Source of the DNA: Deltaproteobacteria bacterium
Lineage (GTDB): Bacteria > Desulfobacterota > Syntrophobacteria > Syntrophobacterales > Syntrophobacteraceae
Length of the DNA: 38,515 nt
Direction of reading: 5' to 3'
NCBI GenBank assembly: GCA_021813685.1
Contig: JAKAJS010000213.1
Location: forward strand, 1-38,515
The position numbers and the translations under genes are program-made. The notes under the pieces were generated by a model. That model was given only the letters and a program-made list of their open reading frames with translations. It ran no database searches and had not been told where the DNA came from. This document shows, piece by piece, positions 1 to 38,515 of the stretch (the first letter of the stretch is position 1; every line of letters begins with the position of its first letter).

Positions 1-459
1 GAAAACCTCAAGGTGAAGGCCTGTTCCATCAGGCTCGCAAATCCGGGGAGCAAAAGTCTGAACGTCGTCTGCTCCAAAGGCCTCTCCGAGGAGTACCTCA
101 AAAAGGGCCCGGTCGCTTCCGACCAGAGCATTGCAGCGACGATGACGGGCGAGGTGGTCTGGATCGAAGACGCCCGGCGCGACTCCAGGGCGCAATATCC
201 CGGGGCGGCCGAAAAAGAGGGAATCGCCTCCATTCTCTCCGTTCCCATGCTCCTGGAGGAGGAGGTCATAGGAGCCGTACGCCTCTATACCTCTTCGCCC
301 CGCAGGTTCACCGATTTTGAAATCGAGTTCGTTCAGTCAATGGCCGAGTTCGGGGCGATCGCCCTGGAAAACGCAAGGCTTCACCGAAACCTTCAGGATG
401 ACTACAAGGCCGTAATCGAAGACATACAGCTGTTTCGAGGCTATACCAGCGGTCTTTGA
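1..459 (+). CDS. GAF-domain protein, C-terminal part (5' truncated by window)
   Basis: The reading frame is open from base 1, so the true start lies upstream; an internal GTG at 13 is not a convincing start. The visible 153 residues look like the second half of a GAF domain: a GIASILSVPMLLEEEVIGAV segment, then LYTSSPRRFTDFEIEFVQ and a closing helix with ALENARLHRNLQ, the typical end of GAF domains in signalling proteins. The protein stops about 30 residues after the domain without a kinase or cyclase module. It may be a stand-alone GAF sensor or the tail of a multi-domain signalling protein. The ligand cannot be told. Domain call is confident; the protein's overall role is unknown. Confidence 0.75.
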   Translation, partial: ENLKVKACSIRLANPGSKSLNVVCSKGLSEEYLKKGPVASDQSIAATMTGEVVWIEDARRDSRAQYPGAAEKEGIASILSVPMLLEEEVIGAVRLYTSSPRRFTDFEIEFVQSMAEFGAIALENARLHRNLQDDYKAVIEDIQLFRGYTSGL

Positions 460-668
460 TTGCGGCTGGCGCCGCTGCCAGGTGGCCTGGCCCCTCCGGG
501 CGGTGGGACCGCCCCCCGGATCGCCTGGCCCTTCCGCACTGCCAATTCTGCAACCGTCATGGCGCCGCCACAGAAGGCGGCGGTGCTTTCGGCCTCGCTG
601 CCCTCTTGGAGACGACTCACCGCCCAGTTGAAAAAGCCCCCCCGTAATTCTTACCTTATTTCCATTAG

Positions 669-822
669 ATAGTGTCCATCCGGAAACCATGGAATGCGTC
701 GGTCGCTTCGAACCCCGGTCCCCCTTTGACAAAGGGGGATATAGGGGAGTTTTCTCAGAAAATCAGCTTGATACTGCGAGTCCGTGACTGACATGGGTTT
801 TCGGATGGTGATCGAATAGTAT
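669..822. repeat. Possible degenerate element bounded by imperfect inverted repeats
   Basis: The left end reads ATAGTGTCCATCCGGAAACC followed by ATG. The right end, read on the minus strand from about 822, gives ACTATTCGATCACCATCCG followed by AAAACCCATG. The two ends match imperfectly with a few small gaps. The inner part holds the 720-738 palindrome. An exact 18-bp copy of the left word, inverted, lies between two genes at 7725-7742. This suggests a dispersed short element such as a MITE-like or REP-like sequence. No transposase is nearby. Confidence 0.35.
720..738. repeat. Perfect 9-bp-arm palindrome (CCCCCTTTG-A-CAAAGGGGG)
   Basis: The two 9-bp arms pair perfectly around a single central base. 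A looser relative, CCCCC-TTTTTCAA-GGGGGG, lies at 2949-2967. Both lie between genes, as expected of a dispersed hairpin repeat. There is no T-run directly after this copy, so an intrinsic terminator is not supported. Confidence 0.6.
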
Positions 823-853
823 TCAACGTTTCACGATTTCAAAGGAGCACCAG

Positions 854-1777
854 ATGAAAATGCAATGGATTTGTTTTTCATTGTTTGCCGCAGTGGCGCT
901 TGCCGTAGGGCCGCTTCCAGGAACCGGGCGCGTTGCCAATGCCGCAACGCCCGGGCAGCATAACGACAAAAAAGCAAAACCCGTCAGATTACAGCTAGCA
1001 CAATACGAGCAGCAGCAAAGAGGCCCTGGAGAGTACCGTATTCGCGGGGAAATTCACCAACTGAGCCCGAGGGACAGAATCACGTTCGAGCGGCTGCGCG
1101 GAAGAGAAAGGGACTTGGCGATGAGGCTGCCGCCTCCGCAACTGCATGCATTCCTGCGGTTGAACTACCGAGAAAGGCGCGTGTTCATCGCGCTTCCCCA
1201 TTGGGAACAGGTTGCTTTCCTGGACCTTACGCCACGTGAAAGAGACTGGTTCGTTACCCTGCCGCCGGAACAACGAGTGGCCTTCCTCTATCTCAGCCCG
1301 GTACAAATGAGAGAGTTCATAGCCCTTGAGCCCGTCCAGAGGCAGGAAGTGATTGCTCTTCCCTCCGCCGAGTATTACGCCTTCTTCAGCCTCGCACCCG
1401 CAGAGAGGAATCATTTCTTTGCTCTAAGCCCTCATGAAAGGCATGGGTTTATCAGTTCCAGAGAACGAGCGCCCCGTGAAGCCGAACAAGGTCAACCGCA
1501 ACAGGGAAAACCTGAAGTTAACGCACCGGCGGGCAAAAAATCCCATCAGGCCCCGGCTATGAGGGAACGTGAACAAGGTCAACCGCAACAGGTAAAACCC
1601 GGAGCGAACGCACCGGAGGGGAAAACATCCCATCAGGCCCAGGCTCCGAGAGAGCGTGAAAGAGGCACGCATATGATGAAACCCGGCATGCAGGCCCCGG
1701 GCGCTGCTGCGCCTCGAAACGGAATCCGGCAGCATGAACAGATGACGCCCGGCTCTCAAGGAGATACTAATCCCTAG
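854..1777 (+). CDS. Secreted protein with eleven 11-residue repeats (DUF3106-like)
   Basis: A 307-residue protein with a signal peptide (hydrophobic stretch about residues 6-20, likely cleavage near ANA-AT at 30). Residues 75-195 are eleven uninterrupted units of exactly 11 residues with consensus R-x-x-F-(I/L/F)-x-L-x-P-x-E, for example RDWFVTLPPEQ and RNHFFALSPHE. The pattern recalls DUF3106 proteins, which carry LPPEQR-rich helical repeats. Residues 208-265 are two copies of a 29-residue Gln/Pro/Lys-rich unit starting RE(A/R)EQGQPQQ, followed by a third partial copy and a disordered tail. A strong AAAGGAG site 8 bp upstream supports the ATG at 854. It is probably periplasmic or extracellular; the function is unknown. 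The gene stands alone, convergent with the next one. Confidence 0.75.
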   Translation: MKMQWICFSLFAAVALAVGPLPGTGRVANAATPGQHNDKKAKPVRLQLAQYEQQQRGPGEYRIRGEIHQLSPRDRITFERLRGRERDLAMRLPPPQLHAFLRLNYRERRVFIALPHWEQVAFLDLTPRERDWFVTLPPEQRVAFLYLSPVQMREFIALEPVQRQEVIALPSAEYYAFFSLAPAERNHFFALSPHERHGFISSRERAPREAEQGQPQQGKPEVNAPAGKKSHQAPAMREREQGQPQQVKPGANAPEGKTSHQAQAPRERERGTHMMKPGMQAPGAAAPRNGIRQHEQMTPGSQGDTNP

Positions 1778-1802
1778 AGGGAATCGTTCATTCCTAGAAA
1801 AA

Positions 1803-1859
1803 GGCGCCGGGGGACCAGGATTTAGCCGTTAGAGTCATTTGCCGGGTCTTCCCGGCGCC
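1803..1859. terminator. Inverted repeat between convergent genes, possible bidirectional terminator
   Basis: GGCGCCGGG at 1803-1811 pairs perfectly with CCCGGCGCC at 1851-1859. The right arm lies inside the last codons of the minus-strand gene, and the loop is long (39 bp). No poly-T tract follows either arm, so this is a weak terminator call. Confidence 0.3.
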
Positions 1860-2788
1860 GCTTCGTGTTCGTCATGCTGATACTTTTCCATCTTGGACAC
1901 GAGATCTTCGCCATTCGGGCCCAGAATGCGCGTATAGTGATTGCACTCCTTCAAGGCCGCTCCGTGCCAGAAGTTCTCCCTGCGCTCGAGAGCAAACCGG
2001 TCAAAGAAAGAATCTACGGGACCGTAAGACTCCCGAATCGTATCGGTAAGAGCCATCTTCGGGTTCCCGCTCCGTTCGTAGTTCTTGAACAGCCTGACCA
2101 TCAGATTGTTTTTCGGGCGTCCGCAGTTTCCGGACACGAAGTAGATCCAGAAAGGCAGAGCCATGTCTTGAGAGTCGTAGAGACCGAGCCCGGTATTTTT
2201 GAACATATCCTCAATTTTGCAGCTCCTGGTGACCCTGCCCCACACGTAGACCTCAGCCCATGCGGCAGTCCCTTCGATAAACCAGCGCATATTTTTTTGG
2301 GGCGCCCAGCGCGTTTTGTAGCCAAAGGCGTACTGGAGCTTGTGAAATAGCTCGTGCGCCGAAGTCGACTGCCGGATCGAAGGCATTTTCGACCAGACCG
2401 AGGAGTTCAACTGAATGGGGGCGCCGGGAGGATCGGCGTACGCATAGACGTCCAGGTGCAAAAAAACCACGCGTATCCTCGACTTACCAGGCGGCACATA
2501 GGGGGTTCGGCCGAACAGGGCGACGTACTTGTTCCAGGCATGTTCGAAATAACCGGCCGTTTTCTTGATTATCGCAGGGTCGCTTATGTTGTCGGCCGGG
2601 TCGGAACTCCGGTTGGTCCATTTGAAAACGAAATGGCGGGTTTGGAGTCGATTTTCGAATTTAGGCATGTCGGTTCGAGTCTCAGCCCAAGACTCCGCCG
2701 AAGCTACTCTCTGACCAAAGCAGATGCACGAGCAAAGAAATACGAGGAGCAAACGCGGGGCAAACCGGTTCCTGCATCCGGGAATCAT
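1835..2788 (-). CDS. Secreted putative zinc metalloprotease (HExxH, gluzincin-like)
   Basis: A 317-residue protein with an N-terminal signal peptide (LLLVFLCSCICFG, likely cleavage near ASA at 31). Residues 145-149 read HELFH, a HExxH zinc motif, and 23 residues after its last His comes WFIEGTAAWAE (E172 and E179), matching the downstream glutamate ligand arrangement of gluzincin peptidases. The upstream region (about 47-130) resembles the usual lead-in of secreted bacterial HExxH proteins of unknown substrate. The ATG at 2788 has a GGAG 8 bp upstream. Zinc binding is inferred from motif spacing; proteolysis is not shown. No partner gene is evident, although the repeat protein on the other strand is also secreted. 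Confidence 0.6.
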   Translation of the reverse strand: MIPGCRNRFAPRLLLVFLCSCICFGQRVASAESWAETRTDMPKFENRLQTRHFVFKWTNRSSDPADNISDPAIIKKTAGYFEHAWNKYVALFGRTPYVPPGKSRIRVVFLHLDVYAYADPPGAPIQLNSSVWSKMPSIRQSTSAHELFHKLQYAFGYKTRWAPQKNMRWFIEGTAAWAEVYVWGRVTRSCKIEDMFKNTGLGLYDSQDMALPFWIYFVSGNCGRPKNNLMVRLFKNYERSGNPKMALTDTIRESYGPVDSFFDRFALERRENFWHGAALKECNHYTRILGPNGEDLVSKMEKYQHDEHEAAPGRPGK

Positions 2789-2891
2789 TGTGGAACTCCA
2801 TTGTAATAGGCAGAAATTAATGGGAAATTAAAAGTGCTTATATCCCGTCTGCCAGGAGCTTTCCACCTTTTTATTGTAAAGTCTGCCTGTT

Positions 2892-2914
2892 GGTGGGCTA
2901 GGCTTTTGCCCACC
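2892..2914. repeat. Short hairpin (GGTGGGC ... GCCCACC)
   Basis: Seven-bp perfect arms enclose TAGGCTTTT. The surrounding TGTTGGTGGGC...GCCCACCC sequence resembles REP-like hairpins common between genes in many proteobacterial genomes. It lies upstream of two minus-strand genes' promoter and end regions; a role in transcription is not demonstrable. Confidence 0.45.
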
Positions 2915-2948
2915 CGATCCGCACCTAAGTCGCGGACTGGACCGGATT

Positions 2949-2967
2949 CCCCCTTTTTCAAGGGGGG
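2949..2967. repeat. Palindromic CCCCCTT...AAGGGGGG element
   Basis: A relative of the 720-738 palindrome, with similar flanking text (GGGGGACTTGGGATCG). It lies between the minus-strand metalloprotease and the end of the small membrane protein gene. Confidence 0.45.
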
Positions 2968-3009
2968 ACTTGGGATCGAATCATCCGAGCGTGCTCCCCC
3001 CTCCCGGTA

Positions 3010-3336
3010 TCATCGCAACTGCCCGAGGCAAACAGAGGTCACACAGTAGAGCGTGACGCCGATCGCGAGCGAAGTCCATATTCCGATGCGCTCGCACAGG
3101 AAAGAGACCGCACACACGTATAAGAGCCAGGCCGGGAAGCAATACGCAAGGCTCCTTGCATAGGTTATGACAGAATCCTTTCCGCCCGTTTTGAAGATAA
3201 GGAAAAAGGTCAATACCGTAAGGGACGGAAACATACTGACGAAGGCTGCGACAAACCCATGCCCCTTCGAACCGAAATAGGTGGTAAGAGACACCACAAG
3301 TCCACCCACAAGAAAATAGCCGAGAAATTGGAACAT
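3010..3336 (-). CDS. Small four-helix membrane protein, DUF3147/GlpM-like
   Basis: A 108-residue, strongly hydrophobic protein with four likely membrane helices: about 3-18, 26-46, 58-78 and 84-105. The lengths, the helix count and the short polar loop with KTGGKD after helix 2 resemble the DUF3147 family of small inner-membrane proteins. AAGGGA lies 5-10 bp upstream of the ATG at 3336. No catalytic motif is visible and the function is unknown. The family assignment rests on overall pattern, so it is tentative; the coding call itself is better supported by the start site and helix regularity. Confidence 0.55.
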   Translation of the reverse strand: MFQFLGYFLVGGLVVSLTTYFGSKGHGFVAAFVSMFPSLTVLTFFLIFKTGGKDSVITYARSLAYCFPAWLLYVCAVSFLCERIGIWTSLAIGVTLYCVTSVCLGQLR

Positions 3337-3380
3337 AGTTTCCCTTCACGCGCAGGTGAATTCGCTTTAGAAAGAAAAAT

Positions 3381-3419
3381 GCAAAACAGCGGGGGAAGGT
3401 TGCCCCCGCGTTCTTTTGC
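3381..3419. repeat. G/C hairpin GCGGGGG-AAGGTTG-CCCCCGC
   Basis: The inner arms GCGGGGG and CCCCCGC pair perfectly, and outer GCAAAA/TTTTGC extends the stem. Similar hairpins occur at 7693-7713, 18555-18600, 20740-20786 and 20828-20854. It lies upstream of the minus-strand membrane protein. It is best seen as a dispersed hairpin repeat. Confidence 0.5.
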
Positions 3420-3542
3420 GCCCTCCCGCCGGAGCGCTGTGCGATCATACTGAACACAGCCGAAGTTTGCACGTGAAAAGAGGCTTTACTGCCCGGTGAC
3501 TCTGTACTAAAGTCTCGGCCCGTGTGCTGCGGTCGGGACGCG

Positions 3543-3589
3543 GTTTTCTTCCCGCTTCCCGCTCCTCGCTTCCCGCTTCTTCCAGCTTG
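3543..3589. repeat. Tandem-like GCTTCCCGCT(C/T) microrepeat
   Basis: CTTCCCGCTTCCCGCTCC, CTCGCTTCCCGCTTC and TTCC form overlapping copies of a CTTCCCG unit directly upstream of the desulfhydrase start. Shorter versions occur at 20868-20879 and, inverted, near 11972-11985. This is simple low-complexity repetition. Confidence 0.4.
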
Positions 3590-3597
3590 AGGATGTC

Positions 3598-4626
3598 ATG
3601 AAAAGTCCCGCTTTTTCCGTAACGTATCCGCCGCGCATCGAATTGGCGCAGCTTCCGACTCCTCTCATGCCCGTCAGCCGTTTCGGGAAAAAAATCGGGG
3701 TCGAGTTGTATATGAAACGCGACGACCTTACCGGCTCCGCTCTTTCGGGCAACAAGATCCGGAAGCTGGAATTCGTCATGGCCGATGCCCTGGCCAAGGG
3801 CTCCGACGTCGTGCTCACCTGCGGTGGCGCCCAATCGAATCACTGCCGCGCCACAGCGATTGCCGCAGCAAAGCTGGGCCTCAGATGCCGGCTGCTCCTG
3901 CGCACTGCCGACCCCTCCGCTCCGCCGCCGCCGGAGGCCAACATCCTGCTCGACCGCATGGCGGGGGCAGAGATTATTTGGATTACCCCCGAAGAGTACC
4001 GCAATCGGGGGGAGATTTTCGAACGTGAGGCCGAGGGGCTGAGAAATAAAGGTTTCAAGCCATACATCATTCCAGAGGGTGCTTCCGCTCCGTTCGGCGC
4101 ATGGGGCTACATCCGGGCCGCCGAAGAACTGGCCGCGGACCTTGCCGCTTTCCCGACAAAACCCACCACCATCCTGCACGCCACAGGTTCGGGGGGCACC
4201 GCCGCAGGGCTCATTCTTGGCGCCCGTCTCTTCGGCATCAACGCAAGAATCGCTACCGTAAACGTTTGCGACGACCGAGCCTATTTTATCCGGGTCATCG
4301 GCGATATCTGCGAGAAGACGATCGAGCAGTTCGGCCTTCCCGTAGACTTCGACCGCTCGCGGGATATAGAGGTTATCGATGGCTATGTGGGACGAGGCTA
4401 CGCGCTCTCTCGCCCCGAAGAACTCGCTCTTTTGTGCGAAGTGGCCCGGACGGAGGGGATTTTTCTAGACCCTGTCTATACCGGCAAAGCGTTTTACGGC
4501 ATGGTCCGGGAGATCGAACGCTCGCCGGGTTCTCTCGGCGAGCGAATCGTCTTTCTTCATACTGGGGGAATCTTCGGGCTGTTTAGCAAGGTGGCCGAAC
4601 TCGCGCCGCTGTTAAATGCCGGGTAA
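3598..4626 (+). CDS. D-cysteine desulfhydrase / ACC deaminase-family PLP enzyme
   Basis: A 342-residue fold-type II PLP enzyme. The N-terminal LPTPLMPVSRFGKKIG and MKRDDLTGSALSGNKIRKLE segments are classic for this family; Lys53 in SGNK is the expected Schiff-base lysine. CGGAQSNHCRATA (about 80-92) binds the substrate carboxylate, and TGSGGTAAGL (about 198-207) forms the PLP phosphate cup. Members act on D-cysteine (giving pyruvate, sulfide and ammonia) or on related amino acids; ACC deaminase itself is close in sequence. The adjacent convergent amino-acid ABC transporter fits a role in using an imported amino acid, as with the cystine importer genes beside dcyD in enterobacteria. The exact substrate is not decided by sequence. 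Confidence 0.85.
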   Translation: MKSPAFSVTYPPRIELAQLPTPLMPVSRFGKKIGVELYMKRDDLTGSALSGNKIRKLEFVMADALAKGSDVVLTCGGAQSNHCRATAIAAAKLGLRCRLLLRTADPSAPPPPEANILLDRMAGAEIIWITPEEYRNRGEIFEREAEGLRNKGFKPYIIPEGASAPFGAWGYIRAAEELAADLAAFPTKPTTILHATGSGGTAAGLILGARLFGINARIATVNVCDDRAYFIRVIGDICEKTIEQFGLPVDFDRSRDIEVIDGYVGRGYALSRPEELALLCEVARTEGIFLDPVYTGKAFYGMVREIERSPGSLGERIVFLHTGGIFGLFSKVAELAPLLNAG

Positions 4627-4641
4627 AGCCGGTAGCCCATC

Positions 4642-5370
4642 TCAATGGGAGAGGATTCTGCTCAGGAAGGCCCTGGCGCGCTCCGTCTCGGGATTTCTGA
4701 AAAACCCCTCCGGCGGGGCGATTTCGATGATCTGCCCTTCGTCCATGAACACAACACGGTGGGCAACTTCCCGGGCAAAACCCATCTCGTGGGTAACCAC
4801 GATCATGGACATTCCACCTCCCGCCAGGCCCCGCATCACGTCCAGCACCTCGTTGATCATTTCCGGGTCCAGGGCCGAGGTCGGTTCATCGAAAAGCATG
4901 ATCCTCGGCTGCATGCAAAGCCCTCTGGCGATGGCGACGCGCTGCTGCTGTCCGCCGGAAAGCTGAGCCGGAAAGGCGTCCGCCTTATCGCCCAGCCCTA
5001 CCCTTTCCAGGATGCTTCGGCCCAGCTTCTCGGCTTCCTCTTTTTTGATCTTTCGCACCTTCATGGGGGCAAGAGTTATATTGGCCAGCGCCGTCATGTG
5101 CGGATACAGGTTGAACTGCTGGAAAACAAAGCCGATTTCAGCCCGCAGCCGCGTCAGATTGACTTTTTTGTCATGAACATCCACTCCGTCGACCACCAGG
5201 CTCCCGTTATGGATTTCCTCCAGACGATTGATGCAGCGAATGAGCGTACTCTTCCCCGAGCCGCTCGGCCCGCAAATCACCACCACTTCGCCCGGTGCGA
5301 CGTGAAGATCGATGTTTTTCAAGACGTGCAGGTCGCCAAACCACTTGTTAACATTGGAAAAAGTAATCAT
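4642..5370 (-). CDS. Polar amino-acid ABC transporter ATP-binding protein
   Basis: A 242-residue ATPase of the GlnQ/HisP type. It has Walker [10 protein letters not shown]-loop [11 protein letters not shown], signature LSGGQQQR, Walker [15 protein letters not shown] and H-loop VVTHEMGF. The ATG at 5370 follows AGGAAAG by six bases and starts the expected [12 protein letters not shown], so it is preferred over a TTG seven codons further upstream. It is the last gene of a minus-strand transporter run, 23 bp after the preceding permease. It powers uptake of a polar amino acid; cystine, glutamate or glutamine types cannot be separated from the ATPase. Confidence 0.93.
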
Positions 5371-5393
5371 GCGGGCTTTCCTGTTGCGCAAGG

Positions 5394-6062
5394 CTAAAGC
5401 TTTGTGGCAACCACCGTCATGTGCCGCTCCAGCCGGTTAGCCAGCCGGATCAGGGGGTAGCACACAACGAAGTAAAGGATTCCGACAAGACCGAACACCA
5501 GGATCCCCTGGGGAATACGCTGCACAGTCAGCCAACCGACTCGGGTCACATCCACCACCCCGATCACCGAGACGAGCGAAGAATCCTTGATGATGAGCAC
5601 AAACTGCCCTACCAGGGGCGGCAGGATGGTGCGCATCGCCTGGGGCAAAACGACGTATCGGAGCCGCTGGAAAGACGACAGTCCCGAGGCTGTGGCCGCT
5701 TCTCGTTGTCCGTTTGGAACAGACTGGATGCCGCTCATGACTATCTCGCAGATGAAACAGGCCGCCTCGTTGCCCAAAGCCAGGACCGCTGCCGGGAATG
5801 CCCGAAGCGAGATCCCGAATTCGGGTAGAATGAAAAACACGATAAAAATCTGCACCAGAAAAGGGGTTCCGCGAATCAGGTCCACCCAGGCCCCGATCAG
5901 CCGCTTTACCGTCTTCTGATTGCCCGCCCGCAGGATTCCCAGCAAAAACCCCACAACCGTTCCGCCCAAAAGCGCCAGGGCGGATACCACCGTCGTCATC
6001 CACAAACCTCTGAGGAAAAACGGTATGGTCGGAAGAAGCTCTTTTAGGTAAAAACCCCACAT
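5394..6062 (-). CDS. Amino-acid ABC transporter permease
   Basis: A 222-residue inner-membrane permease of the HisM/GlnP family. It has about five membrane helices, and the cytoplasmic EAA loop reads [20 protein letters not shown] (about 135-154), which docks onto the ATPase. The N-terminal segment [20 protein letters not shown] is typical of the family. ATG at 6062. It pairs with the neighbouring permease (6079-6747), so the transporter has two different permease subunits. The 16-bp gap between them points to one transcript. Confidence 0.92.
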
Positions 6063-6078
6063 GCGGCTTGCTCGTTTC

Positions 6079-6747
6079 CTAATAATTTCCCTGGAAGACC
6101 AGTCGCTTCTGACAGCTGCGGGAAATCGTCTTGAGTATGTAATAGATCAGCAGATAGAACGCGGCCGTGGTAAGAAACCCCTCGGCAGGCAGGAACCGGT
6201 CGGAACTCAACACCTCGCCCGCCCGGGTGAGTTCCACCACCGAGATGAGGGAAAGAAGCGAAGAATCCTTCACCAGCACAATGGCCTGTCCGAGCAGAGG
6301 GGGTATCGTCACACCCACCGCCTGGGGCAGCAGAATGTAGCGCAACCGCTGAAAATAGCTCAGCCCGGAGGAAACCCCCGCCTCGATCTGCCCCTGCGGG
6401 ATCGAGAGCATGCCGGCACGGATGATCTCGGCCATATAGGCGCCGCTGTTGAGTGTCAGGGCGATGATGCCGGTGACGTGCTCGGAAAGATTTACCCCTA
6501 GAGACGGTAGACCGAAGTACAGAAAATAGAGTTGCGCCAGAAGAGGAGTCGACCGTATGACTTCGATATACATGCCGGAAAGTTTCGAGAGGGTCCGGGA
6601 GGAGCTCAGGCGCATCGAGCAGGCGATGATTCCCACAAGCAGCGCCCCGGCAAGGGAGGCCCCCGACAGCCAGAGGGTTGCTACAAAGCAATGCAAGTAA
6701 AAGGGCATGTAGCTCAGGATAACCCTGAAGTCGAACGTTTGAAGCAT
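6079..6747 (-). CDS. Amino-acid ABC transporter permease
   Basis: A 222-residue permease of the same family as its neighbour. It contains YMPFYLHCFVATLWLSG near the start, and the EAA loop EAGVSSGLSYFQRLRYILLP. ATG at 6747 has AGGACAGG just upstream and begins MLQTFDFRVIL; a reading 14 codons longer lacks family similarity and is less likely. It is about 94 bp downstream of the substrate-binding protein gene. Confidence 0.92.
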   Translation of the reverse strand: MLQTFDFRVILSYMPFYLHCFVATLWLSGASLAGALLVGIIACSMRLSSSRTLSKLSGMYIEVIRSTPLLAQLYFLYFGLPSLGVNLSEHVTGIIALTLNSGAYMAEIIRAGMLSIPQGQIEAGVSSGLSYFQRLRYILLPQAVGVTIPPLLGQAIVLVKDSSLLSLISVVELTRAGEVLSSDRFLPAEGFLTTAAFYLLIYYILKTISRSCQKRLVFQGNY

Positions 6748-6841
6748 GTGCCTGTCCTGCCCCCCTCCCGGGCGCGGAGCGGGCCGCAAACAATCGCCGG
6801 CCCGCCCCGGAGCTCAAGTGCCTCTTACCGAGAAAACGCGA

Positions 6842-7639
6842 TCAATGGTCCTTGGTCCAGGCCAGAGAATTCACCCAATAATCGAGAATTTTATCCAGAT
6901 TGCCGTCGGCCTTCGAGTTGAGAAAAAACTGATTGATCACACGCAGAAGGTCGGGGGAATCATAGCGCACCGCAAAGCAGAGCGGCGTTTTGGTCAACTG
7001 ACCGGGAAGCACCCGGAGGCTGTTGGGGGGAAAACTGGCCATCTGTCCGTACACGGCGGTCTTGTCGTTGACACCAAAGTCTGCGTGCCCCGAAAGAACC
7101 GCCTGAATCACCAGGGGACCGCCCCCCTTGTAAGCCTTTATCTTCGCATTGGGGAAATTCTTTCTGGCATCCGTCTCCCCGGTCGAACCCAAGAGTACGG
7201 CGATCGTAAGTCCGGGCTTCTTACAGTCCTTGAGGGTCTTTAGAGGGCTGTCGGCTTTCGTGAAAACCACACTGCCCGTATACACATAAGGAGTCGTAAA
7301 TGCTACCTGCATCGCCCTTGGAATCGTGGGCGTCATGTCCGCCGCCAGCATGTCGGCTTTTTTGGAAAGAAGCGCAGGAATGATGCCGTCCCAGTCGTAA
7401 TTTAAAAACTTGACCTTGACTCCCATTTCCTTGGCGAGCAGCTCACACAACTCGATCGCGGCCCCGGTCCTCTTTCCGTTCTTGTCGACGAAGCTGAACG
7501 GAGGGCCCTGGGTCTGGCAGGCGACAATGAGCTCTCCCCTTTTCTGAATCTCGCTCAAGGTGCTCGCATAGGCCGGCAGGGTCAAGGCAATCGCCATGAC
7601 CACGGCCAGAGAAAGTGTCCACCATTTGTTCCATTTCAT
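6842..7639 (-). CDS. Periplasmic amino-acid-binding protein of an ABC transporter
   Basis: A 265-residue SBP_bac_3-type protein with a clear signal peptide (WWTLSLAVVMAIALTLPAYA, cleavage after about 25). Mature features are typical of polar amino-acid receptors: RGELIVACQTQGPPFSFVD, GAAIELCELLAKEMGVKV, WDGIIPALLSKKADMLAADM (a usual ligand-binding segment) and GVNDKTAVY. GAGGAGGAAAT lies just upstream of the ATG at 7639. It captures the ligand in the periplasm and delivers it to the two permeases. No ligand-diagnostic residue can be read with confidence. Confidence 0.93.
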   Translation of the reverse strand: MKWNKWWTLSLAVVMAIALTLPAYASTLSEIQKRGELIVACQTQGPPFSFVDKNGKRTGAAIELCELLAKEMGVKVKFLNYDWDGIIPALLSKKADMLAADMTPTIPRAMQVAFTTPYVYTGSVVFTKADSPLKTLKDCKKPGLTIAVLLGSTGETDARKNFPNAKIKAYKGGGPLVIQAVLSGHADFGVNDKTAVYGQMASFPPNSLRVLPGQLTKTPLCFAVRYDSPDLLRVINQFFLNSKADGNLDKILDYWVNSLAWTKDH

Positions 7640-7692
7640 ACCCGATTTCCTCCTCTTTTGCTGGTAATGGAAAAGAAAGAAAAGCCCAAAGA

Positions 7693-7713
7693 GCGGGGGA
7701 AGGTTTCCCCCGC
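7693..7713. repeat. Hairpin GCGGGGGAAGG/TTTCCCCCGC
   Basis: The arms GCGGGGGAA and TTCCCCCGC pair perfectly. It lies in the 99-bp gap between the saccharopine-dehydrogenase-like gene and the binding-protein gene, next to the 18-bp word at 7725-7742. Read in the direction of transcription it could act as an attenuator or partial terminator, or protect RNA ends between cistrons with different expression levels; that is inference. Confidence 0.45.
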
Positions 7714-7724
7714 ACCCTCCGGGA

Positions 7725-7742
7725 TTTCCGGATGGACACTAT
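7725..7742. repeat. Inverted exact copy of the 669-686 18-bp word
   Basis: TTTCCGGATGGACACTAT is the exact reverse complement of 669-686. It overlaps the last bases of the minus-strand gene ending at 7739. It supports a dispersed element present at both sites. Confidence 0.55.
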
Positions 7743-8911
7743 TCTAAAATTACGGTCTCCTCGTGTACTGCCAGACCCCGCTTGGAGAGTTCCGCCATGA
7801 AAGCTTCGTAGGGCACATCCGTGCAGGGACTGAGAAGTCCTTTGCGACCGATCCGTCCGTCCGCTATCATTTGCGCCACGATGCTGGCGGCGGAACTCAC
7901 CCCCATGCTCATCGCGAAAAGTCCGGTCTCCAGATCCCGCTCGATCGCAAGAGAACTGGTCAACCGTTTCTTCCGTCCCCCCTGCACTCCTTCGAACACG
8001 TTGTACATGAGGGCGAGATCTTTTTCATCATCGCGGTACTGGATCTGCGGTCCGATCAGCTTACTCACAAACTGGATCGGGCTCACCGGAGCCCCCAGGC
8101 CGGCGACCGGGGTTTCCTCCAGAAACCCGAAGGCTTTCAGGGGCCTCCAGAACTCGCACCAGCCGGGCCAGCGCAGACTGTAGCGTCCCGTTTCGCGAAT
8201 ACTTTGCGTGACATGCAACAGATCGGTATAGAATACGGCGTCCCCGTTGGGGACGGCCTCCAGTTTGCCAAGGCCTGGAAAGTCAATCTGGTGGATCAGT
8301 TCGTTATCGTGCTGCTTTGCCCCGGGAATATGCACACGGCTGCCGTTGTGGATGAAAAACGACTCGCGCTTCTGGGTCATGAGCACCATGTCCCAGTTCC
8401 AGCTCACCTTGTAGCGCAAAGGATTGTCGCAGGCCCTCGCCTCCGGAATCCCCCCGCAATAGGAATTGAGGACATGCAGTTCATCGAATTGTTTGACCGC
8501 GTGTCCGTAAATGATCAGATCGATGCCCGGATCTAGGCCGCATTCCGGCATGATCGCGATGCCGGCCTGCCTTGCACGCTCATCGAGGCCTTCTGAGCGA
8601 TGGCAGTAATTGGTGCTGACGACACTCACCCCGGCCGCAAGCGCTGCTTCGAAAACGCTGGCCATGAAGGGGGCCGGCAGCAGATCTACGACAACGTCGC
8701 TCTTGCGAATAACCTGCTCGATCCCGCTCCTGGAGGTTGCATCGAGCCTGACAAACTCGATCTTATTCAAATCGAGTCCGGATCGCACTGGGCCAGTCAC
8801 CTCCGTAGCCTGATCGGCACAAAGGATTCGGGTAACGTCTTCGCTTCTGCTAAGATCCCGAAGTGCACCTTTGCCCTGCGCCCCCAAACCACCCAAAACG
8901 GCTACCTTCAC
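7739..8911 (-). CDS. Saccharopine dehydrogenase-family oxidoreductase (lysine 6-dehydrogenase-like)
   Basis: A 390-residue protein with an N-terminal Rossmann fold: VKVAVLGGLGAQGKGALRDL, with the GxGxxG-like dinucleotide-binding loop. Then come KSDVVVDLLPAPFMASVFEA and ECGLDPGIDLIIYG, the latter a hallmark of saccharopine reductase and lysine 6-dehydrogenase relatives. A GTG start at 8911 is chosen because AGGAG sits eight bases upstream and it begins directly with the fold; a reading 12 codons longer has no such site. Being first in the run with the amino-acid importer, it probably oxidises an imported or derived amino acid such as lysine. The substrate is inferred. Confidence 0.82.
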   Translation of the reverse strand: MKVAVLGGLGAQGKGALRDLSRSEDVTRILCADQATEVTGPVRSGLDLNKIEFVRLDATSRSGIEQVIRKSDVVVDLLPAPFMASVFEAALAAGVSVVSTNYCHRSEGLDERARQAGIAIMPECGLDPGIDLIIYGHAVKQFDELHVLNSYCGGIPEARACDNPLRYKVSWNWDMVLMTQKRESFFIHNGSRVHIPGAKQHDNELIHQIDFPGLGKLEAVPNGDAVFYTDLLHVTQSIRETGRYSLRWPGWCEFWRPLKAFGFLEETPVAGLGAPVSPIQFVSKLIGPQIQYRDDEKDLALMYNVFEGVQGGRKKRLTSSLAIERDLETGLFAMSMGVSSAASIVAQMIADGRIGRKGLLSPCTDVPYEAFMAELSKRGLAVHEETVILE

Positions 8912-9077
8912 TGCAAATCTCCTTTTTCTCCACGGAATAGAAGGCAATCTTCATTTTGTCAATAAATTAAATAGCTCTCATTGCGGTGGAGACCGGCATA
9001 GACCGGACGCACCTCCGTCATTATCTTTTAATGTATTGAATTAGCATTAAAAACGGTTTCAAGGAGGGTCTTAAATC

Positions 9078-9248
9078 ATGTTGCTTTATTGGACTGTTGT
9101 TTTTTTGGTAGTGGCCATTATCGCGGGAATTTTGGGGTTCGCCGGCATCGCGGGGACTTCGGCCTGGATCGCCGAAGTTCTTTTCGTGATCTTTCTCGTC
9201 CTGTTCGTTGTTTCCCTGATCATGGGAAGAAGACGACCATTGACATAA
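9078..9248 (+). CDS. DUF1328 small membrane protein
   Basis: A 56-residue protein starting [20 protein letters not shown] and continuing [20 protein letters not shown], with two membrane helices and the FAGIAG...AWIA core typical of DUF1328 (YtjA-like). A strong AAGGAGGG site lies 10 bp upstream. The C-terminal GRRRP is the usual positive tail. These small proteins are widespread in proteobacteria and often linked to stress expression; no function is established. Confidence 0.85.
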
Positions 9249-9391
9249 ACCCCGGATTTCGCTGTTCAATCGATCTGGCGAAAATATTACCGGTGCTGCG
9301 TCGCACGGGCCGCCAAGCCCGTACGACGCCATCCACAGACGTGCCGGGGCAATCTTATCGAGAAGTCCTGAGCTTTTCGCGCCAAAACCTC

Positions 9392-9477
9392 GACAGGATT
9401 ACAGAATTTTACAGGATTTGGTTTCCGGAAAAACTCTGCTTTTCATCCTGTTAATCCTGTTCATCCTGTTCATCCTG
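9392..9477. repeat. Palindromic GACAGGATTACAG-type element (single copy)
   Basis: The left arm starts GACAGGATTACAGAATTTTA and the right arm is built of repeated ATCCTGTT words ending in CATCCTG, which pair with it. It belongs to the same family as the array at 12153-12650. Its right arm runs into the 3' end of the degraded FNT frame, giving the DEQDEQD tail. Confidence 0.65.
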
Positions 9478-9495
9478 AACCCTGCCTTCCCCGGA

Positions 9496-9852
9496 TACGA
9501 CCCGGGCATGATTTATCGCTACAACGAGCAAAACGCCTCCGATGACATTGCCCAAAAGAGTCGGCAGCATGAGGCTACCGAAATAATCCCCCCAGGAGGC
9601 GGCCCCGATGCCAACGGCATATAAAACGCTCACCGATCCTGCGATGATGCGTGAAAAATCCCCGATTCCGAGAAGAATCGACAAAAATCCTCCTTTCAGG
9701 GCCTTAAGACCCAACACGCGAAAGTTCTCCCGAACCCTCGGTGTGAATATATCGGTATGTCCGATTATCCAAGCAAAGATAAAGGCGCCGATCAAACTGG
9801 CGAAAAGCACGACTATCCACAGTCGCAGCGCCTGGAGAAACAGCTTCCGTGT
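9496..9852 (-). pseudogene. YfdC-like formate/nitrite transporter family remnant
   Basis: About 119 residues resemble the C-terminal half of FNT-family membrane proteins, closest in pattern to E. coli YfdC as I remember it. LRLWIVVLFASLIGAFIFAW and FTPRVRENFRVLGLKALKGG match one stretch, and IGDFSRIIAGSVSVLYAVG followed by MLPTLLGNVIGGVLLV match the end. Two pieces are missing: the N-terminal part (roughly the first 120 residues) and an internal segment of about 30-35 residues at the KGGF/LSIL junction near 9684, which in intact members holds a membrane helix. The frame continues through a repeat at its 3' end. The losses argue strongly for a non-functional relic. The family call is good; the exact subtype is less certain. 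Confidence 0.7.
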
Positions 9853-9945
9853 CGGATTCCGATCACTTCGGGCGGTTTTAACGGCCCGCCGTCGGCAAGT
9901 TTTTCCGCCCCCTCTTCCCAACGCGAGTTTCTTCGCGCAAATACC

Positions 9946-10050
9946 AGCCATATCCAGTCGAAGCCATAGCGTCCAGCCCCAGCACCGGCATGGCGGTCCG
10001 CACGCTCAGCTCCTGCTTAGGAGGCCCAATGACTTGCCGAGCAGCGACAT
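9946..10050 (-). pseudogene. Possible N-terminal remnant of an APC-type permease
   Basis: From ATG 10050 the minus strand encodes MSLLGKSLG, then, after a one-base frame change, GPPKQELSVRTAMPVLGLD and AMASTGYG. A short hydrophilic start followed by P-V-L-G-L-D-A-(M/L)-(A/S)-S-(T/A)-(G/A)-YG is characteristic of the N-terminus of APC-superfamily amino-acid/cation permeases. The rest of a roughly 450-600 residue protein is absent. It lies 40 bp downstream of the GH15 stop and directly before the FNT remnant, so a former downstream operon seems to have eroded. The match is short and by eye only. Confidence 0.4.
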
Positions 10051-10089
10051 GATGGCTTTCGGGAGATCCCCTGGATTGGGTTATTGCGC

Positions 10090-12018
10090 TTACCCGGCCA
10101 TGCAGATTCTTCTGGTTTTCTGCAAGGCAGCCGCGGCCGAGATAAGGGAGAGGTGGGTCAATGCCTGGGGAAAATTCCCCAGCATCTCGCCCGACCGGAT
10201 ATCGTACTCCTCGGAAAAAAGCCCCAGATCGTTTCCCATACGCAAGGCGCGTTCGAAGACGCCTTGGGCCTCCTCGGCGCGGCCCTGCCCGGCAAGACAC
10301 TCCACTAACCAGAAGGTACAGGGCAGAAAAACTCCCTCCGATCCGGGCAGATTGTCGTCATGAGGAGCGTAGCGGCGCAGAAGCCCCCCCTCCTCGAGTT
10401 CCTGCCGTATCGCATCGGTAGTGCGGACCATGCGTTCGTCTCCATAGTCCACAAAATCGACACCGGGAAGCAGAAGCAGCGATGCATCCAGGATCTTGTG
10501 GTCGAAGGCCTGAACAAAGACTCCGCGGTCCGGCAGGTAGCCCCTGGTTTCAACTGCCTTTCGAACCGCATCGCGGTTCTCTTTCCACCGGTCGATGTCC
10601 ACTTTTCGCCCCAACTCCTCGGCTAGCGCTATCCCGCGGTCGATCGCCGCCCAGCACATCACCTTCGAATAGACGAAGTGGCGAGGCTCGCCGCGCAGTT
10701 CCCAGATGCCTCGATCCGGCCGCTGCCAGGATGTGCAGGCGGCTTCGACCAGCCCGACAAGAAATTCCCAGTACTCATCGTCGGGGGATTTGCCCAGATG
10801 GTGCCACCGGTAAGCCAGATCGAGCAGATCGCCGTAGGTGTCCAGCTGCCTTTGGCTGCATGCGCAGTTACCCACCCGCACAGGTCGTGCCCCGCGATAG
10901 CCTTCGAGACCCTCCAGTTCGATTTCGGGGAAAAGCCGTTCGCCCCCGAGTCCGAAAAGTGTCTGGAGCTGGTCTGCGCTGCCCGCGACGCTTCTCTCTA
11001 TAAATCGCCTGAACCCGTCGGCCTCTTTCACATATCCCAGCTGCACCAAAGATTTCACCGTAAAGCAGGAATCCCGGATCCAGGAAAAGCGATAATCCCA
11101 GTTCCTGTTCCCCCCGGGGTATTCGGGCAGCGAAGTGGTGGGCGCAGCCGCTATGGCCCCGGTCGGCGCATTGGTCAAAGCCCTCAGAACCATCGCCGAA
11201 CGCTTGGTAATTTCCAGGTAGGGCCCGCCGAAACGCCCTCTGCGACACCAGCTGCGCCACCATTCGAGAGTCTCCTGCAGCCTGCTGTCCAATTCCCCGC
11301 TCTCGGGCACCTCATAGCCTGCCTCGATCTGTTCCGGCTCGCAGAATACGATGGACAACCACCCCCTGGAGCCTTCCGCAGTAACGCAAACCCCGAACAG
11401 GTTGTGCCTGTCTTTAAGTTCCAACTCCAGGTTGCCGGAAATGACCAGGCCGTTGCTGCCGCCTATGACCAGAAAATTACCCTTCGAATCTTTCCGTATC
11501 CAGGGCCTGATCACCCCGTAGTCGAAACGCGGTTGGATATCGATTTTCAAGGCAACCGCGCCTCTCACCCCCTGGATGGAACGAAGAAGCTGCCGGTGCG
11601 GGTGATTCCGGCCGCCCGCCCGCATGGTAAAACAGTCTATCACGCGAGCTTCACTCGCTCCGCAAACAAAGGTCGTCTCGAGAACCATCGACGATCCAAG
11701 ATAGCGCCGGCTCACTCGGTGCTTGCTTACCGGCGCGATCCGGCAGTATCCGCCTCTTTCCCAATCGAGGATGCGGCCAAAACAGCTGGGAGAATCCATT
11801 CTCGGCATGCAACACCAATCGATCGAAGCCGATTTCGACACCAGCGCACACGAGTGGCTGTCGGCAATGAAGCCATAAGTCGAAATGGGCGGATAGCTAC
11901 TCAAACTCAGGGGCTCGCGCGTTTCCACCAAGCTCTCCGATTTACCTTGCCGATTCATTCGCAACCGATGAGAGGAAGCGGGAAGCAGGAAGAGACGCAC
12001 GCCCCGCAAACCTTTCAT
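10090..12018 (-). CDS. Glycoside hydrolase family 15 protein (glucoamylase/trehalase-like)
   Basis: A 642-residue cytoplasmic-type GH15 enzyme. The N-terminal domain has YPPISTYGFIADSHSCALVS and SIDWCCMPRMDSPSCFG, as in bacterial GH15 proteins. The catalytic (alpha/alpha)6 domain shows AIAAAPTTSLPE, NWDYRFSWIRDSCFTVKSL, GYRGARPVRVGNCACSQRQL and GIWELRGEPRHFVYSKVMCW, whose Glu is in the position of the general acid. The C-terminal EGVFLPCTFWLVECL and FPQALTHL segments are also standard. It likely releases glucose from maltooligosaccharides, glycogen or trehalose; the substrate cannot be settled. ATG at 12018 has GGGAG about 12 bp upstream; the ATG at 11958 is an alternative. Its downstream neighbours are decayed. 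Confidence 0.9.
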   Translation of the reverse strand: MKGLRGVRLFLLPASSHRLRMNRQGKSESLVETREPLSLSSYPPISTYGFIADSHSCALVSKSASIDWCCMPRMDSPSCFGRILDWERGGYCRIAPVSKHRVSRRYLGSSMVLETTFVCGASEARVIDCFTMRAGGRNHPHRQLLRSIQGVRGAVALKIDIQPRFDYGVIRPWIRKDSKGNFLVIGGSNGLVISGNLELELKDRHNLFGVCVTAEGSRGWLSIVFCEPEQIEAGYEVPESGELDSRLQETLEWWRSWCRRGRFGGPYLEITKRSAMVLRALTNAPTGAIAAAPTTSLPEYPGGNRNWDYRFSWIRDSCFTVKSLVQLGYVKEADGFRRFIERSVAGSADQLQTLFGLGGERLFPEIELEGLEGYRGARPVRVGNCACSQRQLDTYGDLLDLAYRWHHLGKSPDDEYWEFLVGLVEAACTSWQRPDRGIWELRGEPRHFVYSKVMCWAAIDRGIALAEELGRKVDIDRWKENRDAVRKAVETRGYLPDRGVFVQAFDHKILDASLLLLPGVDFVDYGDERMVRTTDAIRQELEEGGLLRRYAPHDDNLPGSEGVFLPCTFWLVECLAGQGRAEEAQGVFERALRMGNDLGLFSEEYDIRSGEMLGNFPQALTHLSLISAAAALQKTRRICMAG

Positions 12019-12757
12019 TGACTCGGGTACTCCCGGGGCAATATGAAGGACTGCTGTATTCCAAAGTGGGGAAGCCTTCCCGGACGAAACCCCGGGCGTC
12101 CACGTAATTCGAGGTTGCGCATTGAATGGGTAGATGTCAAGCCGCCGACTTGGACAGGATTACAGGATTTACAGGATTGGGATTTTTCGAAAGGATCGGA
12201 TCTCCGGCAGGAATCTGCTCTTCATCCCGTCAATCCTGTAATCCTGTCCGAGTCCTTCGCCTTTGCCCCGGGAGGGACAAAACTTTAGACAGGATTACAG
12301 GATTTACAGGATTGGGATTTTTCGAAAGGATCGGATCTCCCACAGGAATCTGCTCTTCATCCTGTCAATCCTGTAATCCTGTCCGAGTCTTTCGCCTTTG
12401 CCCCGGGAGGGACAAAACTTTAGACAGGATTACAGGATTTACAGGATTGGGATTTTTCGAAAGGATCGGATCTCCGGCAGGAATCTGCTCTTCATCCCGT
12501 CAATCCTGTAATCCTGTCCGAGTCTTTCGCCTCTGCCCCGGGAGGGACAAAAACTTTAGACAGGATTGCAGGATTTACAGGATTGGGATTTTTCGAAAGG
12601 ATCGGATCTCCCACAGGAATCTGCTCTTCATCCTGTCAATCCTGTTCCTCCTTGTAGATTTAGCGGAAAACAGCTATATTCCAGCGCTGCACAAGCTGTT
12701 GGCGATTCCTTCGCCCGCCGGTGCTTTACAGCGCGAATTCTTTCATGCGGAGATCCG
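12019..12757. other. Intergenic region dominated by a palindromic repeat array
   Basis: This 739-bp gap between divergent genes contains the four-copy 135-bp array (listed separately), about 130 bp of unremarkable sequence on the GH15 side and about 105 bp before the RACo-like gene. Because 135 is divisible by three, a long open frame runs through the first three copies and part of the fourth, but it encodes the repeat only and is not believed to be a gene. Confidence 0.7.
12153..12650. repeat. Four tandem 135-bp palindromic repeats in A-B-A-B pattern
   Basis: Units start at 12153, 12288, 12423 and 12559 (periods 135, 135 and 136). Each unit begins GACAGGATTACAGGATT and, about 100 bp in, ends with the reverse complement AATCCTGTAATCCTGTC, then a spacer of about 35 bp containing GCCCCGGGAGGGAC. 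Units 1 and 3 share TCCGGCAGGAATC and CATCCCGTCAA; units 2 and 4 share TCCCACAGGAATC and CATCCTGTCAA. The fourth copy is cut short after its right arm. The alternation points to duplication of a two-unit block. A single related element lies at 9392-9477. Confidence 0.92.
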
Positions 12758-14707
12758 ATGGGCAGAGTAACTGTGACGTTTCAGCCCGAGTCTATCCAGG
12801 CTGAGGCGCAGTCAGGAGAGAAACTGATCGATGTAGCCGCCAGGGCGCACATTGATGTCAGTAATCTTTGTGGTGGTCAGGGTGTATGCGGCCGATGCCG
12901 GGTGAGAGTTCAAAAGGGCAGGCTCAGCCTTACCGATAAAGCCATCGGCAAGCTCAGCCGCAAAGAAATCGAGCAGGGGTACACACTTGCCTGCCAGGCG
13001 GAAATTCTCGATGAAAACGTCGAGGTCTGGGTCCCGCCCGAATCGACAACCGACGTCCAGATCCAAATCTCCGACTATCTCGTCTCCGCAGAAGAATCGG
13101 CGCCCGTTGCCGGCCACGATTACGAACCGGGCCCGATCGTCAGGCCTCTTTGCGAGAAATTCTACCTGGAGCTGCCTCCGCCTTCGATCGACGATTGCCT
13201 GTCGGATCTGGAGCGTGTCTACCGGGCGCTGCGCAAAAGTATCCCGGAATTTCCCTTTGTCCAGGCCCATTATTCCTGTCTCTGGGGCATGGCCGGACTC
13301 TTTCGCGGAAATGACTGGAAAGTCACTGCAACGGTCAATCTTCGCGACGCCGACTACCCCACGATAATCCGGCTAGAAGGCGGAGACACCACCTCGGCCA
13401 ACCTGGGGATTGCGATCGATGTGGGGACCACCACGGTAGTTGCCCAGCTGATCGATCTGCGCACCGGGGAGATCCTGGGGGCCCAGGCCAGCCACAACTC
13501 CCAGGCGCGCTACGGCGAAGACGTCGTATCGCGCATGATTTTTGCCTGCGGTCCGGCGGGCATTGCCCCCCTCACCGAGGCCATAACCTTCACGATCAAC
13601 TCGCTTATCGACTCGCTTGTCAAAAAACACAAGATTCGGCACAGGGACATCACCTCCATCGTGGCCGCCGGCAATACGGTCATGAGCCATCTGCTTCTGG
13701 GCATCGAACCGTGCAACATCCGATTGGCCCCCTACATTCCCGCGGCCGCCCGATTTCCGCAGTTTCTGGCCGAAGAAATCGGAATTAAAGCCAATCCTCA
13801 GGCTTTTTTGCATTGTGTGCCCTGCGTCAGCAGCTATGTGGGGGGCGACATTACCGCGGGCGTTTACGCGTGCGGAATGTACGAGCACGAGGAAATCAGC
13901 GCCCTCATCGATGTGGGCACCAACGGAGAGATCGTTATCGGAAACAGCGAATGGCTCGTGTGCTGTTCGGCTTCGGCGGGCCCTGCCTTTGAGGGTGCGG
14001 GCATAAAGTGCGGCACCAGAGCGATTCTGGGGGCCATTGAAAAGATCTCCATAGACGGCGACCGTGTCCGCTACGAAACCATCGGCAACCAGAAACCCCT
14101 GGGTGTTTGCGGCTCGGCGATAATCGACGGAATCGCCGAACTTCTTTCCTCCGGCATCATCGATCAGAGTGGAAAATTCATTCTTCTCGACCACCCAATG
14201 GTGCAGGTGGTCGATGACGTCCCGGAACTGATCGTTGCACCCGCAGGCGAGAGCGCCTCGGGGGAGCCCATCGTGATCACCGAGGACGACATCAGCAATC
14301 TCATCAAGACCAAGGGGGCAGTGTTGGCCGCGGTCCGAGTCCTTCTCAAGACCCTGGAGATGGACTTCATGGACCTGGAGAAGATCTACGTTGCGGGAGG
14401 CTTTGGTGCGCACCTCGACATCGAAAAGGCCATCTTTATCGGACTTCTGCCCGATATACCCAAGGAGCGGATCCGCTTCGTAGGAAACAGTTCACTTGCC
14501 GGCGCAAGACATGCCCTTTTATCCACCCGCGCATTCCATCGGATGGAAGAACTCGCCAACCGAATGACCTACATCGAGTTGAGCGTGCATCCCGATTTCA
14601 TGAACGAGTTTGTCGCAGCCCTTTTTCTACCGCACACCGACGTCGAGCTCTTTCCCACGGTGACCGGGAAGTTGAAGGAAAGGCAAAACGGCCGCCCGGT
14701 CCAGTAG
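12758..14707 (+). CDS. RACo-like 2Fe-2S ferredoxin / ASKHA ATPase (DUF4445 family)
   Basis: A 649-residue protein. The N-terminal ferredoxin domain (about 3-90) has Cys38, Cys44 and Cys47 in NLCGGQGVCGRC and Cys79 in YTLACQAE, a plant-type 2Fe-2S pattern. After a linker, an ASKHA fold starts at about residue 210 with GIAIDVGTTTVVAQLIDLRT (phosphate loop 1), followed by IVAAGNTVMSHLLLG, SALIDVGTNGEIVIGN and a C-terminal IYVAGGFGAHLD. This is the architecture of RACo, which uses ATP to drive reductive reactivation of cob(II)alamin in corrinoid proteins. No corrinoid or methyltransferase gene lies nearby, so the partner is unknown. The ATG at 12758 has GGAG five bases upstream; the longer frame runs into the repeat array and is rejected. 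Confidence 0.88.
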   Translation: MGRVTVTFQPESIQAEAQSGEKLIDVAARAHIDVSNLCGGQGVCGRCRVRVQKGRLSLTDKAIGKLSRKEIEQGYTLACQAEILDENVEVWVPPESTTDVQIQISDYLVSAEESAPVAGHDYEPGPIVRPLCEKFYLELPPPSIDDCLSDLERVYRALRKSIPEFPFVQAHYSCLWGMAGLFRGNDWKVTATVNLRDADYPTIIRLEGGDTTSANLGIAIDVGTTTVVAQLIDLRTGEILGAQASHNSQARYGEDVVSRMIFACGPAGIAPLTEAITFTINSLIDSLVKKHKIRHRDITSIVAAGNTVMSHLLLGIEPCNIRLAPYIPAAARFPQFLAEEIGIKANPQAFLHCVPCVSSYVGGDITAGVYACGMYEHEEISALIDVGTNGEIVIGNSEWLVCCSASAGPAFEGAGIKCGTRAILGAIEKISIDGDRVRYETIGNQKPLGVCGSAIIDGIAELLSSGIIDQSGKFILLDHPMVQVVDDVPELIVAPAGESASGEPIVITEDDISNLIKTKGAVLAAVRVLLKTLEMDFMDLEKIYVAGGFGAHLDIEKAIFIGLLPDIPKERIRFVGNSSLAGARHALLSTRAFHRMEELANRMTYIELSVHPDFMNEFVAALFLPHTDVELFPTVTGKLKERQNGRPVQ

Positions 14708-14737
14708 TGCATCGCATCCCCTTCGGGAGGTAACGGC

Positions 14738-15580
14738 ATGACCATTCTGTTGATCCTGGCCTATCTTTTACTCATTTTCCCTTTCTGGACCTCTTTTACC
14801 ACCTATTCCTTCTTCTGGTACGAAAATGCCTGGAAGGCCGGCAACTCGCCGGACGGCCAAAGGTTGGGAAGAGCGCTTCTGGTGGGCGTAATTTCCTCCA
14901 TTGCAAGCGTCATTTTCATTCTCGCGACCTTCCCGCTCGGCTATTTTAAAAAACTCTGGAAGCCCGAATCGCCGATTGCCCCGGGGCCCGTTATCGTTCT
15001 TACCCACGGCCTCTACCACAATGCGAGCGCCTGGCTGCTCTTCTCAAGACATCTGCGCAAAGCCGGTTTCCAAAATATTTTCGTCCTGAACTACGGAAGT
15101 TTTTTCACCGATTTTGAAAAAACTTTCGAAAAATTCGCAACTTTTGCCTCCGAGGCCTCTCGCGCGGCGCCCGACCGCCCCTTCTATCTCATCGGCCACA
15201 GCCTGGGCGGACTTCTTTCCCGTGTCTATGCCGAAAGATCTATCGGCGGCCGCGCCCCGGCCGCTGTCATAACTCTTGGCAGTCCGCACCAGGGATCGAA
15301 ACTCGCCGCTTTCGGGCCGGGAAAACTCGCCTCGAGCCTCCTTTACCGCGGGCCGCTTTTTACCAAAATCGAATCCGAAGCCGCCTCCATTCCCTGCCCC
15401 GGCTTCGCGCTCACTTCGCCGGTCGATAACATGGTGTTTCCACGCGAGGCCGAAAGGGTCCCCTATGAGGGGTGGGAGTATCACCAAACCCGTCCGTTGA
15501 GCCACACGGCGATGCTCTACTCAAGATCTGCCGCCAGGAAGGTGATCGAGATCATCCAGTCCCGGGAAGCGGGCCGGTAA
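14738..15580 (+). CDS. Membrane-anchored alpha/beta hydrolase (lipase/PGAP1-like)
   Basis: A 280-residue protein with two N-terminal membrane helices (about 2-24 and 46-66) and an alpha/beta-hydrolase domain from about 82. VIVLTHGLYHNASAWLLFSR contains the oxyanion-hole HG. YLIGHSLGGLLSRVYAERS is the nucleophile elbow with Ser in GHSLGG. ITLGSPHQGSKLA follows, and SPVDNMVFP supplies the likely catalytic Asp and SHTAML the likely His. The triad therefore looks complete. It is probably an esterase or lipase acting at the membrane. A GGGAGG site lies upstream of the ATG. It is 30 bp downstream of the RACo-like gene; a functional link is unclear. Confidence 0.82.
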   Translation: MTILLILAYLLLIFPFWTSFTTYSFFWYENAWKAGNSPDGQRLGRALLVGVISSIASVIFILATFPLGYFKKLWKPESPIAPGPVIVLTHGLYHNASAWLLFSRHLRKAGFQNIFVLNYGSFFTDFEKTFEKFATFASEASRAAPDRPFYLIGHSLGGLLSRVYAERSIGGRAPAAVITLGSPHQGSKLAAFGPGKLASSLLYRGPLFTKIESEAASIPCPGFALTSPVDNMVFPREAERVPYEGWEYHQTRPLSHTAMLYSRSAARKVIEIIQSREAGR

Positions 15581-15728
15581 GCCGAGCAGCCATTTCCTGC
15601 GCGAAAAAATCAGTGCGGGTCGGTTTCTTTTTACCCTTTGTTTGTTAAATTCCTGTTAAGGAAAATCGCCTTTCCGACCGATGTTTTTTTCCAAAGAGAC
15701 CGTGGAGGTTGACTTACCGGGAGTTTGT

Positions 15729-16067
15729 ATGCTAAGAGAGCCGCGAACTTTTACGAATAGAAGGGAAACCGCTTTGATACGGAGTGACGAAGAATCTTCT
15801 GCCATAACGCAGGAGTTCATAGTCGCCAACAGGCTGGGAATCCACGCTCGAGTCGCGGCTCAAATTGTCAAAGTCTCCTGCCGGTTTGAATCCGAAATTT
15901 CCATCGCCAAGAGTGATGCCGCTGCCAATGCAAAGAGCATCCTGGACGTCATGGCCCTTTTATGCCCTTACGGAAGCAAAGTCTTTGTCACCGCAAAAGG
16001 CCCGGATGCCGCGCAAGCTCTCAATGCCCTTGCTGCACTTTTTCAGACCAAGTTTGGCGAGTCGTGA
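15729..16067 (+). CDS. HPr-family phosphocarrier protein
   Basis: A 112-residue protein: about 26 residues of polar extension, then a full HPr domain. ITQEFIVANRLGIHARVAA carries the phospho-acceptor His39 (His15 in standard HPr), followed by ANAKSILDVMALLCPYGSKV with Ser70 at the Ser46 position, where Gram-positive and some proteobacterial HPr proteins are phosphorylated by HPr kinase. The start at 15729 is chosen for GGGAG just upstream; ATG 15681 would add 16 residues without a good site. It receives phosphate from enzyme I encoded 84 bp downstream. Without sugar permease genes in the window, a regulatory rather than transport role is plausible. Confidence 0.9.
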   Translation: MLREPRTFTNRRETALIRSDEESSAITQEFIVANRLGIHARVAAQIVKVSCRFESEISIAKSDAAANAKSILDVMALLCPYGSKVFVTAKGPDAAQALNALAALFQTKFGES

Positions 16068-16073
16068 CGACTC
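16059..16073. other. Short palindrome GAGTCG-TGA-CGACTC at the HPr stop codon
   Basis: Six-bp arms pair perfectly around the TGA stop of the HPr gene. It may be chance or a small RNA hairpin between the HPr and enzyme I cistrons. No T-run follows. Confidence 0.3.
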
Positions 16074-16151
16074 CTTTCTCCGCCGGGAAAATAGTATACT
16101 ACAAGAGCGCGTAGAGATATAACGTCAGCGCTAGGAAGAGCCGGCTAATCG

Positions 16152-17966
16152 ATGAACGATCACTCCTCACTTACCATCAGGGGGATAGGGGCGGCGCCGG
16201 GAATCGCCATCGGAAAGGCGTTCCCGCTCGAACTCGGACACATCCCCGTACCGCACTACAGGCTTTTCGGCGATCAGGCCGTTCTCGATGAGTGCAAGCG
16301 GTTCGAGGAGGCCATCGCTGAGGCGGAATCAGACCTTGAGGCCATCAAGCGGAGCATCAAATCCGAGTTTAAGGATCACGCAAGACTTCTGGAGGTGCAG
16401 CAGATGATCCTGCGGGACCCCTCCATTTATGACGAATCACTCCGCCATATAAAAGAGGAGCGCACCAACGCCCAGCTCGCCGTTATCAAATCTCTGCGGA
16501 GAGCCAAAGAGCTTTTCAACAGCCTCAATAACGATGAATATGCCAAGAGCAGAATCGCAGACGTAAACGCCGCGGGAGACCGGGTGATCCGTATCCTGGC
16601 CGGCCAAAACCACACCAACCTCCAGGATATCCACGAACGCTCCGTAATTGTCGCCCATGATCTTTCGCCGGCCGACGCCATTCAGTTGCAGGCAGGCAGT
16701 ACGCTCGGCATCGTCACCGAAATCGGGGGCAGCTTCTCCCACACCTCCATCGTCGCCCGCTCGATGGGGATTCCGGCCGTTACGGGCGTTGAAAAGGCCC
16801 TGCGCCTCATCTCCAGTAACGACCTCATCATTGTCGACGGCAGGACCGGAATCGTCATCATCAACCCGAGCGAAGCCGAACTGCAATTTTACGCCAACCG
16901 CCAGGACGAAATCGAGACATACCTCAAGCAGATCAGCAAGCATTCTCATCTGCCCGCTCAGACCTCGGACGGCCACAGGGTGAGCGCCGAGGCAAACATC
17001 GAGGCCCTCGAAGAGATCGTGGCGGCCAAGGACAACGGAGCCGAAGGCATCGGCCTCTACAGGACCGAATTTTTCTTCATGAACCGGATGGAACTCCCGG
17101 ATGAAGAATCTCTCTACCGGGATTACCATGACCTGGCCGAACTCATGGCTCCCTCACCGGTCACCATCCGAACGCTCGACCTCGGGGCCGAAAAGCTCAC
17201 GGCCTGGTGCCCGATGCTCGAGGAGGCAAATCCCGCCCTGGGGCTGCGCTCCATCCGGCTTTGCCTGCACTACAAGGAAGTGTTTAAAACCCAGCTCAGA
17301 GCCATTCTGCGGGCGAGCGCCGCCGCCCATAACATCCGGCTCATGCTTCCCCTGATCTCGGGCATGGATGAAATTTACGAGGCCAGGCGCATCGTGAGGG
17401 ACCTCCAGGCGGAGCTTTCCAGAAAACGCATCCCCTTTGACAAGGATATGCCCTTCGGCGCCATGATCGAGGTCCCTTCCGCTGTGGCGATGGCGGATCT
17501 TCTGGCGCAGGAGGTCGATTTCTTTAGCATCGGCACAAACGACCTCATTCAGTACTCCATTGGAATAGACCGGTCGAACGAACATGTCGCCTATCTCTAC
17601 AAACCTCTTCACCCGGGGGTCTTGCGGTTGATCAAACAGGCGGTGGATGCGGGCCATGAAGCCGGAATTCCGGTTGCGGTCTGCGGAGAGATGGCCGGAG
17701 AGCCCTTGTACGTGCCGATCCTTCTGGGCCTAAAAATCGATTCCTTCAGCATGAACCCCGTAGCGCTTCCCCGGGTGAAAAACCTTATCAGGCGCTCCTC
17801 GATGAAGGAATGCTGCCGGTTTGTAAACAAGGTGATTCGCATGAGAACTGCGCAGGAAATAGAGGAATCGGTGAGTAAGCTGGTGATGAGAAAATTCCCG
17901 GAAGAATTCCGAGTGTTCGATCCGAATTGGACCGCAAATGCGACGGCGAAAAAATCCGGTTCGTAA
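16152..17966 (+). CDS. ptsI: Phosphoenolpyruvate-protein phosphotransferase (PTS enzyme I)
   Basis: A 604-residue enzyme that transfers phosphate from phosphoenolpyruvate to HPr. Order: N-terminal HPr-binding helical domain, phosphohistidine domain with IGGSFSHTSIVARSMGIPAV (active His197), then the PEP-binding barrel with GIGLYRTEFFFMNR, GAMIEVPSAVAMAD, IGTNDLIQYSIGIDR and VCGEMAGEP with its conserved Cys. The length is slightly above the usual 570-590, with a C-terminal extension. It follows the HPr gene by 84 bp. All catalytic residues are present. Confidence 0.97.
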   Translation: MNDHSSLTIRGIGAAPGIAIGKAFPLELGHIPVPHYRLFGDQAVLDECKRFEEAIAEAESDLEAIKRSIKSEFKDHARLLEVQQMILRDPSIYDESLRHIKEERTNAQLAVIKSLRRAKELFNSLNNDEYAKSRIADVNAAGDRVIRILAGQNHTNLQDIHERSVIVAHDLSPADAIQLQAGSTLGIVTEIGGSFSHTSIVARSMGIPAVTGVEKALRLISSNDLIIVDGRTGIVIINPSEAELQFYANRQDEIETYLKQISKHSHLPAQTSDGHRVSAEANIEALEEIVAAKDNGAEGIGLYRTEFFFMNRMELPDEESLYRDYHDLAELMAPSPVTIRTLDLGAEKLTAWCPMLEEANPALGLRSIRLCLHYKEVFKTQLRAILRASAAAHNIRLMLPLISGMDEIYEARRIVRDLQAELSRKRIPFDKDMPFGAMIEVPSAVAMADLLAQEVDFFSIGTNDLIQYSIGIDRSNEHVAYLYKPLHPGVLRLIKQAVDAGHEAGIPVAVCGEMAGEPLYVPILLGLKIDSFSMNPVALPRVKNLIRRSSMKECCRFVNKVIRMRTAQEIEESVSKLVMRKFPEEFRVFDPNWTANATAKKSGS

Positions 17967-18065
17967 CCCGGCCACCCGGCCGAAACTAATCCCGCCTCAG
18001 GCGGAATCAAAGCCGGCGAAGTTGCCGGCGCTATACATTAGAATTGCGAGGAACGGTTCTCCGAT

Positions 18066-18548
18066 ATGGCCAAGACCGAAAACAAGTCTGAAGGAATCAA
18101 ATTGATCGCGCAGAACAAAAAGGCATGGCACGACTTTGAAATTGGTGAAAGGTTCGAAGCCGGCATCGTTTTGCTCGGAACCGAGGTCAAATCGCTTCGT
18201 GAAGGACGGGCCAACCTCAAGGACAGCTACGCCAGGGTAAAAAAAGACGAGGTCTTTCTCACCGGCCTCCACATCAGCCCCTATTCCCACGCCAGCTTCG
18301 ACAACCACGACCCCGAACGGGTACGAAAGCTTCTTCTCCACAGGGCCGAGATCCGGAAACTGCTCGGGAAAACCCAGGAACGCGGCTTTTCGCTGGTCCC
18401 TCTGAGACTCTATTTCAAGGGGGGGAAGGCGAAAGTGGAAATCGCCCTTGCCCGGGGCAAAAAGGAATACGACAAGCGCGAATCGCTCAAAAGAAAAGAA
18501 GAAACCCGCGAGATGGACCGCATGAGAAAGCAGCGCAAACTGTCCTGA
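18066..18548 (+). CDS. smpB: SsrA-binding protein SmpB
   Basis: A 160-residue RNA-binding protein that delivers tmRNA to stalled ribosomes. It has the conserved [20 protein letters not shown] start, [20 protein letters not shown], and the C-terminal basic tail [20 protein letters not shown] with the usual YDKR motif. The tmRNA gene was looked for nearby and not seen. The start ATG at 18066 gives the usual length. Confidence 0.97.
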
Positions 18549-18554
18549 TAGATC

Positions 18555-18632
18555 ACAAAAGCGCGGCGGCTTTCGCCCTCTTCCCCCACGCCGCTACGCG
18601 TAGGTTGGGGTGAGCCCCGGGCGAACCCCAAC
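18555..18632. repeat. Hairpin repeats between convergent genes
   Basis: Two adjacent elements fill this convergent gap. The first, at 18555-18600, contains GCGCGGCGGCTTTCGCC and CCACGCCGCTACGCG, related to the element at 20740-20786. The second has perfect 8-bp arms GTTGGGGT (18604-18611) and ACCCCAAC (18625-18632), resembling a REP sequence widespread in proteobacteria. Together they could end transcription of both smpB and the dehydrogenase gene, though neither has a T-run. Confidence 0.45.
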
Positions 18633-18642
18633 AACATCGATC

Positions 18643-19659
18643 TCACGGCCGCAGCAGCACCTTTATCGCCCTGCGCTCGTCCATTGCGCGGTAGCCCTCC
18701 GCCACCTGCTCAAGAGGCAGGCTCAGGTCGAAGACCTTGCCCGGATATATCTTCCGGTTCCACACCAGATCGATCAACTCGGGCAGGAAGCGACGGACCG
18801 GAGCCGGACCGCCATGGAGGTGGACATGGGCGAAAAACAACTCCTGGCCGTTCAGCTCGACTCCGTGAGGAACACCTACATAGCCCACGTGACCGCCGGG
18901 ACGCGTCGAACGGATCGCCTGCATCATCGCCTCCTGCGTTCCGACGCACTCCAGAACCGAGTCGGCGCCGACCCCATTGGTAAGCTCCCTGATCCTGCCA
19001 ACCCCCTCCTCGCCGCGCTCACTTACAATGTCGGTTGCCCCGAACTCGCGGGCGAGATTCTGCCGTGTCTTGTGACGGCTCATTGCAATGACCCGCTCGC
19101 TCCCCATCTGTCTGGCGGCAAGCACCCCGAGAAGCCCTACCGCACCGTCGCCCACGACGACCACCGTTTTGCCGGGCTTCACACTGGCCGCTTCGGCGGC
19201 AAACCAGCCGGTGCCCATCACGTCGGAGAGAGTCAAAAGGCTCGGAATCAGCTCATCGGGAGGAATGCCGGGGGTGGCCACCAGGGTGCCGTCAGCGAGA
19301 GGCACCCGCAAAAGAGGCGCCTGCGCGCCGCCGACCAGTTCGCGCTGCTGACACGACGATTGGTAACCGATCCGGCAGGCGGCACATGTATTGTCAGAGG
19401 CGAAAAAAGACCCGATTACGAATTGGCCGGGTTTTACAGACGTGACCGCACTCCCGACTTCCTCGACCAAGCCGCAGTACTCATGTCCCATCGGAGTCGG
19501 CTTATCTACCGGCTGGATACCGCGGTAACGCCACAGATCCGACCCGCAAACACATGTGACCGAAAGCCTGAGCACAGCATCGGTCGGGTTGATGACAGCC
19601 GGCGCGTCCCGCTCCTCAAAACGCACATCCCGCGGACCGTAGAGAACGGTTGCTCGCAT
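18643..19659 (-). CDS. Zinc-dependent alcohol dehydrogenase-family protein
   Basis: A 338-residue medium-chain dehydrogenase. CVCGSDLWRYRGIQP and MGHEYCGLVEEVGSAV hold catalytic-zinc ligands (Cys, His, Glu). The structural-zinc lobe is SDNTCAACRIGYQSSC, with only three cysteines where classic members have four; a Ser/Asp at the first position is seen in other members of this branch. The cofactor fold VVVGDGAVGLLGVLAARQMG follows at about 165-184. The GGAGAG upstream of ATG 19659 is good. It is 21 bp downstream of the aldo/keto reductase, so both probably reduce aldehydes or ketones under common control. Substrate unknown. Confidence 0.87.
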   Translation of the reverse strand: MRATVLYGPRDVRFEERDAPAVINPTDAVLRLSVTCVCGSDLWRYRGIQPVDKPTPMGHEYCGLVEEVGSAVTSVKPGQFVIGSFFASDNTCAACRIGYQSSCQQRELVGGAQAPLLRVPLADGTLVATPGIPPDELIPSLLTLSDVMGTGWFAAEAASVKPGKTVVVVGDGAVGLLGVLAARQMGSERVIAMSRHKTRQNLAREFGATDIVSERGEEGVGRIRELTNGVGADSVLECVGTQEAMMQAIRSTRPGGHVGYVGVPHGVELNGQELFFAHVHLHGGPAPVRRFLPELIDLVWNRKIYPGKVFDLSLPLEQVAEGYRAMDERRAIKVLLRP

Positions 19660-19680
19660 CTCTTCTCTCCTTTGGGCCTC

Positions 19681-20700
<1,020 letters not shown>

Positions 20701-20739
20701 CTATAGGAATGAAAATACCGGGGCGCACCCGAAGTACGC

Positions 20740-20854
20740 AAAAGCGCGGGGGCTTTCGCCCCCACCCCCCCCACGCCGCTGCGCGGCTCAGTTGACGCTT
20801 CGGTTCGCATGAGCCGATCCCGGGGGGTGCGGGGGGCGACAGCCCCCGCGCTTT
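20740..20854. repeat. Pair of inverted G/C-rich hairpin repeats
   Basis: The left copy reads AAAAGCGCGGGGGCTTTCGC followed by CCCC; the right copy reads GGGGGGCGACAGCCCCCGCG followed by CTTT, the left copy inverted. They enclose CGCCGCTGCGCGGCTCAG and lie between divergent-facing ends of the metallophosphoesterase and aldo/keto reductase promoter regions. A fragment of the same motif occurs at about 23930-23939. They may form a large cruciform or RNA stem. Confidence 0.55.
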
Positions 20855-20881
20855 GTGATTCCTTCTTCCCGCTTCCCTCTT

Positions 20882-22006
20882 TCAGCGCCCTTCTTCCCGC
20901 ACCACATCGATGATCGTCACCTCCGGCGGGGCGAGCACGCGAACGGGGGGGCCCCAGGACCCGGAGCCTCTGCTCGTGTAGAGGACCGATCCGTTTGAGA
21001 GATGATACGGGCCGTTTTGCAAAGGGTAATACAATCGGACGAAGTAGCGGAACGGAAACAACTGTCCGTAGTGCGTATGGCCGGAGAGCTGGAGGTCGAA
21101 ACGAGCAGGATTTGTCACGGTCGGCTCCGGCCGGTGTTTGAGAAGAAGGGTGAACAGACCGTTATGTATGCCCCCGAGAATCTCTTTCTCATCCCTTTCG
21201 GGACCGGCTACCGGGTCATCGACTCCAACGACATTCAAGACGTCGCCGATTTTTTTCGCTTCTCCCCGCAGCACCGTAAATCCGAAGGATTTCTCGATTT
21301 CCATGGACTCCCGCAGCCCGGCGAAGACTTCATGGTTTCCCGTAATCGCGTATTTTCCAAACCTCGGGCGTATTTTCGAAAAAAGAGCGGCAACCGCCTC
21401 GGTTTTCTCCAGATGACCGTCGAGGAGATCTCCGGTGCTTACCAGAAGATCGGGCCTTTGCTCTTCCACTCGACGCAGGATTCTCTCCATGCGCTTTTCC
21501 CCGGCCGTGAGCCCCAGGTGCACATCGGAAATCTGCGCGATCCGCACCCGATCGATCCCCTGAGGCAGTTTGGCGGATTTCAGAACCACTCGTTCCACCC
21601 TAACAGACCTGGCCTCGAAATAACCATAAACATTTAGGAGCACCGCAGCGGCAAGTACGCAAATCGCGGTGGCGGGCCCGTTTGGCACCGGCAGGGAGAA
21701 ACCGTCGACAAAGTTTGTCAGTCGCACGATCGCCCCTGCCAAATCGGCCAGAATCGACGCCCAGAAACAGTAGAAGATGAATCCGAGCCAGCAGTAGGCG
21801 GCGAAGGCGCAGAGGCTCGCCGCCCCGGAGCTGCCTGCCCGCTCGAGCAACCGGGCGCCGACGGGGGCGAAAATCATGAGGGCGAAAAACACCACCACCG
21901 CGACCCGCACCGGCGGACTCTCCGGGAGAAGCACTCTTATCCGCGAGTAAACCAGGGCGTGCAGGAGCGAATAGATCGAAAAGAAGATTACGAGGAATCG
22001 AGTCAT
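20882..22006 (-). CDS. Membrane-anchored metallophosphoesterase
   Basis: A 374-residue protein. Four or so N-terminal membrane helices (about 3-140) precede a calcineurin-like phosphoesterase domain: IAQISDVHLGLTAG (D and H ligands), LVSTGDLLDGHLEK (bridging D), AITGNHEVFAGL (N and H) and LQLSGHTHYGQLFPF (H x H). The C terminus has YTSRGSGSWGPPVR, typical of the YaeI/YkuE group, some of which act on lipid-linked phosphates. The ATG at 22006 overlaps the stop of the upstream ATPase as TGATG, so translation is probably coupled; a GTG one codon earlier is possible. Substrate unknown. Confidence 0.9.
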   Translation of the reverse strand: MTRFLVIFFSIYSLLHALVYSRIRVLLPESPPVRVAVVVFFALMIFAPVGARLLERAGSSGAASLCAFAAYCWLGFIFYCFWASILADLAGAIVRLTNFVDGFSLPVPNGPATAICVLAAAVLLNVYGYFEARSVRVERVVLKSAKLPQGIDRVRIAQISDVHLGLTAGEKRMERILRRVEEQRPDLLVSTGDLLDGHLEKTEAVAALFSKIRPRFGKYAITGNHEVFAGLRESMEIEKSFGFTVLRGEAKKIGDVLNVVGVDDPVAGPERDEKEILGGIHNGLFTLLLKHRPEPTVTNPARFDLQLSGHTHYGQLFPFRYFVRLYYPLQNGPYHLSNGSVLYTSRGSGSWGPPVRVLAPPEVTIIDVVREEGR

Positions 22007-23856
22007 CACGTTATATCGACCGGGCCGACAACCCGGAAGATCTCCTCTATTGAGGTTGCGCCCGAACAGACTTTGAGGGCGCCGGCGATATTCAACGGCG
22101 TCATTCCCTCTTTAACCGCCTGCTCCCTTATTTTTGACAGCTCACAATCGGCCCGTATAAGGCCCCGAACCGCAGGGCTCACGATAAGCATCTCATAGAT
22201 CCCCACTCTTCCCAGATAGCCCGTTTCCCGGCACTCCAGGCAACCCACGGGCCGGTAGGCGGGGCCGGTTCGCTCGACTTTCCACGGCCGGATCAGGGAC
22301 TGCCATAACTCCTCGTCCACAGCGCCCTCCTTTCGGCAGTGGGGGCAAAGGGTGCGCGCCAGCCTCTGTGCGACAACCCCGAGCAGGGTAGCCCGCAGCA
22401 GGTAATGGGGCACCCCGATGTCGAGGAGCCTCACGATCGCCGATGGCGCATCGTTCGTATGCAGGGTGGAAAAGACCAGGTGCCCCGTCAGGGCAGCCTG
22501 CACCGCCATCTCTGCTGTCTCGAGGTCGCGGATCTCGCCCACCATGATAATATCAGGGTCCTGCCGCAGGAAAGTCCTCAGACCGGAGGCAAAATCAAGC
22601 CCGATCGCGCTGTGCACCTGCATCTGGTTGAATCTTGGCTCGACCATCTCGATAGGATCTTCGACCGTACAGACATTTATCTCCGGTTTGGCGAGATATT
22701 TCAGGGTCGAGTAGAGTGTCGTCGTCTTGCCCGAACCGGTCGGTCCTGTGACCAGGATAATGCCGTTGGGAGAACTGATCAGTTTTTTCCATTGCCGCAG
22801 CTCGATATCGGAAAAGCCCAGTTCCTCGAAGCTCCTCACGGTGACTTCGGGGTCGAAAATGCGCATGACCAGCTTTTCGCCAAAAACCGAGGGCATCGTG
22901 GAGAGGCGCAGTTCGATTTCGGCTCCCGAAATTCCCTTGGTCTTGATCCTGCCGTCCTGCGGACGCCGTTTCTCCGCAAGATCCATCCGACCAAGCACCT
23001 TGAGACGGCTGACTACCGCGCTCATGACCACCGTGGGCAGCTGGTAGACGGGGTGCAGGATTCCGTCGATGCGAAAACGCACATCGCTGTTGTCGCGACG
23101 CGGTTCCAGATGAATATCGCTTGCCCGCTGCTCGAATGCATACTGGAGCAGCCAGTCGACGATATTGACCACGTAGCGGTCGTTTGCATCCAGTTTGCCG
23201 GCCCGGCCGAGTTCGAGCATCTGCTCGAGATTCATCCCCGAGGCCTGAGGGGAGCCGTCAGCCCTTCCGAAGGCCCTCTTCACCGAATCGGTAAGCGCGT
23301 AAAATTCCAGCAGGTACCGGCTTATATCCTTCGGGTTGGAGACAACCCTGCGGACTTTTTTGTGTAACAGCCGCTCCAGCTCCTCTTCCCATTCGAAATG
23401 GAAAGGATCGGCCGTTGCGATTACAACGCGGTCTTCCATAACTTCGACCGGTAAAATTTTAAATCGCGACAGGTATGCATAGGAAACCAGGCCCGTGACC
23501 GCACGGACGTCGACCTTCAAGGGATCGATCTTGAGATACTCCAGCCCGGACTTTTTGGCCAGCCAGGCGACCAGAAACTCGAGAGTAACCGGTTCATTAG
23601 GCGGGGTAGCCCTCCGCACTCCCGCCTCCGATACAGCCACCAGGGGGTGTTCGGTAAGAGCGCTTTCGACCGATCGCGCTCTGGCGAGGATCTTTTTCGC
23701 ATCGATTTCCACGACTATACCGTCTAAGACCAAATTGCCCAGGATGCTCCGAAGGCTCAATTCGATGGGTGTCCGGACGGGATGTCCCGCTTTCGGCCCT
23801 GTTCTCACAACACCCCTCCCCGTTTGAACGAAAAATTCGGCAAAAACTTCCTCCAT
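22006..23856 (-). CDS. Type II secretion/type IV pilus-like assembly ATPase (GspE/PilB family)
   Basis: A 616-residue ATPase. The N-terminal third has an MshEN/GspE-N-like domain (about 85-200, with VARLxK-type pattern replaced by YAYLSRFKILPVEVMEDRVV). The motor part has IILVTGPTGSGKTTTLYSTL (Walker A), the Asp box INVCTVEDPIEM, IIMVGEIRDLETAEMAVQAA (Walker B) and GHLVFSTLHTNDA (His box). The tetracysteine zinc motif CPHC...CLEC is intact. It would power pilus or pseudopilus assembly at the inner membrane, but no other pilus or secretion gene is in the window, so it is an orphan or serves a distant cluster. Its 3' end overlaps the metallophosphoesterase start. Confidence 0.92.
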   Translation of the reverse strand: MEEVFAEFFVQTGRGVVRTGPKAGHPVRTPIELSLRSILGNLVLDGIVVEIDAKKILARARSVESALTEHPLVAVSEAGVRRATPPNEPVTLEFLVAWLAKKSGLEYLKIDPLKVDVRAVTGLVSYAYLSRFKILPVEVMEDRVVIATADPFHFEWEEELERLLHKKVRRVVSNPKDISRYLLEFYALTDSVKRAFGRADGSPQASGMNLEQMLELGRAGKLDANDRYVVNIVDWLLQYAFEQRASDIHLEPRRDNSDVRFRIDGILHPVYQLPTVVMSAVVSRLKVLGRMDLAEKRRPQDGRIKTKGISGAEIELRLSTMPSVFGEKLVMRIFDPEVTVRSFEELGFSDIELRQWKKLISSPNGIILVTGPTGSGKTTTLYSTLKYLAKPEINVCTVEDPIEMVEPRFNQMQVHSAIGLDFASGLRTFLRQDPDIIMVGEIRDLETAEMAVQAALTGHLVFSTLHTNDAPSAIVRLLDIGVPHYLLRATLLGVVAQRLARTLCPHCRKEGAVDEELWQSLIRPWKVERTGPAYRPVGCLECRETGYLGRVGIYEMLIVSPAVRGLIRADCELSKIREQAVKEGMTPLNIAGALKVCSGATSIEEIFRVVGPVDIT

Positions 23857-23958
23857 CTTCCTTTCGGAACACCGGAAGGAAAAATTAACAGTTTATTCAC
23901 GCTTCTGAAAGCAAATTCGAAGGCCTAAGCCCCCGCGCATTTTGAAACAAAAAAGCGC

Positions 23959-23987
23959 TTGACAAAAGAAGAGGTTGGCAATAAGCC
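23959..23987 (+). promoter_or_regulatory. Weak sigma70-like promoter candidate for the glycosyltransferase gene
   Basis: A consensus -35 TTGACA lies at 23959-23964, followed after 17 bp by TAAGCC at 23982-23987, a poor -10. The spacing and place in the divergent intergenic region are right, but the -10 is weak. Confidence 0.25.
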
Positions 23988-24039
23988 TCAGGCGGCAATT
24001 GTGACCTGTTATTCACTATTTTAAGCAGAGGCTCTTCTT

Positions 24040-24987
24040 GTGACTCCTACTCCCCTGGTATCCATCGTATCCCCGTTTTATAACGAAGGCCAGGGAGTAG
24101 ATCTCTACTATCGATCGGTAACCGAATTCATCGATAATTTCCCGCAAGCCCGTTTCGAAGTCATCTGCGTCGATGACGGCAGCCGTGACGACACGCTCAC
24201 CCGCTTGAAAGATCTGGCTGCACGGGACGGGCGGTTTCGAGTCGTCGAGCTTTCCCGAAATTTCGGCAAGGAAGCAGCGCTCACCGCGGGGATCGATTTT
24301 GCCTGCGGGGAGGCTGTGATCCCGCTCGACGCCGATTTGCAGGACCCGCCCGAGCTCATTGCCGATATGATTTCCCAATGGCAGGCCGGAGCCGATGTCG
24401 TGGTCGCCAGGCGCAATGACCGAAGCGTAGACACTTTCCTCAAGCGAAAGAGCGCCGAATGGTTCTACCGGTTACACAATCGCATGTCTTCGCTCGCCAT
24501 CCCGGAAAACGTCGGGGATTTCCGATTGATGGACCGGGCCGCAGTCGATGCCCTTAAACAATTGCCCGAACAAGAGCGCTTCATGAAGGGGTTATTCGCC
24601 TGGGTAGGCTTCAGAACTACCACACTCGAATATGTGAGGCGAGAGCGCTCTGTCGGAAAGAGTAAATTCTCCGGCTGGAAACTGTGGAATTTCGCCCTGG
24701 ACGGGATCACCAGCTTCAGCACCATTCCACTGCGAATCTGGACCTACATCGGGCTCTTCATTGCGATGATGAGTCTTGCCTACGCTGCATTCATAGTCGC
24801 GCGAACTCTCATCACCGGCGTGGATGTGCCGGGGTACGCGTCTCTGATTGTGGTAATCCTTTTTTTGGGAAGCCTTCAGTTGATAAGTGTCGGAGTCCTT
24901 GGAGAATATATCGGGCGAATATACATCGAAAGCAAGAGACGCCCGAAGTACCTCGTCCGTAAGGTTTATGAAAAGAATCAATCATAA
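24040..24987 (+). CDS. Family 2 glycosyltransferase (polyprenyl-phosphate sugar transferase, GtrB/DPM-like)
   Basis: A 315-residue enzyme that likely moves a sugar from a nucleotide donor to undecaprenyl phosphate on the cytoplasmic face. The GT-A domain has VSIVSPFYNEGQGVDLYYRS, CVDDGSRDDTL and PLDADLQDPPE (the DxD-type metal site), then VGDFRLMDRAAVDAL and ERSVGKSKFSGWKLWNFALD, as in GtrB and dolichol-phosphate mannosyltransferases. Two membrane helices follow (about 230-255 and 265-290). It starts with GTG at 24040, with AGAGG nine bases upstream. No flippase or acceptor glycosyltransferase lies next to it. Confidence 0.92.
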   Translation: MTPTPLVSIVSPFYNEGQGVDLYYRSVTEFIDNFPQARFEVICVDDGSRDDTLTRLKDLAARDGRFRVVELSRNFGKEAALTAGIDFACGEAVIPLDADLQDPPELIADMISQWQAGADVVVARRNDRSVDTFLKRKSAEWFYRLHNRMSSLAIPENVGDFRLMDRAAVDALKQLPEQERFMKGLFAWVGFRTTTLEYVRRERSVGKSKFSGWKLWNFALDGITSFSTIPLRIWTYIGLFIAMMSLAYAAFIVARTLITGVDVPGYASLIVVILFLGSLQLISVGVLGEYIGRIYIESKRRPKYLVRKVYEKNQS

Positions 24988-25248
24988 AAACTCGGATAAC
25001 CAAAGGAAGCCGTGATCGCTGATTTCCATTTTCCTCTGCGGTCTCCACGACTCCGCGGTGGATCTGTTCGCTATGCGGCGCACCCCCCCGTTGACTTCGT
25101 TATGCGGCATGCCGTACGATTCGAACCGATTCGGAATTGGATCCTTTAGATATCCCCCAACGGTCGTTTTCAGACACATGTACAAATCAATGATTACCTT
25201 TGTATTATTCATTTATATTATTCATTGAGTTTCAGGAGGGAAACGGTG

Positions 25249-25797
25249 ATGAACGCGACCGAGCAACTGCGGGCCGAGCATGAAGGCATTACGATCATGC
25301 TCGACGTATTGGAGAGGATCTGCGAAGAGATGTCTTCCGGCAAGCCTGGCAACCTTGAGCATCTGGAGCGGATCGTCGAATTTTTAAGCGTCTTTGCAGA
25401 CAAATGTCACCACGGCAAAGAGGAGGATATCCTTTTTCCCGCCCTGGAAAAGAGCGGCATCCCCAGGGAGGGCGGCCCAATCGGGGTCATGTTGAGCGAG
25501 CACGACCACGGACGGGAAGAAATTCGGCTGATGCGAAAAGCCCTTGAAGGGCTGCGGGGTGGGCAGGATTCAAGTAAAGATTTTGTAAAGGCTGCCCGCG
25601 AGTACTGTGAGCTTCTGAGAAACCATATCCTCAAAGAAAATACCATCCTCTTCGTCATGGCCGAGAAAAACCTCACTGCGGATCAGCAGGAGCGCCTTTT
25701 CGAAGATTTCGAGACGATGGAGCGCGAAAAGATCGGCGAAGGCAGGCATGAGGCATTCCATCTACTGATAGACGAGCTCAAGGGAGTCTATTTATAG
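25249..25797 (+). CDS. Hemerythrin-like HHE domain protein
   Basis: A 182-residue four-helix protein with likely di-iron ligands: LRAEHEGITIMLDVLE (His), KCHHGKEEDILFPALEK (His, His and Glu), LSEHDHGREEIRLM (His) and NHILKENTILFVMAEKNL (His and Glu). These form the usual HHE pattern for oxygen, nitric oxide or redox sensing and repair of iron centres. No signal peptide, so cytoplasmic. AGGAGGG upstream supports ATG 25249. In an anaerobe it may protect against oxygen. It precedes the EIIA fusion gene by 112 bp on the same strand. Confidence 0.87.
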   Translation: MNATEQLRAEHEGITIMLDVLERICEEMSSGKPGNLEHLERIVEFLSVFADKCHHGKEEDILFPALEKSGIPREGGPIGVMLSEHDHGREEIRLMRKALEGLRGGQDSSKDFVKAAREYCELLRNHILKENTILFVMAEKNLTADQQERLFEDFETMEREKIGEGRHEAFHLLIDELKGVYL

Positions 25798-25909
25798 AAT
25801 AACGATACTTTTCCTGCAAATTAGCTCTTGACACCGGGCGCCCAAAGGAGCATCTTTCCCCGCCGATGATATCCTCATTGCTCTCTCAAATGGAAACACA
25901 GGAAACACG

Positions 25910-26593
25910 ATGCAACTCGACCTTAAGGGCGCTGCCGGCTTCTTTTCCGTGTCACAGAAAACCATCTCCCTCTGGATAAAGACGAAAAATCTCCCCTCCT
26001 ACCAGGTAAACGGGCAATACTGGTTCAACCGGGCGGAACTCTTGGAATGGGCGACTGAGCAAAAAATCGCCCTGTCCGACCAGGCGCTCGAAGTCGAAGA
26101 GGGCCGGACTCCGGTTGGACTCGAGGAGGCGCTGCGGCTCGGGGGCATTTTTCATCAAATCGGGGGAACGGACAAAGCGTCGGTTCTGAGCGCTGTGGTC
26201 GACGTGATGAACCTTCCTCCGGCGCTTGACCGCATCACTTTCTGTCAATTACTGCTGGTGCGCGAATCTCTTGGTTCGACCGCGATAGGCGACGGCATAG
26301 CCATTCCGCATGCTCGCCACCCTATAGTGTTAAAGACGTTACACCCCACGGTGACCCTCTGCTTTCTCGAACACGCAATCGACTTCGGAGCAGACGACGG
26401 TCGGCCCGTGGACATTCTTTTCACGCTGGTGAGTCCTACGGTGCGAGCCCATCAGCACATGCTGGCCGAACTGGCCCATGCGCTAAAGGATTCCGGCTTC
26501 CGGTCCGTGCTCACGCGCAAAGCTTCCGCAGGGGAGATCCTGGAAGAGGCCAAACGGGTGAGGGAAAGAATTTCCGCCAACGCAACTCACTGA
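25910..26593 (+). CDS. Helix-turn-helix / PTS EIIA (PtsN-type) fusion protein
   Basis: A 227-residue two-domain protein. Residues 1-55 look like a MerR/excisionase-type winged helix: LKGAAGFFSVSQKTISLWIK followed by LPSYQVNGQYWFNRAELLEW. Residues 72-220 are a fructose/nitrogen-type EIIA domain with REALG-like RESLGSTAIGDGIAIPHARH; His134 in PHAR is the phospho-acceptor. The fusion suggests a DNA-binding or protein-binding regulator controlled by PTS phosphorylation. Its stop is 25 bp before the first Ehr-complex gene on the same strand, so it is probably in the operon. HPr and enzyme I are encoded in this window. DNA binding is inferred from the helix pattern. Confidence 0.83.
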   Translation: MQLDLKGAAGFFSVSQKTISLWIKTKNLPSYQVNGQYWFNRAELLEWATEQKIALSDQALEVEEGRTPVGLEEALRLGGIFHQIGGTDKASVLSAVVDVMNLPPALDRITFCQLLLVRESLGSTAIGDGIAIPHARHPIVLKTLHPTVTLCFLEHAIDFGADDGRPVDILFTLVSPTVRAHQHMLAELAHALKDSGFRSVLTRKASAGEILEEAKRVRERISANATH

Positions 26594-26618
26594 TACACGC
26601 TGAGATCGAAAGTATTTT

Positions 26619-28628
26619 ATGTTCCTCCTCCTCGTGGCAATAGGACTTCTTGTTTTCTTCGGGTTCACGGCGCTTCTTTCGGGAAGAAACGGCCAGGCGG
26701 CCAATCTTATCGGATCCTGTGGCGCTCTTCTCGGATGTCTTCTCGGTCTGATCCAACCCGTCCGCATTCTGTACACCGGCGGCGTGGAGCAATTCCAATG
26801 CGCGTGGAACGTGCCCTACGGTTCTTTTTTTGTACGACTCGATGGGCTTTCCGCGCTGTTCCTGATTCCGATTTTTATCCTGTGCGGGGTGGCCGGGCTC
26901 TATGGCCGCGACTACATGAAGGGCTACTGCGGGCGCAAAAATCTCGGAGCCTACTGGTTTTTTTTCAACGGGCTTGCGGCAAGCATGGCTCTTGTGGCCA
27001 TCGCGGCAAACGGGCTGCTCTTTCTGATGTCCTGGGAAGTGATGGCCCTCTCGTCTTTTTTCCTCGTGACCTTTGAAAACGAAAAGGAAAGCGTTGAGCG
27101 CGCCGGGTGGACCTATCTGGCCGCAACCCACATCGGAACGGCGTTTCTTCTGGTTTTATTCCTGATGTTGGGACGCCAGGCCGGGGGCGGCTCCTTGGAT
27201 TTCACCTCCTTTCTGGCTCTTCGCGGGCAGATGGGCGCTCCAGCCGATGTCGTTTTCCTTCTCGCCATCGTTGGTTTTGGCGCCAAGGCCGGGTTGGTTC
27301 CCTTTCACATCTGGCTTCCCGAAGCGCATCCGGCGGCCCCGAGCCCCGTTTCCGCCGTTATGTCCGGGGTAATGATCAAAACCGGGATATACGGCATTTT
27401 GCGGATACTGACTTTTCTCGGGCCTCCCCATTTGTGGTGGGGATGGCTGCTTGTTGGTCTGGGTCTCGTATCGGGGATTTACGGCGTCGTCATGGCTCTG
27501 GCGCAGCACGATCTAAAGCGGCTTCTGGCCTTTCATAGCGTTGAAAATATAGGAATTATCGCTCTCGGGATGGGACTGGGCGTCCTGGGCCTTGCCTGGC
27601 GCATGCCTCTTCTCGCAACACTCGGGTTTGCCGGCGCATTGCTGCATGTGGTCAATCACGCGCTATTTAAAGGGCTTCTCTTCATGGGGGCCGGGTCGGT
27701 CCAGCACGCAACCGGAACCCGGGAAATCGATCTACTGGGCGGCCTCATGAAGCGAATGCCGTGGACCGGCGCGACATTTCTTGTCGGAGCGATTGCGATT
27801 TGCGGCATTCCGCCCCTTAACGGCTTTGTCAGTGAATTTCTCATCTACCTGGGGGGCTTTCACGCCGTTGGCGCGGCAAACACTGCCGCAGCCGGGGCAT
27901 TGCTCCTGACGGGTCTTGCTCTTATCGGAGGCCTTGCCGCCGCCTGTTTTACGAAAGCTTTCGGTGTCGTCTTCCTGGGGGAGCCCAGAAGCAGCCATAC
28001 CGACGGCGCTCACGAAGCCGGATGGTCCATGCGCCTTTCGATGTTATTGCCGGCCGCAGGGTGTATTGCAATCGGGCTATTCGCACCGTGGGCTGCAACG
28101 TTTACCGGCCGCGCCGTAGAGTTAGTCTCCGGCCTTTCATATCTCGACGTCATGAAAAATCTCGACCCGTCCGTGAGCGCTCTTTCGACGGCCGCAATCG
28201 TCTTCGCTGTTCTGGCTTTGGGGGTGATCCTCCTCGCCCTGGTTCGCCGCAGGGTTCTTTCGGGCCGAAGCTCCTCGACCGAAGGCACCTGGGACTGCGG
28301 CTACAGCCGACCGTCGGCAACGATGCAGTACACGGCTTCCTCTTTTGCCCAGCCGCTCACCGCGATGTTTGAACCGGTTGTGCGCACGAAAACCCTCGCT
28401 TCCGGCGCCAGCCTCCTCACCGACGCCCCCCCGCAGTTTTTCCCCGGCAGCAGTTCCTTCGAATCGCACGCCGAGGATTTTTTCCTCAAAAGCATTTACG
28501 GACCGATTTTTGTCGCGATCGGAAAAGTTGCGCGAAAGCTCCGTTTTCTGCAGGCGGGCCGGGTGCAATTCTACATCCTCTACATTGCCCTTACCATTTT
28601 TACTCTTCTCATCTGGTGTTTGAGGTAG
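26619..28628 (+). CDS. Ehr/hydrogenase-4-type antiporter-like subunit (HyfB/NuoL family)
   Basis: A 669-residue polytopic inner-membrane protein, the larger proton-pump-like subunit of the complex. Conserved charged residues of this family are present: Glu140 in LMSWEVMALSSF, Lys223 in GFGAKAGLVPFHIW, and His230/His237 in the following HIWLPEAHPAAPSPVS. LKRLLAFHSVENIGII and LFKGLLFMGAGS are also typical of HyfB. It presumably couples electron transfer in the hydrophilic arm to H+ or Na+ movement. It is the first structural gene of a six-gene operon and ends 4 bp before the next start. Confidence 0.93.
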   Translation: MFLLLVAIGLLVFFGFTALLSGRNGQAANLIGSCGALLGCLLGLIQPVRILYTGGVEQFQCAWNVPYGSFFVRLDGLSALFLIPIFILCGVAGLYGRDYMKGYCGRKNLGAYWFFFNGLAASMALVAIAANGLLFLMSWEVMALSSFFLVTFENEKESVERAGWTYLAATHIGTAFLLVLFLMLGRQAGGGSLDFTSFLALRGQMGAPADVVFLLAIVGFGAKAGLVPFHIWLPEAHPAAPSPVSAVMSGVMIKTGIYGILRILTFLGPPHLWWGWLLVGLGLVSGIYGVVMALAQHDLKRLLAFHSVENIGIIALGMGLGVLGLAWRMPLLATLGFAGALLHVVNHALFKGLLFMGAGSVQHATGTREIDLLGGLMKRMPWTGATFLVGAIAICGIPPLNGFVSEFLIYLGGFHAVGAANTAAAGALLLTGLALIGGLAAACFTKAFGVVFLGEPRSSHTDGAHEAGWSMRLSMLLPAAGCIAIGLFAPWAATFTGRAVELVSGLSYLDVMKNLDPSVSALSTAAIVFAVLALGVILLALVRRRVLSGRSSSTEGTWDCGYSRPSATMQYTASSFAQPLTAMFEPVVRTKTLASGASLLTDAPPQFFPGSSSFESHAEDFFLKSIYGPIFVAIGKVARKLRFLQAGRVQFYILYIALTIFTLLIWCLR

Positions 28629-28632
28629 CAAC

Positions 28633-29574
28633 ATGAATTACGGCTCACTGGCGCTTCCCCTGCTCGCCCTGGCGCTCGCCCCCCTTCTTCCGGGCATAAT
28701 CAACCGCACGAAGGCCATTATCGCGGGCCGCGACGGGCAGCCGCTTCTCCAGCTCTACTACGATCTGGCAAAGCTTGCGAGAAAGCAGGCGGTCTACAGC
28801 CGCACGACCGGCTGGGTATTTCGGGCAGGCCCCGTGGTTGGTCTGGTCTCGGCCGTGGCCGTTCTGGCACTTCTTCCGCTGGGAGGCGCGCGCGCGCCTG
28901 TCGGCTTTTCCGGAGATTTTATCGCTCTGGCATATCTTTTCGGGCTCATGCGGTTTTTTACGGTGATCGCGGCCCTCGATACCGGTTCGGCCTTCGAGGG
29001 AATGGGGGCGAGCCGTGAGGTGCAGTTTTCAGCTCTTGCCGAACCGGTGCTCTTTATGGCCCTGGCGGCCATTTGGCTTGCCGGGCGAAGCTCGGTTCCC
29101 GCCGTGGGGGGTGGTTCCCTTTCTCTTTCCACGATCTATTCCGGCTTGTCGGTTTCCACCTGGATGCACTCCGGACCGGCCCTCCTGATGATCGCAGGGG
29201 CGCTCTGGGTTGTGTTTCTCGCGGAAAACTCACGGATTCCCTTCGATGATCCGAACACCCACCTCGAGCTGACCATGATCCACGAAGTCATGGTGCTCGA
29301 TCACAGCGGGCCGGATTTCGCGATGATTCTCTACGGGGCATCCCTCAAGATGTGGTCCCTGGGGGCGCTGCTCGCAGGGCTTCTGGTCCCGGTAAGGACC
29401 GGCAACTTTTTTCTCGATGCCGGGGCGTGCGTGCTTGGCCTCTTTGTTCTTGCAGTTTTTACCGGCATAGTCGAGTCGGTCATGGCCCGGCTGAGGCTTC
29501 GCCGCGTCCCCCAGTTGCTCGTAAGCGCTGGCTTTCTCTCCACGTTCGCTCTGGCGCTTATCCTTTGGAGATGA
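28633..29574 (+). CDS. Ehr/hydrogenase-4-type membrane anchor subunit (HyfC/NuoH family)
   Basis: A 313-residue membrane protein of the NuoH/HyfC family, which links the hydrophilic arm to the membrane pump. Typical parts are PLLQLYYDLAKLARKQAVYS, the loop SAFEGMGASREVQFSALAEP and the charged segment LAENSRIPFDDPNTHLELTM followed by IHEVMVLDHSGPD. In this family these glutamates and aspartates form the funnel joining the active-site chamber to the proton path. The ATG at 28633 is 4 bp past the previous stop and it ends 1 bp before the next start. Confidence 0.93.
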   Translation: MNYGSLALPLLALALAPLLPGIINRTKAIIAGRDGQPLLQLYYDLAKLARKQAVYSRTTGWVFRAGPVVGLVSAVAVLALLPLGGARAPVGFSGDFIALAYLFGLMRFFTVIAALDTGSAFEGMGASREVQFSALAEPVLFMALAAIWLAGRSSVPAVGGGSLSLSTIYSGLSVSTWMHSGPALLMIAGALWVVFLAENSRIPFDDPNTHLELTMIHEVMVLDHSGPDFAMILYGASLKMWSLGALLAGLLVPVRTGNFFLDAGACVLGLFVLAVFTGIVESVMARLRLRRVPQLLVSAGFLSTFALALILWR

Positions 29575-29575
29575 C

Positions 29576-30220
29576 ATGAGCCTATTTACCGACGCCGTAA
29601 TCGCGGTCCTGATCCTCACCAATCTCAGGCTGCTCGCATCGAGCCGGGTCTCGGCCTGCATTTATGCCGTGGCCTGTCAGGGCGTTTTGCTCGGGATACT
29701 GCCCCTGCTCGTAGGACCCGAACACCTGACGGTGCGCGCCTGCATGCTTTCCACCGCAACGGTTCTGCTCAAAGGGTTTTTCTTCCCCTGGCTGCTGCTG
29801 CGCGCTCTTCGCTCCGCAAACGCCAACCGGGAAATCGAACCCCTCGTCAGCTATACGCTCTCTCTGCTGATCGCAGCACTCCTGCTTGCGGCCGCAATGT
29901 GGCTGGGCAAACAACTGCCTTTGCCCGTGCCGGCCCGCTCGCCCATGGTTTTACCGCTTGCGATGTTTACGATCATGGCGGGACTTTTTGCAATTGTCAG
30001 CCGTCGCAGCGCCCTCACCCAGGTGCTCGGGTACCTGGTGATGGAAAACGGCATCTATGCCTTTGGCCTCGCCTTCGCTTTGAGCCAGCCGATGCTGGTC
30101 GAACTGGGGATCCTGCTCGATGCGTTCATGGCCGTTTTCGTAATGGGCATCACGATCTTTCATATCAGCCGGGAATTCGATCACATGGACACCGACCGGC
30201 TGAGCGCCTTAAGAGATTGA
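29576..30220 (+). CDS. Ehr/hydrogenase-4-type membrane subunit (HyfE family)
   Basis: A 214-residue membrane protein with about six helices. The HyfE/NuoK-like end has VLGYLVMENGIYAFGLAFAL and LVELGILLDAFMAVFVMGIT, with the family's conserved Glu residues in helices, and closes with HISREFDHMDTDRLSALRD, the usual HyfE tail. It sits between the HyfC- and HyfF-like genes as in hyf operons. The start ATG is one base after the previous stop. Confidence 0.92.
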   Translation: MSLFTDAVIAVLILTNLRLLASSRVSACIYAVACQGVLLGILPLLVGPEHLTVRACMLSTATVLLKGFFFPWLLLRALRSANANREIEPLVSYTLSLLIAALLLAAAMWLGKQLPLPVPARSPMVLPLAMFTIMAGLFAIVSRRSALTQVLGYLVMENGIYAFGLAFALSQPMLVELGILLDAFMAVFVMGITIFHISREFDHMDTDRLSALRD

Positions 30221-30225
30221 TAATC

Positions 30226-31713
30226 ATGATACTTCTCCTGTTCCTCGTGCCGATCGTTGCGGGCGCTGCCTCCTATCTTGTCCGCTCAAACCGATTCCGC
30301 CGGTTGCTCCTGCTTGCGGGCGCCGTTTTCCATTCGGCGCTCACCGGTTTCGCCTGGGTGGAAAGGCCTCTTCCCGCGTTCGGCGGCTGGCTGCGTTTAG
30401 ACGATCTGGGACTGCTTTTTCTCTCCATCGTGAGTTTTTTGTTCCTCGCCGCTTCCTTCTATTCGGTGGGATATTTTCAACGGGAGGACTGGGGGAAACG
30501 CCAGGATTTCGAGGAGGGCTTCCTTTTCACCAATGCGCGTGAGGCGACCTTCACCTGCTGCCTGCTGCTCTTTCTGGCCACGATGAGCCTCGTGTGCCTG
30601 AGTCAGGATTTCGGGCTCCTGTGGGTGGCCGTCGAGGCGACAACCCTCACCAGCGCGCCCCTTATCTTTTTTCACCGCCATCGCAGGTCGCTGGAGGCAA
30701 CCTGGAAATACCTCGTGATCTGCTCGGTCGGTATTGCTCTCGCACTTCTCGGAAATTTCTGCCTCGCCGTCGCGGCAACGCTTGGCCCCCATGCGCACGT
30801 TCCCGTACTTCTTGACAGCCTGATCTCTCATGCGTCTCTTCTCCACCCCCTGTGGCTCAAAGTCGCCTTCCTGTTCCTGGTTGTAGGATACGGCACCAAG
30901 CTGGGGCTTGCTCCCATGCATACCTGGCTTCCCGATGCGCACAGCGAAGCGCCCTCGATGGTATCCGCGCTCCTTTCCGGGGCCTTGCTAAACTGCGCCT
31001 TCCTGGGCGTTCTTCGCATCCAGCAGGTGTGCTTTGCGGCCGGGGAGGGTCCATTCGGCCAACATATCCTTCTCGCTCTCGGGCTTCTCTCCATGACCGT
31101 CGCGGCGGTCTTTATCGTTGGCCAGAGCGACTTCAAACGCATGCTCGCCTATTCGAGCATCGAACACATGGGGATTCTCTCCCTGGCCGTGGGGCTAGGC
31201 GGCGCGGCCTATTTCGGCGCTCTTTTCCATGCGCTCAACCATTCCCTCACCAAAGGGATGCTCTTCCTGGTAGCAGGAAACATCCTCACCGCCTACAAAA
31301 CCAAGTCGGCAGGCGAGGTGCGCGGGGCCGCAAAACTTCTGCCGGTATCCGGGGTGCTCTGGGTTGCGGGGTTTCTCTCCATAACCGGCTCCCCCCCGTT
31401 CGGCCCCTTTCTAAGCGAGCTGATCATTCTCAGATCCGCCCTGGACCAGGGCAGGTTCGTCGTTGCCGGAACATTCCTCCTCTTGCTGTGCGTCATCTTT
31501 ATCGGCATGGCGAGCGTTGTTTTAAAGATGTACCAGGGAACGCCCGTAGCGCAGCCGGCGGGAGATTCGCCCGCACCCGCACGCGGAGGCGAATCGGCGC
31601 TGGCCGTCGTTCCTCCCCTTGTGCTCGGTGTGGCGGTGCTGGTTCTGGGGGTGTATCTTCCCCCGGCTCTAAAGGGTCTCCTCGCGCACGCCGCAAGGGC
31701 GATAGGCGGGTAA
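30226..31713 (+). CDS. Ehr/hydrogenase-4-type antiporter-like subunit (HyfF/NuoN family)
   Basis: A 495-residue second antiporter-like membrane subunit. Typical segments are LLWVAVEATTLTSAPLIFFH with the helix glutamate, GYGTKLGLAPMHTWLPDAHS with the conserved Lys and His residues, EAPSMVSALLSGALLNCAFL and KRMLAYSSIEHMGILSLAVG. ATG 30226 is five bases after the HyfE-like stop; a longer frame beginning within that upstream gene is not homologous there and is rejected. It ends in a short AATGGGTG repeat before the large-subunit gene. Confidence 0.92.
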   Translation: MILLLFLVPIVAGAASYLVRSNRFRRLLLLAGAVFHSALTGFAWVERPLPAFGGWLRLDDLGLLFLSIVSFLFLAASFYSVGYFQREDWGKRQDFEEGFLFTNAREATFTCCLLLFLATMSLVCLSQDFGLLWVAVEATTLTSAPLIFFHRHRRSLEATWKYLVICSVGIALALLGNFCLAVAATLGPHAHVPVLLDSLISHASLLHPLWLKVAFLFLVVGYGTKLGLAPMHTWLPDAHSEAPSMVSALLSGALLNCAFLGVLRIQQVCFAAGEGPFGQHILLALGLLSMTVAAVFIVGQSDFKRMLAYSSIEHMGILSLAVGLGGAAYFGALFHALNHSLTKGMLFLVAGNILTAYKTKSAGEVRGAAKLLPVSGVLWVAGFLSITGSPPFGPFLSELIILRSALDQGRFVVAGTFLLLLCVIFIGMASVVLKMYQGTPVAQPAGDSPAPARGGESALAVVPPLVLGVAVLVLGVYLPPALKGLLAHAARAIGG

Positions 31714-31747
31714 ATGGGTGAATGGGTGAATAGGTGAACAGGTAGAT
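31711..31747 (+). repeat. Short tandem AATGGGTG-type repeat between two complex genes
   Basis: After the stop codon come AAATGGGTG, AATGGGTG, AATAGGTG and AACAGGTAG, four diverged copies of an 8-bp unit. The tract lies in the 47-bp gap between the HyfF-like stop and the GTG start of the large subunit. Copy-number change here would alter the spacing between coding regions without touching either protein. Confidence 0.6.
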
Positions 31748-31760
31748 TTCCTGGAGTGTA

Positions 31761-33275
31761 GTGTACGTGTCGGTCTCGATTTCCAACATATTTTCCATGA
31801 GCAACGGCCAGGCTGCGGATGTGCGGGATGCCACCGCAATGAGCCGCGGCGATTTTTGTGAATCCGTCATCGAGGCGGTGCGGCAGGGACTGAGAATTTC
31901 GGCTCTTTTCGGCCAAAAAGTCGAGGGCAACCGGGTACGCCTCTTTGCCGTTCTCTCTCATGATGCAGAGTCCTCCCTGCTGCTCTTCCACACCGATATC
32001 GACGACGGCCGGTATGAGTCTCTCACCCCGCGGTGCACCCAGGCCCACTGGTTCGAACGCGAGATTTTCGAGCAGTTGGCCGTAATGCCCTGCGGCCATC
32101 CATGGCTAAAACCGATTAGATTTTCTGCCTCTGCGAGGGGGACTGCGGAAGCTCCCGAGATCGGCGTCGCCGATTTTTTCCGGGTCGAGGGCGAGGAAGT
32201 CCACGAGGTGGCGGTCGGCCCGGTTCACGCCGGGATCATCGAACCCGGTCACTTTCGTTTCCAGTGCCACGGGGAAAATGTCTTTCATCTCGAAATATCT
32301 CTGGGCTACCAGCACCGGGGAATCGAACGGAGGCTGGCCGGAGGCCCCGACCGGCGCACGGTCCATTATATGGAAACCCTTGCGGGCGATACCACAATAG
32401 GACACAGCCTGGCTTACAGCGAACTGGTCGAGGCCCTTGGCGGCACTCCCGCCCCGGCCAAGGCGCAGGTGCTCCGCGGAATAGCCCTCGAACTCGAACG
32501 CATCGCCAACCACACGGGAGATCTCGGAGCGCTTGCAGGAGACGTCGGATACCTCCCGACGCTTTCCTATTGCGGGCGGATACGCGGAGACGCGCTCAAC
32601 ATGACGGCTCTTATCTGCGGAAACCGCTTCGGCCGCGGCCTTGTAAGGCCTGGCGGGACAGGGTTCGACGTGGAGGGGCAAAGAAGGGATGAACTGCTGC
32701 GGCGCCTCGATACCCTCGAAGAGGATCTTCGGGTCGCGGTAGATCTTCTGTGGAATTCTTCCTCCGTTATGGCCCGGTTCGAAGGCACGGGAGCGATCTC
32801 CAAAGAAGAGTGTGCGGCCATGGGACTGGTCGGGCCCGCTACGCGCGCCTGCGGAATCGAACGCGATATCCGGTGCGACATGCCCCACGGGATCTTCCAG
32901 CTCGGTCAGATCCCCGTATCCACGTGCCGCACCGGAGATGTTTTTGCCCGTGCCTACGTGAGATGGCTCGAAATCCAGAGATCCATCACATTCGTCCGCG
33001 AACAGTTGAAGGGTCTCCCCGGCGGGGCAGAACGTATCTCTGTGCGGCCTCTTGAACCCGACCGTATCGCAGTCTCGCTTGTCGAGGGCTGGCGGGGCGA
33101 GATTTGCCACGTGGCCCTTACGGGTCCGGAGGGAAAATTCACCGCCTACAAGGTGGTCGATCCGTCGTTTCACAACTGGTTTGGACTGGCCCGGGCGTTA
33201 AGAGGCCAGCAAATATCAGATTTCCCGCTCTGCAACAAGAGCTTCAATCTTTCCTACTGCGGCCACGACCTATGA
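31761..33275 (+). CDS. Ehr-type large subunit (NuoC-NuoD/HyfG-like) lacking NiFe ligands
   Basis: A 504-residue fusion of a NuoC-like domain (about 30-115) and a NuoD/HyfG-like large subunit (about 150-504). VGPVHAGIIEPGHFRFQCHG and LEISLGYQHRGIERRLAG match HyfG closely. Where HyfG has the N-terminal CGIC nickel ligands, this protein reads AGDT (208-211) in LAGDTTIGHSLAY; where HyfG has DPCYSC, this has NLSYCG (496-501) before a C terminus GHDL. Thus none of the four ligand cysteines is in place, and no cleavable C-terminal tail is visible. It is not a hydrogenase by sequence; it fits the Ehr class, whose substrate is unknown. The GTG at 31761 has GGAG four bases upstream; GTG 31767 and ATG 31797 are alternatives. 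Confidence 0.88.
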   Translation: MYVSVSISNIFSMSNGQAADVRDATAMSRGDFCESVIEAVRQGLRISALFGQKVEGNRVRLFAVLSHDAESSLLLFHTDIDDGRYESLTPRCTQAHWFEREIFEQLAVMPCGHPWLKPIRFSASARGTAEAPEIGVADFFRVEGEEVHEVAVGPVHAGIIEPGHFRFQCHGENVFHLEISLGYQHRGIERRLAGGPDRRTVHYMETLAGDTTIGHSLAYSELVEALGGTPAPAKAQVLRGIALELERIANHTGDLGALAGDVGYLPTLSYCGRIRGDALNMTALICGNRFGRGLVRPGGTGFDVEGQRRDELLRRLDTLEEDLRVAVDLLWNSSSVMARFEGTGAISKEECAAMGLVGPATRACGIERDIRCDMPHGIFQLGQIPVSTCRTGDVFARAYVRWLEIQRSITFVREQLKGLPGGAERISVRPLEPDRIAVSLVEGWRGEICHVALTGPEGKFTAYKVVDPSFHNWFGLARALRGQQISDFPLCNKSFNLSYCGHDL

Positions 33276-33304
33276 TGGAAAGTTAAATGTAAAAAGGTGC
33301 TTGT

Positions 33305-34066
33305 ATGCTCGACATTCTCTGGGCAAGACTGCAACAGAAACATCGAACCATGAAATTCCCGGACGGCCCCGCGCCCGCCCTGCCCGACCGCTACCAGGGG
33401 CGGCCGGTCCTTTTCCCGGAGAGGTGCGGCCCCGAGTGCGACCGGTGCGTCGAAATCTGCCCAACCGGGGCACTGCTCCGCGCCCCTTTACGGATCGATC
33501 TCGGCAAATGCCTTTTTTGCTCCAGTTGCGCCGCCGCCTGCCCGGCTCAAGCCATACGGTTTGAAAACGACTACCGAATGGCCGAATCCGTACGGGAGAA
33601 CCTGGTCGTCGGGTCGCCCACGCGAGGAGCGGGGCCTGGCATCGACGCGAGAGCGCACCGTTTTTTCCGAAAATCTCTCAAGCTGCGCCAGGTGAGCGCC
33701 GGAGGGTGCAATGCGTGCGAGGCCGATACCAACGTGCTCGGTACGGTAGGCTGGGACCTGGGTCGCTTCGGCATTCAGTTTGTCGCCTCGCCCAGACATG
33801 CGGACGGACTTCTTATAACCGGCCCGGTTCCGGAAAACATGCGCCTTGCCCTGCTAAAGACTTACCGGGCCATTCCCGAGCCCAAGCTGGTCATCCTGGT
33901 CGGCGCGTGCGCCATATCCGGAGGACCCTTCATCGATCATGAAGAAGTCCATAACGGCGCAGGAACCCTGGTGCCCGTAGACCTGCACATCCCTGGCTGC
34001 CCTCCGAGCCCCCTTGCCATTCTCGACGGCCTCCTGCGTCTCACGGGACGAATTACAGGAGAATGA
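33305..34066 (+). CDS. Ehr-type small subunit with fused two-cluster ferredoxin domain (HyfI/NuoB-like)
   Basis: A 253-residue iron-sulfur protein. The N-terminal part carries two 4Fe-4S motifs: Cys41, 45, 48 and 52 (C-x3-C-x2-C-x3-CP, the first gap one longer than canonical) and Cys69, 72, 75 and 79 (canonical). The C-terminal NuoB/HyfI part keeps all four ligands of the proximal (N2-type) cluster: Cys135 and Cys138 in GGCNACEA, Cys202 in GACAISGG and Cys232 in IPGCPPSP. Fusion with the ferredoxin replaces the separate HyfA/HyfH-type electron carriers. The electron route therefore looks intact up to the large subunit. It follows the large subunit by 29 bp, with an AAGGTG upstream of ATG 33305. 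Confidence 0.9.
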   Translation: MLDILWARLQQKHRTMKFPDGPAPALPDRYQGRPVLFPERCGPECDRCVEICPTGALLRAPLRIDLGKCLFCSSCAAACPAQAIRFENDYRMAESVRENLVVGSPTRGAGPGIDARAHRFFRKSLKLRQVSAGGCNACEADTNVLGTVGWDLGRFGIQFVASPRHADGLLITGPVPENMRLALLKTYRAIPEPKLVILVGACAISGGPFIDHEEVHNGAGTLVPVDLHIPGCPPSPLAILDGLLRLTGRITGE

Positions 34067-34130
34067 CTAACATTGATACAATAGTTAACGGCTCAAAAGG
34101 GCTGAACCACCCTTTGGAAAGGATCTGTGT

Positions 34131-34397
34131 ATGGCGGTTGGCTGGTCCCGTGACGAGGCGGTTAACGATCAGATAGATGCGACGGTAAAATCCGCTGTCC
34201 AGCTGGCAAAAAGCAGGCTGCCCGAGGGGGAGAGTCTCTCCCACTGTGAGGAGTGCGGTGCCGAGATCCCTGAAGCGCGCAGGAAAGCGATCCCCGGTGT
34301 TCGCAGTTGCGTGGGATGTCAAGCGGAACGCGAAAAAAGGCTGAAAGGAGTCGAATTCTATAATCGCCGTGGCAGTAAGGACAGTCAGCTGAAGTAA
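34131..34397 (+). CDS. TraR/DksA-type C4 zinc-finger protein
   Basis: An 88-residue protein with the DksA/TraR zinc finger CEECGAEIPEARRKAIPGVR followed by SCVGCQAE (C-x2-C-x17-C-x2-C). The short N-terminal helix DEAVNDQIDATVKSAVQLAK is like TraR rather than the long coiled coil of DksA. TraR proteins bind RNA polymerase and adjust transcription, partly mimicking ppGpp with DksA. GGAAAGGA lies upstream of ATG 34131. It follows the Ehr small subunit by 64 bp on the same strand and may be co-transcribed. Confidence 0.88.
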   Translation: MAVGWSRDEAVNDQIDATVKSAVQLAKSRLPEGESLSHCEECGAEIPEARRKAIPGVRSCVGCQAEREKRLKGVEFYNRRGSKDSQLK

Positions 34398-34504
34398 ATG
34401 AACGGATTGCTTGAGCCCCCACCAGCAAGCCGACGCTTTATGCCTGCGTTGTAAGACTTTTCATAAAGACTTTTCCTCCGTTTTCCGATAGAAAAAGAAG
34501 TGTT

Positions 34505-34523
34505 CGGGTATAAAATTTACCCG
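34505..34523. other. Small hairpin CGGGTA-TAAAATT-TACCCG
   Basis: Six-bp perfect arms with a seven-base A/T loop in the gap before the sensor kinase gene. It lies about 65 bp upstream of the 19-bp word shared with 553-571. A regulatory role is possible but unproven. Confidence 0.25.
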
Positions 34524-34569
34524 GTCACTCGGGGTTTGCACTTACACCACCGCTCTCGGGTATATAGCG

Positions 34570-34588
34570 ACCGTCATGGCGCCGCCAC
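34570..34588. repeat. 19-bp word shared with 553-571
   Basis: ACCGTCATGGCGCCGCCAC occurs exactly here and at 553-571, both followed within a few bases by GAAGGC. One copy lies just downstream of a GAF-protein gene, the other upstream of a sensor-kinase gene. The 267-bp gap 34398-34664 contains this and the nearby hairpin, but no gene was seen. Confidence 0.55.
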
Positions 34589-34664
34589 CTTGAAGGCAGT
34601 AGTTGCGGCGTGAGCCACTCCCGGCTACGGGGCGCCAGTCGCCCAGCCGCCAAAAAGGGGGTCT

Positions 34665-37600
34665 ATGGGTTTTACGGCAGATCAGCTTGCTCAATGGAAA
34701 ACCGCGACTTCTCCCCATATCTTTCTCAACCCCGAAGAAGCCGGGCGTGAAAAAATAAAGAAGGCCTACCGGCATCACGTCCTCATGGTCCCCGCCCTGC
34801 GCGCCTTCGGGTTTACATTGATAGCGCTCTTCGTTCTTTTCCACGACCTCTATCTTACCCCGACGCCCTCGGCCCGGGGATATTTTTTCCGCCTGCTCGC
34901 CCTCTACTGGATCTATATAGCGGTTTCCTGGTCTATCCTTTTTCTCTTTTTCAATAAGTGTTCAAAATTCCACCTCGGCCGCTTCTTTCTGCTCTTCGAC
35001 ATTCTCCCCATTCTCATGGCCATCTATTATTCCGGCGGAGAAAAGAGCTGGCTCTTTTTCCTCCTAATGATGCGGACCGCGGATCAGACCGCCACCACCA
35101 AGCGCAACACGACTCTTTTCGCCATTGCCACCACTGTCGGCTATGTCCTGCTGCTGATCTATCTTGCGGCTACCGAGGGACACGGCTTATCGCTTCTCAC
35201 AGGGCTTTCCAAGGCCGGATTCATACTCGGCATGAATCTCTACCTGGTCCTGGTGGCCAATGCGTCAGACAAACTGCGCAGCACCATGGTTTCGGCGATC
35301 CGGGTAGCCAGAGATCTCATCCGGCAGCTCAAAAGCTCCCGGGATGCCCTGCAGGAGAGTGAAACGCGCTATCGGCTCCTTACCGAAAGCGCCATGGATG
35401 TCATTTCCACACTCGATATGGATTTGCATGTTACCTATGTCAGCCCGTCGTTTACCCGGCTAACGGGCTTTACCCCCGAAGAGGCCACGACCAAAACGGC
35501 ACAGCAGGTGTGTACTCCCGAGTCATTTCCTGCCGCGGCGCAGGTGTTCAAACAGGAAGTGGCTCTGGAAAGCGCCGGGAGCGGCGACCGCGAACATTCC
35601 CGCCTGATAGAATTTGCATTGGTCCGAAAGGATGGGGGCAAGGTCGAGGTGGAAGGAAACTTCAGGTTCCTTCGCGATTCGGCCGGGAAGGCGATCGGCA
35701 TCCTCGCCATCGCCCGGGACATCACCCAGCGCAGACAGGCCGAAAAAGCGCTTCTGGAATCGGAAAACAAATTCAAAAACTTTGCCGAACAGTCGCTTGT
35801 AGGCCTTTTCATTTTGCAGGACGGAGTCTTCAAATATGTAAACGCCAGGTTTGCCGAAATGTTCGGCTATACGGTCGAGGAATGTCTGAGCGGAATTCCT
35901 TTCCAGAAATTTATCCATGAACCGGACGTACCCGCGGCCGAAAGGCAGGTCAGGGAACGAATATCCGGGAAAACACGCTACGTTCAGCACGGCTTTCGGG
36001 GGGTTAAAAAGGACGGAACGCTATTCGATGTCGAAGTCTACGGTTCGGCCATCATGTATCAAGGAAATATGGCAGCCACGGGAACGATCCTGGATGTCAC
36101 CGAACGAAAGCAGGCCGAGACCGCAATCCGGGAGAGCGAGGAGCGTTTTTCCAAATTCTTTCACGCCAGTCCCGCCGGTACCAGCATCGTCCGCCTGAGC
36201 GACGGCCTGTTTTTGGATGTGAACGATTCCTTCCTGAACATTTTGGGCTACACTCGCGAGGAAGTGATCGGACAAAATTCGCTGAAGCTGCAAATATGGG
36301 CCGACGCAGACGGCCGAGCCAAGATGATCAGAAAACTTGAGGAGAACGGCACGCTACGTGATTTCGAAGCCGGATTCCGGCGAAAATCCGGTGAGATACG
36401 GGATATCAGCTTCACCGCCGAGATTATCGAGTCGGCCGGGCAGCAATACATTCTCGGACTTATCTATGACATTACCGAGCGCAAGAGAAACGAGAGGGAA
36501 AGAAAGAGACTTCAGGAACAGCTCTTTCAGGCCCAGAAGATGGAGTCGATAGGACGACTCGCAGGGGGTGTGGCTCACGACTTCAACAACATGCTCGGCG
36601 TCATCATAGGGCGGGCGGAATTGGGCTTGAAAATGGTTTCCACCGATAAACTCCGGCGCAATATCGAGGAGATCCTCAATGCCGGCCTGCGCTCGGCGGA
36701 TCTCACGCGGCAATTGCTCGCCTTTGCACGCAAACAGACCGCCGTTCCCAAAATACTGGATCTAAACGACACGATCTCGGGCATGCTCAAGATGCTGCGA
36801 CGGCTCATCGGAGAGGATATCGACCTGTTGTTCGGCCCGGAACTGGATCTGTGGAAGGTCAAAATCGATCCCTCTCAGGTGGACCAGATCCTGGTAAATC
36901 TCGCCGTCAATGCCCGGGATGCGATTTCCGGCGTTGGCGCCATTACCATCAGGACCGAAAACGTTACCGTCGGACAATCCGTTCTTTCCGAAAAGCCCGA
37001 ATTCATCCCCGGAGAGTATGTCCTGTTGACCGTAAACGATACCGGCGAAGGCATGAGCAGGGAAATTTGCAAAAAAGTCTTCGAGCCCTTTTTCACGACC
37101 AAGGAAGTGGGGAAGGGAACCGGCCTGGGACTTTCGACAGTCTACGGCATAGTAAAACAAAACGGCGGCTTTATTTATGTCGACAGCTTACCGGGGAAAG
37201 GAACCACGGTTACGATCCACCTCCCGCGACTGCGCGATGAAATCGCTCCCGTCTGCTCCGAGGACATTTCGCCTTTGCTCCGGTCAGGTTCGGAGACTGT
37301 CCTGCTGGTGGAAGACGATCCCGGGATTCTCGATCTCAGCAAAATGATTCTCGAAGAACAGGGCTACAAGGTGATTGCCACGGAGGCGCCGCTCCATGCC
37401 CTGGAACTCTTTGAAAAGCACAAGACCCGAATTCGACTGCTGATCACAGACGTGATCATGCCCAAGATGCACGGCAGAGATCTGGCAAAGCGGCTGCTCG
37501 CCTCCCACCCGCAGCTCAAGTGCCTGTATATGTCCGGTTATACGGCAGATGTGATCGCCCATCAGGGATTTCTTGACACCGGAGTGAACTTCATCCAGAA

Positions 37601-37682
37601 ACCCTTCACGAATGAAGCTTTTGCGCAGAAAGTAAGACAGGTGCTCGACGACGCGAATGAGTGTTACGCAGATAGACTCTAA
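34665..37682 (+). CDS. Membrane hybrid sensor histidine kinase with three PAS domains and a receiver
   Basis: A 1005-residue hybrid kinase. Membrane segments occupy about 45-200 (five or six helices). Three PAS domains follow at about 235-355, 360-480 and 485-605, each starting with E(S/N)(E)xRF/KF-type PAS entry and ending in the ITQRRQAEKAL, VTERKQAETAI or ITERKRNERER linker. The HisKA phospho-acceptor lies in RLAGGVAHDFNNMLGVIIGR. The ATPase domain has VNLAVNARDAI (N box), NDTGEGM (G1) and GKGTGLGLSTVYGIVKQNGG. A C-terminal receiver has VLLVEDDPG, the phospho-Asp in LLITDVIMPKM, and FIQKPF. The signal is unknown. ATG 34665 follows a G-rich stretch. Confidence 0.93.
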   Translation: MGFTADQLAQWKTATSPHIFLNPEEAGREKIKKAYRHHVLMVPALRAFGFTLIALFVLFHDLYLTPTPSARGYFFRLLALYWIYIAVSWSILFLFFNKCSKFHLGRFFLLFDILPILMAIYYSGGEKSWLFFLLMMRTADQTATTKRNTTLFAIATTVGYVLLLIYLAATEGHGLSLLTGLSKAGFILGMNLYLVLVANASDKLRSTMVSAIRVARDLIRQLKSSRDALQESETRYRLLTESAMDVISTLDMDLHVTYVSPSFTRLTGFTPEEATTKTAQQVCTPESFPAAAQVFKQEVALESAGSGDREHSRLIEFALVRKDGGKVEVEGNFRFLRDSAGKAIGILAIARDITQRRQAEKALLESENKFKNFAEQSLVGLFILQDGVFKYVNARFAEMFGYTVEECLSGIPFQKFIHEPDVPAAERQVRERISGKTRYVQHGFRGVKKDGTLFDVEVYGSAIMYQGNMAATGTILDVTERKQAETAIRESEERFSKFFHASPAGTSIVRLSDGLFLDVNDSFLNILGYTREEVIGQNSLKLQIWADADGRAKMIRKLEENGTLRDFEAGFRRKSGEIRDISFTAEIIESAGQQYILGLIYDITERKRNERERKRLQEQLFQAQKMESIGRLAGGVAHDFNNMLGVIIGRAELGLKMVSTDKLRRNIEEILNAGLRSADLTRQLLAFARKQTAVPKILDLNDTISGMLKMLRRLIGEDIDLLFGPELDLWKVKIDPSQVDQILVNLAVNARDAISGVGAITIRTENVTVGQSVLSEKPEFIPGEYVLLTVNDTGEGMSREICKKVFEPFFTTKEVGKGTGLGLSTVYGIVKQNGGFIYVDSLPGKGTTVTIHLPRLRDEIAPVCSEDISPLLRSGSETVLLVEDDPGILDLSKMILEEQGYKVIATEAPLHALELFEKHKTRIRLLITDVIMPKMHGRDLAKRLLASHPQLKCLYMSGYTADVIAHQGFLDTGVNFIQKPFTNEAFAQKVRQVLDDANECYADRL

Positions 37683-37765
37683 AGGCGGGCGGGCAAAAAC
37701 CGGTCAACCCGGAAAATGCGTTCTTAACCCTTCAGGCGGTGGAGCGTCGAGGCATCGTGCCCCCT

Positions 37766-38515
37766 TCACCCTACCTCCGAATCATTTCCCAGCGCTGCAT
37801 CGAGTGCTGCCTCCATGTCCTTTAACTGGTAAGGTTTGAACAGGATGGCCTGCGCCTTATGCCGGCGCTCTTCCTGAAATACATCGCTTTCCGTATGGCC
37901 GGTTGCAAGGATAATGGGAAGATCCGACCGGCGGGCGAGCAGCGCATCCAGGGTTTCCCATCCATTCATGCGGGGCATGGTGATATCCAGCACGACACAT
38001 CGGATGCGCCTCCCGTGCTCCTCGAATACTTCCAGCGCCTCGATGCCGTCTTTGGCCGTTACGACTTCGTACTCCAGAAGCTCCAACATGGATATGGCCA
38101 TGGAGCGCAGCTCCGCTTCATCTTCCACAAGCAAAATCAAACCGCTGCGCTCGGCGGATTCGGACGGGGCCGCACCGGGTTTGAGCACCCTCGGCGCCTC
38201 TTCCCGGCAAAGAGGCAGAAATACCCTGAAGAGGCTGCCCTGCCCGGGGGTACTTTCCACCGAAATCGCTCCATTGTAGGCGGTAACAATCCCCAGCACC
38301 ACGGCAAGCCCCAGGCCGCGACCGATGAACTTGGTGGAAAAGAACGGGTCGAAAATCTTCTCTATGGTCTCCCCGGGCATCCCGGCGCCCGTATCTGAAA
38401 CCGAAATACACGCATAGCCGGCATCCATTGGCTGCCAGGTTAACGGGTAGACGGGCGCCGAAACGATCCTCTCGCGCTCCATCATGTCAACGGCCAGAAA
38501 CACCTCTCCTTCCTC
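37766..38515 (-). CDS. Hybrid sensor kinase, C-terminal ATPase and receiver domains (5' truncated by window)
   Basis: The frame is open to the right edge (EEGE precedes the first visible VFLAV), so the start lies outside. The visible 249 residues hold the end of a HATPase_c domain ([28 protein letters not shown] and [10 protein letters not shown]) and a receiver ([13 protein letters not shown], phospho-Asp in [18 protein letters not shown], and [12 protein letters not shown]). It converges on the preceding kinase with an 83-bp gap. The two receivers are related but clearly different, so this is not a recent duplication. Confidence 0.93.

Follow-up and report, generated by a model that had tools for sequence, protein, structure and literature searches.

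The analysed DNA, a stretch of 38,515 nucleotides from a member of the Syntrophobacteraceae (Deltaproteobacteria bacterium, contig JAKAJS010000213.1) that is referred to here as the window, harbours a tight run of plus-strand genes extending from a gene for an HTH-EIIA protein through to ehrS, in which ehrL is the sixth gene (Table 1). HyfB-, HyfC-, HyfE- and HyfF-like membrane subunits, the large subunit EhrL and the small subunit EhrS are all specified by this single operon and make up the full six-subunit set; the HyfB-like subunit scored 608.6 bits against the NCBIfam model of hydrogenase 4 subunit B, under its cut-off of 667, and the HyfF-like subunit we take, by elimination, to be EhrD. 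EhrS of the window contains eight ferredoxin cysteines and four proximal-cluster cysteines (C135, C138, C202 and C232). A Pfam scan of 34 window ORFs detected no gene for formate dehydrogenase, an NADH module or hydrogenase maturation, and the NADH input module NuoEFG was absent from the operon, both in these ORFs and in the close loci. The surroundings include genes for a hemerythrin-domain protein upstream of the operon (25225-25797, +), a small DksA/TraR-type zinc-finger protein directly 3' of ehrS (34131-34397, +) and a large hybrid sensor kinase with several PAS domains further downstream (34665-37682, +), as well as a RACo-type gene (reductive activator of corrinoid proteins) at 12566-14707 (+).

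Table 1. Genes and motifs of the Ehr operon in the window
Feature	Position	Strand	Basis and remarks
HTH-EIIA regulator-like protein: N-terminal HTH_17 and PTS EIIA	25910..26593	+	Pfam PF12728, PF00359
HyfB-like antiporter-type membrane subunit (EhrA in Geobacter naming)	26619..28628	+	NCBIfam; key Glu/Lys kept
HyfC/NuoH-like membrane anchor (EhrB)	28633..29574	+	PF00146; loop HLELTMIHE present
HyfE-like membrane subunit (EhrC)	29576..30220	+	PF00420; NCBIfam hydrogenase 4 membrane subunit, sub-threshold
HyfF-like antiporter-type membrane subunit	30226..31713	+	PF00361 on 30202-31713; start ATG 30226; key Glu/Lys kept
EhrL, hydrogenase/NuoCD-like large subunit	31761..33275	+	likely start GTG 31767; PF00346, PF00329
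AGDT codons (residues 208-211), hydrogenase counterpart CGIC	32382..32393	+	G209 and D210 each in 145/145 EhrL
QQISDFPLCNKSFNLSYCGHDL codons (residues 483-504), C-terminal end of EhrL	33207..33272	+	alignment; no extension beyond
NLSYCG codons within the QQISDFPLCNKSFNLSYCGHDL stretch, replacing DPCYSC	33246-33263	+	alignment
EhrS, 2[4Fe-4S] ferredoxin domain fused to NuoB/hydrogenase-small-subunit-like domain	33305..34066	+	Pfam Fer4, Oxidored_q6

The ehrL ORF is stop-free, encodes 504 amino acids and matches the Pfam families of the 49-kDa and 30-kDa subunits of complex I, its nearest solved relative by sequence being HycE of formate hydrogenlyase (7z0s_E, phmmer E 6e-45). As three congeneric relatives (L010-L012) carry a methionine at window residue 3, translation probably starts at the GTG, giving a protein of 502 amino acids. 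The initial annotation had claimed that all four NiFe cysteines were lost from this product, with CGIC replaced by AGDT and DPCYSC by NLSYCG (residues 496-501), and that nearby GHS-x-AY and SD-x-PL matches anchor the alignment. A comparison of the kind it proposed was performed, by phmmer against HycE of 7z0s and by MAFFT with HyfG, HycE and NuoCD of E. coli, and the losses stand: A208 and T211 fall on the first CxxC and S498 and G501 on the second, the four ligand positions being A, T, S and G with flanks that are gap-free against HyfG and HycE, and the anchors hold with GHSLAY aligned to AHSTAY and SDFPL to SDAPL. The CxxC...DPCxxC signature of group 4 [NiFe] hydrogenases is absent from EhrL both in the window and in the family alignment, and there is no C-terminal maturation extension past the second motif, as the window protein, like 144 of the 145 EhrL sequences (the remaining row is gapped), terminates with L504, where HycE and HyfG continue further. 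Nor does the loss reflect an artefact of the genome as a whole: elsewhere the same genome encodes a group 4 large subunit (L005) in which both CGIC and DPCISC are present, and it also has at least two NuoD-like genes (L003 and L004). In six pairwise comparisons among four congeneric genomes, made for each gene, dN/dS was 0.10-0.13 for ehrL and 0.10-0.14 for ehrS, values that are rough at a dS of 0.8-1.4; ehrL is under purifying selection, and the loss of its cysteines can accordingly be ascribed neither to chance nor to decay.

Scanning of GTDB species genomes with an EhrL alignment returned at least 528 stretches encoding relatives, the best 80 of which (55-80% identity) were kept and derive from Thermodesulfobacteriota, Planctomycetota, Verrucomicrobiota, Kiritimatiellota, Omnitrophota, Acidobacteriota, Elusimicrobiota, Spirochaetota, Fibrobacterota, Zixibacteria and others. 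The earlier statement that Ehr complexes in deltaproteobacteria lack the cysteines is consequently right as to the cysteines and too narrow as to the organisms, because close relatives span many phyla. Close EhrL matches (E <= 1e-190) occurred in 9 of 39 genomes of the window's order and in 5 of 11 of its genus, and matches at E <= 1e-60 in 85 of 395 sampled genomes of its phylum, which makes Ehr complexes widespread. Distant loci (18 + 14, 31-58% identity) were added, as were plasmid relatives from Variovorax, Rhizobium, Azospirillum, Rhodococcus and Allomeiothermus; one of 31 matches was left without a locus. The partial L013 was omitted from a set of 87 sequences, as was L011, whose record is that of L044, and in the larger set of 145 EhrL sequences, which includes partial rows such as L140, proteins of more than 560 amino acids were trimmed to the C-terminal 515 residues. 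L179 has two Ehr copies, of which the better one was used; the large subunit of L185 was partly read, and the small subunit of L230, being of another type, was uncounted. Among the close loci, tblastn with the window proteins located B in 61/62, C in 64/65, E in 68/69, F in 70/71 and S in 76/77, and the operon order is kept across phyla.

In a quick tree of 57 proteins, rooted on NuoD and with SH-aLRT values only and no bootstrap, 49 EhrL proteins form one clade (SH-aLRT 98), which is joined next by L018 (99) and then by HycE/HyfG (93); Allomeiothermus, Variovorax, Rhodococcus and L018 have long branches. Two Geobacteraceae loci (L109 and L116) lie inside the EhrL clade and we infer that they are EhrL, standing in for that of Geobacter sulfurreducens. 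Ehr (energy-converting or Ech hydrogenase-related) complexes have reportedly been described in this species, in accounts said to be those of Coppi in 2005 and Marreiros in 2013. The Ehr complexes of G. sulfurreducens have the same subunit set, a cysteine-less large subunit and a small subunit in which ferredoxin and NuoB domains are fused. Large subunits without NiFe motifs are also treated in the excerpts available to us for Sulfobacillus (PMC4378227), Nitrospira (PMC10284858, PMC12342949), candidate phyla (PMC7304191), Riflemargulisbacteria and their kin (PMC6349859) and ammonia-oxidising archaea (PMC10432482). The assignment to the Ehr type made in the initial annotation is borne out by the clade shared with Geobacteraceae Ehr, by the operon set and by these descriptions (excerpts of PMC4378227, PMC10284858 and PMC12342949), and it is close to certain that the window gene is ehrL and belongs, as an ordinary member, to the Ehr family already published; nothing was found that sets it apart from known Ehr complexes. 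That the reaction is unknown, as likewise claimed, agrees with the same three accounts, which together with PMC10432482 state in the portions seen that the function or benefit of Ehr is unknown. Adjoining EhrL on the tree, L018:979-2574 (genome G026) encodes a large subunit which has neither the NiFe cysteines (FSGTSAFAH ... FGLSNAESDR) nor the EhrL motif, and genome G030 has a match of similar length.

The pocket that replaces the NiFe site appears to be neither of the hydrogenase nor of the complex I nor of the MBS type, since its ligand, quinone-headgroup and canopy residues all differ from these, and its residues are kept by selection. At ligand columns 211, 498 and 501 cysteine was found in none of 145 EhrL sequences, and at column 208 in four, where it stands alone. 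The case named as refuting the loss, in which cysteines elsewhere rebuild a nickel site, was looked into with C169, C271, C286, C491 and C500, which are invariant or near-invariant in the 87 closest sequences; in the 145 they occur 132, 119, 119, 138 and 127 times, respectively, with single losses falling in different sequences, and as no cysteine is invariant none of them makes up a set restoring such a site. C500 lies one column off a former ligand and is serine in 18/145 relatives. What is fixed instead is a motif comprising E161, G209-D210 and DFPxxNKSxxxSYxGxDL, with which the protein terminates: E161, G209, D210, H251, D254, D261, R445, N492, K493, S494, S498, Y499, G501 and D503 are present in 145/145 and N250 in 143/145, the fixed residues being mostly polar and 73 positions in all reaching at least 98%. 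Five plasmid relatives were then added to the 145 sequences and the enlarged set was contrasted with eight non-Ehr proteins; residues that reach at least 97% in EhrL and occur in none of these eight included A157, I160, D210, D254, D467, N492, K493, G501 and L504, with D210 in 149/150 (Glu in Allomeiothermus) and D254 in 147/150.

With formate hydrogenlyase and hydrogenase 4 (HycE, HyfG) EhrL shares its fold, a fused 30-kDa domain and the membrane subunits, but it differs from them in lacking the NiFe cysteines and the C-terminal extension and in having Asn at the canopy Asp. The latter residue (HycE D529), termed strictly conserved in the excerpt of PMC9474812, corresponds to N496, which is Asn in 141/145. 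The proton path of the hydrogenase given in the same excerpt (HycE E193, R478, H284, E437 and R395) corresponds, in our own residue mapping, to E161, R445, H251, E404 and R339 of EhrL, each found in 145/145. Fold and the pocket residue D261 are common to EhrL and complex I NuoCD/NuoD, whereas Ehr has no quinone His/Tyr and an operon without NADH module; H38 and Y87, described as the quinone-headgroup residues of Thermus thermophilus Nqo4 in the part of PMC7684303 at hand, align without gaps with I160 and G209, and the headgroup His and Tyr are absent. An AlphaFold model of EhrL built from 97 sequences had a mean pLDDT of 92.5 and a pTM of 0.93, with low confidence at residues 155-157 and 500-504 (the last part of the pocket motif), and Foldseek placed this predicted structure first with HycE (7z0s_E, TM 0.88 over the query) and then with E. 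coli and Aquifex complex I; an earlier model from 9 sequences was poor (pLDDT 64.5) and was discarded.

All four proximal-cluster cysteines were present in 108 of 112 readable EhrS proteins; L046 lacks one and three lack all four, namely L065:11546-12292 (Planctomycetales), L175:1811-2341 and L182:10269-11141 (Allomeiothermus silvanus plasmid pMESIL01). In each of these three the third proximal ligand is Glu or Asp, the tree requires three changes in separate lineages, and electron transfer via the proximal cluster cannot be the function of these members because the four cysteines are gone. L175 lies in a genome of the window's phylum that is listed as 100% complete and has one EhrL match, and the EhrS of L065 keeps its ferredoxin cysteines. 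In 30 Planctomycetota matches, which overlap the earlier loci, 28 keep all four cysteines, L186 (identical to L065) is without all and L210 without one. The membrane-arm Glu and Lys examined are kept in the window, in L175 and L182 (B, C and F) and in L065 (B and C), from which the HyfF-like subunit was not recovered. The HyfF-like protein of a Rhodococcus sp. WAY2 plasmid (L183:7208-8725) is without the WVAVEAT Glu and without the GTKLG Lys; its EhrS retains the four proximal cysteines despite these losses. The ferredoxin domain itself is missing from 16/112 EhrS, all of them in distant loci or plasmid relatives, and where present it has C52, C69, C72 and C75 in 96/96; its first cysteine, C41, is kept in 74/112. 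The claim of the initial annotation that the Fe-S clusters imply a redox-driven ion pump is thus plausible for the window operon and does not extend to a rule of the family, given the 3/112 and 16/112.

Of 61 close loci in which the DNA extends far enough, 56 have a gene for an HTH-EIIA protein upstream (tblastn; close loci from the best 80 of at least 528 relatives), and a match was obtained in 8 of 32 distant loci, two on the opposite strand, counted irrespective of flank length. The EIIA residues His134, His181, Arg118 and Glu119 are each present in 58/58 and, as this includes both histidines, the protein is probably phosphorylatable. The window also encodes the phosphorelay that might act on it, with genes for PTS HPr (15681-16067, +) and enzyme I (16152-17966, +) some 8-10 kb ahead of the HTH-EIIA gene, and the HTH-EIIA protein probably ties Ehr expression or activity to the PTS phosphorelay. 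Clustering of neighbours with a crude ORF caller revealed, beyond the operon and HTH-EIIA, no gene family recurring in more than 5 close loci, and on this ground no electron-donor gene is linked; the larger leftover clusters were antisense shadows of operon genes, and one 259-aa family was found in 5 loci at varied places and another in 3. A literature search for EIIA linked with Ehr retrieved nothing relevant. To the known Ehr family our analysis adds the motif in the pocket, the link to EIIA and the members that have no proximal cluster; although undescribed in the portions of the Ehr literature searched, the original Geobacter accounts aside, these are not claimed as unpublished.

Genome-level markers were assessed in 50 Ehr genomes, corresponding to 50 of the best 80 loci chosen by title outside Deltaproteobacteria, and in 14 control genomes; the former are mostly MAGs of untold completeness, for which reason single gene absences mean little. 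HypD, for NiFe maturation, was present in 34/50 (4/14 controls) and was not found in 16/50. A TIGR01591-like molybdoenzyme (E <= 0.001) was present in 29/50, above the formate dehydrogenase cut-off in 8/50, with no match at E <= 0.001 in 21/50. POR_N, of the ferredoxin oxidoreductase family, was detected in 48/50 at E <= 1e-10, a weak indication as 10/14 controls also match. UbiE matched at E <= 1e-40 in 34/50 and in 10/14 controls including Thermotoga maritima; 16/50 had no match at this threshold, two of which were also without UbiA. UbiA (PF01040) itself was uninformative as a quinone marker, being found in 48/50 but also in 14/14 controls, and UbiE is the better marker of the two. These frequencies speak against NiFe maturation and formate dehydrogenase as general requirements and, less strongly, against quinone as one.

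Ehr is a six-subunit membrane complex (HyfB, HyfC, HyfE, HyfF, EhrL and EhrS) built like formate hydrogenlyase and the complex I core, and we favour, at a probability of roughly 0.5, the reading that it is a relative of complex I which is fed by ferredoxin, pumps ions and has an as yet unnamed molecule as acceptor. Reduced ferredoxin or another low-potential carrier would reduce the two [4Fe-4S] clusters in EhrS, from which electrons would travel via the proximal cluster to the EhrL/EhrS pocket; there a small acceptor would be reduced with protons delivered along the kept R445-H251-E404-R339 path and E161. From the pocket the change would reach the antiporter-like subunits by way of the NuoH-like EhrB, and these subunits would then move protons or sodium. 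This proposal is favoured by the anchored alignment, by the family signature of EhrL, by the operon order, by the ferredoxin and proximal cysteines of the window EhrS and the proximal cysteines in 108/112, by the kept membrane-arm Glu and Lys, by proton-path residues that are found in 145/145, by a dN/dS of about 0.1 and, weakly, by POR_N in 48/50 Ehr genomes. It is also favoured by the abundance of Ehr subunits in G. sulfurreducens, higher on formate than under hydrogen-containing conditions (PMC7894505), and by an Ehr expression in Nitrospira moscoviensis that H2 did not raise, according to a passage in PMC12342949. A redox-coupled charge translocation by Ehr is suspected in the excerpt of PMC6349859. 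It is weakened by the losses in L065, L175 and L182, by the 16/112 without ferredoxin domain, by C41 at 74/112, by the want of a linked donor gene and by the Asn at the canopy Asp.

The EhrS members without proximal cluster are the finding that counts most against an entirely respiratory reading, and they lend some credit to a less probable alternative in which Ehr is an Mrp-like ion transporter whose hydrogenase-like arm gates or senses, redox input being optional, perhaps signalling the state of ferredoxin, and HTH-EIIA giving the link to the PTS. Such a transporter would accommodate the loss of the proximal cysteines in three separate lineages that kept EhrL and the examined membrane-arm residues, the 16/112 EhrS without ferredoxin domain and an EIIA companion with its His in 58/58, and a role of ehrABCDLS in pH homeostasis is considered possible in the part of PMC6688271 available. 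However, 108/112 EhrS keep four proximal cysteines that would be needless in a non-redox machine, the members without the cluster may be secondary, and the Rhodococcus plasmid displays the opposite pattern, its HyfF-like subunit having lost the ion-path Glu and first Lys and its EhrS having kept the proximal cysteines. The bolder form of this idea, that Ehr complexes are PTS-linked ion transporters which are not primarily respiratory, with the NiFe pocket rebuilt as a fixed polar motif and the arm gating, is doubtful; if true, at least three lineages have dispensed with the proximal iron-sulfur cluster and the ion-moving arm stayed.

It is unlikely that Ehr is a ferredoxin:menaquinone oxidoreductase with an unusual quinone pocket. 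The fold of EhrL is near those of NuoCD and HycE, D261, common to NuoD proteins, is present in 145/145 and UbiE in 34/50 Ehr genomes, but I160 and G209 occupy the H38/Y87 columns of Nqo4 (PMC7684303, as excerpted), the 16/50 genomes without a UbiE match include two also without UbiA, although such MAGs may be incomplete, and Ehr genomes without an identified full quinone pathway are reported in the excerpt of PMC6349859. Still less probable is a complex of formate dehydrogenase and Ehr for a simplified formate respiration, which is put forward for Riflemargulisbacteria and Saganbacteria in the same excerpt. The available part of PMC7894505 reports all Ehr subunits of G. sulfurreducens to be more abundant on formate as compared to hydrogen-containing conditions and suggests a link to formate dehydrogenase that helps H2 production from formate; the missing NiFe ligands disfavour Ehr making H2 in this way. 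With 21/50 Ehr genomes lacking a TIGR01591 match, just 8/50 over the cut-off and no formate dehydrogenase gene among the window ORFs scanned, such a complex is untenable as a general rule.

A sulfane sulfur reductase resembling MBS of Pyrococcus is very improbable: the pockets of both are modified, without H38/Y87 and without the pocket residues of hydrogenase and complex I, but, according to the same excerpt of PMC7684303, MbsL has two of the four cysteines and the proximal cluster of MbsJ is a three-Cys cluster, features that our alignments revealed to be absent from the window Ehr, where EhrL has none of the four and EhrS the hydrogenase-type CxxC and two further cysteines. That Ehr is a decayed, non-functional hydrogenase, as stated for Geobacter KN400 in the excerpt of PMC13194489, is scarcely credible in spite of the lost catalytic cysteines, in view of a dN/dS of about 0.1, the 73 positions conserved at 98% or more in 145 EhrL and an operon order conserved across phyla.

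The pocket motif of Ehr offers a target for structure determination and mutagenesis and a simple criterion for annotating Ehr as opposed to hydrogenase. Members without the proximal cluster provide a natural test of whether ions can be moved by a complex I-type machine when no electrons are transferred, a question that matters to the debate on coupling in complex I. On NC_014213.1, the record of L182, two places match the EhrS of this locus (21491-22294 and 247135-248007), the first with 100% identity over 268 of 290 residues.
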